From the NCBI GenBank assembly GCA_944470555.2, contig OX104130.1, forward strand, positions 66,531,160 through 66,595,159: a DNA stretch of 64,000 nt, given 5' to 3'. Numbering within the stretch: position 1 is the first letter of the stretch; every line of letters begins with the position of its first letter. The notes beneath the pieces were generated by a model that saw only the letters and a program-made list of their open reading frames with translations, had not been told where the DNA came from and made no database searches. A program made the position numbers and the translations under genes. The DNA is from Heterobilharzia americana (lineage: Eukaryota; Platyhelminthes; Trematoda; Strigeidida; Schistosomatidae). Shown one piece after another: positions 1-64,000 of this stretch.

Positions 1-690
1 AAAAGTTTGTCCAGTCACTTGAGTTGCAATGGACATAACCTATAAGGACGTTTTTACCTATAAAATTCTTTCCATTCAGACCTCACACATTACATCCCTC
101 CACTCCTATAATTCTGATTTCTCTTCACATTCACATTCATATTACATCATTTAACTTAGTAACCAAGTATTAGTTCCGTCTTGATACATCTTCTTCTTCT
201 TATTGCTTCAGACATTACGTAATTCTCTTTTCCGATCTCCTGATTTATAATCAAATCTGAACTTTATAGTAATGATGGATAGTGGCTAGGAGCGGAATCC
301 AGGATGCGGATTTCGTCCTATTTGGGACTTGTCAGCTGGATGCACCTGCCTTCCAGTGAGTGATGTTGTTCCCACCGGGATTAATAATACTAAATCTGAA
401 CTTTGCTCAAAATATTTCATGAAACACTACTTTTCTGTTACTATGTGAATAGAATATTTATATGCTATTGTACAACTTGAGAATGATGTCGCTGAGATGA
501 GTGAATTTTCGTTAAACATCTTTTGTCTTATGTTAGGTGTATGTTCCCCATATTTTCTTTTACATATAAATGCTTCAAACAACTGACATGCTAGAGTCAA
601 CGTTTTTTCTATGTAATTGTATGTATCCTTTCTGTTCGATTTTTAGATACTTATCTGTGACTGTTTCTCTAAAAACCGAATCAAATGTCA
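1..690 (-). mobile_element. Penelope-like element 3' remnant, split by SMalpha insertion
   Basis: Segments 1-265 and 405-690 resemble 9880-10350, the tail of a minus-strand PLE copy that has recognisable coding sequence at 10260-10863. Shared blocks include a cttctt-rich stretch and 'gaatatttata' followed by a 'cgctga' box. The copy is interrupted at 266-391 by an SMalpha element with a 13-bp target duplication. A (TAA)n run marks the right border at about 693-713. Confidence 0.5.
266..391 (-). mobile_element. SMalpha-like hammerhead retroposon, 5'-truncated, with target duplication
   Basis: On the minus strand it has the hammerhead-type block with stem II arms GTCC/GGAC and GAAA, and the trailing 'gcatcctggattcc' box. 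It is flanked by a perfect 13-bp duplication, aaatctgaacttt, at 253-265 and 392-404. The core reads CTGACAA instead of CTGANGA, so the ribozyme is probably dead. The tRNA-like head is missing. Confidence 0.75.
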
Positions 691-881
691 AGTAATAATA
701 ATAATAATAATAATTTGCGGCTAGTTTCTGAAATTTCTAACCTTAACAAGATGTAAGTAGAAAATAGTTATGCCTCAGCTTATTGTGGTTTTATCAGTAG
801 ATTTTTAATCAGACAGTTGTGAATCATATTCAACGGATCATTATTAGAATGACTTCTACACTTTAAGCGCAAACCTATTTT

Positions 882-1050
882 AGGTTAGTATTCATCATGA
901 ACTGACATCAGCTGGAGAAACATTGGAAATCTAGAAGTACTGGACAGGTGCTCCGCCCTAGTATAGGATTCATCAGCAGTGCATGCCAATGACTACGTCG
1001 AGGGTCGAACCCAAGACTGTAAAACCTGGGGCTCCTGGGCTCTATCTTCA
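882..1050 (-). mobile_element. Family B hammerhead SINE, partial
   Basis: Shares the family B 3' end (gactgacatcag-type block), the decayed hammerhead core region and a box-B-like 'gggtcgaaccc'. The 5' leader is absent. The hammerhead box is damaged (cgccctagtataggattc). Confidence 0.65.
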
Positions 1051-1194
1051 ATATGATGCTCCTTCTCTTTAATTAAGCTCGATTCGGGTTGATGCAACAA
1101 AATCTGACTGGAGAGTCAGTGTGAATACGATGAAAGGACATAAAAAAGTCACATGGCAATCATACAAACCCTTGGTGGTTCGAGTGAAATTAAC

Positions 1195-1335
1195 ATCTGG
1201 TCAGCAGCTGGATCTTATAGCTCTGTTGGTAGGGTATTAGGCTGGTAACCCGAAGGTAGCTTTTTCGTATCACGCCGGACCCCAAACTTTCATTTCACCT
1301 TCAATCATCGCCCAGTATTAATAAAGGTACATAAA
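1195..1335 (+). mobile_element. Family C tRNA-headed SINE
   Basis: The head has an A-box-like 'tagctctgttggtagg' and an anticodon-arm-like stretch, followed by the family C tail 'tttcatttcaccttcaatcat'. The same tail follows tRNA-like heads at 41100-41240, 40050-40145 and, weakly, 23585-23705. It is a pol III-type retroposon, not a tRNA gene: there is no closed acceptor stem. Confidence 0.6.
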
Positions 1336-1436
1336 TAAACAGGATTCTTATATTAGACAATTAAGAATGTTAGTTAACGGCAAGCAATAAAATCTTTTAT
1401 ATTACTTTAACAAAGTTATTGAGTAGTGTATCTTAC

Positions 1437-1583
1437 CTGATAAACTTCAGCATAAAGTAAAGCAAAAGCTGGCTGTAATAGTCCTGATATAATTGAACAG
1501 AAACAACCTAAGATAATGAATACAACTTCTGGACGATTGATTGATAACAGACGTATGTATAAAGAGTTTTGAAATCTAGCAAT
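1437..1583 (-). CDS. ABC transporter exon 12: start of TMD2
   Basis: 49 codons, phase 0. Encodes [18 protein letters not shown] then [18 protein letters not shown], the first helix of TMD2 with the QPAFA motif shared by P-glycoproteins. Acceptor TTTTAG, donor CAG/GTAAGA. No further exon is visible between 1436 and 1. Confidence 0.9.
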
Positions 1584-4500
1584 CTAAAATAAAAGTAAAC
1601 ATGATAAAAATTTATGAGAAGAAATCTGAACCAGAAACCAATAAATATATGTAGGCTTTCATGGGATTTTTGGTAAACTTTTATTCTATGATATGATTAT
1701 GATTAGTGAAATGAGTACAAATCTAATATACAACTAGAATCAGTTAGAATGTACAACTTCCACTTTTACTTTAAAAAAATATCCAGTTGTGGTGTTAGAC
1801 TACAGTTCAATATGTCAGTCACTTGGTTTTCAAATAAATCCACTTATAGGCTCAATGTTCTCCTTCACCTACTTTGTTGTGAACGAACGAGTAGTAGGTG
1901 CAATTGATAACTGACCAACAGTGAAATCAACCAAGACAAACACATAAGGACAATTACTCAACGACGGTATTGGATGGAAGCCGCGCTATATCGTGAACTG
2001 TTGGAAATATTGACTACTAGATTCCAATCCAGTGACTCAATGGTAACGTGCTGGTCATGGAACCTGAAGGTCCTGGGTGTGCACTGCTGAAAAGTTCCGT
2101 ACTAGGATGGAACAACTATCCAATGCTCCCAGGTTTCCAACGGTTCTTTAACTGATGTCGGCTCATGATGAATATCAATCTAAAGTCAATAAATCCCCAT
2201 TAAACCTCAAAAACCACCGTTTCACAGTTGTTGATTCTTTTTAACTGTTCCATCAATAAATCTAAAGTATTTGTGAAAACCTTCGAATTGCTTTATAAAT
2301 TCATGACAACTGAAGATGAGTGATTAAGAACGCAAGTTGTTGCGTCAACCCCTATAAAGAAATCGATGTTTTCTTAGTTAAGACAAGTATAAGAATTGAC
2401 TGATAGCCATCAAATATTTTATTTGAATATTGCGTAAATAAAGGATATATGACTATTCATCTTTCAACACATCTGCACAGAGGAAGACTATAATATACTA
2501 TGGAAGCACTTGTTTTCGGACCGTGGATACTACCGGAAGTTCTTAAAGGAGAGGAAATATACACTAAATGTTTTGCTTTAGGGATTTTCAATGTTCCTTG
2601 ACACTAATTTTTACTGCATTAACTGCTCTATATAGTACTACCCTGAAAACAGTCCCCATTAACTCAAAATATATCACCGTATAGTGATCATTGGTAACAT
2701 ACTTCTAGATGGATATCCCAAAGTTCCAATGAAAAGTTGTGACCTATGGGGTGAACCAGTCGGAACTGAAGTGGATGCCAACTGAAGAACTTGAGTGATA
2801 GTCGCCCTATATCGTGAACTGACAGATGCAGAAAACTGTGAACCATGTTAACGCGTTCGCCGTGAAACCTGAAGATTCTGAATTCTGTCGCTGGCAGCAT
2901 GAGGCTGTGAGTGAGGACTGCTGAGGATTTTCATACTAGGACGAAACAGCTGTCCAGATCTCCTAGGGTTTCACTGGTTCCTGAACTAGTCTCAGTCTGT
3001 GATCGATACTACCTTTAAAATAAAATACCCATCAACCTCAAAATACATTATGTAAACTGTTTTTAATCATGAAATAATGAACTGTTGGTGAGCAAAAATA
3101 ACTACTCTAGAAATGATTAAAAATGGCTTTCTAGACCAGAAGTTATGTAAAAGCAAACCACAAAAGTGTTAAGCTTACATAGGAAAACAGAATAGTAGAC
3201 AGAGAATCTTACAAAGTGATAAATAACTTCAAGTTACCAAACTTTACAAAGTACAAAAAGAATGATATTAATGTAGGAGGGAATAGGGAACAAATAAACG
3301 ACGGCTGGTAAAAATGTTCAAAACTGCTACGTGAAGTAAGAAGACCAAGTGTTTTCACATTTATGTTATAGTTTTGGTAATTTACTTAGTTTTGGCTAGT
3401 ATAGGAGTTTACGATGCGCATTTCGTCCTATTTAGGACTCTTCAGTTGGATGTACCTGCACCCCAGTGAGTGGTGTTGTTCCCACTGAGACTCAAACCTC
3501 GAACTCATTGCTTCAAACGTCAAGGGGTTATCTACTGGGTCACAGAGGCGCGATAGCAACTTTTTGTACAACGGATACTAGAGGTCGGAAAGTTAGATCC
3601 AGTTAAACAATAGAGAATTACAAGCATTTCAATAAATATTGTTATAGTTTACTTGATGGCTAGCGATGGAATACAGGACGCGTATCTGGTTCTATTTAGG
3701 AATCGTCAGCTGGATTTATCTGCACCCATGTGAGTAGCGGTGTTCCCATTGAGCCTGTAACCCACTAAACATCTCTCCAAACACCAAAACGTTATCCACT
3801 AGGTCATTGGAATACAAGAGTTACATCTGGTGCAACGGGTATCAAATATTACTGACTGATATACTGGATCTAATTTCAGATTTATAATAAAATTTCAAAC
3901 GAAATTAGTCTAAGTACTGTTGATTAACTGAGATTCTCGGCCTCCATTTGATAAGAAACATTGGTACCATCTTAATCAAATAAAGATTTTTGACCTAAAA
4001 GTAAGCAGCTTTATAATTACTGGGTCACGGTTGTTGCTGTAACCATACAGCCAAAATGAGGAATGCCTACGCCACTAAATCTTCTTCTCAACATTTCATA
4101 TTTAAGTACTCTGGAACAATTTGGCGAAGAAGAAGATAATGTTACATTTCAATGGTGTTATATCGACCACGAATATGCAATCACAAAGAGATAACGTGCG
4201 TCTAAGCATCTTTTATTCAGGTTCATCTTTCACAACTTTATGTAATTGTTACAAAATAATAAACGCACTAAGAGTTTACTCCACAAAAGGCTTTCCAGCA
4301 TATCTGGACAAATTAACTATAATCTAATAGACAGCACTGTTTGCATTTTTATAGAATTCAGATACATCTTTTAAGCACCAATTAGTTCAGCAGTTACTCA
4401 ACTAACCGAGAGTTTAACTAGAAAGTAATAATATGCATTCAAAATATCAGAATCAAACTCATTTAAGAGTAATAGTTTAGAAGGCATACTCATTGAGGAT

Positions 4501-7500
4501 TTAAAATCATCTGCAAGAACTATTCTACAAAATATATCCATGACCTTACATAGGAAGGAATACAGGACTGACATTTATTGTAGTTAAGACGTTAACCCGT
4601 TTTCTAGAAAGAATTTTAAGAGGTGATAGTGAGTTCGTTCGTCTTCATCAGATAAGAAAGTTAGAAATTTAACCACTTGAAAAAATAAATCAAGTCTCTC
4701 TATTCCGACTAGAAAGATAGTTTCTCTTCATGAAGCATAAAAACCTGATTGGCTGTTCAGTGATTGAAAAGGTGCTCTTTAGTCAGCATGATGCTGCATC
4801 AGCACAGCCTTCCAGTGAAAAATCACCTAATTACAGTTGAATAAAACAAAAAATTAGGTAAATAACTCAAAATTCTTTAGTTAAATAGAAAGCCAAAATT
4901 AATCCTCATAACATCAATATTTGCATTACTTGTGGGTTACACTTAACTATGCAATACAATGCAATAATCTCACCTTTGAGCTCAAGATGATTTTGCCCAA
5001 CGTACAGTTTTCACTGGTTTTATATTTGATACGGTAACCGTTGAAGTACTCTACAATGCAACAAAAATGCGATAGCATAATTAGGATTAGTTTTGCTTGA
5101 AAAATTTGAAACAGTTACTCCACCTTATCAAACTTGGATAGAGTAAATAGAAGTTTACATTTGTGTGTGTTGACACATATACAACAGGGGAAGAGTAATC
5201 GAGCTGTGCAGCTAAGGATTGAGGAACATGTATCTAAATGTTACTATTTATTGACATAATTGTAATTCTCAGTTGTTTTATTGGATAAAATTGTTAAAAC
5301 CTCTATTAGCATATGGGCTCCTATGCAAATGCCTCGATATTGCCTGAATGTTAATTATGGTAATTTGGTTGGTTGTGGCTAGCAGAGGAATTCAGGATAC
5401 AAGTTCTGTCCTATTTGGGACTCGTCAGCTGGATGGACTTGCAGCCCAGTGAGTGATGTTGTTCCCATTGAGACTAAAACCTCGTACCCATCGCTTCGAA
5501 CACCAAGGTGTTATCCACTATGACTCGGAGGCAAGATAGCCACTTCTTGTACAACGGTGGCATAGCGGATAACGCCATGGCGTTTGAAGCGACTGGATTG
5601 GAATTCAGGTCTCAATGGGAACAACACCACTCACTGGGGTGCAGATACATCCAACTGACGAGTCCCAAATAGGACGGAACTTGTATCATGAATTCCTCTA
5701 CTAGCAAAAACCAACCAAATTACCACGTATCTAAATGATTTCAAAAAGTTTCAAGTGGCAGATAGAGTTTTCCAGCCATGACCAAATATACTGTGCAAAT
5801 ACATCGCGGAATTCACGTTAAAACAGCCTATAAAAGTGAGCATAGCGACAAATAGAGGCGCATATTGAGATTTGCAGAAATAACAGTCTAAGACCAATTA
5901 AAGTCTCATTTTGTATTCAAAAGAAATCTTGAAAACATTTAACTGACTTTATTACCAACAGTGTTTTTGGGATCAGCTTTCTTATAACTAGATCTCTTAT
6001 TACCACAATTGCATTAATTGACCTCCCATTTTTATTGTAATATAAACTGAATTAACAAGTAAACTTGTGATTAAACTGCTCGGAATGCAGTGAGCAAACA
6101 CATTACATTTTTCAGACGAACATCGTCAGCTAATTACACTACTTGATCCACGTTAAACTAAACTATCTTATCAAGCACATATATGATTTTGCAAAACGTG
6201 AAATGCGACAGCAAAAATGTGAGAGCGAATGATACTACATGGTTTTCAAAACTTCAGTGTTTGAAGCAGGTTTCAAACTCATGATCTACAAATCAAAAGT
6301 TAGCTGCTGTGACCCATGAGCCGAAACCAATTAAATATATAAAAAAAGACGAAATAAGACTACAAAGAATAATCTAGCAAGTGAAGAAAGTGGAAAAGGA
6401 ACGAAAAAAAATAAACTAAGACCAAATTAAATTCAGACCAGCGTAGTCACAAAGACTCCACCCACTTCCTTTGCATACAAAGGTAGGGCTTCAACCCACA
6501 AATAGCCAAGGCCCTTGAAGTTGAAGATGGAGAAAACGTGAAATGTTCCAGGGAATTCAATAAACAACCTTAAAATCATTGTTTAGGTCGAGTGAATGGT
6601 TACGATGGAGTAAGTGTTCAAGTATCGAACTTCTAATCCATTTCCTTTTACTCTTACAAAACCAGGCTGAAATATGTTCCCCTCTACGTGCCGACAGTAA
6701 TCTCTGGCTGCGGCCAACTTACCACCTCTCTCCTCAGGAGTAGGTGAATTGTAAGACCACCATGTAGGTGGCCTTTCGAAGAGCATTGCCTTTTATACAC
6801 GTAAAGAACAATTTACGGTTAGTAAAGGTCAAATGGAGTTTGGCTGCGTAAAATGTCTGATGCTACATCACCTTTGTATTCCAGATACATGAACACAGTC
6901 GTTTTAGAAACTGAGTTGATGACTAATTTCACATATCTTTCTTGCATATTTTTACCGACCAGTCGGGTGGGGCAGCCATTTTCTGCAAGCGTAGTTCTTA
7001 AGAAGTTGAGTTCAGCTTCCACATAGTGTATGCTACAAATATTTCGTTATCAATAGAAAAGCAAGTGGATTAGGCTTCCTTTCCTCAAGATAGACAGCGG
7101 ACTTTAGAAATTCGTAAACTTTTCTTCTATGTGGGCTTTCTATCAAGGAAAGGAATTGCTGATTCCAATTCTTTCTTAAGGGTGAACTCCAATGCTGAAT
7201 GACAATTGTTGAACGGGTGCAGAATGTCATCAATATCGATATCTGGATCACAAATACAAAATGCATCATTCATACATCTTTTGTAGATGTCAAAGTGGTT
7301 AACAGTTTGACTAAGATTGGAATTTCTCAATTCAACGTAAACAACGGGCCATCAGAGCTGATAGTGGGTATCCTATTTCAATCCTATAATTTTGTCGGTA
7401 TATTAAACATACATTTCATCAAGAGTTCTCTTAGGTAGTTTGTTGGACTTCGTACTTTCTTACTGTGTGAATCGATATGCTTTTAAAAATGTGGGATGAA

Positions 7501-10500
7501 ATGTATTCGAAATTCTGTCCTTGACTCCAACTACTCAGGCGACACGAATAATAACTTTATTATTGTTTATCGAATTTGCTAGAACATTTCACATTTTCTC
7601 CATCTTCAACTTCTAAAAACATCAAACGCCTTGGCCATCCTTCAATTGAAGCTTTACCTTCGTTTGCAAAAGAATTACGTACAGGGAAGCTGCATCTCAG
7701 TGGTTTAGGGAGATTCCTATCAACCACTGGGTCATGAGTTAGAGGTAGGGGCAACCAGGCAGTATCACTGACCCTCACACAAAAGGTGAGGCTCATTGCC
7801 TACTGCACGGATATGCACAAGGTAGCTTAGAGCGTTTCGTTTTGATGTTCTGTCTTCCTCAGCTTTAACTAAATATGGTCTTGGTTTATTTTGTTTCGTT
7901 CTTTTTGACTTCCCTGACTTACTAGATTATTCTTTGTACTCTTAGATCGTCATTATCATCACTGTTGGTCTTACTTCATTTAATCTTCCCAATAATTTCA
8001 ACTTCTAACGAAATATTTTCATTTTATCTAGATGAACATGTCTCATTCATATTGCCGAGTTCTTTTTGTTTTTGTTTATTAGGTCTTCCACGTTTCACCT
8101 CGTTTTAGTATTTATTCATGCTGTGAAAGGTCTTGGAATCCTGTGTAACCTATCTTTGTTATCATTCTACATGATCAACGTGTAACATTATTATAACGAT
8201 AACCATCATTATTGTTATTTGGGACCTATTATTATTTAAGTGAAATTTCCTTTACAGATTGTTGGTTTTAAATCTCATCTATAATATGAACGAGTTGGAA
8301 ACATTCCATTTAGGTAAATATTTTGTTCTCGGAACTCGTAATGAATATCTAGAACTTATTGGCTATCCAGTAGAAAAGCTTAATATAGAACAGAAAGATT
8401 GGTGGTGTAGGTGGTGCCGTCTCTGCAGTTTACTTTCAGGCAATGTGTCAGAGATTTCAACAGTGCCCGATTCATGGAGGTTTGCCATCACACAATATCT
8501 TTGGCTCATTGTCTACTGCGCCAACGTATACAAGTTTTCTTTGTTTGTAATGCATATGCTTTCGATAGAAATTAATTTTAAAATAATATTATTCAAAGCT
8601 TAGTATATTATTTAAGTACTGAACAAAAGATAAGTAGATTTTTTAAAATATTTGTGTAACCAGTTAACTTACGTTGCAATCTGAATAACAATCTTTTTCG
8701 GTAGGTGATGAAACTTGATTATAATTGTGTCTTTTATTTTCATGAGAAAGATTTAAATATTCATGATTGTATCTCTCTCCATCATATTCATCACTATCTG
8801 TGGAGTCGTCTACATGCTTTTGATTCTTTTCCTAAGGTCAACGTGTAAAAAAGCATGAAAGCGAATGTTTTTATGATCTGGAGTAAGAAAAACTACAATT
8901 CGAAAGAAAAAAAATCCTGAGATATTTAACAATGATTCACATCATTTTGATCTAGCTGGTGAAATTTACAGATCAACCTGAATGGTTTCTAACTACTCAA
9001 GTTATTCAGTAGTATATATAGCCATGATTTATCCGTAAGAACCAAAACATTTTGATCAAAAGTATGATTTCAACGTAATCATCAAATATATACACATTAT
9101 TTCATCAGTTCATCCAGTAACAAGAATTTGTCAACACAAACAAAAATATTGCAGCAGAAAAATTGTCAATACTAATGGAAAGATTTGAGTAAGGTTGTCT
9201 ACATGAATCGAGATCATTTATGGAAAATTTTGGTTGTGAAGTATCTCCACTGATCACATTTATTGTAAACCAAGTGACTGGGCAAACTTCTTATGAATGC
9301 AGAGTTTAGACTTCAACATATGAATTGCCATGGCTCTTGAAGTTTGGAGAAATCTCAAGTCTATAGCCTTCACAAGGTTTAGATGAAGTCTATAGATGAA
9401 ATTGAAATTGTTTTGTGCACTTATCGAGTGGTCAGAGTTAACTAAATGTTCTAGGATATAGTTATGAGGTGCTTTTTCTTCTCCTTTGTGGCCCTAGGCT
9501 TATATGTGCTTGAAGATACTCTCAGAAAGTGAACATCGAGTATAGCCAACTTACAAAACATGTATAGCGGTGATTAAGGAAGCTACCTTATTCTTCATGA
9601 ATAGTAGAAGCATCCAATAAGTGGAGAGGATTAGTTTCATTTTAGTAGCATAGAACGTCCCTCTCAATGAACATGCCGGACAGCTTCTTAGTTTTTCTTC
9701 TGACGAGTCTTCTTTGAAGTAGAATCATTAGCAGGTTTCAATTGATAGCTTTTATAATGAAACAGTCAGGATACTAGTATTCAGGCAAAACACTTTTAAT
9801 AAAACTTAGTTTATATTCTATAGTATCAGGCACGTAAATAATGTGGATTCCATAGCATAAAAAACAAAGTAGGCATCCAAATATGAATGCATAACCTACG
9901 TATTCTCACACATCACCTTCTGACCCTTCCCATCCCTAGAATTTCAGATTTCTCATAACACTTATGAATCCTATTTAAACACATGAAACCATTCAAATGA
10001 GTAACTTGATTTTGCTGCATTCTCGATAAGTCTTCTTCTCATTCCTATTTTAGACACCAAGTAATCCTTTTTCATGATCTAATTTATTATCAAAACTGAA
10101 TTTTGTCAACAAAAAGATTCCTTTTCTGTAGCCAAGTAAATGGAATATTTATACGGTATTGGGCAGCTTGGGAATTATATCGCTGAAAAGAGTCCACCTC
10201 GTTTGTAAAGGAAAGATTTGGAAAATAGGAATCAGATTACACCGGATGTAACAAATAACTTCAAGAAGATTGGCGAGCATAAATTTCATGTCCACTATTC
10301 ACAATATGAGTATGGAGTTGTATATTAATTCTGTGTATCCTTTGCTTGACTATGACAGTTATTCTAAAACTCACGTGGCCGTGGAAGGGCTTGTGCATAC
10401 TTATAGACGATCTTTTCTCTAAATTTCTTATCTTATTATGATCTACTAATTTTGATTTAGCTAAGTTATTGTACTCTGTTATTCTAAATGATCCTAGTCG

Positions 10501-13500
10501 ACTACTTTTACCACGCAATCATTGCAAGTAATGTTGTAAACGAAATTATTTTGCTTAATTGCATCAATAAGATCTTTTAGCGTACAAAGCTTGTTTGGAA
10601 GCGTTTTTTGGTTTAACCGCCATTTTAATCCCAGAGTTATTAGAAATTCTTCGTAGCGCTTCCGAGGTGCCTTCTTTGAATGGTAGCACAGCAGAGACTT
10701 TGAATTCTCTCTCAACCTTGTCACCATTATTACCATTAGTAGTAGAATTATTATGAATAACACCTGTATTACTGCCGCTGCTACTACTACTACTGGTGAT
10801 ATTTTTTTTTCGATATCTTATGAATTTGCTTCGGTTTGGGCAACCGGGTAGTACGATAAGCATTCAGATATTAATTTTGGTCTATAACCTGGTACAGAGA
10901 TCTGTAACGTATAGATGAGTTAAGTAGTGATCAAATATCCAGCGTTTTATAAACTCACTTGACCATGTAACATTGTTGCATACAATCCATTCAACTGTAG
11001 TAGTTCGTCATGTGTACCGACTTCACGTATTTGACCTTGTTCCAGTACAATGATACGATCAGCATTTTTAATTGTTGATAAACGATGCGCAATTACCAAT
11101 ACAGTACATCCGTAAACAATTTTATCTAAAGCAGCTTGAACGATTCGTTCAGATTGTGTATCTAAAGCAGACGTAGCCTCATCTAAAAGTAATAATTTAG
11201 GCTTTCGAATAAGTACACGAGCAATAGCAATTCTTTGCCTTTGTCCACCTGATAAACCACTGCCTTTCTCACCAATTATTGTATCATAACCCTGATTTAT
11301 AATAAAAACAGAAGAGTGGAGAGTAATTTTCGATTAAATTAGTGTAGAGATCATCAAAAGGAATTGTATAAAATGAAACACTGATGGTACTTTTTAGATA
11401 AATATATGAATTGTGGTTTAACGACTCAAACGTTCAATGACCAAGTAATGAGTTTTGGTTTCAAACGGTACTTTACCTATCTCAATTTGAGTAATTAGTT
11501 AGCATTATAAACCTTCTTAGGAAAACTGTGGTGCATACCCTAGTGCCTAAACACATTAATCAGGTTTTCCTATCACCAACCAATGTCAAAACAGAAATAT
11601 TTGCCAACAAAAAATTGATCTTTTATAAGCCGACAATTCATATCAAATATATATGCAGAGACTTAATGAACACTTATGATACTACACAGTCATGCGTAGA
11701 ATGTAAAACCAATTTGATGTTGCCTCTTATTTTTCCATATGCTACTAAAAAAGATCAGATAATTCTGTCCAGAGACCAATGTACAGAAAATCAACATAGA
11801 CTAGACAGTTCCTCAACTTTCAAAGTTATATCCCTCTCATTAGCAAACGGAACCTTGTATATTCGTTATGTTCAAGGATTAAGAAAATCACTTCTGAAGG
11901 TACACTACAAGGTACACTACAGCTACAATTTCTATGCAATTATCCACTAGATTCGTTGACTGTAACATGAAAGGAACGCCATAAATACAAAAAGTATGGA
12001 CCTTCTTGGAGATAACTCACAGCGAGAAGCTGGAATTCAAAGGTGACTTTGCAGTTGAAATCTTGAGGTAATTTTTGAGAAAATTTGCCTTAGCTAGCTT
12101 GAAAACCATATTTTCCGGTAGACAATTATTCCATCAATGAGTTAAAGACAGAATATTACTGTTGGTCACCTTAATTTACATCTATCAGTTTACTTGTTTC
12201 TGTAAAGCAAAGTACATTGACCACACACATCGTCAAGTCCGTAAGCGTATTTGGTAGCATTGTCCAGTATGCTTATCCAAAGGACAGAGAAAAAAAGCCA
12301 ACAGTTCTATTCTTGAACACCTTGTCATCTCCGGACATCTTTAGTAATTCCTTCAAAGTAATTTACCAAATGCTTCCCTACAATTTCAAAGACCTTTGAT
12401 TGCACCATTTATGCATAGACGAAGCATTGACAATTCATGACCTTCAACCTGATCTTCGTATTCAAAAACAATACATGTATTCATTAGAATTACCATGGTC
12501 AAAGTAGTGATTTTCTTCTATCTTTGGAAACTTTCCATGCTACTCGTGAAGACTACAGTAATCAGATGTCCCAATTGATTAACAATAGACTATTATTTGT
12601 TTTCAATGCTTTTAAATATGACTGCACGGCTTTAGTAAACGAAATCGTTGAAAAAAAAATTTTCCTTCTTTCCACGTATTTGTTTTACTACTTAAAGGAG
12701 AAATTAAACAGTAAAAAAAAATTCATGATGAGTCTGTTTTTGTGATGTCAAAGCGAAAAAGCTAATTGACTATGTGGTAAAATCTCACATTCGACAGACA
12801 TTTATGACGAGTCATTCTTTCATCACGAAATACTCACCCACACAAAAACAGCATAGATTTTTTTCATGAATATCACTTTGACAATATTTTCTGAAAATTA
12901 TCAATTAATGATCGGTTTACCCTTGTCACATTGAAAAAGATGAGAAGAAATTTTCCATCTACTGTCTGAGTGAACTAAATCTGTGTTTCGAAAAGATACG
13001 AAATAACTGCTGATGCCAGACATGATGACTTAATGATTAATAAATAGCAGAAAAAAAGGAGTTTCTTTCATTGGCTTCACAGGATTGTTCACGCAAATCA
13101 GAATCACAGTATGGGTGATATCGAGGTTTGTGGAGGGAACTAGCCAGGGAAGGCAAGTACGCCGATGAGGCTATGCACGTTCAAACAGCAACGCCATGTT
13201 ACGCATCATTATAAAAAACAGCATAGAATGCCAGCCAAATACATCTTTACCTCAACTTCATCGACTGCAAAAATCCCTCCGACAGACTCAAACGAGAAGT
13301 AATTTGACAGGCAGCTGCTTCCACACTACGCTTTTACTGCCACAAACACTTACAAAACTCACTATACACCACCTATATGCCATATGAGGATGATACATTA
13401 CAAGTGATTCACAATGGAAAACTCAGTGACACCTTCAAAGGGAAGACAGGAGTAAGACAAGGCTGCCGCATACTATCCAACCACGATATTCATGATTGTG

Positions 13501-16500
13501 GTTCACTCAACTGGATCATGCAACAAACGGTAAGCAGCCAGAAGATGGGCATACGCACGCTGTTTGACCGAAGAAAAAGACCCTAGAAGAAGATTTCGAT
13601 TTCGCCAACGATGATGATCTATATCTAATGTCCAATGTCGCACTAACTCGAAGATCTATAGGCTAAAACCAACAAGTTGGCAGAGGAGGCAAGGCGAGGC
13701 GAGGCGAAGTGAGACAGCGAAGATGCGACTTCCTTCAGGTGAACGTAGAGAAGATACAGGTGATGAAGATACTCAGTCAACATCATCATCAACAGCAACA
13801 ACAACAACAACAACAACAAGAGTAAGCACCAGTCACCATCAATGGGAGAAATCGAAAGGAGGTTGTCTCTTTCACCTACACAGGCAAGACACCATCGTTC
13901 CAACTACAGACGGCACAGGCACAGATGATCATGTCAAAACCAGGATCAAAAAACCATGACAGACCTTCCTTCATTAATCTGAAATCAGTGTGGAGATCTA
14001 CTCCACTATACTCCACTCCACTCAACATAAAGCGTGAACAAGATCCAGATTTCCAACACTAATACTCATGTAAATTCAGTGATGGTGATGTGATGGTTGA
14101 GAGACTTGGTGTGTTACGAAAAGCATTTTCAACAAACTACACACATCATACATCAACACATGCCACCTACGCTCACCCGATAATGAAGATCAGAAGGCCA
14201 GGACAACAAGATTAAACAACAAGGAACTCTGGCTGTCTGGCTGGCAAGCGGGCTGGCTGGCAACGAACCAACCAACAACCTATCGCCCAACAAATATGTA
14301 GAAGAAGAAAGTTGAGATGGATTCCATTGGATTAGATTGGATTGGATTGGACATATATTGGGAAGACCATTCGAGGACATCACGAGTCACGCCAGGCCAC
14401 GCCAGACCACACCACACCACACCGTCGAGTGGAACCCAAATGGGAAACGACCAGTTGGGTGTCTGAGGCGAGGGTGTCATGGAGGTGATCGTTTGAGGAA
14501 GAAATGAAGGGTTATGGGGAGTTGTGGATCCAGGTTGAAAAGACTGCAGAGAAGAGATTCGAATGGTGACGTGCTACTGAAATCCTATGTTCCACTAGGA
14601 ACCCAAATGACGAGTAATAATATAATGTATTAAATAAAATGCCTCGGATAAAACAATAATTGGAAAATTACCTAGTTTATTGAGATACTAGAAGATCAAT
14701 TCATCTTAAAGCAAAACATTACTCAAATCTAAATATATCCCTAAAACGTATTTATATGACAAAAATGATAAGCGTGATAAGTTGTGAGAAGCAGTTCATT
14801 GAACCGCAATTGAAACAAATCATCCATAAAATGTTTTTTACAAGCTCTGTGGAAATTTTTGTAAATCACAATCCATAAATAGATTATATTAGATGATATG
14901 TGTACAAATTGCAAAGAAACAAATTTCTTGGTTAAACGTAAAACAATAATAGAATCAAATGTGACTGCCTTTTAAACCTATTATTTGTTTATATATCGCT
15001 ATATAGTTGCTAGTTACTTTATGTGAGGTCGACACCATAACACCAAAATACTTGTCACACTCACGAGGAATGACTTAAAAAGTCACTCTAGCAAAAATCT
15101 GAAATAACCAATTAGACTTATCTAGTTTATAATCATATACTTTACAGCTGAAATGAAGTAGCCTGATTGATGATTTCGAATATTGCTAGGGTGGCCTTTA
15201 AAGTCGTTTCTCACGATTATAGGAAAGACATAACATCTGTGTAGGCTTCACTATATTGGATGAATAGTCTATTCGTCAACAAAAAACAGGGAAATATGAG
15301 ATGCCTTAACAGCGTACGTTGCCTGGTCAAGCTATCCTAAGTAAGAATGACTGGTGGACAGACTACGACTACACACTATTGGTTAACCGATCATCTAAGT
15401 TTCCGGAAGTATAGGTAGTGGTTACGGACACAACAAAGATATTTTACTTGGTAACATCTGTCATGATAGTTTATGGTGAAATTCAATTAGTGAAACTGTT
15501 TCTTTTTGTAATGTGCATTTTCTTGTTTCGTATACATCCAGAACAGATAATTGAAATTCTCAGTTGAACAATATTATTACAAGTAGTTAATTAAATAACT
15601 GGGATAACTTTCAGTTGGTATTCATCATAGACTGACATCATTTTCAGAATCATTGAAAGCCTGGGAGTTCTGGACAGCTGTTTCGCCCAAGTATGGGAAT
15701 CCTGATCTGGTTAGGGATCCAACTCGAGACCTTAAGGTTGCACGACGAGTGCGTTAACCATTTAGCAATTACTTCGGAGTTTAGTGGTTCTTAGTTTTCT
15801 ACTTCTGTCAGTTAGCGATATAGGGCGACTATCACTCAGCATCTTCAGTTGACATTCACTTTCCTTCTGATTGGTTGACTCCACAGGTCACAGCTTCTCA
15901 TCAGAACTTCGCGATTTCTATCTAGAAGCATGTCACTAGTGAGCACTATACAGTGGTGTATTTTGAGGTTAATGGGGATTTGTTTTTTAAGGTAGCATTC
16001 ATGACGGACTGCCATTAGTTGTGGAACTATCACAAACCTGGGAATACTGGACTAATGTTTCATTCCAGTATGGAACATCTCAGCAGTACATACCCATGAC
16101 TATGCCAGGGATCGAACCCAGGGACTTCAGGTTCCATGGAGAGCACATTCGACCCTTAGTGAAGTAGTACGCCCACTGTTGAGGAGTCCGATACTAGGAT
16201 AAAACATCTGTTTAGTTGTCCCAGGTTTTTAACTGATATCAGTTCATGACAAATACTACCTTGACATCAATAAATCTACCAAAACCTCCAAATTGTATTA
16301 TTTACTGTAATATGAACTTCAATATTATTACCAGAGAAACAACAGGAGTCAAAGACATGATCGATGTCATAAAGCATCTTCTCTCATCAAGGATGAGTAT
16401 TCGCAAGTTTAAAACAAAACGGAATGCGCTACCTGCACACACACGCACAAGATATTCAATAATATAAAAGATGAAGATTATTTTAAATGAGTTTACTGAA

Positions 16501-19500
16501 TATTGGTACTTAACAGTACAAAGTACAAATATCTAGCTCTTTACTCTTTGACTACCTACTTATTCTTCACAACATATTGCATATATCCATATATTATTAT
16601 GAATACTCAGACAATAGGTCGATTATGCATTTCTAAGCACATACTTTTTGAGATTATTACACACGTATGCGCTTATGATGTATATGATTCACAAAATATT
16701 ATGAATATTTTAGAATTTTAAGAGACTATTTATTCGCCTTTTTTGTTGCTGCTAACCCTATAACCATTCACACTTGAACAATGATGATGATGATGAATAC
16801 CCTTTTTTTAACAGTTCTACATTTTTCAAACGAAATTAAGTATATACAGTTTTATACATTGAATATGTTACAGAGACCAGTTAAACTCAGTTTATCGATT
16901 GTGTAATACTACTCAGTTTAACGATATAGTATATTTCATTTACTTTTCCGGTTATTTTATTCGTAAGATAAGTGATGAAAATATTGACACTTAGTAATGT
17001 ATCCTCCTAGAAGAAAATTAAACTTAGCACAGGAGATGTGCAAAGTAATTATTGTGTTCTATCAAACAGGCAAATCAATATAGAATCTTGCATAGAAGTG
17101 CATCAGTTCAAGTTGTCTCATTTCACAAAGAAATACCAGGAAGCATTGGATGGAATTCAGAATGAAAAGAGAGTAGGATAGGAATAAATAAATCAATGAA
17201 CGCCAGTAAAGCTTCCGATATGATAAAAAGTGTATAAATTTACATTATTGTGCTGAAATCCAAGCTATATCCTCATCAATCTTCTTACATATAGAGAATT
17301 TCGGTCAGATAGTCTCTGTTTCCCTAAACAACTGAGACAAACAGTTAAAGACTTTATGAACAGGTGCCAATTTTTGGCCTGGCGATTTTTAACTCTCTTG
17401 TAACCTTGATCAACTTCGCCTAACATTGTCCACTGAAGATAGCATGTACAGCAGAAATTCAACCCACTTTAGTTACTGAATAATAACGAGTTCATTGACT
17501 GACTTACCTTCCTTGTCTAGTAATATGTATCTAACTTCAACAGTGCCTAACCACTGGTTTTAGAATATGCAAGCAGGGCTACAAAGATGTCTGTGATCAA
17601 AATCTTGTAATTTCCCTACACACAACATCATTAGTGTTAATTTTTTACAGCCATACATTAAGACAGAAGGAAGAGTTGAGCAGAAACCAGTCTTTCGACT
17701 GTCAATCGAATCTTTTGCTGAAATCATAGATAGTTAGTTGGCAAATCTTAAACGTACCTTCTGTATCCGAACTAAGATGTTGTCAGTAGGCAGCTCCTCA
17801 GAGCTGATGTGACTTTCCAAGAGGATGAAACAGTCAGTACATTTTACCACTATGCTCCCTATCCTCAAACTAAGAGTCAGTAAAGACTAGTTCTGAAGCA
17901 TCATGTCAGCATGTTCACCCAACAGAATTACATCATATGCATACACTAAGTCAACCAAATTCTCGCCGAGTAGTTAACCAAGTATCACCGAACCAGAGTT
18001 AGGTAGGTTCAACTCCAGTACTAGTCAATCACTCAACCGATTATTCTGTTTTTCAGTTGCTCAAACCTAATTACCAAGAGGTTTTAGCGAGCTTAACAAA
18101 ACAAAATTTGTTACTTACCAGAGACCAAATGTAAAAAATGTAAACAACAAACTTGATTTATTAAGCTAGTGGTTAGAAAGTAGTAATCAAAGATTTTCGC
18201 TTTAACCACGTTCATCGAACAGTTGAAGGTTGGAAAACATAGATAAAGGTTTTAAGTTTGTTTTTGATAATCACCAAGATACATCTCCAATACTGAGTAA
18301 ATCGAAACTGGTTTAGACCTACAGGTTTATGCAAATCACCCTTGAAGTTTCACGTTTTACCATTAAGTTATTCAAGCTGCAACTTACCCCTTGTGTACAA
18401 CTAGGTCAGATAAATCTACCACTTAGTGATGACCATCGAATATTACGTCATCTAGCTGGTCTTCAGAGATAGGCGATTTGTGATTGAAAGATCTAGTTCG
18501 GAACTGGTAAGTGGTGTTAACCATCTTCGACCTAATCAAATTTTTATTATCATACGAGGTAACAATGAGAGTAGTGAGTTGATCGGCAACCAGCTCCAAA
18601 CTAGATACACAGAACCTAGTCAAAACTTTACTCGACAGAGTATGGAAAATTTGCGCTGACAGTACCATTGATTATGAAATAAAAACATTGAATCATATCC
18701 TAGCGAGAAATGCTTACCCTGAAAGCTCCATTAATATTTACTCGAGAAGTAGAGAATGCAGAAAAGCAGTCCTCATGGCCCCAAAAAGTCAGTATTTATT
18801 AAACTGCTTTCTAAATAAGAAGATATCTTAGAAGTAGTTAAGCGGAGGCTAGAGTAGATGATCAAAAGAAATTAATACGCAGCTAAGGAAGTACTTCTGG
18901 GCATCAATAAGCGGGTGATTTAATAATCAGGAAAAGATACGACTCCGATCCTCGACACATCAAACTGTATATGTCAATTGGAATGTACTTGTGGAAGCAA
19001 ATAGATAAGTAGTACGGAAAAGCGTCACTCTACTCGCAGATTGCAAAAGAGATGAGGAGGAATGGCATGGAAGTGCTTGGAATCTGCGAAAGCAGATGGA
19101 ACGGAAGTGGACTCTCCAAACTCTTAACTGGAGAGTCAATATTCTACTCCAATGTTTTCACTCAGAGGACAACCACCAGCACACTGAGTTTTGAAGTGGC
19201 TATCAAGAAGTTCCTCTTCCAACAGCATCGAGGGTTCTCACGCAGTGGGAACCTGTCTCCTCAACGATCAGGATCATGACAGCAAGATTCAACTCAAAAG
19301 GAAGGTCACAATCATACAATGCCACACCATGCACCTACAAATAATGCAGATCAAGAGAAGGAGGAATTCTACAGACAACTGCAATCAACACTGGACAAGA
19401 CCTCAGTTGGCGACATCGAAATTCTAATGGGCGACATGAACGCAAAACTGGTTGCGGACAACACAGGAAGAGAACCAATCATTGGTCGAGAAGCACTAGG

Positions 19501-22500
19501 CGAAATGATGAGTGAGAATGGAGAACTGTTTGCAGACTTCTGCGTATTCAACGATGTCGTGATTGCAGTGAGGCACTGTGTTCAAGCACAAGGATATCCA
19601 CAAAGCGACATGGATTTCACTTCACCAGACACCAGGACACACTAAAAATCAGATCGATTTTATCTCAATCTCAAGAAAGTGGAGACGCAGCCTACTGGAC
19701 ACAAGATCAGATCAAGAAGGGGAGCAGATGTAGGTTCACACCACTCACACCACTATCTAGTACAAGGAACCCACCTTCCAAATCAAGTTAAAAGCCTTCA
19801 ATGAAGTTGGTGATAGACCACAGTTCAAGTTCAACACCCAGAATACAAACTGAACTGAAGGACAAAACTACAAAGGACACCTTCACGTCAGGCATCAGGA
19901 CAAAATGGGAGATATCGAGCAACATCCCTGAAGAAACCTGTGTGGAAGAACACTGGAACTCTTTGAAAGCTATGTGGAAATAAACCTGCATAACCGTACT
20001 AGAAAGGAAGAGGAAACAAGACAAGGAATGGATCTCGACGGACACATGGAAACTAACAGAGGAGAGGAGGATGGTGAAGCAGAAGATGAACCAGTGCAAG
20101 GATAAACAACGAAAAGAAGAACTGAGTACAACCTATAAAAAACTACACTGGATAGGGGAGTGAAGAAAATTGCGCGTAAAGACAAAAGACACTTCTAAGA
20201 CACATTGGCAAGTGAAGCAGAAGAGGCTGTAGGTAGGAGAGACCTGACAACACTATATCAAATAACCAGGTTACTATCTGGGAAGAGATCAACGCAGATG
20301 CGATCATTGAAAGATAGTGAAGGAAACCTAGTGACCAAAGAGACGAAGCAAAGGTAACGATGGGCTGACCACTTCAAAAGACTCTTGAATCGACTAGCAT
20401 CTTCAGCTGCCACTAGTGCGAAAATGCTATTCACAACCGCAGAACTACCAGTAAACACAAGACCTCCGACAACAGCAAAAGTCCTGAAGGCAATAAAGCT
20501 GCTAAAATCCGGGAAAGTAGCAGGACCAGATGGAATTCCTCCAGAAGCTTTGAAAACAGATGCAACCACAACAAGTGACACACCCAAATCACAATTACAG
20601 AAGGATTCGAAAGAAATAAACGTACATGCAGATTGGAAGAAGGTCTACCCTGTAAAAATTCCAAAGAAGGGAGACCTAAGTTTTCGCAAGAACTGGCAAG
20701 GAATCATGCCACTGTCCACCGCAAGCAAAATATTATGCCGTATAATACTGGAAACAGATATTAAAAGGTGCTCTGGAGTCAAAATTACGACCGCAATAGG
20801 CTAGATGGCTTCAGAAAAAACAAATCATGTCCGGATCAAATTGCAACACTACGCTACGCATCATCATAAAAAACAGCATAGAATGCCAGCCAAATACATC
20901 TTTACCTCAACTTCATCGACTGCAAAAATCCCTCCGACAGACTCAAACGAGAAGTAATTTGACAGGCAGCTGCTTCCACACTACGCTTTTACTGCCACAA
21001 ACACTTACAAAACTCACTATACACCACCTATATGCCATATGAGGATGATACATTACAAGTGATTCACAATGGAAAGCTCAGTGACACCTTCAAAGGGAAG
21101 ACAGGAGTAAGACAAGGCTGCCGTCTACTATCCAACCACGATATTCATGATTGTGGTTCACTCAACTGGATCATGCAACAAACGGTAAGCAGCCAGAAGA
21201 TGGGCATACGCACGCTGTTTGACCGATGAAAAAGACCCTAGAAGAAGATTTCGATTTCGCCAACGATGATGATCTATATCTAATGTCCAATGTCGCACTA
21301 ACTCGAAGATCTATAGGCTAAAACCAACAAGTTGGCAGAGGAGGCGAGACGAGGCAGCGAAGATGCGACTTCCTTCAGGTGAGCATAGAGAAGATACAGG
21401 TGATGAAGATACTCAGTCAACATCATCATCATCATCATCATCAACAACAACAACAACAAGAATAAGCACCAGTCACCATCAATGGGAGAAATCGAAAGGA
21501 GGTTGTCTCTTTCACCTACACAGGCAAGACACCATCGTTCCAACTACAGACGGCACAGGCACAGATGATCAGGTCAAAACCAGGATCAAAAAACCATGAC
21601 AGGCCTTCCTTCATTAATCTGAAATCAGTGTGGAGATCTACTCCACTACACTCCACTCCACTCAACATAAAGCGTGAACAAGATCCAGATTTCCAACACT
21701 AATACTCATGTAAATTCAGTGATGGTGATGTGATGGTTGAGAGACTTGGCGTGTTACGAAAAGCATTTTCAACAAACTACACACATCATACATCAACACA
21801 TGCCACCTACGCTCACCCGATAATGAAGATCAGAAGGCCAGGACAACAAGATTAAACAACAAGGAACTCTGGCTGTCTGGCTGGCAAGCGGGCTGGCTGG
21901 CAACGAACCAACCAACAACCTATCGCCCAACAAATATGTAGAAGAAGAAAGTTGAGATGGATTCCATTGGATTAGATTGGATTGGATTGGACATATATTG
22001 GGAAGACCATTCGAGGACATCACGAGTCACGCCAGGCCACACCACACCACACCACGCCGTCGAGTGGAACCCAAATGGAAAACGACCAGTTGGGTGTCTG
22101 AGGCGAGGGTGTCATGGAGGTGATCGTTTGAGGAAGAAACGAAAGGTTATGGGGAGTTGTGGATCCAGGTTGAAAAGACTGCAGAGAAGAGATTCGAATG
22201 GTGACGTGCTACTGAAATCCTATATTCCACTGGGAACCCCTGGGAGGAATAATGGAGAATAACAATTGACTACCGTCGTGCTTTTGACGCTAGTAAGGCC
22301 TTCGCGGTTGTCAGGATACAGCGGAATAGGAAATTGATTGTAACCGCGGAGGCATGTAGTACTAGAATTCGTAAGCCAAGCCTATGTGTACAGAGAGAGA
22401 TGGTAGTTAGCCTGAGTGTACTATTTTAGAGGTATCGAAGTATTTTGAAATTTGTTTTTATTAATTTTTTGTTTTGTGTATTTCCATTTCATTTCTTCCT

Positions 22501-25500
22501 TTCCTGAGCATGTTTGTCTCTGAATTATCTTTATTATGTTACACTGCCATTTTTCCTTTTTTACTTTTACGCCTAGGAGTCAGATGACTTATCTCCACTT
22601 CCACTATCACTGTTATTATTATTATTGCTGTGGACCCAGTAATGCTCTAGCCTTCTTTAATTTTAGTTACCAAGCTTCTCAATTTAATTTATCCTTTCCA
22701 AAATGACGTAATTTTAGATCTTTTTATTGTTCTTCTTGTTATTATTACCACTCACTTGTATTATCATTACTATAGTTAATATTTTTATTTGCTCAACACC
22801 AATGGTTCCTTAGCGTGCACTTTAATCAGGCTACTTAGTTGACTACTAATTGTTCGAAACGTTCAAAATGATGAAATTCATTCCTGGTCTTTTTGTCTTT
22901 TAATATCAACGTGTTGACCGCTCAAACCTAATCTTAGTTCTATTTGAGCTCAGTTAGTTATTCACTTTGTGTTGGTATGTCTCATTCAAGGCATTAGTTC
23001 GCATTATGGGTATATGTATTCCTGGACTGCACAATAGTATATGCAATTATGTATATGGTGTAAAAAGCTGAGGTATTCTACTGAGATTTATGAATTCAAT
23101 AAATCGTGTTTAAATATCGTTGTTTCCTTTTGTTAACGAAGTGAATAATGAGGTTTACGATCCGAGTTTGTCGTGTTTGACAAATGTACTGATACTGGGT
23201 GATGACTGATGGTGAGAGGAAAATTCGGGCGACTGGGGGATTTTGACGAGGGACCACCGAGTTGTTGTGTGAGATGCTTTACTAGTTAAACTACGAGACC
23301 CTGCTGCTGACCAGATTTGTATTTCATGGGGAGGAAACTTAATGGTCGGTAGTTCGAACTCTGCTACGGCGAAAAGTTTTACTTCCGCAGTATCAGTACA
23401 TGTTTGCTACACCACGTCCATCTTAGATAGTTAAAGTGATAATCAGTATGTTGCTCTTTATCTCTCATACAAGTAGATTTGTATTGGGATGAGAATCGCT
23501 GACTGGGCAACCAGTATGAGTACCATGAAGTGATGGTAACGTATTGTGAATTCACATAGCTGTCGGGTAAATTTCTTGATGATTTAAGGAATAGAAAAAT
23601 CTGGTCAGAAGTGGAGTCTTGTAACTCAGTTGTTAGAACATCGCGCCGGAAACCCAGTAGTCGCTGGTTCGAATCCCACTGTGGTTCAAATCTCCATGTC
23701 ATACGTTCAGTTACCACGTAGTATTATAAATGACTTAAAGAATGTAAATAGCAAAATAAAAAGTATTTACAAATTGGGAATATGATTAGTTAATTAACAA
23801 TATTCATAAAAAAGAAAGAAAGAAAGAAAGTGTGAGTTACCTGTGGAAGATTCATGATAAATTGATGTGCATTAGCCTTAATAGCAGCAGCTTCAATTTC
23901 TTTATCAGTTGCATTAATTTTTCCCAGTCTAATATTTTCACGTATTGTACCATCAAATAATATTGGCTCTTGTTGTACACATCCTATTTGATTTCTATAA
24001 GTTGTAATATCGAGTTCACGTAAATTTACACCTTGTATTAAAATCTATAACAAAATAAGTTGAAATAGAAAAAAGGTTAATACAAAAACAAAATAGCTGA
24101 AGAGGTAATCAGAGTAAGAAATGAAGACACAATATATTAATGGTGGAGACTGACTAGCAGTGGAATCCAGGACGCGTGTTTCATACTATTTGTGACTCAT
24201 CAACTGGGTGCACGTGACTCACAGTGGGTGGTGTTGTCCCCACTAAGACTCGAAGCCGGAACCGATTGCTTTAAACTTCAGAGAGTTATCCACTAGGTCA
24301 CCGAGTCACAAGAGCTACTTCTTATGAGACGGGTATAGTATAACTTTGATGTTATATATTGTCAATCTTCTTCGATGATTGGACCGAATTAATCGGCCAC
24401 TATTAGCATATGTGTCCCTGTGCAGATGCATCAATATTTTCGGTAGTTTCAAGTTCGAATTTTGGTGGGGTCAACATTACTCAGTGGGAAGCAGGTACAT
24501 CCGGCTAACGAGCAACAAATAGGACGAAACATGCATTTTGGATTCCACTGCTAACCACTATGAATCACTATAAAATTTGAAAATTCTAGCAATCTTGAGG
24601 CATCTGCACAGGAGCCCATTCACCAGTCGTGGCCGATTGAATCAGCTCAAGCAACCACGGGGACTCACAAGCCATAATACTAAAACTGCACTGTTATATA
24701 TTTGCAGATCGTAAACAAAAAGATAGGCGAATTACAGAGGACTTCATTATTAGCTTTATTAAGGTGTGATAATAATTTACAGTGGATTTACTCTTGCATA
24801 GAAGTTTAAACTTGTTTTAATCAGCTCCATCTTACAAATTTGAATGATGGGTACTTCAGTCATATACTTTATACAGATCTTCTATGACTCGGAAACAAGT
24901 TTTATAAATAGGTGTCAACGATCATGAGATTTTTGTAAGAAGGTTACTGGAAATCATCTTTAGAAATTGCATGTTTTGATGCAATGAACTGTTATTACTT
25001 TACAGTTGAATGCTGATAATGTATTTAGTTGGCGTGAAGTCCTGGAAAATTATCATCTTTCGACTAATGAACAACATCAAGTTAGTATACATGTACTGGT
25101 AGTAACTTCTGTAGAGGCTATATGATGAGATTTGAACAGAGATTAAAATTGAAATGCAACTTGGAAACCATATGCACGTTCGTGCATCAGGTAATAAGCT
25201 AATGGGACTATCTGCCTGTTTATAACTTTGTAGGTAAACCAGAATTGAAACTCGTGACCTGTTGGTTACGAGCCCAGTGCCAACACCAACGACTTACACA
25301 CCCGTGTGATACGACTCATCTGGTTTCAGACAGATCAGGACTTGTACAGTCCTTCAAGTAGCACAGTTCAAACTCAATAACAGAAATGGTAATAGCTTGA
25401 TATTTGGTGTTTATAGTTATGCGAAAGTATATACTCCCATTCGCCTCGCCTTTGTCATCATTGTCCAGCAAAGCTCATCTGACTCAGTGAAAGAGAAAAC

Positions 25501-28500
25501 AACATATTTTAACATGGAAGACAACTAGTTTAGTGCTATAGTGAGAAACGTTAATGTTGAAGTATAGGACCAGATTATGTATTGAAAAGAAAATAATTAT
25601 CAAACAGAGTCAAGCCTGATAGTCGTGAGGACAGTTACTCAACGATGACATTGGGTGGCGGCTGCGCTATATCGTGAGCTAACAGAAGTTGGAAATATGG
25701 ACCATTGGATTCTGACCCAGTGGCTCAATAGCAACGCGCTGGCAGCGGAACCTGAAGGTCGTGGGTGCGCACTGCTGAGGAGTCCCATACTAGGACGAAA
25801 CAGCTGTTCAGTGCTCCCAGGTTTCCTTTGTTCCCCCAGCTGATGTCAGTCTACGATGAATAACAACTAGAGATTTAAAGATAATCATCTGCTATTCAGC
25901 GCTAACTGTATGCTGTCAGTAAAAAAGCGATAACGGGATTAATCATTGGTATGTGAAGACTGTAATCTGTTAGATAAGACTGAATTTCCGGTTAAGCTCA
26001 AAACACTTCAAATACCTAGATTTCACCACACACACAAACACACAAGCTAAAAAAGATTTCAGTGAATATCATCCGCTTTTCGGTATTTAAGAAGATATAG
26101 CGGTTATCGGAGTTCGTAATATATCATGACCTTGATCCAATGTCATCGTTCAGTATTTGTCCACACTTCCGATTCGGTTTGCCCCAGCGGCCACTACTTC
26201 TAATTAAAAGAGCAGGAAGTCTCATCTCGAAGCGTATCAAAAGCGAGTGTTGGACAACTGTTTCGTTCGATTATGTCAGATTCTGTGTTGTTCAAGTTGG
26301 TCATTCTTACTAGAGTTTTGTCAAACAAGCAAAAAAATAATCTATTCAGTATAATTGCTTACTTCACCCTGAGTTGGATCATAGAAACGCTGAAGCATAT
26401 GGATGATAGTACTTTTGCCAGAACCACTTGAGCCAACCAATGCGACTGTCTGGCCACTTTCAATAGTAAGACAAAAATTATAAAGAACCTGAATTTATTT
26501 AAAAACGAGAGAGAAAGAATAAGATTGAGCAATAAATACAGTCAAACAAATTATAAGTGGATCGAATTACAACGCTACCCTACGCATCATCATAAAAAAC
26601 AGCATAGAATGCCAGCCAAATACATCTTTACCTCAACTTCATCGACTGCAAAAATCCCTCCGACAGACTCAAACGAGAAGTAATTTGACAGGCAGCTGCT
26701 TCCACACTACGCTTTTACTGCCACAAACACTTACAAAACTCACTATACACCACCTATATGCCATATGAGGATGATACATTACAAGTGATTCACAATGGAA
26801 AGCTCAGTGACACCTTCAAAGGGAAGACAGGAGTAAGACAAGGCTGCCGTCTACTATCCAACCACGATATTCATGATTGTGGTCCACTCAACTGGATCAT
26901 GCAACAAACGGTAAGCAGCCAGAAGATGGGCATACGCACGCTGTTTGACCGATGAAAAAGACCCTAGAAGAAGATTTCGATTTCGCCAACGATGATGATC
27001 TATATCTGATGTCCAATGTCGCACTAACTCGAAGATCTATAGGCTAAAACCAACAAGTTGGCAGAGGAGGCGAGACGAGGCAGCGAAGATGCGACTTCCT
27101 TCAGGTGAACGTAGAGAAGATACAGGTGATGAAGATACTCAGTCAACATCATCATCATCATCATCAACAACAACAACAACAACAAGAATAAGCACCAGTC
27201 ACCATCAATGGGAGAAATCGAAAGGAGGTTGTCTCTTTCACCTACACAGGCAAGACACCATCGTTCCAACTACAGACGGCACAGGCACAGATGATCAGGT
27301 CAAAACCAGGATCAAAAAACCATGACAGGCCTTCCTTCATTAATCTGAAATCAGTGTGGAGATCTACTCCACTATACTCCACTCCACTCAACATAAAGCG
27401 TGAACAAGATCCAGATTTCCAACACTAATACTCATGTAAATTCAGTGATGGTGATGTGATGGTTGAGAGACTTGGTGTGTTACGAAAAGCATTTTCAACA
27501 AACTACACACATCATACATCAACACATGCCACCTACGCTCACCCGATAATGAAGATCAGAAGGCCAGGATAATAAGAATAAACAACAAGGAACTCTGGCT
27601 GGCTGGCTGGTTGGCTGGCTGACTGGTAAAGAACCAACCAACAACCTATCGCCCAACAAATATGTAGAAGAAGAAAGTTGAGATGGATTCCATTGGATTA
27701 GATTGGATTGGATTGGACATATATTGGGAAGACCATTCGAGGACATCACGAGTCACGCCAGGCCACACCACACCACGCTGTCCAGTGGAACCCAAATGGG
27801 AAAAGACCAGTTGGGTGTCTGAGGCGAGGGTGTCATGGAGGTGATCGTTTGAGGAAGAAATGAAGGGTTATGGGGAGTTGTGGATCCAGGTTGAAAAGAC
27901 TGCAGAGAAGAGATTCGAATGGTGACGTGCTACTGAAATCCTATATTCCACTGGGAACCCAAGGGATAAATAATAATGATAATAATAGTCGTCATAATAA
28001 TAATAAAATGTAGTACTATGTTTTCTTTCCGAACGACCAGTATAATATTTATATGTATCGTAAAAAATAAGCGTTCATTCATTCCTTAAGAAAAAGTCTT
28101 ATGACGTCTTGCATTGTAAGTCATATGACTCCAAGTTTATAATGAAAAAACAGCATGGTAGAGTAAATACTTTGGCAGGATCAACAGACACATTACAAAA
28201 CGCATACAGTGAAAGAAATCATTAGCTTCATTTCATTTTGTATCTAAATAACAGGCATTCAGTTGGAAATAAACGCATGAACAATAACAAATCCAACTCA
28301 GAAACTTGATATAGCATTTAGTTATGAACTACCTCGCATCCGTGGTGGCTTACTATGCAGTTGGTAAGTATGATAGAGTCGACGTGGATTTTTTTCTGAA
28401 CTTATACTTAAACAGCTGATAGTCGAAAACAGACTAGACTAGTGATACGCTTTAAGATGGAAGTTGTCCAGACCGTTCGGGCAAACTAATTCGGAGGTGA

Positions 28501-31500
28501 GGAGAGTTCCTCAACGACGGCACTAAATAACGGTCAAGCTCTATTAGGAACTGACAAAAGTAGGAAAATGTAGACCATTGGATTCCGATCGAGTAGCTCA
28601 ATGGAAACGTGCTCACCATAAGACCAGGAGGTCCTGGGTACGACCCCTGGAGGGGCAAGGTGATGTATGAAACAGATGTCCAATACTCCTAGTTTATCGA
28701 CGGTTTTTTGGTTGACGTCAGTCCGGGATGAATACCAACTTGAAATCAATATTTAAATCCTCACAAACCTTCAGAATGAATTGAAATCAGTGTTAGTGTG
28801 TTTTCACAACAATTCATCACCTTCCCTTGGAATCTGAATCTCCTAAAAAGTGTTACGATTAGATTTTCTTGTAACGAAGGTCTGAAAACCATATAGGCAC
28901 TAAATGGATAAAATCCATTTCCTAGGTGCTTATGCCGTGGTCAAATAGCCAGATATAAGAAGGAAAGAACTAAATGTCTACATGTTTTCAATGTCCATTT
29001 TCAGAATTTTATATCCTGCATATGGCATCCAATCTACAGTAGGAAGTGTTGAAAACAACGAGTTGCAGATAAATGGTTTTAGGTTTACACATTGTCTTTT
29101 AGAGTGCTCACTGGGCAAAGACTTATCTTAGGTGGTTCTTTCAATGGTTAGGAACGTCTTTGTAGTGAGCGCTGACGGTAACTAACATAGGCAAAATAAG
29201 TAAAAGAGCATCAGCATTAGGAATATTTAGGCTGATATTTAGGTTTGCTAAACGTACTGGTCACAGAAGACATAGTTACCGATATCATTAACGGAAAAGA
29301 TGAATTTCTATCGAAAGTGTAAACGCTTCGCTGAGCTATAAGTGAAATTCAGCTGCCAAAAGTGTAACCTTAGTTTGCGCACTAATGGAGTATCAGTCAT
29401 TTGATTTTCGAGAAAAGTGACTCGTGCTGCTTAATTCTCTTGCATCCCTGAGAGAGTCAATAGAAAGTGGTGAAGATAGGTCGGTTTTACAAAGAATTTA
29501 AACGGATAAAAAAGTCAAAGTGGGAACTGTCACGAAGGTACATTAGTTCAAGTTGTCACATGTTACACTAATATGTAGAGCAGAAATGGATTGAAAAAAT
29601 AATTCCAACATTTCGACCTACAGTTGTAGTTTTACTAAATGTATTTGTCTAAATGGATTACGAGTGTTTAAACCACCAAAGGATCAAGTAAATTGTTTGT
29701 AATAAATATTTTGAAGTATAGATATATGGAAATAATTGTAAGCCATAATTCGAAAACTTCAGCAAATTATTAAGAAATCGCTAGCACAGCATCCCAAGTC
29801 GCATTTTGTTTTGAAGGACCACTAGAGCTCTAGTGAACGTATAACTCAAATGTTATGTTCAATGTATAAGGTTTTGTATGGGTCCTATGATCCAGTCCAT
29901 GATACCGCTTTTAAGATATGATGAAGATATACAAGTGTAGGTTGAGGAAACAGGAACACAACTGACTCCTTTTAACAAAAGTAAACAGAACAATTCAGTC
30001 TTGATCCAATGTCTTATCATTCCAGTTAACAATTTCCAGGGACAAGATGCTCAGTCAAGGCGTCAAATGAACAGCGAATGAGGTATAAAATCTTGCCTAC
30101 AGAAAAGATTTCCGTGTAATACTATTCCATCGAAGCCAACTATTTCAGCACTGTTATTTCGAAAGATTACATAGATGGAATACTTCTGCATTGTACTTTC
30201 AATATTCTGTTCCGATTTACCAATGAGTTTTATTGACAAAAAGACGGATTAGTAATGGGGTCACTTCTCAGTTCTCTACAGGCAGACCGTTTCATGACAA
30301 ACTTGGAGGACACTGTGCTACAGTTGTTGATCCAATATTATAATTTATGTAAGGCATACATAGATGATTTATTTATCATTTATGATAAAAAAGTGATCAA
30401 ATGCTCATAACTGATAACTGTAAACGCTTCCACCAGTCAGCCAGATTTACGATGGATTCTAAGGTAGACTATGAGTTTTGTTTCCTTGATTTACTATAAA
30501 GAAGACTAGGTGACTCTTCGAAGATTAAATCATAGCACGCCAACATGGAACGGACAGTATGTACACTTTTGGGGTTGGGCACCGATGAACAGCAAGATGG
30601 ACTTGATTCATTACTTGTCTCTGAAAATCAGACGAATATGCATAGTGGACAAGACTGATGGTAAAGTAGCATAACTCCGATAACTACTGTTCCTAAATAG
30701 TCAACCTTTCACAATCATCGTGTAAGGTGTGTATTTTACTTGTGTTATCCCGGCGAAGTATATTGGGCCAAATCACAAAATAAACAAATATTTTATATTA
30801 TTCCTCAACGTTTCGATCTTGGTAAAACACCATCCAGTTCGTCAGGGCAAGATACTAAATCACTCACGGACAAATACTGACAGCTCACTTCATAGTGAAG
30901 TTATTGCTGATGATGTCGTCCAGAAGACGATGAAAGCTCCATGACTAAACAATCCAGCTCAGAGAACACAATACAACCAAGACTCTGAGATAATTCTCAA
31001 TACTTCTGTTTTGTTTCAATGTTTAATGAACGTTTTACATATTTTATTGTTTCACTTATTTTAATTAACTTACAGTCGTATCTGGACGTGTGGGATACGT
31101 GAAATTGACATGATGAAAGGAAACGTTCCCATTGAAATTTGGAACAATTTTGCCACTTTTTGCTTTATCAATTGCAGAAACCTGAGTAAATATAAATATT
31201 CAGAAAAATAATGCAAAACTAGACAGAAAATAAGGTAAATTTTAAGTGTTTGTAACAATCAATCAACTGGATAATAAGTGAAGATAAGAAAACAAACTTC
31301 ACCAAAATATGAAGTGCTTTGAAGGTTGTAAAGACAACTGGGGAGGAGGGCTTACTCTTTTGTAAGACCGTGTCAACCTAATTGAATCGTTGTTTTTCAG
31401 CGAAATGTAACGTAATAAGAAGATGGAGGTTTTTCTAGCCATTTAAGGATATGCTCCCAAGGCATGTGTCACCGCACGCACACATAAATTGGAATACATA

Positions 31501-34500
31501 GCCGGATTCGACGTAATCATCTATGTAGTGATGAGGTTTATTTTGAAGCATAGGTTTCGTTTACTTGATAGTATTGAACTTGGCCGCATAACATGTCTTT
31601 CTAATAACTGAATTAGGCCTTTATCTTAAGATTATGCTGTTTGATTCCCCCTTATACGGTAGCGTGATGTAAACGTCCTTCAGAATGCTGATTACTTCGC
31701 ACCATTGACACGTTTTTATGACGATTGATGAACTTTAGAGGATATGCGTTTTTCATGAGTGTTGCCGTTACATTGGGAGTAGTCAAACTATGGAGTCGAT
31801 AGTGATCGAGCATATCCTTAAATGGTTAGAGAAACAATTACATTCAAATAATCCGATAAATACAGGGGCCAGACAGATGTCATTCTCGATGGGTAAACAC
31901 ATCATAGAAACAGGTCACAGGATTGACCCCAAAACAGCCTTTAGACCATTGTATAGGAGCCATCAAGACCGTATACCTAGGTTCATTAAAGCCTTAGCAG
32001 TACTAAAGTTCAATCCGTTTTTATGGGTTCAAAAACAATTTGTCCTTCCCTTGAACCTACCTTGATAATCTCATTTTAATGCCAAGGTGGTGTGAAAATG
32101 CGTTATTTTTCCTTATTATCCCTATATAATATCCAAAACTTGTATTAGTTTATTTTTATCTTAATTCACCCTACTTTAATTGTTTATACATATGATACAA
32201 TGGGCGATCAGAGCAAATTTCTGACAGACACACTTGTGGAAAACTGATATCCATTACAGTTTCTGAACTGTTGTAGAAAACAGTTTACTCGTTAGCCGAT
32301 AATTTTCTGGGTGCCCGAGGAAGGATATATTTCTTAAAGTATCATACAGAGAAGAAACGAGTAGTATGATATTGAAACAGAGATGAAAATCTGTTATCAG
32401 TAAAACATACTATACAGCATAGTTTATCATTGTTGCGACAACAAAACACCTGCTTCATCACAAACCTCAACCTCGCATAAAGGAGTATGTCACATCTTAC
32501 TGTGTTTATCAATTTACATCTATGTGGGGGCACACATACATAGGAAGGAGTAATCGTGCTATCCAGACTAAAGTCAGTGAACATTTATCTAAATGTTGCT
32601 ATTCATCGAAGACTGACATCAGTTGGAGGAACAAAGGAAACCTGGGAGCACTGGACAGCTGTTTCGTCCTAGTATGGGACTCCTCAGCAGTGCGCACCCA
32701 CGACCCCACCAGCAGGGATCGAACCCGCGACCTTCAGGTTCCGCGACCAGCGCGTTACCATTGAGCCACTGGGTCAGAATCCAGTGCTCCATATTTCCAA
32801 CTTCTGTTAGCTCAGGATATAGCGCAGACCGCCACCCAATGTCATTGTTGAGTATTTGTCCTCACGGCCATCAGGCTTTGACTCCACCGGTCACGACTTG
32901 TCATTGGAACTTTGGGAATACTTCTCGAAGCTAGTCACCAACGAGCACTAGTTTAATTAAATTTTGAGGGGTTGTGGAGATTTGGAATTATTTCAAGTTG
33001 TTATTCATCGAAGACTGACATCAGTTGGAGGAACAAAGGAAACCTAGGAGCACTGGACAGCTGTTTCGTCCTAGTATGGGACTCCTCAGCAGTGAGCTAA
33101 CAGAAGTTGGAAATATGGAGCATTGGATTCTGACCCAGTGGCTCAATGGTAACGCGCTGGTCGCGGAACCTGAAGGTCGCGGGTTCGATCCCTGCTGGTG
33201 GGGTCGTGGGTGCGCACTGCTGAGGAGTCCCATACTAGTGGGACGAAACAGCTGTCCAGTGCTCCCAGGTTTCCTTTGTTCCTCCAACTGATGTCAGTCT
33301 ACGATGAATAACAACTTGAAATAATTCCAAATCTCCACAACCCCTCAAAATTTAATTTATCTAAATGGCCTGAAAAACAGTTTATCACACAAACTTTGAT
33401 AAATGTAGGTGACAGATATCCATCTTCATCCATAGCAAAACATATCATCGAAATGAATCATAAAGTTAGAACGAGAACAGTATTCAATATATTATATAGG
33501 AAGAGTCATGTGCGCATACTGAAAGTGGCCAAAGCGTTAGCCATTCGTGAATTTAAATCCCCAATTTGTGTACAAAACAATTTGTTGTTTCATCTTCATT
33601 AATTTACCTTTGTAATCCTTATCTGATTATAATACCAAGACTAGTGTCACACAACCTTTTCGTATTCATTACATCTGACCTTTCATTCTCATATATATAA
33701 ATTGACTTGTTAAGTAAATGTGTGATAAGATTGTCCCAAGTGTATTGGTGCAAATACATTACACATTTTTCAGATAATCTTCATCTTTTAATAACGTTAT
33801 CAAACAATGAATACTGACTAATAATAATAACAATGATAATAAAGATAGCGATAAAAGTATTTATATTTATGGTAGCAGTTGAAGTATGAATGATAACAAA
33901 ATGGATATATAGATTGGTTTATAGAATGCATGCAACTCAGAAAGTAGCGTAAAATTGATGAAAATAGCAAGTCAGTAAAGTATTATGTACTAGGATTAGA
34001 TAAGTTGTTAAAATAAAACCAATATTTTCTTGAAGTGATTAACACGATTAAGCGAAACAACGCTAGAAACTTATTCAGAGATGAATAAATTTGGAATAAA
34101 TCATGCAAAATAGTGTGAAATGAAGTTGTGTTCTATCTTCTTTTCATATATTATTTGGAACTGTCTCTGCTAGTCATTAATGTTTGCCATATATGTGGGA
34201 TGTCTAACCCATCTTTTCTGTTGACCGCAGAAAGGTACGCGCAGATATGAAAAGCTTCTGCAATGGCCTACTCTTTGTGAGAAATGAAACTCTTCTGTAA
34301 GACTCGCCTTTTCAACTAATGTTTTATGAAGGCATGAACTAGGATGACCGAGGTTTTTTCAAAATTTTCCAAATTATAGGAAATTTTTGGTTTCTGCTTG
34401 CAAATTCGACTGTGTTCTGTTAGACGTGTTAGTACTTGGTGTGATGTCTCTCCATTATATGTGGCATCGCATTCACTACAGTTTACCTTATAAACGAGTT

Positions 34501-37500
34501 TCTGTTGTTGCAAATGGGGGATCGGGTCTTTTAATTTGCGCAGGTGTGAGTGTGGTGTTTGCCACCTTGAAGAATATTCTGATGTTGTAACTATTAGGGA
34601 TACTCCATATTTCCTCTGATGTGGCGAAACCGAGAGGTTGAGAAGGTATCAGTGTTGCATAAAACTCGGCAACTATTTAGGCTTATCAACAATACCGGCA
34701 GGAAAAATACGATGGTAAGTGGAACCATCACCGAAAAGGATGGAACGCCGACAACCTCCCGGGACAGAAGGATAGAACGTTAGGCAAAACACTTTGAAGC
34801 AACGCTTAAATGGTCCTCAGCAATGCTTCAGTTGCCAAACAATCAGCCTGAACCTGAATGGGACGCAGATGTCTGTCATCCAACTCTCTTTAAAGCTGAG
34901 AAAGCTGTATAGAACCTGAAAAGATGCAAAGCAGCAGGACCTGACAGTTTAACACCTGGAGTTCTCAAGGATGGAGGTAGGAAATTGGTGAGGAGTGACG
35001 GAGTTACTAGGCGGGGTATGGGAACCAGAGGTAGTCTCGTTAGACTGATGTACTTCACTGATCATCCCAGTCTATAAGAAGGGGGAGAAATCTTGTGACA
35101 ACCATAGGCGAATCAGTTTAACTAATATTTTGTCCAAGATCCTAGGGTCCATAGTTATCCGACGCCTAACTGTAGCTAGAGAACAGTAAACTCGAAAAAA
35201 CCAGACAGGTTTCAGACGAGGGTATATCAATCAGGTTTCCACCCTCCGACAGGTTCTGGAACACAGGCATACCTACCGACCAGTGACCGACACTTGCCAT
35301 ATTTCTTCATCTGAAGGCGGCATTAGACTCTATCGACCGTGAGGTGTTGTGGCAGTGTCTAACTGTGAAGGGAGTACCGAACAAGTAAGTAACGCTTATC
35401 AAATCTCTCTACTCGAGCTTACGCAGCCGTGAAAGGGCTTATGGAGAGTTGTCAAGTGCGTTGACAACAACTAGTGGTGTCCGGTAGGGATGTCCACTAT
35501 CACCATTCCTGTTTAAACTTCGTCATAGACGTACTGATGGAAATAATCCCTGTACGTCTGACTTCATAGGGACTGACCTACTCCATGAAGGTCATCTAGT
35601 TGACTTGGAATATGCAGACGATACTGTCCTGCTAGGTGAAGACGTTAACAAAATGAAGCGTCTTCTGAAAGACTTCAGCAGAAACCTGTGTATGTTCAGT
35701 ATGCTCTGGTACAACGTCAGCCTGTGAGAATGGGTTTTCATTTTATAAGCCGGATGAGTGATGTTCAGAATACTCGCTCCAGAAGCGTGCATCATTCTTT
35801 GTCGGAGAGGATGTGTTAGAAGTAAAGGGGGAAGACAGGACGAAGAAATTGTTTGTATGTTTTGCTGTCTCACCCTACGGTAGAAAATCTTCAGCCCGGA
35901 GTCAGTTGTCGCCTGCAGAAGGCCAAAGCCCTTCCGAGTGGACCATAAAAAGAAGTCGTACACTCTTTACGGGGGGAGGCTTTACGTAGCGACAAGAAGG
36001 CAGCCAGTAGGGGAGTTTTTAAGTCGTGATCAGATCATGTCCAGGCCATGATTTATGCAGGCGCTGACATGAGGACCTGATTGGAGGAATTCGACCTCAT
36101 AGAAGAAATCTGATTGGTCCATTTGTGGCTGCACTTTCTGAGAGTTTTGTAAGTACATATATGTCATGTATTTGCCTAATAAAAGTTTGTTGTCCCTGTT
36201 CTCACAGTCACAGGCCATCTTTGTCTTCTGATTTTACCGCGGCTAAGTGACGCAGAAGGTACTGAGGGATGTCAGTCGTAAAGGTATTCGGTTGAAGTGT
36301 CTATTGAGTCTCAGTATTCATTATACCCACGCGCGCAACCCCACCACTCGGTCACAACATACATACATTGTGAATTGCTACAGCAAGACAGTTGCAACTG
36401 TTGTCTTCGATGTTATTTATTCAGTCCTTTTGAAGTTTGAAAATATCAGTAATACTTTTGAGAAAGTTAAACTGAAACTAAGTTGTAATGATATTTGTAA
36501 TATCCCGTTGTTATACAGGGCCGAACTGCTCGATCTCTGTTGACAAATGAGCCGCAAATAGAACGAAACGCGCGTCCTGGATTCCTCTGCTAGTCACCAA
36601 GATCAATATAACATTATGAGCAACCGACAGTATAGAGGCATCCGCATACGAGCCAATCTGCCAACAGAGGTCGAGCAATTCGGCCCTGTACAGTAACGGG
36701 AAATTACAAAAATGATAATAGCTAATGATACCTGTTGCGTTAGAGGTGACTATTGTGTCCCAGTAGCCTATTGGATACCACCTCGACGTTTCAAAAGACG
36801 GGCACTGGGTCCGAGTCTCAGCTGGAAAGGCATCACTCATTGAGGTGGTGGTACATCTAGCCGATGAATTCCAAACAGGACGAAACGTGCATCCTGGATG
36901 CCTCTGCTGGTCGCCAAGATCAATAAAACTGAGTTGTAGTTGTAGACGCTTCAGAATGCTAAATTTTTTTTTGGGGGGGGGGGGGAATGGATACATCAAG
37001 CAATTTGTTGTATCAAGTTAATTATATCAATTTTACAGTGTTTCAGAGTGGATCCTGATAGCAATAGTAATGAATCAAATGATAAACAGCATACAAACAA
37101 AAAAGATGTTAAAAAACTTACATGATTTATTGTAGTAAATATGTCTTTAGATGCTGTGACAGCACCCAGAATATATGGTACATTTGGTAATGCATTTCCT
37201 AGAAATATACTTCCCAGTAAAATGTTTATAAACACCTGGAAAAAACAACAAGAAATACGTAGGTGAATGGAATGTGAAACGTATGTTTAATTCCCTCGAG
37301 AAGTATATAATGTTAACCGAAAATTAGGTTGTGGTGATTCTCAATCACGAATATGTTATGCAATACATCATGACGAATGGACTGTTCAAGAGAACAGTGA
37401 ATGAAATATTGTTTTACTCCCATAGGCTTTTGAAATTTCATTACAGCAATCAAAGGAAACAATCATATAATCTTTCATTATAGAAATACATTTCATCGGG

Positions 37501-40500
37501 TGCAATAATCTATGCAGAAGACTAGATGTTGTAAATCAAGGCTCCTTTGCTTAAAATCAGTTCATCGATACACGTATATCAATTCAGCTGTTCTTCTTGA
37601 ACAAGTTTCATGATATGCAGGATTAGAAATTTCTAGTTCTGGATACGAAAACACTTGCCAGTCCAGGTCGGGAAGAGTGAAGTCCAGTTCATCAGAAGTT
37701 CCACACTAGTACATTTAGCGGGCAGAGGACATCACCTAGATGCTACTATGGCCACTGTAACCATACACTTTCAAAGAGATTATCATTTGGAATCCATATT
37801 AGCCTTTTTTTTAGATAGCTGAGGCAGAGCAGCATAACATCGAAAAAACCGTAATCATGCTTTCAGTAGACTAATTACGACCTTCTTAACTGCAAATTTC
37901 TCTTTTTCTTTCTCCCATTTAACGTTTTCTATTTTCATCCTTAATGTAACAAACCACAAAATTTTGGTGCTTTTGTCAAAGCCCTACATAATTAAAGTAG
38001 CACAAACAACCTCCTTGTTACCATCAATACATCAGTTTATCTTCACAGACACTTTATACACCAACCATTTCGTGATGAAATGATCATCCCATTCCTACTA
38101 CATTTTGCTTAACTTGTATCATTTTCTATATTAGCCACTTCTTACCTAAGATAAACAGTAACCTTGATCTGTGTTGTAATTTTCCCTGACCCTAAATTGT
38201 TTTTAATTTATTATTATTATTACTTACTATTGCACTAAACTTATTCCCTCATTTGATATGCATACAGAATCACTTCTAGCAGTATTTGTTCATATCGTTA
38301 AAGTGGGTTCGATCCCTGGTAGGGTCATGGGTGGACACTGTTAATGAGTCCAAAGTTTTCAGTGGTTTTGTAACTTGTCAGTCCATGATGAATATCAACT
38401 TAAAGTCATTAGCAATGTATCTCATACATTTCATTCACTTGATAACTGAACAATGCAAGAAAGAATAGATTTGTAGAATGAAGTGATGTCATTTCATCTC
38501 ATGGATATTTGTGGAAAGATACCACCCTTCTTGTGTTGTCACCTCCGACTGTATTTACTAATTCACATGTGCTTGGGGAAGCAAGGGCTGAGAGAAGATT
38601 ATCTACTTTGTTCTATCAATATATTTCAAGAAATTTGTGTTTGAAAGGTAGAAAAGATTTTATAGGTGCAATGATCAGACACTTGGCGGGAACTCGACAC
38701 CAAATACACATCTTCGAAGCCTTCAGGATAGTCGACAAACAAAAGTCGGGAAGTTAACTACGATTTATTGAAACCTATACAATCAGATATGTTAAAGCTG
38801 ATGTTTACATGCAGAAAAAGAGACTGCGGTCAGTCTTTCCTTATCCTGGTAATTCAATGCTGTTATTTTGGGTTACATCATGTCTTCTTTACTATCTAAT
38901 AAGGGTTGGTCACATTTATTTTAATTAGTCGTGGGGGTATGAGTTTTCTTAGTGGGTTAGCGACTCAAGCGAAATAAGAGGACTTCATTTTATCCAAAAG
39001 ATTTTTTCGTTTTTGCTTTGTTAAATAAAGTGTATCCGATTGTATACCTGGCTATTATCATGATAAAAAATCTGATTTGTTAAATGGAGAACCTGAAGAG
39101 AATTTATTCAAAAGGATATCCTTCAGTTATACTTACTGAGTGGTGAACTGCTCGCTGTAGAACGTGAATAGAACTGTCATTCAAGAGCCCTTAACCAAAA
39201 CGAAACAACTATTTAGCCTTCTATGGCTTCTGATAGTTCTCTAGCTAGTGTTACTCTGTGATATAATGTTACTGTTCTCTTTATTTTTAAGTTTATCTTC
39301 AGAATCACTTACTGCAATCACAGCACCAGGATCAGTATTTTCATCTTGGATCAATTTGACACCATACCAAAATACTAAGGCTGCTGATCCAAATATTACA
39401 AATCCAATACATCCTGAAACTAATGAACCAATTAAAAACTTATCAAACATGAGAAAGAAAAACACTGAAAAGCAACCCTCCCCCCGAAAAAAAATGAGTA
39501 AAACGATTATTTACAATCAACTGTTTCATGTTGATAAGGATATAGTGTATACAAAAAGTCAATGAATGAAATGATCCATCTGAAGGAAAAAAATCCTAAA
39601 CAACGACAAGAATGACTGAAGTTCAAACAAAACAGGGTTCCCGCAGGATTTGAACCAGTAGTCAGGTTTTTGTTTCAGTGTCCGTAATTGTCCCAACTGA
39701 ATAAAGACCAGTACATCAAACTAAAGCTATTTCAGTAAACCATTCGACGGTGAATCCAGTGATACTGTGGTTTGTCTAAAGTGTACAGAAGAATCAACTC
39801 GGAGGTAATCTACTACTCAACAACTTGAGTAGTTGGGAAACAGTCAGGCTAATATGAAGATTTAGCCAGCCAGATCAGATCAGAGTGATTTGAACACCAG
39901 ACGGCCATTTCACTCGTTTGGGATCGAGCTCATCAGCAGTGGTTAGAAAAATTCAGCTGATAGAGCCAAATTAGTTCAGATCACCTGAATTGGGCTAGCT
40001 GACTTGCATGGACTGATACACCTAAAGTATGATGATTAATTTGCAAACGGTTTACAAATCGCACGGTCCATGTTGAGGTCTCTGGTCCGAATCCCGCTGT
40101 GGTCCAAATTTTCATTTCGCCTTCATCACCAAGTATTAATACAAGTCAACCAAAACAAGGTTATCTCAGATTGTTAAACTGATAATAAATAATATGAGAG
40201 ATGCACAAAGTAGCATTGGAAAATATTAGCGGTTTATGTATAAACGAGGAAGTCTTTCAGACCATAATATGGTGTTGCTTTCTAGTTTTGGAAAATAATT
40301 TAAATGAAGAGTCAAATGAGTCTGGGTGCGCAGAGATAGTCAGTTGTCCCAAAAGAAAGAAAACACTGCTAAGTATTCTAAAATACTATTTCTAACTTCA
40401 TACAGCTCAGTTACTGTAAATCGTTGGAAAATGAAAATGTAGGCGAGTATATATTCTATTCTGTTTTGTTTACTACTTATTCATTTTAACAGTGTTCAGC

Positions 40501-43500
40501 TCTTAAAAGTCCCCTACTAACCCCGCCTATTGATAAGGTTGTGAACTGTCAGCAACTGAGGTGGCTGAGACATTTATTACACATGCCTAATCACCGTCTG
40601 CCTAGCCACAGAATTTTAGCTGAAGTAGGTCTAGCCTGGAAAAAGGTGAGGGGTGGCCAGACTAAAATGTGGCATCACTGCATAAAGTCCTTGATTACTA
40701 GTCTGAGACATGCAGAAAGATGTAGATTAGTCGGTTGAGGTTCATGTGATAACAGAAACCAGTGATAGTATTGGTCAGAATTTATGTCAGTGACGCAGAT
40801 GCTATCATCTTAACCGTTACAGTGTATTGTATTTATACTGGGTGATGATTGAAGGTGAAATGAAAATTTGGACCACTGTCGGATTCCAATCAGTGGGGTT
40901 CCGACCCGATACTCCTACCAACTGAGCTACAAGGTCCGACTGCTGACCAAATTTTTACTTTACTTCAGTCACTAAGGATTTTACCCGATTACCATGTGAA
41001 TTCGTGACGTCACTATCGCTTGATAGTATTCACACTAGCTGCCTAGCGAGGACCTTTCATCCCAATCCCAAATCAACCACCCATGGTAATTGAAGCAAAA
41101 TAAAAATCTGGTCAACAGTGGAACCTCGAAGCTCAGTTGTTAGAGCATCGTGCCGGGAACCCGGTGATTGCTGGTTCGAATTCGGCCGTGGTCCAAACTT
41201 TCATTTCACCTTCAATCATCACCCAGTATAAATAATAGTCTGCTAAACCATGGCTATCTCAGATAGTCAGGACGATAATTCAGTAATTTATTATTTCTTT
41301 TCCTTCCCTTTTACTGCTTTCCTTTTTGTTTGCTCATATCCCATTTTAGTGCTTTACTGCTTGATATGTTGATATGAGATTTGGTAACTTGGATCGTCAC
41401 GTGGTAATGTTTGGTCCTATGCTGATATTGATAATGAACGCCTCCTGTCAATCCAATACATTAAACAAGATTTTCAGAGCAAAGATCGAAATGACCTGTT
41501 ATGAAAAACAGAAGATATGTTTAAGATATAAGTAGGTTTTAATATAATCCCAGCTTGTTTAGAAAATTAAAACAAGATTTTTCTGAATGTTTCGCTCTAT
41601 GTACCACAACTTCTTCATCAGAATAAAGAAGCTATGGCATATAGACCGAAACGTTCAGAAAAATCTTGTTTTGATTTTCTAAATACGCTAGGATTATATT
41701 AAAACCTACTTATACAATGATTAAACCTGACTCGGTGCTCAACTTCTTTCAGAACGCTCGTAACAAACATATTCGTTGTGTTTGATATGAAACTTAGTGA
41801 CTGAAGGCTTCAGAAAGCATTCAACAAACTTTACTGTGCTTTAAATTTACTTGAGGGGAAGATTATGTTCTTCTTAACAAGAGTATAGATAGTTCCATAG
41901 CAGGAAATAATATACTCAGAAAAATTAAGTGAAACAAGCAATACATCAATTTATCTAGCTTCACAACTATGCATTATAAGATCCATTTCAAGGTTTTAGT
42001 CAGAGAATAAGATTCATGCATTCGAGAGACCGGAAAAGAATTACTGAAACTAAAGAGGATTTTGTATTTTTGAGGTGAATGGGGATTTTTAATTTCGAAG
42101 TAGTATTCATCGTGGACTGATATCAGTTGGGAAACCATTGAAAATCAAGCAGCACTAGAGAGCTGCTTCGTTTTAGTATGGGACTCCTCAGCAGTACGCA
42201 CCCACGACTCGGCTAAGGATCGAACTCAGGACCTTCGGGTTTCACGGCGAACGCGTTAACCATTCAGCCACTGGGTAGGTTCTCAGTGGTTCACAATTTC
42301 CGACTTCTGTCAATTCATGACATAGCGCGACTATCACCCAAGGTCTTAAGTTAGCATCCGCTTCACTTACGACTGGTTGACCGCACAGGTCAGCTGTCTA
42401 GTGCTCCTGGATTTTCAGTGGTCCCCCAACTGATATCAGTCCATGATCAATACTACTTCTAAAGAGGATTTTGTTGCAAATTTAATATCCAAGTGATTTT
42501 TCAAAGACCAGATCAAGTAAGTATGAAAGCTGTACATTTAGTACTAGAATTCAAATATGACGTAGATAGTCATTTAACTTCACACAGACTGGAAGGATAT
42601 TTTTAATAAGGTTACATTAAATTTTAGTTCTTAAAACAGATTGACACTGACACAGTACGTTAAAAACAAAATACAAATGATGTTCACATTATTGAGGTCA
42701 CATCAGTTAAACTGCTTTTACCGAACTAGTTATATGGGCCGTAGAGTCAGAGGACTTTATCTTTGCACGCCCTTAGACATTTTTACCAGCTTAGGTTGAA
42801 AAAGCGACCAAATTTAGTGTTAGGTTAATCCAACTAATAAAGCTTTCCCTGTGCCAACTGAGGACCGAGGAATTTGTGAAGAAGTGCACAACTTCTTTCC
42901 TAGGAATGGTTAAAACAATGAGAACCAATATGAGAAGGTTAGATTCATATATTTAAAAGTACATCCATCCATCCATATCAACATAGGACCAGGGATTACT
43001 GCGTAAAGGTCCAAGTTGACACAGCTCACATCAGTACATCAAGTAAAAAGGTAACAAAGTGGAAGATGAAGAAAAGGAAATTCAGTCAAAAGAAATATAA
43101 AGTATGAAAAGAGAGAAACGAAGGATGAGAAAATGGTGAGATTCGGTATAGCGTCGTTAAGATGAGGATAATGTGGGTATACATCTGCACCACTCACATC
43201 GGTTCTCAGCCATATCACCACAAGCCAGTCTCTAAACACTGCTTTTTCTTGTCTCATCGACCCCAACCACCTAGTCTCCATCGACCCACATTGCTAAAAC
43301 CAACAGTCAAACACTTCATACATTGATGCCATGTTTCAGTCTGGTCACCTCGAGCCTTTTTCCAGTTTGAACCTACTTCGGCCAACATTGTATGATGAGG
43401 CAGACGGCGACTAAGCATACGTAACACATGTCCCAGCCATCTCAGTCGATGAAGGTTCACAAATGTGTCAACTGTCCCACCTCTTCTCCCTATAACTCTA

Positions 43501-46500
43501 CACCTGACTTTTGGGTTAATCACGTGGTGACACCATGGAATATGGCCTATACTACGAAGGCAACGGTGGTCAAACAGCTGAAGTCTTCTATCTTCAATGG
43601 TCATGTTTCACATCCATAGAGTAGAAGAGAGCGGACTGCTATGCAGTACACGTGACTCTTAGTAGACAACCGGATATCACGGCGGCACCACAGGTGGCGT
43701 AAATTGACAAAAGCCAGTTGAGCCTTTTGTATCCGTGCAGAGATTTCATCGACCACTGAGCCACCAGGGCAGGGCTGATCCTACTTCCCAGGTAAGTGAA
43801 GTGGTCAAGACACTCAATCACTACGCTGTCTATTGTTAGCCTAGGAGGCACTGTTGAAGACCAATCGTGGAGCAACAATTTGCATTTGGGTGGTGAGAAA
43901 CGCATCCCATAAATTCTCAAGGTGTCCAGGAGACTCTGCATCTTGTCATTGTCTTCACCTAGCAGGACATCGAATGACCTTGTCTCTTCTAGTCTACTAT
44001 AGTATCAACTGACACTTATTCATATCATGAACCCTTGTATCTAATTTCCTTGAGACATTCTCGTTACATAATGTATTCATGTTTTCATTGTAATAATTAT
44101 TACCTAATACATACTTTTCTTCGTTACTATCAGTCAACTCTTACCTCATTCTCTTTTGTTTTATTTTCATATGACTTTTATTCTATTGGTAGCAACTCAT
44201 CCCTTGAATACTGTATTTGTCTTTTGTGTAAGTTTATATCGGCTACTACGCACATTATCCTTGAGTCGTATAACCTATCGTTTCAATGGAATGCTTTTTC
44301 TGGACGTATTTGAATCAGAGACAGAAATAACTATTATTCTGTTTTTTAAACCAGACTTACACATGATTCCATTTATCCATAACATTCATTATCCTCAAAT
44401 ATAAGTTTATACTTGCACTGCATTACATTTCCTGTTGCACAGATAACGTTAGGAGATTTATAATTATAAAGCTTGAGGAAGAATTTATTGAGGACAACTA
44501 TTTGCTAAAATACTTGACATTGGGAAAACCAATAGAATGTTATTCAGTTTAGTTTTGCGAAACTTAATTCCTTTTTAGCTAAATATCGGATGAGGAGATA
44601 TGGCTCATAAACTTAGGAATTTGACTCTCGCACAATGTCCCGAAGGTTTGAAGCGTACTCATCTATTTTGAAATGGAAATTGCTTAGTGTTATAAGTCAT
44701 CACATAGTGTGTGACCTATAGCCTAGTCTAACTCATACACCTACAACAGGTTGTTGAATTAGAAATATAGGCAGACAAAATCAACGTCGAACCTTGCACA
44801 CATGTGCATCGGTTCAGCTTACCAGTAGTATACAAAGAACAGGTGGATATAAAAAGACTGATATCAAAGTAGACAGTTATGTGAAAGAATATGCAATTCG
44901 AAGATAAAGGTTAGTGAAATGAATATTTAAGCTTTAGAGGACGTTAACAAGTGATTACATTTGCACCATTGTGACCAATTTTCAGTCACATCAACAAGAG
45001 TCTTCAACCACTGATTCCTATCGTCTCAAGGACCCCAGCCAGATAGCCTACATCTCCCCCCACATACACAGGTCAGACCAACAGTCAAGGGCTTCGTTGA
45101 CTGATCGTACGTCATCCGATGCAGTGAATGCACTATCCAATGCATCAATAACTTTTATACAAGTTTATAGTAACAATGAATGGGATTTATTGACTTCAGC
45201 GTTATAGACAACCCAAATGATGGATAGTTATACAATCTTCAAGTAAAAATACATTCTTGAATGAACCGAAACTGACAAGAATCTATATGTATCCACTTAG
45301 TGAGTAATACGTAAGTTGAAACACATATATGAGTAACAGCAGCCAACCGTCAACAAATATTCTCAGGAAAAACGGTTAACTATAATGACACTACATGACT
45401 AATTGTAAAATATTTAATTATCTTGACGGCACCCACAAAAAAGAGGTTCACTTGTGAGTATCTGATACAGAACAATAAACACTGGTGCATCAAATATATG
45501 ATCGGGATTTATTTTAATACATATTCTAATATATTAATTACTAAACAAACAAACTGTAACTTGGTAAAGAATAAATGATATAACAAACTATAATACCAAT
45601 ATTTTTACACAATTTCCCTATTGCAGTTTGAGGTTTATGGGGCTTTTATTTTAAGGTGGTATTGAAAACTTGGGAGTACTGGGTAAGTGATTCGTCCTAG
45701 TGTGAGACTCTATAGCAGTACCCATCCACGACCTCACCCCACTAGGGTCAAACTCAGAACCTTCAGGTTTTACAGAGAACATGCTAACCATTCAGCTACT
45801 GAGTCGGAGGTCCATTATCTACAGTTTCCCACTTCTGTGAACTCGCGTTATAGCGTGACTATCCACCAAAGTCTTCAGTTGGCATTCGCTTAACTTCCGA
45901 CTGGTTGACTATACAAGTCACTATTCGCCAGTGATTCACACTTTTCCAGTCTATCTAAGTGATGTGCCTGCTGCATGGATAACAACAGTAAAATTCATCT
46001 TTACTACCATACAAAAATCAGCCAATAAGTGAGATTTGAAGGATCATGGGGAATAACACTACAGTTAACGCTGAAGCATTTTAGAAATTTGTAAATTCAG
46101 ACATCAATCATAGTTTGACCTCCAATTTACGTTTTGGTTACTTGTGGCACTCCACTGGTGCGCAAAAACTAGGCGATAAACATTTAGCTCATATCTCGTT
46201 TCCTCAGTTATGCCTTAGAGTATCTCTTGGAAAATTCACAGACACCGATTTACTCGTAATAAGAAATCTAAAACATTTTTCATCAAAATATCACAAATGG
46301 TGATCTGATAGGAGATACTTGCAACTCCTGATCAGTAGGCCTGGATTATTTGGTGAAATCATCATTCAAATACGTCAACTGAGAAGAAATAAAGCCGAAC
46401 AAAATTTTAGCTTTTTTATCAAGGTGTAAAAAAACACAACGAAACTGGGTGATGGTCACGCTAAGTCATGAACTAACAAAAGTTGGAAATATGGACCATT

Positions 46501-49500
46501 TAGTGCTGACCCAGTGGCTCAATAGTAACGTGGTGGCCACGGAACCTGAAGGTCCTGGGTTCAATCTCTGTTGGGGTGGGGTCATGCGTGCTCACTGCTG
46601 AGGAGTTTCATACCAGAAGGAAGCAGCTGTCCAGTGCTCTCAGTTTTCTAATTTTCCTCCAACTGATGTCAATCCATGTTGGATACTAACTTGAAACTAA
46701 TCCTGCAATTTCCACAACTGATAACAGTGAAGACTTCAAAACTAAGTGTAAAAATCAATTTCTTAAGGAAGAAAATTAAGCTATTTCTCGCTTACCACCA
46801 CCAAACGCTGTCGCTTTTTTAATACCCATTGATTCAGCTGATGATAGTTCACGTTGATAGCGTACTGCTTCACGTTTCTCTCCACCAAAAGCAATTACAG
46901 TTCGAATAGAAGATAACACTTCACTGGATACTGTACTTGCACGAGAATATGCTTCAAGTTCTTTAGCATGAAAATATTTAAATGCAATGCCGAATAGTGA
47001 AAATGCAGTCACAACAAATGGTAGAGTAGCACAAGCGACTAATGCTAATTTCCATTTAACAATAAAGCCAATTATAAGACCAGTTAGAAATCCACTCATA
47101 TTTTGATTGAATTCGCTCAATTTTGTACCGATACCAAGTTCAATTGAATTAATATTTTCAGATAAATTATTTATTATATCACCCGATGAATGTTCATCAA
47201 ACCATAATATATCCTTTTGCAGTACAGCCTAGATAGAGTACAAGAACAGGGAGGGGAGGGGGGAATTACTTTACAAAAGGTGTGCAACTTAAAAACTGAA
47301 AATTTGTGTACTAAGTTGTCAAACATAACTTTTGTAAAGACAAATGAGATTCTTTAATCCTTGAAATTTCATTAGGTAAAGTGGGAGTTCGAACTCATGA
47401 CTAACTAATTGAAAGAAGTTAAGTACCTCTTTTAATGAGTTGAAAATTTACAAACAGGAAGGGGATAATTCTTAAATAGCGGAAGTTGTTAAACTTGCTT
47501 AGAAAGGCTTGCTTGGGGCACTAAAATTTTACACCGAACATATACATCAAATTATTTTCTCTCAATTTGTTTGAATCCTTTAAATATATTCTCTGAGCGT
47601 ATCAGGTACTCTTGCACATGTTTAAAATGTTTTCAACGAGTCAGTTCTCTGGTTAATAACGAAATGAATATTAAAAAAGTGTCAATTTCGATGGAAAAAG
47701 GCTTTTCAGTGCGCAAAAGTATATCATATTTTTATGCTTCGGATACATAGCTTGAATTGCAAATTTTTGTGCTGGGTGAATGAACGAACCGTCACCGGGG
47801 TCGCCGCCACCACCAAACTTACGTATGGTTATTTGTTTATTATACATCATGTACCGGGCGCTAATCTATTACCAGCATTATCTCCTTTGATGCGGTTATT
47901 ACCATTCAGATGCAATAATCATTTTTTTTGAAAATATTGTTTTAGGAGGGAATTTGTAAAATGCTGAGAATTCCATACTGTATGGAATAAAGCGATTATT
48001 ATTCTTGTAGACTGAAGATTCATTCAAAAGAGGTTTTTATAAAGGCAGAATATTAGTTGGAGAATGATTGAAAAGCTAGAAAGGGTAAACAGTTGTTTCG
48101 TCCTAGTTTTGGACTCTTTAACAATGCATATTCACAACCTTGTCAGGAATCGAACCTAAGACTACCAAAGTCCACGGTGATCGCATTACCATTCATCCAC
48201 TGAATTAAAATATAGTGGTCAGTTAGCTCATACTGCTGTCAACTCACGATGTATTGGGACAATTATCTAACGTTAACCTTGAGTATCCGCTGCACTCTCG
48301 AATTGGTTGATGCCACAGACCGTGACTTCCCACTAAAACTTCGGGAAATCTATCTAAAAAGTAATCACTAGTAAGTGATGAAAGTAATTCAATTGTTCGT
48401 TTGTAGGAATATTATTGAGTTCAAGGTAGTTTTCATCAAGAATTGACATCGTTGCTTTAACTCATGTGATGAGAGCTACTTCAAATCAACAACATTTTCA
48501 TAAAGTAGCGAAATATACTACTCACGTTGTTCAGTAGTATACTTTGTTATTTTAAAGGTACTGTGAGTATCTTTTTGGTGCCATAGATAATATAGATTTG
48601 AATAGTATAGAAAAAGTATTTCTGTAAGTATGCTGGAATTTTCTGAGTAATCATTTGACCATTTATCTTATATTTTTAGAATAGTTATCGGTGCAAATCA
48701 ACAGGAAAATCTCACTATCTTATATTACTTTAGATGTGAGACATTTAATATATACTTAGTGGGACTAGGTAAATAAATAATGCGTCTAACACTGAATGAT
48801 TGGCTATGGATGGTATTTACAAAGTATTTTGTTTACTTTCTATATGTGAATTATGGTTATTTTCATTAAAAAAGAAAAGCATGAAGCAAATTAGCTTATT
48901 TTCTGTTAATATTGACTTAACATATTTGCTGTTTACATGATATGAGTAATTTCCTTACAAATTCTGTTGGAAAACTTAGTTATACATGCATTGTATTTAT
49001 CATGCACCCAGTGTTCACAATCAGAACCAATATTTTCACTCATAATTATTTTTTTTGGTTTAAGTAAGCAAGGTACAATGGTCTTCCAGTTAAAGTTTCA
49101 GTGCCGCAAATTCCATTCAGAGGTTCAAAACTACGGAGATCATATCAGTGGACTCTGATTTATAGACTTTCATCAACTATTTTATGTGTTCGAGTACGTC
49201 TCCAAATATCAGTGTTTGGACAACTCACAATAAGCGTGATTCTTAAGCTTGAAATAACAAAAGCAACAACAATATCAATATAAACTTTACCTCAGGAGTA
49301 ATAATGAGTCCGTTTTAAAACTATATGATGCATGCTAGGCGACAAACTATGTTGAAAAAGTCTAGAAGTAGTAAACAAAATCGTAAAATCTAAACAAGAT
49401 GTTTTTAATTCATGGTTTGAGTAGTTTGTGGAAGTATCTATATCCTGGTTATGGTTTACAAAATCTATTGCTATGATGCAATTTCATCCATAACTTATTG

Positions 49501-52500
49501 TCTAAATTGTGAAACTTTCATAGAAGTTTGTGTATCGGCTTCCGTTTTACTAATCTTTCTACTCATTAACTTACCTCTAGATGTTAGTGTGGCAAATTAA
49601 ATTGATACGCAGCTATGCCACATCCTATGCTGTTCACCCCTATTATCTATTTGTTCGGTATGCCTTAAAACTGCATCCGCTGTTTCCCATACTTTTCAAT
49701 ACTTAATAGATAAATAGTAGCATGTGAGGGCCCGAAAGCTTTTATCATCCATAACGAAGTGACCACGTCTAAGTAAATAAATATTCTTCTTGACATGAAA
49801 CCGAACGAACGAACGAACAATACGCAATCAGCTTCCTTCTGCACATCTGTAGAGTAGGTAATGAGTCACACCTACAGTGTGAGAGATAATGATACTATCT
49901 GGCTGCCCGAACCTCGAGTGGTGAAGCGAGGCTCCAATCCGTGACCCAATGGTTGGTAGTTATCTCCCTAAACCACTGAACCATCATCATCATCATAAGT
50001 ATCAACATAGAACCAGGCATTACTGTGTAACGGTTCAAGTCTACACACCTCATATCAGTAAATCAAGTGAAAAGGTAGTGAGGTCCAAGATGAAGAAAAG
50101 AAAATTCAGTCAAAAGAAATATAAAGTATGAAAAGAGAGAAACGAAAAATGAGAAAATGGTAAGATTCGGTATAGCGTTGTTAAGATGAGGATAATATGT
50201 GTATACATCTGAACCACTGACATCGTTTCTCAGCCATGTGATCACCTAGACTCTCCAGCCACCTAGTCTCCATCGACCCACATTGCTAAAACCAACAGTC
50301 AAACACTTCACACATTGCTGCCATGTTTTAGTTTGGTCAACTCGGGCCTTTTGCCAGCCTGGACCTACTTCGGCCAACATTGTGTGACGAGGCAGATGGC
50401 GACTAAGCATATGTAACACATGTCCCAGCCATCTCAGTCGATGAAGGTTCACAAATGTGTCAACTGTCTCACCTCTTCTCTCTATAACTCTACACCTGAC
50501 TTCTGCGTTACTAACGTGGTGACAAAAGCCAAAGTCCTGAACGCCATGAAGTTGCTGAAATGCGGGAAAGCAGCAGGACCAGATGGAGTTTCGCCAGAAG
50601 CATTGAAAACAGACGCAGAGACAACAGCGGACATGCTCACACCACTTCTGTTGCAGAAGGTTGGGAAGGAAGGAAGAGTACCTGTCGATTGGAAGAAGGG
50701 TTATCTTGTCAAGCTCCCGAAGAAGGAAGACCTAAGTCTTTTACAAGAACTGGCGAGGAATCATGTTCTATCCCTTTCTACCCCAAGCAAAATATTATGC
50801 CGCATCATCTTGGAGAGAGACATTAAAAGGCGCTCTGCATTCAAACTTATGACCGGAACAGGCTGGCTTAAGGAAAAACAAATCATGTACGGATCAAATT
50901 GCAACGCTACGCATCATCATAGAACAGAGTATAGAATGGCAGTCAACTCTCTACCTCAGCTTCGTCGACTTTGAAAAAGCCTTCGACAGCATCGACCGAG
51001 AATTTGGAAACTGCTTCAACACTACGAAGTACCACAAACCTTTATCAATCTCATTCAACAACTATATGACGACGCCACATGCCAAGTGATCCACAATGGA
51101 AAGCTCAGTGACGCCTTTGAATTGGTCTTCCTGAGTGTGGTCGACTGGATCATGTAGAGGGGGGATACGCTGGACCGATGAAAAGACCCTAGAAGATTTG
51201 GATTTCGTCAATGATTTGTCTCATGCGGCACAAACTCGAAGATCTACAGGCAAAAACCAATAAGTTGACAGAAGAGGCAGGGTAGCGCGGACGGGACTTC
51301 CTTCAGGTGAACGTAGAGAAGATAGAGGTGAAGATACCCAACCAACAACAACAACAAGCACCAACCACCATCAACGGGAGAAATCGAAAGAAAGTTGTCT
51401 CTTTCACCTACCTACCTAGGCATCATCGTTTTAACTACACGCGGCGGCACAGATGAGGACGTCAAAGCCAAGATCGGAAAGACAGCAACACAGGCCTTCA
51501 TTAACCTGAAACTAGTGTGGAGATCTACTGCACTAAGTATAAAGAACGATATCCGGATTTTCAACACCAATTTCAAGTCACTGTCTCTATATGGTTCAGA
51601 GACTTGGCGTGTTACGAAAAGCATTTCCAACCAACTGGAGACATACATGATCAACAGCTGTCGCCTACGCTTACTCCATACTGAAGATCAGATGGCCAGA
51701 AAGAATAAACAACAAGGAATTCTGGCCTGCAACTAGCCAACCAACAACATATCGCCCAACAAATATGCAGAAGAAAGTGCAGGTGGATTAGATTGGACAT
51801 ACACTGGGAAGACCAATCGGGGACACCACGTTCCAGGCCAGACCCTTGAGTGGAACCCAAAAGGGAAACGACGAGTTCGGTGTCCGAGGGTGACATAAGG
51901 AGATTGTGTGAGGAAGAAGTGAAAGCTTCTGGACGGTCATGGAGCCAGGTTGAAAAGACTGCAGAGAAGAGAGTGAAATGGTGACGTGCTACTGAAGTTC
52001 TATGTTCCACTAGGAGTCCAACGGACAAATAACAATAATAAAGGCTTACAACCTTAGCAAATGACTTGGCCTTTTTACCTACTACTAATCGCCTGAATGA
52101 GTAGTCTCCCAACGATACGTTTTGAGGATAACTCTATCAAGTATTCTAAAGCTTCATACAGAGCAAGTGGGGAAATGAAAGAATCCATTCATACTGCTAA
52201 TGAATCCACCTCAACAAATAAAAATACCGTTTTTTAATATTTAAAAACTGTAGTGATAATGTCTTTGCTACGAAAAATAATAAACTACGTGTGCAGAAAA
52301 CGATTCTTTTTAAATTGCCTGCCTTGATGGTATGATAGCAACATGCGAAAATAAGCATCAACAGTTTTCTGGTGCAAATAATCTAACAAAAACTAGGTAT
52401 GACTTTGGCAAAGTTTCAACAAAGTTGAACCACACTTTCAGACTTGAAAACATTTAGACATAAGTTGCTTAAATTGTGTAGAATTTTTATTGAGAAGAAC

Positions 52501-52995
52501 AAAAACATTGATAAACAGTAATCAGGAAGAGTGTACCATATGTACATATATATTACCTGGTAATACAGCAGACGAATATGTCTTGATATGCGTTTGGAAG
52601 AATATCCGATACAAACGGACTTGCACATGCAAATTAGGAACATCAAAGCCACCATAAGAACATACCATCCCAAAAATCCATACATTTTGTTGCTTGAAGA
52701 GCCATCAAACATTCCATTAATCATTGAACGAAAAATAAGAATAGACGAAGGAAATGATGCCCCCAACAAAACTGCAGATACATTTCCAACAAACACAAGA
52801 AGCTTGTCTACGGTGGTCGAATACTGGAACTGTGGTACAATAAATAATTTAAAAAACTTACAAGCCTAGCAAAGGAAGTTTCAGTCCTCGGTTTCTTATC
52901 GTCCCTGAAAATAATTTGATATTTAACAACCAATCATTATACCTTTCAGATTTCTGATCAGCAGAAACAGTCGGTTTAGATGACTGAACAACCAT
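1437..52995 (-). CDS. ABCB/P-glycoprotein-type multidrug transporter, 12 exons, 3' part outside window
   Basis: Full-type ABC exporter of subfamily B (family role: ATP-driven efflux of lipophilic compounds across the plasma membrane). Twelve exons with GT/AG borders join in frame to 700 codons: 52943-52995, 52862-52904, 52557-52829, 46796-47228, 39313-39419, 37122-37235, 31074-31181, 26363-26488, 23841-24044, 10959-11291, 8673-8831 and 1437-1583. Order: short polar N-terminus (residues 1-32), TMD1 (about 33-335), NBD1 (about 360-598) with A-loop Tyr, Walker [11 protein letters not shown]-loop QQEP, signature LSGGQ, Walker [13 protein letters not shown] and H-loop His, an acidic linker (599-651), and the start of TMD2 (652-700). 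The rest of TMD2 and NBD2, about 540 residues by family length, lie left of position 1. It is probably the schistosome SMDR2-like gene, but that name is inferred from architecture only. All NBD1 catalytic residues are intact, so the gene looks functional. Confidence 0.93.
1930..2212 (+). mobile_element. Family B SINE, box B deleted
   Basis: Family B body from the 'actcaacgacgg' block through 'tgactcaatggtaacgtg' (A-box-like), the hammerhead region and the 3' end. The stretch holding box B (ggttcgatccc) is deleted, with the same endpoints as in the copy at 25618-25868. The hammerhead core is degraded (CTGAAAA). Confidence 0.7.
2660..3052 (+). mobile_element. Family B SINE, near full length
   Basis: About 390 bp. 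It includes the 5' leader (cactttc/gtggatgcc blocks), the 'tatatcgtgaactgacag' block, an altered tRNA-like middle, an intact-looking CTGAGGA and GGACGAAACAGCTGTCC, and the AT-rich 3' end. It defines the full extent of the family, as does the minus copy at 32596-32945. Confidence 0.7.
3390..3570 (-). mobile_element. SMalpha-like hammerhead retroposon with best-preserved core
   Basis: The minus strand carries CTGAAGA, stem II GTCC/GGAC with loop TAAATA, then GAAA and ATGCGCATC. This keeps the CUGANGA and GAAA core. Stem III has changed to a self-complementary AUGC/GCAU, so pairing is kept. The tRNA-like head (box-A-like 'tgacccagtaga', box-B-like region) lies at 3500-3550. Stem I pairing is weak. 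Confidence 0.7.
3655..3855 (-). mobile_element. SMalpha-like retroposon, decayed ribozyme
   Basis: Same layout as the neighbour at 3390-3570. The core keeps CTGACGA but the GAAA box is lost (CCAGAT). The A-box-like 'tgacctagtgg' is readable on the minus strand near 3800. Confidence 0.65.
3856..5150. other. Intron 11 stretch without recognised feature
   Basis: AT-rich intronic DNA. A 68-codon plus-strand open frame at 4121-4327 resembles nothing I know and has no coding hallmarks. Confidence 0.5.
5155..6140 (+). mobile_element. Penelope-like element: GIY-YIG and C-terminal remnant, interrupted
   Basis: 5155-5240 resembles the GIY-YIG endonuclease region of the PLE copy at 32465-32595 (decayed [15 protein letters not shown] segment). 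After the insertion at 5241-5726 it resumes at about 5738, with a C-terminal motif at 5858-5930 ([15 protein letters not shown]) matching [15 protein letters not shown] in the copy at 33368-33600. A 3' trailer resembling 33660-33790 extends to about 6140. Confidence 0.6.
5241..5726. mobile_element. Fold-back SMalpha dimer with 11-bp target duplication
   Basis: Two SMalpha-like copies in head-to-head inversion: minus copy about 5300-5550, plus copy about 5560-5726. The arms match over about 170 bp, from the outer 'gtaatttggttggt' box through the hammerhead to the tRNA-like head. The insertion is flanked by gtatctaaatg at 5230-5240 and 5727-5737. Both hammerheads keep CTGACGA and GTCC/GGAC but have lost GAAA (AGAA on one arm, GGAA on the other). 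Confidence 0.78.
6345..7950 (-). mobile_element. Penelope-like element with inverted flanking arms
   Basis: From 7330 down to about 6560 on the minus strand there are broken but clear PLE pol pieces. These are an RT palm segment ([20 protein letters not shown], with the YVDD box decayed), thumb ([17 protein letters not shown]), a block ending [12 protein letters not shown], and a GIY-YIG linker-like [12 protein letters not shown] followed by a C-terminal block. Flanking segments 6345-6580 and about 7560-7950 are inverted copies of each other; both carry a [16 protein letters not shown] tail. This resembles the pseudo-LTRs of PLEs. Many stops and frameshifts make it non-functional. Confidence 0.65.
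7960..8672. other. T-rich intronic stretch with unknown 114-codon frame
   Basis: T-rich DNA of unknown origin. A plus-strand open frame at 8259-8603 (starts [20 protein letters not shown]) has no recognised domain. It ends about 70 bp before exon 11 on the opposite strand, and I do not call it a gene. Confidence 0.4.
8673..8831 (-). CDS. ABC transporter exon 11: linker
   Basis: 53 codons, phase 0 on both sides. Encodes the charged, Asp/Glu/Asn-rich linker between the two halves (starts [18 protein letters not shown], ends EKDCYSDCN). No homology is expected for this segment. It is supported by splice borders (CTTAG acceptor, AAC/GTAAGT donor) and by phase agreement with exons 10 and 12. Confidence 0.82.
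8832..9875. other. Intron 10 stretch without recognised feature
   Basis: No open frame or repeat that I can place. Ordinary AT-rich intron sequence. Confidence 0.5.
9880..10870 (-). mobile_element. Penelope-like element: RT end, GIY-YIG and 3' tail
   Basis: Minus-strand pieces read [20 protein letters not shown] (the 'YIKG-SE' block before the endonuclease), then [12 protein letters not shown] (the first GIY-YIG strand with its Cys pair), then EYNNLAKS and [12 protein letters not shown]. Frameshifts separate the pieces. The tail down to 9880 resembles 1-690. A (TAC)n run lies at 10778-10796. Confidence 0.65.
10959..11291 (-). CDS. ABC transporter exon 10: signature, Walker B, H-loop
   Basis: 111 codons, phase 0. 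Encodes [20 protein letters not shown] (LSGGQ signature), [12 protein letters not shown] (Walker B with catalytic Glu, then D-loop), and [15 protein letters not shown] (H-loop His). It ends [11 protein letters not shown]. Every catalytic residue of the half-site is present. Acceptor AATCAG, donor CAA/GTGAGT. Confidence 0.96.
11295..12035. other. Intron 9 stretch with unrecognised 140-codon frame
   Basis: A plus-strand open frame at 11528-11950 starts [21 protein letters not shown] recognise no domain. It lies directly upstream of a plus-strand PLE fragment and might be decayed PLE sequence. Confidence 0.35.
12040..12505 (+). mobile_element. Penelope-like element: GIY-YIG/C-terminal fragment
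   Basis: In shifting frames it reads FSGRQLFHQ, then [13 protein letters not shown] (decayed YIGRT-R motif), [12 protein letters not shown] and [20 protein letters not shown]. These are successive blocks of a PLE endonuclease domain and its C-terminus. Confidence 0.6.
12510..13180. other. Intron 9 stretch without recognised feature
   Basis: AT-rich. A 73-codon plus frame at 12524-12745 looks like chance sequence, rich in Lys and Phe. Confidence 0.45.
13186..14630 (+). mobile_element. RTE-clade LINE fragment, copy 1 (5'-truncated)
   Basis: RT palm to 3' end of an SR2/RTE-like ORF. Pieces include [20 protein letters not shown] (RT block 4 region), the catalytic box region at 13601-13612 reading FAND where RTE elements have FADD, and the C-terminal end ([13 protein letters not shown] block). 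Frameshifts, the (CAA)n run at 13791-13822 and most bases are shared with the copies at 20833-22245 and 26559-27995. It ends in an AT-rich tail of TAA-type repeats at about 14613-14640. Confidence 0.8.
14640..15605. other. Intron 9 stretch without recognised feature
   Basis: No repeat or open frame that I recognise. Confidence 0.5.
15610..15950 (-). mobile_element. Family B SINE, near full length
   Basis: The 3' end lies at about 15615, then a decayed hammerhead block and tRNA-like head at 15715-15770. The 5' leader extends to about 15945 (tatagggcgactatcactc block, then the 'cagaacttcg' leader). The ribozyme core is broken. Confidence 0.7.
15957..16300. mobile_element. Family B fold-back dimer
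   Basis: A minus-strand copy (15957-about 16165, 3' end outward, with the 'gggatcgaaccc' box B at 16110) joins head-to-head to a plus-strand 3' half (about 16165-16300). The plus half carries CTGAGGAG at 16172 and a tail that is the reverse complement of 15957-16050. Both outer ends are family 3' ends. Confidence 0.65.
16305..17255. other. Intron 9 stretch without recognised feature
   Basis: AT-rich. Includes a short (ATG)n run at about 16780-16796. Small open frames at 16246-16467 and 16503-16721 resemble nothing known. Confidence 0.45.
17262..17990 (-). mobile_element. LINE-B fragment (RT end and C-terminus), decayed
   Basis: On the minus strand, blocks run in the order [18 protein letters not shown] (RT catalytic region, YADD changed to YAYD), [22 protein letters not shown], and [19 protein letters not shown] with [15 protein letters not shown]. 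The same block order occurs in the minus-strand copy at 42965-43985. Stops and frameshifts are numerous. Confidence 0.65.
17995..18950. other. Intron 9 stretch without recognised feature
   Basis: No placed repeat. An 81-codon minus frame at 18423-18668 has no recognisable domain. Confidence 0.45.
18955..22245 (+). mobile_element. RTE-clade LINE, copy 2 (nearly full ORF2, decayed)
   Basis: Starts with the AP endonuclease domain in shifting frames: [18 protein letters not shown] (19055), the segment holding [20 protein letters not shown] (19428), and a decayed C-terminal end of EN. The RT begins near 20385 with [20 protein letters not shown] and continues to VRQGCRLLS (21111). The catalytic box at 21256-21267 reads FAND. 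The 3' part from 20833 is nearly identical to copies 1 and 3. Frameshifts and stops throughout mean it is inactive. Family role: target-primed reverse transcription. Confidence 0.85.
22250..23190. other. Pyrimidine-rich intron 9 stretch
   Basis: T-rich with (TTA)n near 22612-22628. At 22856 there is a 'ttcgaaacgttcaaaatgatgaaattc' type box that may belong to a PLE flank. No coding content seen. Confidence 0.4.
23195..23335 (-). mobile_element. Family C SINE, decayed
   Basis: The minus strand resembles family C: tail 'accatcagtcatcacc', a poor tRNA-like head at 23240-23310, and 'ctggtcagcagcaggg'. It faces the plus copy at 23585-23705, like the inverted pair at 40845-41240. Confidence 0.45.
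23585..23710 (+). mobile_element. Family C SINE
   Basis: Has 'aactcagttgttagaacatc' (A-box-like) and 'ctggttcgaatcccactg' (consensus B-box), with the 'aaatctggtcag' leader. No acceptor-stem closure, so not a tRNA gene. Confidence 0.65.
23841..24044 (-). CDS. ABC transporter exon 9: Q-loop
   Basis: 68 codons, phase 0. Contains the D-loop-proximal strand [20 protein letters not shown] (Q-loop Gln), then FDGTIRENI and the helical segment [11 protein letters not shown]. Acceptor TTATAG, donor CAG/GTAACT. Confidence 0.94.
24145..24345 (-). mobile_element. SMalpha-like retroposon
   Basis: The minus strand keeps the tRNA-like head (tgacctagtggataac, box A) and the trailing acgcgtcctggattcc box. 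The core is changed: TTGATGA and stem II GTCA/GTAT, so the ribozyme is probably inactive. Confidence 0.7.
24395..24645. mobile_element. SMalpha-like copy with inverted tail fragment (partial fold-back)
   Basis: A minus-oriented SMalpha 3' tail (24395-24445) is followed directly by a plus-oriented copy (24446-24645) whose own tail at 24598-24640 is its reverse complement. The plus copy has GGACGAAAC but a decayed CTAACGA core. Confidence 0.6.
24650..25615. other. Intron 8 stretch without recognised feature
   Basis: A tRNA-like fragment may lie near 25240-25310 (cgtgacctgttggttacgagcc) but I cannot place it in a family. Confidence 0.4.
25618..25868 (+). mobile_element. Family B SINE, box B deleted, ribozyme fold intact
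   Basis: The hammerhead at 25767-25816 has stem I GCACTG/CAGTGC, core CTGAGGA, stem II GTCC/GGAC, GAAA and a self-complementary stem III. The cleavage triplet is GTT rather than GTC. Relative to 33095-33354, about 25 bp containing box B are missing, so internal pol III transcription should be impaired. Confidence 0.75.
26363..26488 (-). CDS. ABC transporter exon 8: Walker A
   Basis: 42 codons, phase 0. Contains [18 protein letters not shown], an intact Walker A (P-loop), followed by [11 protein letters not shown]. Acceptor ATTCAG, donor GAA/GTAAGC. An antisense-oriented RTE LINE starts only about 70 bp upstream of the acceptor, at about 26559. Confidence 0.95.
26559..27995 (+). mobile_element. 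RTE-clade LINE fragment, copy 3 (5'-truncated)
   Basis: Same 3' segment as copies 1 and 2, with RT block [20 protein letters not shown] at about 26783, FAND at 26982-26993 and the C-terminal block near 27790. The (CAT)n(CAA)n run at 27147-27184 differs in length from the other copies. It ends in a TAA/TAATGA tail. It lies antisense in intron 7, with its 5' end about 70 bp from the exon 8 acceptor. Confidence 0.82.
28000..28485. other. Intron 7 stretch without recognised feature
   Basis: Nothing recognised. Confidence 0.5.
28490..28772 (+). mobile_element. Family B SINE, diverged
   Basis: Has 'gagtagctcaatggaaacgtgc' (A-box-like), 'gggtacgacccc' (decayed box B) and the family 3' end. The hammerhead block is deleted to 'gtatgaaacagatgtcc'. 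Confidence 0.6.
28775..30185. other. Intron 7 stretch without recognised feature
   Basis: AT-rich. The last 250 bp may be decayed PLE RT sequence upstream of the fragment at 30190. Confidence 0.4.
30190..30960 (+). mobile_element. Penelope-like element: reverse transcriptase fragment
   Basis: RT palm blocks read [12 protein letters not shown], then [20 protein letters not shown] (motif B) and [11 protein letters not shown] (motif C, catalytic YIDD). These are followed by FLDLL and [20 protein letters not shown] (motif D/E and thumb). The stop within motif A-B, plus a frameshift near 30400-30490, disable it. Confidence 0.75.
31074..31181 (-). CDS. ABC transporter exon 7: NBD1 entry with A-loop
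   Basis: 36 codons, phase 0. Encodes the start of NBD1 including [14 protein letters not shown]. The Tyr in FTYP is the A-loop aromatic residue that stacks on the ATP adenine. Acceptor CTCAG, donor ACT/GTAAGT. Confidence 0.93.
31185..31785. other. Intron 6 stretch without recognised feature
   Basis: Nothing recognised. Confidence 0.45.
31790..32240 (+). mobile_element. Penelope-like element: C-terminal fragment and trailer
   Basis: An open run of 91 codons (31790-32065) contains [20 protein letters not shown] and [20 protein letters not shown], the PLE block after GIY-YIG (paralogous to [18 protein letters not shown] at about 33426). The AT-rich trailer runs to about 32240. Confidence 0.65.
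32596..32945 (-). mobile_element. Family B hammerhead SINE, full length, ribozyme intact
   Basis: Best-preserved copy. The 3' end is at 32596. The hammerhead (32646-32694 on the minus strand) has stem I GCACTG/CAGTGC, CTGAGGA, stem II GTCC/GGAC, GAAA, self-complementary ACAG/CTGT as stem III, and cleavage triplet GTC. Box B gggttcgatccc (32715-32730) and A-box-like TGGCTCAATGG (32757-32767) follow. The 5' leader reaches 32945. CUGANGA with any base at position 7 is the known hammerhead consensus. Confidence 0.85.
32946..33354. mobile_element. Family B fold-back element with two ribozyme folds
   Basis: A minus-strand 3' half (32946-33094) is joined head-to-head to a plus-strand copy (33095-33354). 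The outer about 145 bp are near-perfect reverse complements. Hammerheads lie at 33048-33094 (minus) and 33211-33264 (plus); both keep CTGAGGA, GAAA and GTC. In the plus copy stem II is extended (GTCCC/GGGAC). Box B is at 33180-33192. The block shares one target duplication with 32596-32945. Confidence 0.82.
33800..34145. other. AT-rich stretch between PLE fragments
   Basis: (AAT)-rich DNA without recognisable coding sequence. Confidence 0.4.
34150..34525 (-). mobile_element. Penelope-like element: GIY-YIG fragment
   Basis: The minus strand encodes [20 protein letters not shown] followed by [11 protein letters not shown]. This is the GIY-YIG fold with the Cys pair, YIG changed to YNG, and the conserved EH. 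It then has [11 protein letters not shown] and EAFHI blocks. The catalytic Tyr-Ile-Gly change suggests loss of function. Confidence 0.7.
34600..35720 (+). mobile_element. LINE-B reverse transcriptase fragment
   Basis: Blocks in several frames: [48 protein letters not shown] and [20 protein letters not shown] (35608; intact YADD). The last block matches the upstream end of the minus-strand LINE-B copy at 43639-43941. Frameshifts and stops separate the blocks. Confidence 0.75.
35720..36245 (+). mobile_element. Possible solo LTR
   Basis: The LINE-B reading stops at about 35720. The following 500 bp have an LTR-like order: two ATTGG boxes (36078, 36112), a TATA-like stretch at about 36150-36170, AATAAA at 36178, and a PBS-like GC-rich box (ttaccgcggctaagtgacgc) at 36233-36252. 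Termini and target duplication are not resolved. Confidence 0.3.
36530..36680 (+). mobile_element. SMalpha-like retroposon fragment
   Basis: Carries the canonical 3' part GAAACGCGCGTCCTGG and the 'ggattcctctgctagtcacc' trailer, plus the tail box 'gaggcatccgcat'. The core upstream is altered (TTGACAAATGAG) and the tRNA-like head is absent. Confidence 0.65.
36765..36930 (+). mobile_element. SMalpha-like retroposon
   Basis: The tRNA-like head (cctattggatacc, then gggtccgagtct as box B) is followed by CCGATGA, a stem II remnant and GGACGAAACGTGCATCCTGG. One core base (C for U) is changed, so activity is doubtful. Confidence 0.65.
36964..36985. repeat. T9-G13 homopolymer run
   Basis: Nine T followed by thirteen G. 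It is the only long G run in the window. It may be real or a read/assembly artefact. Confidence 0.9.
37122..37235 (-). CDS. ABC transporter exon 6: TM6
   Basis: 38 codons, phase 0. Encodes [20 protein letters not shown] (TM6 with the usual Gly/Pro pattern) and the [11 protein letters not shown] helix leading to NBD1. Acceptor TTCCAG, donor CAT/GTAAGT. Confidence 0.92.
37240..38300. other. Intron 5 stretch without recognised feature
   Basis: Nothing placed. (TTA)n-rich near 38200-38225. Confidence 0.45.
38304..38415 (+). mobile_element. Family B SINE, 3' part
   Basis: Begins at box B (gggttcgatccctgg) and continues through a damaged hammerhead (CTGTTAATGAG) to the 3' end 'ccatgatgaatatcaac'. 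Confidence 0.6.
38560..38885 (+). mobile_element. Penelope-like element: C-terminal fragment
   Basis: Encodes [17 protein letters not shown], then [20 protein letters not shown] and [10 protein letters not shown]. Past a stop it has [16 protein letters not shown]. These are the blocks that follow the GIY-YIG core in PLEs. Confidence 0.6.
38890..39312. other. Intron 5 stretch without recognised feature
   Basis: Nothing recognised. Confidence 0.45.
39313..39419 (-). CDS. ABC transporter exon 5: TM5
   Basis: 107 nt. Starting after the acceptor TTCATTAG gives 22 residues between GIKK and FWYG, matching P-glycoprotein spacing. It contains [19 protein letters not shown] (TM5) and ends DPGAVIA at donor GCA/GTAAGT. 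An upstream CAG acceptor (39465-39466) would also keep frame but adds 15 residues, so I prefer the shorter form. Confidence 0.85.
39470..40045. other. Intron 4 stretch without recognised feature
   Basis: Contains a 'gattcgaaccag'-like box at 39648-39665 that may be an eroded tRNA-like head. Otherwise nothing is placed. Confidence 0.35.
40050..40145 (+). mobile_element. Family C SINE, 3' part
   Basis: Box-B-like 'ggtccgaatcccg' followed by the family tail 'ttcatttcgccttcatcacc'. Confidence 0.55.
40530..40750 (+). mobile_element. LINE-B C-terminal fragment
   Basis: An open run of 65 codons contains [38 protein letters not shown] and MWHHCIKSL. This is the C-terminus of the same family as 43254-43604 (minus). 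Confidence 0.75.
40845..41240. mobile_element. Inverted pair of family C SINEs
   Basis: Minus copy 40845-40980 (A-box-like 'tagctcagttggtagga' on the minus strand) and plus copy 41100-41240 (gctcagttgttagagcatc, ctggttcgaattcgg). About 120 bp of unrelated DNA separates them. Both tails point outward. Confidence 0.65.
41525..41710. repeat. Long palindrome with ribozyme-like boxes
   Basis: Arms 41525-41608 and 41627-41710 are about 80-bp imperfect reverse complements around a short centre. The minus arm reads CTGATGA, a 20-nt hairpin-like stretch, then CGAAAC and ATTCAG. The plus arm reads a matching AGAAG...CGAAACGTTCAG. This is compatible with an eroded hammerhead or a PLE flank. Confidence 0.6.
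42063..42470. mobile_element. Family B fold-back dimer
   Basis: Near full-length minus copy (42063-about 42395; hammerhead at 42150-42205 with CTGAGGAG and GAAG in place of GAAA). It is joined to a short plus-strand 3' end (about 42395-42470) that is the reverse complement of 42100-42165. The central junction falls inside the 5' leader. Confidence 0.7.
42965..43985 (-). mobile_element. LINE-B 3' half
   Basis: The minus strand encodes, from 43941, [20 protein letters not shown] and [15 protein letters not shown]. From 43604 it encodes [40 protein letters not shown] and [17 protein letters not shown]. The 3' UTR ends in a (CATC)n run at 42962-42976. Only a few frameshifts are present. Confidence 0.8.
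43990..45620. other. Intron 4 stretch without recognised feature
   Basis: Small overlapping plus frames at 44035-44404 and a 78-codon frame at 44971-45207 have no recognisable domain. Confidence 0.4.
45625..45960 (-). mobile_element. Family B SINE, near full length
   Basis: The 3' end is at 45625, a damaged hammerhead (no CTGANGA) at about 45690-45720, a decayed box B 'gggtcaaactc' at 45746, and the 5' leader to 45960. Confidence 0.7.
46445..46720 (+). mobile_element. Family B SINE
   Basis: Has 'agtggctcaatagtaacg' (A-box-like), 'gggttcaatctc' (box B with one change) and CTGAGGAG. Stem II is lost (ACCAGAAGGAAGCAG) and the family 3' end follows. It ends about 75 bp downstream of the exon 4 donor, in antisense orientation. 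Confidence 0.7.
46796..47228 (-). CDS. ABC transporter exon 4: TM3-TM4 and first coupling helix
   Basis: 433 nt. It begins [18 protein letters not shown], the typical WFD coupling-helix segment. TM3/TM4 follow, then [20 protein letters not shown], the strongly conserved intracellular loop. It ends in phase 1 within [10 protein letters not shown] at donor GGTG/GTAAGC. GT dinucleotides three bases apart at this donor (GGTGGTGGTAAG) could allow slightly different ends without changing phase. Confidence 0.93.
47230..48040. other. Intron 3 stretch near exon 4
   Basis: A G-rich run GGGAGGGGAGGGGGG at 47249-47263 forms the C-rich pyrimidine tract before the exon 4 acceptor on the gene strand. No other feature is recognised. 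Confidence 0.5.
48045..48390 (-). mobile_element. Family B SINE, diverged
   Basis: Recognisable 3' end, 'gtttcgtcctagttttggactc' hammerhead remnant and 'aatcgaacctaagac' box B remnant. The 5' leader runs to about 48390. Confidence 0.6.
48395..49975. other. Intron 3 stretch without recognised feature
   Basis: AT-rich. A short (GAAC)n run lies at 49801-49818. No placed element. Confidence 0.45.
49982..50520 (-). mobile_element. LINE-B 3' end, joined head-to-head to an RTE
   Basis: Same C-terminus ([37 protein letters not shown]) and 3' UTR as 42965-43605. It ends here in an (ATG)n tail instead of (ATGG)n. The 5' truncation point meets an RTE LINE at about 50518. Confidence 0.8.
50518..52045 (+). 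mobile_element. RTE-clade LINE fragment, copy 4 (older, separate subfamily)
   Basis: Opens with [20 protein letters not shown] and continues through [18 protein letters not shown] and [12 protein letters not shown] (51081). There is an internal deletion after RT block 4. The catalytic region reads FVND. The thumb and C-terminal part reads [20 protein letters not shown] (51556). It lacks the shared lesions of copies 1-3. The tail is (AAT/AAC)n. Confidence 0.8.
52050..52550. other. Intron 3 stretch before exon 3
   Basis: Nothing recognised. Confidence 0.45.
52557..52829 (-). CDS. ABC transporter exon 3: TM1-TM2
   Basis: 91 codons, phase 0 at both ends. It starts [20 protein letters not shown], the conserved elbow helix and TM1. 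The first extracellular loop is short ([11 protein letters not shown]), far shorter than in vertebrate P-glycoproteins. TM2 and [12 protein letters not shown] follow. Donor CAG/GTAATA. Confidence 0.92.
52862..52904 (-). CDS. ABC transporter exon 2 (43 nt mini-exon)
   Basis: Encodes [15 protein letters not shown] (the Arg codon is split with exon 1). It is bounded by CAG/GG and CTT/GTAAGT. The preceding intron is 38 nt (52905-52942) and the following one 32 nt (52830-52861). It leads directly into the [11 protein letters not shown] motif that opens TMD1 in P-glycoproteins. Confidence 0.85.
52943..52995 (-). CDS. ABC transporter exon 1 (start codon)
   Basis: Encodes [17 protein letters not shown] plus two bases of an Arg codon. 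The ATG at 52995-52993 is the first in-frame Met after an upstream in-frame TAG, which sets the start. The donor is AG/GTATAA. The peptide is polar and cytosolic, as expected before TM1 in this family. An additional 5' non-coding exon or a trans-splice acceptor cannot be excluded. Confidence 0.8.
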
Positions 52996-54565
52996 TACGA
53001 ACAATAGTATTGGGAAGAAGTTCGATCTTATGTATGGTAAATACTACTACTGTAACTTTTTGTTCATTATTATTTTTCGATTGGTTGAATGTTACAAATT
53101 CTTGTTTTGATTTATGAACCATAAGGGTAATTGATTGGAGGATTTCACAAAGTAAATAACAAGTGATAGACACACTATCTCTAGAATAAACCAATAGAAT
53201 GACTTAAGTCTCAATACACAATATGAGAAAAACTGGTTGAAATGTATGTGAAGGTTGATATAAGTAGTTACTAATCAAACATGAATACCAAAAGTGATAT
53301 AAAATAGAGAAGAACTTCAGCTTTATTAGCAGTATGCCTATTGCAATAACTGTCTGTGAGGCGAGAAAACTTTTTATTAAGCGTCTTATGAGAAATCATG
53401 GAGTACAAAATGTCTAATGAATCCAAAGGTTGGTTAGATACACCGGCAATTGATGGTACATAATAGAATACAGTAATAATCTTTGATCGTTAGAAATCCT
53501 GAAAATGAGTGTTTACATAAGGAAACTTTTGAAAATTTAACCGGTCAACAATTTTGAAAGGGCATGGATAAAGGCTTTTTAGCACCGTGTGAGAGGTGCT
53601 AGTATGTTCCCAGCCAGCATGAACTTTGGATGCACTCAAGAAACTTTAGATATGACCTTAAGAAAAATTAACGGGGCGCTACTAGCTTGTGGAAAGTTAC
53701 CGAAGTACTAAGTTATTCTCTGTGTTAAACACCCGTTCTGAAACTTATTTCAGCAAGGGAATGAATCCCAATATAAAGAGATAAGGTTACTTGAGAGAAA
53801 ATGCGAAAATACACCAATTGCGGGACAATGTAGTCCTCCCGAAAATTTACGTGTGCTGCAGAAAATCTACGAACTTTAAACTTCATAAATCACCAAGGAA
53901 ATGTTTAGGTGTATTTTGAGACTTTTGACGTCAAAAGTCTCAAAAGATTTTCCTCAGTGATGTACATCACTGAGGGAAATATTTCTCTAAATGTATGTTT
54001 CAATTTTTCAAAGATCTCTGGCCTCCATACTGTGCATCCTACTGCTCTATAATTTTCTAAGTAAGTCTACCAGGGTTTTGTTGACTAAGAGGTAAGTCAA
54101 TCGGGACGTGAACAAATGAAAATCTTGTCGTTTTTCACAAATTCATGGAAATAATTTTGCCTATACTTCAGTAGGGTAGTGATCATTGAAAGTGAAATAA
54201 CTAAAAAAATGAGAAAAAGCCTAGCTAGAGAAAAGAACTCACTACCATGAAAAAATAAATCCGATTTACCCTCTCAATTGGGTTTCAGCTGTGATAATGC
54301 GCATAATTTCAAATGTACTTTCGTAACAACCTTGAAAGTTGGTGAATAAAACTAAAGGCAGAAGTCTTTATAATTAATATTATATGGGTTTGGAAGAGAA
54401 ATAAATGAAAGGAAAAGCTTGTCGTTATGTGGAGCAATAGATAAAATAAGAAAAACCCATCTTTAGACCGATAATTATTAGTTTAATTGTAAGAAATAGG
54501 ATTTACTAAATGTCCTCGCTGACGGTTAGACATTGTTAGCATATACAATGTGGTTTGAAGACCTG
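52996..54565. promoter_or_regulatory. Upstream region of the ABC transporter gene
   Basis: 1.5 kb of AT-rich DNA 5' of the start codon. It is the expected place for the promoter and any 5' UTR or trans-splice acceptor, but I see no clear TATA or other motif. It contains two adjacent perfect palindromes at 53914-53975. Confidence 0.35.
53914..53975. repeat. Two adjacent perfect palindromes
   Basis: 53914-53945 is a perfect 32-bp palindrome (half-site TTTTGAGACTTTTGAC). 53952-53975 is a perfect 24-bp palindrome (half-site CCTCAGTGATGT). Six bases separate them. The sequences are unrelated to each other. Confidence 0.95.
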
Positions 54566-54569
54566 GCAT

Positions 54570-57500
54570 TTTTTCTAGGTGATTGTTTTGTGGTCAGTTC
54601 TTATCCCTTGCCTCAGAAACATCCCAAGTTCCCCAATCGATGTTCCAAGTCTATAATGTGTCAGTGAATACAGATCACTACTTAAAATTCTAAACTTCTT
54701 GCAAATATTTTTCAACCTCCATAAGTGTTCAGGAGTGCAGCACCGTAGAAAGCCTTTAAAATTTTGTATTGGTAAATAATCCCTCAAAATTGTTAGCCTA
54801 CGGATTTAGGAAATACAACAATGATACTGGCCATACTTTAACGAACTCGTTCGACAGGAGGCGTACAGCCAGTCATCCACGCCATTTTCAGGTTTTCTTG
54901 TTGTATTCCGCTGCCAATACACGATCCCTCAGTCGGCAGAAGGTTTTCTATATGTTAGCGCAATCTATCGATCGTACTATTCTTACCCGATTGCTTTATT
55001 ATTTTTTTTCTTGGTCTGGTACTCGTGAGTATTGTGCGGGTACTAGGAATCAATGGCTGATCTTCTCGTTGGCCAAGAACTAATAGAGGAAACTTCTGAA
55101 TTGTGATGGCAATCGAAATTGGTTTGAGAATATGCATTTTTTGAGGACTATCCACTCATTATCTAACTGGACGTAAGGATATTTAAATTTGGGAATCCTT
55201 GACTTACATGGTGAGATATGAGTTTTTAGACTTTATTTTAGGAGTGCTTGGGAAAATACATAAACATTAGGACACGAACCTGAAACTGAAGTACTTTCAG
55301 CTTCACCCAAGTAGCTTCATGTATTTTTTCCAGTGGTCGTCTTAGTATGTGAGGCCCGCTTATGGCGCACAAATTCCCCAACGATTTCCTTGTGAAAATA
55401 TTTTGACTGTGTTGATTTTGCAGTCTTACTCACCCAGTATATATTTGTACAAGAGCAAAAGATGAACCTTATGGAGCCCTGAAAAATCTGTGGCCAAACG
55501 TCGACAAATCCAGCTGAATTTGGGAACAATCAATCAGTGGGAACCCCTGACTACATAAAGATCAGAAACACGTTCATATGCTGAAACTAGGTCCCCGTTA
55601 AAACTCTTCAGAGAGCGGAACGTTCAAACTTGCTTGGCCGTATCGGTTTTCCTGCCGCTGGTCCACTATACTTTCATGGTGGTGATGCTTGCTCCTTCAT
55701 TAACTCTGGGTGCGAGGGCCACGCTATCATAAGTAGCGTGCAGAGTTTAAAAGATATTATCTTTAACACTTCAGAGTCCACTGAAGGCCCAAATGTTTTT
55801 GAAATTGTGGGGATTTTTGGAGGAATTGCACAAATAAACACAGGGTGCTAGAGTTAAGGGTAGTCTCCTGGTGTTTTTGTGGTCCAGGTAGTTCATGTGT
55901 GGTATTTTGAAGGTCCATCATCCCTGTAACCGCACTGCGGCTCTGCAGCCCTGTTAGCACTGATAGTGTCGAACCCGCTTTGCTATCACATAATCACTGT
56001 ACTCTGCTCTCAACCTATGGCATTTCAGCACCCTTTTGAGCTGGGCGTTCTCTTGAATTGTGCCGGATACCAAAAAATACTGTTGTCCGAAAGCAAAAAT
56101 TGACGACGACAGTCGCTATAGATCACGCGGAAAGCTGTTAAAGCTGAGGCGCCCTCTTATCCACTAACAGAAAGTATTCAGGTACGCACTCGCGTCAACA
56201 TCAGCCATCATGCCACGTTTGTGCTTTATGTGGAAGTGAGAGAGTAATTATCATACCATTGGTCATGATATTTTCTTTGCCACAGCGAGTCGAACTTTGC
56301 TACGACGCACAAGTATCTTCGGACGGGCCCATGACATCGGTAGGGGAGTATCTGGCCCACCGACCATCGGTGAGAACTACTACGGGATGTCACTGAGACT
56401 GGACTCTCTAAGGACCCTCTTGTGGAGATAGTGGTAGACAAAATACCAGCCTCGAGGCTAAAGCGAAACATGGAACGTCGCTCACAAGTCGGGGGAGGGT
56501 ATTGCACAGGTAAAAGCTTCTGGAGGAGCAGTTAGATGTCGGGAGAGTGTAGATCTCCGAGGAATCGACGTAACATCAAAGTACGTGGTATGGGAGGTGG
56601 CCTCGAGCAAACATTGTTGAATAGCTTGAGGCAAAGCACAAGAAAGTATGTAGATTCATGGCACGGATAAAATTTACTAACCAGAGAGTGAGCGTTAAAA
56701 AGGCCGCAACTAGGTAAAGGCGAGGGGACTGGAAATTGTTGAAGCTTTAGAGCCAACTCTAATGGAGCTCAGCATCCATCACCCCACGTACCAACAACTT
56801 GAGCAGTTTCTAACTTTACCTAGTGTAGTAGAAATCCACGGAATGCACGTAACTCTTGGTATGGTTTCCGGCTACTTTCCGTAGGTTCAGACTTGGGTCC
56901 AGCGGTACTTAGCTTGATGGAATTCCGTTTGATTCCGTCAGCACCAATAGTTTCTCGTCTACTAGAGTACTCACTCGTGATGACGTTTTCTTATTCCACA
57001 ACTACTTTAGAAGGGTTTCCATGAGAGGACTGTGACGGTTTTCCAACGCCGTTGTGTCGGCGAAAACTTTAGTACACTCAGAAATAAGCTGACCCACATA
57101 AGATTGGACGTTGTGGTACTGAGGTGACTGGGTGAAATGCGTTCATATGTCACCGCAGTTGTTGTAGTTAATTAGGTCTTGTGGGGCGTGTAACGGAATA
57201 AATGATTTGAAAATCCCTCCTGAGCACCCCACTTGACAGTGTTGACATTTATCTGAATACTTTTACCGTCACTATGGAAATTGTGCCTTTGGCCCCAACC
57301 GATGTAATGTTGTTTTGTCAGTTAACAGTCTTCGTTGACTTTACATTCATGATTTGTCTTCATTTGATTGAGACTTGTCATAAATGCTTCGCTTTACTGT
57401 TGTGTGATCCTGGACCTTTGACATCGGGGCATTGTTTTACTACTGCCAACATTTTGTTTCGGCTCAACCTACGGTTGTGCTTTGATTTGATTGCTTATCC

Positions 57501-58595
57501 TTCGACTGGCTACTAGAAACGTTTGTCCGTTGATTTGATTCTGGCGGACAGCGTTTTTGATTCCGTCTTGTGGGGGATAGCCTTGTTTGTTCTCAGTACG
57601 TACTCGTGACCTAGAACGTCTGGAGTGAATAGTTGCTCGGCAATTTTGAAGTATCCTTCTAATTTACATATAACTTATTGTTGCCTTGAAAGTACAGCGG
57701 ATTTATTAGGAAGCCATCACCGATTCACTGCAAGCCATGTATTTGATGTCGCTGTTTCTTTCTTTGACTATGCGCCACTCATCGAAGTTCGGGAACTTTA
57801 AAGCGGAAAGCAGGAACTAGTATGGATCGCATTACCTTGGCACCTTTGAGTTGTTACCCGGATTCCGAAAATTATAACTGAGTTTCGGTCGTTAAAGACA
57901 AAATGGCTTGGTTTTGCTGTCCCCTATATATTATTTTGGTCCTGTTATATCCTACGAAACTATTAGACATCCGGAACGGAGACAATATGCAGGCATAACT
58001 GACAACTAACTTTGTATGTAAGAGTCACCGATTGCTCCCCGGGACGGATAGAGAAGAGACCGAAGCTGGATGGAAGAGTTTAGCCCTCCAAGTACAGTGA
58101 TCAATCCCAAAACACGTGGATGCGTACGAACATGAAGTTTGACCTTGTCCTCAATTTGGGACACTAACTTAGTAAGGGTAAACGTTGACCGGTCAACGAA
58201 TCACATTACAAATGGGGGCAGAAAATGAGCTACTAGTCGTGCCAAAAAATGGTGTGAGAATGACAAATTAAACGTATTCGGATCAATAATGTTTTGTGCG
58301 AAACTGGGCCTCACAAAATGATCAACTTGAGGCTGCGCTGTGAACTGACTGTTTGTTTGCTGACTAACTACTGGAAACTTTTATTGATTAGTTTAGTTCT
58401 TTTGGAGTCAATTTTCATCCCATTTGTTGGGCATTATGTTGCTGATTCTCAGGCACCTGACAATTGTATTTAGTTGATCACCTTTTGCTGTGTGGTACAT
58501 TTTCATGCCAGAGATCTTTGTGGACCGCATAATTACCCAGCGTCATTGTTGAGGTACTTTTTTGATTTGATATACCTTGTTGCTGTCCAATAGCA
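54570..58595. other. Unassigned region left of the gypsy pol
   Basis: Higher GC than the introns. Short minus frames at 54575-54787, 54955-55155, 56226-56507 and 56532-56756 have no domain I recognise. By position this could hold the 3' part and LTR of the Ty3/gypsy element at 58.6-61.05 kb. I could not find matching LTR ends by eye. Confidence 0.35.
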
Positions 58596-58599
58596 CCAC

Positions 58600-61060
58600 A
58601 GACGTCCTACAAATCTATCGTTGGGCTATGGAGTCAAATGGTGTTTTGATATTGTTGAAAATAATTCTTGACTGTGTGTGCCTCAAGGACGCTCCGGAAA
58701 CCATACAGCAGAACGCAGTAGTTTATCTGGATCGCGTTATCTTGATCCCTTTAATTGTTTCCTGGGTTCAGACCAAAATGATCGGGTCCTGGTCTTTACA
58801 AGTTGTCTGTTGCTAAAGTAAAATGTTATCCAGTCAGGGATAATTCAGTCCATTAAACCAACTTGACAACATGGAAACCAACATCCTGTCCGTCATTGGA
58901 GTGCATGCCAAAGAGAAATGGCGGCAACTTATCATCATTCTTTGCTGCTATCGATGCGTTCTTAAGCTGTCGATAGGACCTTGCAACAATGCCATTGAAA
59001 TTAGGATGATAGAGAGTAGTTGTTACGTGGTTGATCCTGGGAACTTAGGTTAGTTGCTAAAATAGACAACTCTCGAAACGTGCACCTCTGCTTGCAGTAA
59101 GCTAACTTGCATCACCTGGGTCAGAAATTCCATGCTGGAAGAAATTTTTTGATGCTTTGTCACTGGGTATGTCTTGCGAAAGTATCGCTATTGGCCACCT
59201 CATGAACTTGTCCATGATGTTAGAGTGTAGTCAAAGCCGTTTGGTAGAGGTAATGGCTCGGTAATGTCGACACCCACATGGTCGGACCTACCGCCTGGTG
59301 CCAGAAACTGGCTGATGGTTGAAAGAATATGCCTCTGTGCGTTTGACCTCCGGTATTCTGTGAAGGCTATGGACCGTTGTCGAAGATCTCGATTCATAAT
59401 TGTCCTGATTTGGGTTAAATGCCAGGATAAACAGTTACGTGCAGCTTAGAGAAGACTAATTGTCTTACTGGCAGAGGCATAAATGGGTGTTACTTCCGCC
59501 TAGACTCGTCACAAATGGAGGATAGAGAGTAGCTTGGCATAATTTATTGAATGATGTAGTACAGTGTTCAGATTGCATTTTAGTCTCTTCAAGTTCACAC
59601 CCACTGACCACAAAACTGTCGTCCCTACAAAGTCGAATCGAGCGGTTTCTATGACATCTATATACATGTTAGATGAAGCATCATTTGCCTCAATTCTATC
59701 GCCTTTAACATCCTTTGTTTTGAAGATGAATTGCGAAATGAATTTCCATTGCTATATTTTTCGTGGTGACCAGTTGTAACACTCCAACACTGGTCGTCTT
59801 CGCAGGAGGCGTGAGATTTGTGAATACTCTAGAAACGCAACTTTCTGTCAAATGTCCGAAGTGCGTGATAGCTAAGTAGACAGTCAGCAACTCTGCGTCA
59901 GATGCACTTTATCGAGGCTGTGGAGTATTGCTCCTTTTCGAAAAGGTGACGGTAATCACCAAACGTGGGTACACTGATGGAAGACTGTATTTAGAGCCTT
60001 ATTTGAATCACCTCTCGTGATTACTTATTTTGCTTCTGGATCGTGGCAAAAGAAGAGAGTTTCAGAACTTGGGGCGTTCTTCCGTTTGTCAAAGGTGCCA
60101 GCTGCCACTCGGATTGTGTGAAGTGCCCTAGCCCGACCCTGGGGTGGATCTGTGAGTTACTGATCTACTCTGGCTCAGTTGGGCATAAAACCCTAGGATG
60201 CATTTATAAACTCATTGGGCCTTCGTAGCTTACGGAAAGAATCTGGGAGGGGTTCTTCTTTGATTGCATCTACTTCCTGTGGGACTTTTTCCTCGCCGTC
60301 AGTATTCCGCGTCCCGAAAACTACTGTGAATACCTCCAGAATTCACATTTCAGAGGATTACCAGTTTGGCCACCTTCACGTAATCGTTCTAAAAATGCCC
60401 CCAGATAAATTGGTCCTTCCGTTTCAGATGTACTGGTGACTAGTAAGTCGTCTACATGGGTATTGACGGGCAGTAAACCATGAAGTACCTGATCTCTACA
60501 CGTCCGGAAGGTTGGAACAGTGTTTGTTAGACCAGGCGGCATAAAAAACAATTTGAATGATCCGAAGGGAGTAATGGCTGACGTTCTTGGAAGATCATTA
60601 GGTTCCGCGGAGGCGTGTTGACAAGTTCGCACCAAGTTGACTTTTGAGAAAACGTTTACTTTCGTCATCAAGCTAATAGGATCATGTATGTCAGGGAAAG
60701 GAAGTTGGTTGGCGACGACACCTTTACTTAGCGCTTAATAGTCACTGCGACGTGGCGCATTTTCTGATGTCATTTCGAGAACCACGTGGAGGGGTTTTGA
60801 CCAGGGGCTCTTGGCAGGGCATGCACCTTCCGGCCCCAAAAGCTAATCAAATTCCCGCCCTACCATCTGCTATCTTTTGGGACGGAGTCATCCAGTTTCT
60901 GACGCGATAGATGGATCATTGGCAACAACATGTTATCACTGTGCACCTCATCAAGGTCCTCCTGCAACCTCTTTTGTGTCAGCTTGAAAAAATTTGTGCA
61001 AGGAGGAACCGTGCACGGGTGTTAGGTGCTCAAAGAGGTAGGGTTATCCGAGATAGGTAA
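58600..61060 (-). mobile_element. Decayed Ty3/gypsy retrotransposon pol
   Basis: Minus-strand order RT, RNase H, integrase. RT at 60671-60321: VNVFSKVNLVRTCQ (motif A region), TPFGSFKLFFMPPGLTNT and THVDDLLVTSTS (YIDD changed to HVDD). 60300-60190 reads LPDSFRKLRR and FINASWGFMPN. The RNase H region at 59890-59705 begins AVYLAI-like, with VFTNLTPPA. Integrase at 59397-58860 has APGGRSDHVGVDITEPLPLP and, after frameshifts, an NGIV-R-YRQLK block. This domain order is diagnostic for Ty3/gypsy. Many stops make it inactive. Boundaries are approximate. Confidence 0.75.
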
Positions 61061-61064
61061 TTCA

Positions 61065-62295
61065 AAACCACCTTATAATGACTGAATTTAAACAACAGCT
61101 CGTAGCGCTGAAGAAAATCTTCACCGGTGAAAGGAGGTGGTATGTCGGAAACGAAACAGTCCCACTTGAATGGTGTAAGAAAGCTGAAGTTTGGGGAAAA
61201 ACCCTGATTTCTTATTTATCAATATCCAACCCATTGGCCTCTTTGAGCATCAAGGTTTGGCTCTGATCATGTTCTTTGGAAGGTGCTAGTGGGGTAATGG
61301 CTACGTCAGCCTACGTGTCAGTCACAAACTGTGCTCATGTCTGCACATCCGTCACCCGAAGCGAACGAATGTGCTGCCTGTGTGGCTGACGGCGGCAATC
61401 ATCTACAACTAGCCTCTCCGGCCGATAGGAAAACAGTGGTTTTTCAAGCCACATGGTAACAGACAATGGCACGCTATATAGCTGAGATTCTGGTGTCACC
61501 AGAACGTGTTACTTTTCGACGTTGTTCCGCCTGGAGTTTTATTAAGACTGCAGGATCTGCTTTTGTAGAACTTTGGTCACCATCTATTAATCAATTAAGC
61601 AGTCAGTTTTTGTCCATCTAAGGTTCCCTTTGCAGGGTGGCTATGCAGCATCACCCAGCTATGCTTTCTCTCCTTTTGGTATCCCATTGTACCTGCGGTC
61701 GGCAATGTCGACTAACTTCTGAGTATCACCGTCCACACCTCAAAGCGCTGATAATAGCGGGGTATTTCAAGTAAGTTTCCATAATTAAAGGTAGAAGAAT
61801 CGATGTTTGTCTCCGTTTCTGTCTCGCAAAGGGGCCTTTGTAAAAGGCTTCAGTTGTGAGGGTGCTCGGTCAACTGAATATACCTCCCTAAACAGTTGAT
61901 CGGCAACTTTCTGATCACACAAAGAACAGGTTCATATCACCAGTAGTCTTTAAACACCATGAGGTGTGGCTGGGTGGGGTTTCAAGGCCATCCCAATCAC
62001 TTGTTTGGCAGCGCATCAAAACTTTGTAACTTGGAGATAGTGTGGCTAGGTGCGGGGAGGTGTTCTGGACGGAAGTCGGTCAGCGGATAGGGCCCACGGG
62101 CTCTATATTTCGAGGGTCTTGATCACAAACTTTCATGGACACTTTTAGGATTATCTTAGATGATATTCAAAGGACCCTGGAGAAATTCTGTCTATCAGTT
62201 TGTTCGTTGGGTCAAACTAATACCTTATCAAGCTACAACCAGCAGAAGACCAACAGTTTGGCAGGTTTCATTGCTACTGAGGTAATAAAGCAATT
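61065..62295. other. Unassigned region right of the gypsy pol
   Basis: Expected position for gag/protease and 5' LTR of the minus-strand gypsy element. I cannot identify a zinc knuckle, protease motif or LTR end. Confidence 0.35.
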
Positions 62296-62299
62296 ATCA

Positions 62300-64000
62300 T
62301 CATTTCGGTAAACCATGGCGTGCAGTGTACCCGATAACGGGCATTTAGAAACAGCTAAGGGCAAGATCCCACGGGCTTGCTGTATGGTAAATATACCCTA
62401 CCAGCGTAAAGGTTTACGCAGGAAACTTTCACATGGTAGCTGCCTCATTATCTTCAAGTTTCCAATGCCTTTTGACTCTAAAAAACTTAAGCTGCGGAAC
62501 GTCGCTAGAGCCGGCTATAATTCCAAAAAATTGCTACTATGCAAGGTAGTACGCCATATCAACGTAAAAGGCACCTTAAGGATGATTTAGTCTTTCCTTC
62601 TACAATCTTAGAGGCACCTGAAAGCATAGAAGGAACACGTGACAGCAAAAAAGTGTGTAGCTTTCCTCCAGCATCGCCTGAGAAACGGACACTTGCGGAC
62701 TGTGATACGAATCCCCCACTAAACTTGACGGTTCCTGAGAATCACACTCGCAAGACTGACCACTCTGGTCGAAGTATAGTGAGCGTTCTATCAAAGGATA
62801 GGCTCAGGACCAGAAAGCCCCTAGTCAAAACCCAGGGACTTGAACCCAATGCCAACATTAGACGGAGCAATTTTAAGCGTAATTTGTCTAACAATGAAGA
62901 ATATTTCATTGTCAAAAGGGCTTCAACAAAGATACGCACCACCAAGCAACATGAACTGTTGCCTCGGAATAAAAAGCTCTTAACTCATTTTCGTGGTCAC
63001 AACTCAGATTTTAATGGCTGGTATTACGCTACTATTTATCGCTTCGGCGAACTGATGAACCGCAACATGCCACCATCAAGCATTGGAACTAATCACGCGG
63101 GGTCTTATCATCCCTACCAGAACAAGGGATCGGGGCAATACCCATATGATCATGACCCTAAGGCTGGGTACATCACCCCACCTGCCAACTACGTTAAAAC
63201 ACCTTGGCCTCGGGATTTTTCGGGGTCACCAAACGTTATGTACGACCTTTGGTATCCAACTATCAGTTCACAGGCCCGAACTTGCAGACGTCCAGACTGG
63301 TGCCCACCAACAACGAACTTCATCATGCGATATCAGTAGGGAGCAAAGACACGTTGACGAGTGAGCCGTCCCATCCAATAGACCTAGATGTCGCAAATCC
63401 ACCCATTGTCCTGTCAACACAAACCAATAGGGAGTCCCAGTTCGCTTCTAACACACACCACACATCACCTTAGGCACACTACATGGAAATGTGCGTAATG
63501 AGATGGGTATAACTGATATTGTATGTAAGTTCATCAGTCATAGAAACCTATTTACGTTGTAACTCATTAACGCACGCTCCCCACCTAAGAAAATATCTGC
63601 CCTTAGAACAACGGTTCTAATCACCAAACCGACGATACTACCTATAACTGAATCATGGTGTCTATCTAGCATCCTCGGTGCAGACTTACCTATCGATGGA
63701 TACACCCTCTATCGCACTAATCGAGGTTATAAGCGTGGAGGTGGCTGTCTCATTTATATATGTAACGAAGTTACGGCAAATAGGGCCGAAAACAATATAC
63801 TAAATGCAGTGCCCAACTCACCGTGGGCCACCTTACATGGTGACAAATACGAAGTGCTTGTAGACTGCGTATCTCGAGCGCCATGTTTAACAGCGGAAAC
63901 GAATAAACTCCCAGCTAAATCATTTACCCACGCTTCCTCATATGGTGCCAATTTCAACTTGATTACAGGTGACTTCAGCCTTCCCGAAATTAACTGGATA
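62300..64000 (+). mobile_element. CR1/jockey-like LINE, 5' part, runs off window
   Basis: ORF1 (about 62315-63339) followed by ORF2 beginning near 63480. ORF2 encodes LINARSPPKKISALRTTVL, then TESWCLSSI, GYTLYRTNRGYKRGGGCLIY and LITGDFSLPEINW. This is an EN domain with the TE-W and GDF-P-I-W motifs of CR1-type LINEs (the usual N of GDFN is S here). One in-frame TAA at 63570-63572 is the main visible lesion in ORF2. The rest of ORF2 lies right of the window. Confidence 0.78.
62539..63339 (+). CDS. LINE ORF1 protein (main open part)
   Basis: Open frame of 266 codons starting MQGSTPYQRKRHLKDDLVFP. It is basic, with a Tyr/Gly/Pro/His-rich stretch (NHAGSYHPYQNKGSGQYPYD). I see no RRM or zinc knuckle. 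A 91-codon frame at 62315-62590 in another frame contains a related PYQRK box and may be the original N-terminus after a frameshift. Its position before an EN-type ORF2 on the same strand supports ORF1 of the same element. Function (RNA-binding chaperone) is inferred from family position only. Confidence 0.6.
   Translation: MQGSTPYQRKRHLKDDLVFPSTILEAPESIEGTRDSKKVCSFPPASPEKRTLADCDTNPPLNLTVPENHTRKTDHSGRSIVSVLSKDRLRTRKPLVKTQGLEPNANIRRSNFKRNLSNNEEYFIVKRASTKIRTTKQHELLPRNKKLLTHFRGHNSDFNGWYYATIYRFGELMNRNMPPSSIGTNHAGSYHPYQNKGSGQYPYDHDPKAGYITPPANYVKTPWPRDFSGSPNVMYDLWYPTISSQARTCRRPDWCPPTTNFIMRYQ

Follow-up and report, generated by a model that had tools for sequence, protein, structure and literature searches.

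Head-to-head pairs of hammerhead and tRNA-like retroposons in Heterobilharzia americana and their probable integration by a Penelope-type enzyme

How do two copies of one short retroposon come to lie fused at their 5' sides, in inverted orientation, with both 3' ends pointing outward? The question is posed by a window of 64,000 nucleotides of Heterobilharzia americana DNA, the single stretch to which the whole of this analysis refers, in which a first-pass annotation had listed five such blocks and claimed that they recur. Self-comparison, profile searches, and alignments confirmed that the paired elements are real: all five blocks hold inverted copies of the same family with their 5' sides facing. 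The recurrence was borne out as well, with nine pairs (composites) in the window (Table 1). The cases beyond the original five lie at 36488 to 36925 (family B), at 40832 to 41300 and 23142 to 23728 (family D), and at 41527 to 41714 (a palindrome, E1).

Element families and extent of the pairing

A total of 11 Rfam hammerheads scored above the gathering score in the window, and the hammerheads of families A and B are of type I. In family A, a tRNA-like region precedes the hammerhead, which is followed by a 3' region, and the unit measures 402 bp between successive hammerheads in one tandem (ends 33095 and 32693). The family B unit is about 312 to 322 bp between hammerheads at 36.5 to 36.9 kb, where the lower figure uses two not quite equivalent reference points and Rfam starts give 322, and 264 bp at 3407/3671. 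Type I hammerheads in short tandem units, the mark of metazoan non-LTR retrozymes, are thus present in both families. Family D is a tRNA-like SINE in which Rfam gave no hammerhead at E ≤ 2, and a 281-base stretch with E1 gave only sub-gathering Rfam matches (microRNA hairpins and small RNAs) and no hammerhead. A Penelope-like open reading frame with reverse transcriptase and endonuclease, as in an autonomous element, was not found; units of 300 to 400 bp are too short for one, so the families are not autonomous Penelope-like elements. The one stop-to-stop frame of at least 120 amino acids across a composite (36511 to 37017, minus strand, 168 amino acids) had no Pfam match.

That such dimers occur in two hammerhead families was correctly noted before, but the labels then applied, SMalpha-like and family B, may be swapped, judging by unit length and by what we take to be the SMalpha ribozyme core rather than by a sequence match. 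By length, family B is nearer to Schistosoma mansoni SMalpha/W36.2 (repeats of 332 to 335 bp) and family A to W26.2/W27.2 (399 to 403 bp), as far as these are given in the consulted part of PMC8490949. A literature text search for the letters of the SMalpha ribozyme returned only irrelevant papers.

Orientation was counted over 31 hand-made arrays (15 A, 8 B, 6 D, and 2 E), in which same-strand tandem pieces had been merged by hand; other, unclassified inverted repeats of the window (e.g., 6345 to 7954, 15065 to 15212, and 53914 to 53984) lie outside this base. Adjacent inverted pairs of the same family within 60 bp were head-to-head in nine cases (3 A, 3 B, 2 D, and 1 E) and tail-to-tail in none. 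Random placement with random strands gave at most five head-to-head pairs, a number reached once in 20,000 trials. The limits first given for the block at 5241 to 5726 were exact to the base, bounded by an 11/11 match between 5230 to 5240 and 5727 to 5737. For three other blocks the inverted copies stood and the limits did not: the block placed at 15957 to 16300 reaches to about 15613, that placed at 24395 to 24645 spans about 24145 to 24685, and position 32946, described as the left 3' end of the pair at 32946 to 33354, is an internal head-to-tail junction. Alignments also revealed partial head-to-tail tandems in A1, A3, B2, B3, and D2 and at about 2646 to 3045, so that head-to-head inverted terminal copies and partial direct tandems, both features of Penelope-type insertions, occur here together.

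Table 1. Parts of the nine head-to-head composites and of the gene interrupted by A1; z is the best tail score of the outward end of an arm
Composite	Feature	Positions	Strand	Evidence
A1	Left target-site duplication ATTTATCTAAATG	32583..32595	+	13/13 identical to 33355-33367
A1	Family A unit with 5' part, tRNA-like region, and hammerhead (32648-32693); short 3' end faces outward at ~32596	32596..32948	-	Tail absent, z = 0.4
A1	5'-truncated family A copy, head-to-tail with 32596-32948; hammerhead 33050-33095	32949..33094	-	3' end is the internal junction
A1	Head-to-head junction	33093..33094	.	2-nt overlap TG in both arms, by eye on alignment
A1	Family A unit with hammerhead at 33214-33262; long 3' end faces outward	33093..33354	+	Tail present, z = 13.5
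A1	Right target-site duplication	33355..33367	+	Duplication test
A1	Host gene 5' flank, old endonuclease-like reading	32423..32595	+	Translated pieces
A1	Host gene 3' flank reading	33357..33599	+	Translated pieces, aligned to relative
A1	Uninterrupted relative (paralogous empty site)	31739..32062	+	39/96 amino acids identical across site
A5	Left target-site duplication CTAAAGAGGATTTTGT	42050..42065	+	16/16
A5	Family A unit, long 3' end outward	42066..42390	-	z = 7.4
A5	Family A copy whose 5' truncation falls within the hammerhead; short 3' end faces outward	42391..42458	+	z = 1.8
A5	Right target-site duplication	42459..42474	+	Duplication test
B1	Left target-site duplication GTATCTAAATG	5230..5240	+	11/11
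B1	Family B unit, long tail outward, hammerhead 5397-5434	5241..5552	-	z = 16.1
B1	Family B unit with hammerhead at 5649-5686; short end faces outward	5553..5726	+	z = 2.1
B1	Right target-site duplication	5727..5737	+	Duplication test
B3	Left target-site duplication AAACTAAGTTGTA	36475..36487	+	Matches right copy at 12/13; 0.43% of 4000 random intervals also reach its score of 9
B3	Family B tail-only arm, long end outward	36488..36545	-	z = 17.2
B3	Head-to-tail tandem of family B with hammerhead at 36855-36899; short end faces outward	36546..36925	+	z = 0.9
B3	Right target-site duplication	36926..36938	+	Duplication test
A3	Family A head-to-tail tandem, tail-less outward end	15613..16148	-	Weakest case, z = 2.1; duplication not found
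A3	Family A copy, long end outward	16149..16296	+	z = 4.0
B2	Family B tail fragment and unit, hammerhead 24165-24209, short end outward	24145..24450	-	z = -0.5; duplication not found
B2	Family B copy, long tail outward	24451..24685	+	z = 8.9
D1	Family D tRNA-like SINE, short end outward	40832..41078	-	z = -0.2; duplication not found
D1	Family D copy with an Rfam tRNA match at 41122-41194; long tail faces outward	41079..41300	+	z = 7.2
D2	Family D copy, long tail outward	23142..23335	-	z = 4.6; duplication not found
D2	Family D partial tandem, short end outward	23336..23728	+	z = 0.9
E1	Palindrome, co-terminal arms, 4 nt between	41527..41714	.	Self-comparison 88%; duplication not found

Target-site duplications and the interrupted gene

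Target-site duplications enclose four of the nine composites as wholes, as in Penelope-type insertions: they match exactly around A1 (13/13), A5 (16/16), and B1 (11/11) and at 12/13 positions around B3. The same test found none around the other five (A3, B2, D1, D2, and E1) and none around any of 18 inner pieces (the halves of E1 not among them), no piece scoring above 7. Among 4,000 random intervals, a score of at least 13 occurred in 0.05%, 11 was reached by 0.075%, and 9 by 0.43%; the composite limits were hand-set from alignments, and certain duplications had been spotted visually ahead of the test, so these odds are post hoc. Among 12 single copies, the family B copy at 266 to 391 has a 13-bp duplication, and the other 11 (8 of them family A) score 7 or less. 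Because the duplications surround whole composites and none of the inner pieces, A1, A5, B1, and B3 are each one integration and not two insertions, while the five composites without a duplication may or may not have arisen in a single event. A motif, CTRAR, was seen in the duplications and is a candidate common motif.

The A1 insertion spans 32596 to 33354, which is more than the block first described, and is flanked on both sides by ATTTATCTAAATG. A reverse-transcriptase-like stretch lies upstream, and the flanks read in pieces as an endonuclease-like gene. Joined through one copy of the duplication, the flanks align with the uninterrupted relative at 31739 to 32062 (39/96 identical; E = 1e-21 for a single comparison), in frame and straight across the insertion site, the sole gap lying away from the join; A1 is therefore one insertion into an older gene. 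The A1 and B1 flanks are homologous on both sides (the local score is 81 on the left, where 200 shuffles gave at most 51, and 108 on the right, where another 200 gave at most 63), and the B1 flanks carry EEHVSKW, matching EHLSKW, at the insertion site. Families A and B have thus inserted at the same codon in two copies of the endonuclease-like gene, and ATCTAAATG occurs four times in the window, both strands counted, once at each end of A1 and once at each end of B1 (5241 to 5726). The gene around A1 and B1 may be Penelope-like, judging by the motifs QxxGxxMGS..YxDD and YIG..EH..KH and by a weak RVT_1 match below the cut-off (E = 1.9e-4) in the remnant beside A1. The endonuclease pieces of the remnant had no GIY-YIG match in Pfam, where the hits to UPF0154 (E = 0.048) and to a zinc finger (E = 0.014) were at chance level. 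The Protein Data Bank gave no useful match to it (best E = 1.3), and two protein searches brought up no homologue. The window yielded no intact Penelope-like gene.

These observations bear on two other explanations. If a second element had landed independently at the 5' junction of a first, the divergence of the A5 and B1 arms (12 to 17%) would be easily accommodated. Separate duplications for the two copies are nevertheless contradicted for A1, A5, B1, and B3 by the single duplication around each whole and none around the tested parts; exact landing at a junction without a duplication of its own would have to recur, and tail-to-tail pairs within 60 bp are absent, making independent insertions very unlikely. 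Chimeras of assembly or library preparation commonly take the form of inverted repeats, but an artefact would not account for the target duplications or for the A1 empty site, which reads in frame through both flanks, and the arms are unlike in sequence and length; we find this origin scarcely credible.

The 3' ends, the junctions, and the priming of two strands

Each family uses two recurrent 3' ends, short and long, the long site lying about 38 nt further in family A, ~117 nt in B, and ~60 to 70 nt in D (by eye). Compared with the 30 to 40 bp given for Penelope tails, that of family A is similar in length and those of B and D are longer. Each outward end was scored against the tails of other copies with 300 shuffles each, and the best z was kept (Table 1). 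Exactly one outward end carries the tail in eight of the nine composites, which corresponds to the optional tail on one inverted copy in Penelope-type insertions; E1, with co-terminal arms, was unscored and is the exception to the one-tail rule, and the assignment in A3 is the weakest. Given 8 long ends among 16, the pattern would arise by chance with a probability of 0.02 (post hoc). Among 11 single or unpaired copies scored, 4 were long and 7 short or unclear, a set that excludes the single family A arrays at 38303 to 38416, 45660 to 45925, and 48050 to 48300. The arm with the short end is the longer one in six of eight composites, which would fit prior use of the short site and is noted as a lead only.

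The arms overlap by 2 to 3 nt at the five of the nine junctions that could be read (A1, A3, A5, B1, and B3), as judged by eye against diverged relatives; the chance that five random joints all overlap by at least 2 nt is about 1e-4. The A1 plus arm comprises element positions 1 to 271 unbroken, while its minus arm consists of positions 119 to 271 followed by a 5' part and positions 1 to about 232, with no tail. The three pieces are 98 to 99% alike over ungapped bases (215/218, 133/135, and 92/94), and in BLAST, where gaps count, the plus arm matches the two minus pieces at 96.1% and 94.7%. Neither arm can template the other without a further switch. The tail-to-head junction type of A1 is also present at about 2640 to 2700 and 15930 to 15990.

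The first-pass annotation had proposed template switching between strands or a cDNA that snaps back on its own end and primes its second strand. Such self-priming, by a cDNA or an antisense-templated strand that folds back and copies itself into a head-to-head palindrome, is the published interpretation of palindromic Penelope junctions in Adineta vaga (PMC3846280, in the part consulted), and a short fold-back would also leave an overlap of 2 to 3 nt. E1, with 4 nt between its co-terminal arms, fits it better, and we retain it there. At A1 it fails, since each arm holds sequence that the other lacks in that order, and the arms of B2 and D2 look likewise incompatible by eye. In A3, A5, B1, and B3, copying would need to end precisely at the second of the two recurrent 3' sites. 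The arms of A5 and B1 are identical at only 60/68 and 144/173 ungapped bases, yet their 16- and 11-bp duplications are intact; if the arms of A1, A5, and B1 had been born identical, the chance of intact duplications would be about 0.01, a value biased by the fact that the duplications were found by exact match. Self-priming is thus rejected as the general explanation, and we regard it as unlikely for the composites overall. The earlier objection to twin priming holds: a twin-primed insertion has one 3' end and an inverted 5' segment that is not duplicated, and here both arms carry the 3' region. That objection also weighs against a LINE-type enzyme acting by a two-strand or twin-priming variant in place of a Penelope-like one, although schistosomes contain many LINEs (PMC1291365, as far as consulted) and LINEs too are known for microhomology joints (PMC3846280, likewise); we give this reading a small chance. 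A further suggestion, that hammerhead self-cleavage promotes the dimers, is set aside because family D, without a recognized hammerhead, shows the same structure; the part of PMC11167929 consulted also reports that the Anolis enzyme inserted ribozyme-dead and active RNA equally well in vitro.

Two-strand target-primed reverse transcription by an inferred Penelope-type enzyme fits best, and families A, B, and D are probably non-autonomous retroposons integrated in trans by this route. A Penelope-like enzyme (GIY-YIG endonuclease plus reverse transcriptase) would act in trans on the three families and cut both target strands 11 to 16 bp apart. Reverse transcription, primed by each freed 3' end, would then begin at either of two fixed positions inside the element, both downstream of the ribozyme, with a tandem transcript as the presumed template for both cDNAs. 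The two cDNAs would stop at unrelated 5' positions and join head-to-head via 2- to 3-nt microhomology, and gap filling would produce the target duplication. Cutting and priming on both strands would thereby yield two outward 3' ends, unrelated 5' truncations, microhomology joints, and a single staggered-cut duplication; we infer that the composites without a duplication may have formed in the same way.

A bolder version, which we put forward tentatively and consider doubtful as a whole, is that integration is an obligate two-strand event with the short site used on one strand and the long site on the other, leaving one tail, and only one, on every head-to-head insertion, as the footprint of a Penelope-type dimer acting in trans on ribozyme SINEs. 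The machinery might also prefer the EHLSKW codon in the endonuclease-like gene of old relatives of its provider, given that insertions of families A and B occurred there independently, in two gene copies.

Comparison with known elements

The first-pass annotation knew of no description of such a class. For endonuclease-containing Penelope-like elements, the head-to-head arrangement is in fact known (PMC3846280, in the part consulted), and inverted pLTRs with 3' extensions also appear in the consulted part of PMC8969392. For schistosome hammerhead SINEs, we found no report of it in literature text searches of partial coverage. The S. mansoni elements SMalpha/W36.2, W25.2, W26.2, and W27.2 resemble families A and B, by length, as hammerhead repeats of 332 to 335 and 399 to 428 bp; in the available part of that account (PMC8490949), SMalpha is called SINE-like, "head-to-head" has no match, and "inverted" refers to inverted repeats within an element. 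Metazoan non-LTR retrozymes likewise share type I hammerhead units of ~300 bp, short tandems, and the absence of coding capacity (PMC7229834, as far as consulted), whereas neither "inverted" nor "head-to-head" has a match in that text. The consulted parts of PMC7229834, PMC7761336, and PMC11722881 agree on Penelope-like elements as a strong candidate for moving metazoan retrozymes, a link argued in the first of these from shared ribozymes, tandem arrangement, and co-occurrence. If our reading is true, the hammerhead SINEs of schistosomes are moved by Penelope-like machinery.

A biochemical parallel for the two 3' ends comes from Poseidon (PAc) of Anolis carolinensis. According to the portion of PMC11167929 consulted, its genomic ends occur with and without a tail, and the purified enzyme cleaves and extends both target strands in vitro, starting from two neighboring internal sites, located downstream of the hammerhead, that correspond to the genomic "tail". 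PAc is autonomous, whereas the families described here are non-autonomous, and joined head-to-head products are not described for the in vitro reaction in that portion.

In genomic structure, the closest known counterparts are A. vaga elements such as Pen2a_Av (PMC3846280; all statements here refer to the part consulted). Their copies have inverted pLTRs, mostly head-to-head, with partial direct tandems, a 31-bp tail that is optional on one of the inverted pLTRs, and AT-rich targets, which recur here, and the short duplication surrounds the whole insert, as in four of the composites. Duplications there are 8 to 10 bp in several copies and lacking in others, compared with 11 to 16 bp in the window. 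The A. vaga elements carry an open reading frame or captured genes, whereas the units here are about 300 to 400 bp with tRNA-like regions, type I hammerheads in families A and B, and longer tails in B and D. The A. vaga authors favored self-priming on an antisense template without excluding other routes. The natural insertions described here can tell self-priming apart from two-strand priming, an issue that the A. vaga study did not close (PMC3846280) and that the extension of both strands by the Anolis enzyme raises (PMC11167929).

Shared insertion codon and target-duplication motif

The two families of short hammerhead retroposons, A and B, struck the same codon (EHLSKW / EHVSKW) of an endonuclease-like gene, in two of its copies that have diverged from each other, at 32583-32595 and 5230-5240, respectively. 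These insertions are independent events, and by a rough mental estimate, chance sharing of the codon is unlikely. The motif CTRAR was present in all five target duplications, namely, those of the composite insertions A1, A5, B1, and B3 and that at 253-265 beside a single family B copy. This recurrence may reflect an endonuclease preference.

Coding remnants and other repeats

A decayed reverse-transcriptase-like reading and a pair of endonuclease-like fragments lie near A1, a family A composite (see the table). The endonuclease-like pair may itself be what is left, in head-to-head form, of the provider element, the inferred Penelope-like source of the mobilizing enzyme. Elsewhere in the window, a 1.4-kb repeat occurs in four copies, three with 95 to 97% identity and the fourth with about 66 to 69%.

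Coding remnants, exon-like frames, and repeats in the window
Feature	Position	Strand	Remarks
Decayed reverse-transcriptase-like reading	about 30120-30465	+	Upstream of A1 site; Pfam RVT_1, E 1.9e-4, below cut-off
Two endonuclease-like fragments	31400-32090		Opposite orientation, 5' sides facing
Exon-like frame	46779-47228	-	ABC transporter transmembrane region match, E 1.2e-31
Exon-like frame	52416-52865	-	ABC transporter transmembrane region match, E 1.4e-6
1.4-kb repeat	13181-14618, 20836-22253, 26544-27983, 50885-52048		
DUF6451 match	51332-51733		Inside fourth 1.4-kb copy

Palindrome E1

For the short palindrome E1 (41527-41714), Rfam returned only sub-threshold microRNA and small-RNA matches. 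Its arms carry CTGATGAAGAAG, in the minus arm, and CGAAAC motifs, which we take to resemble minimal Penelope hammerheads.
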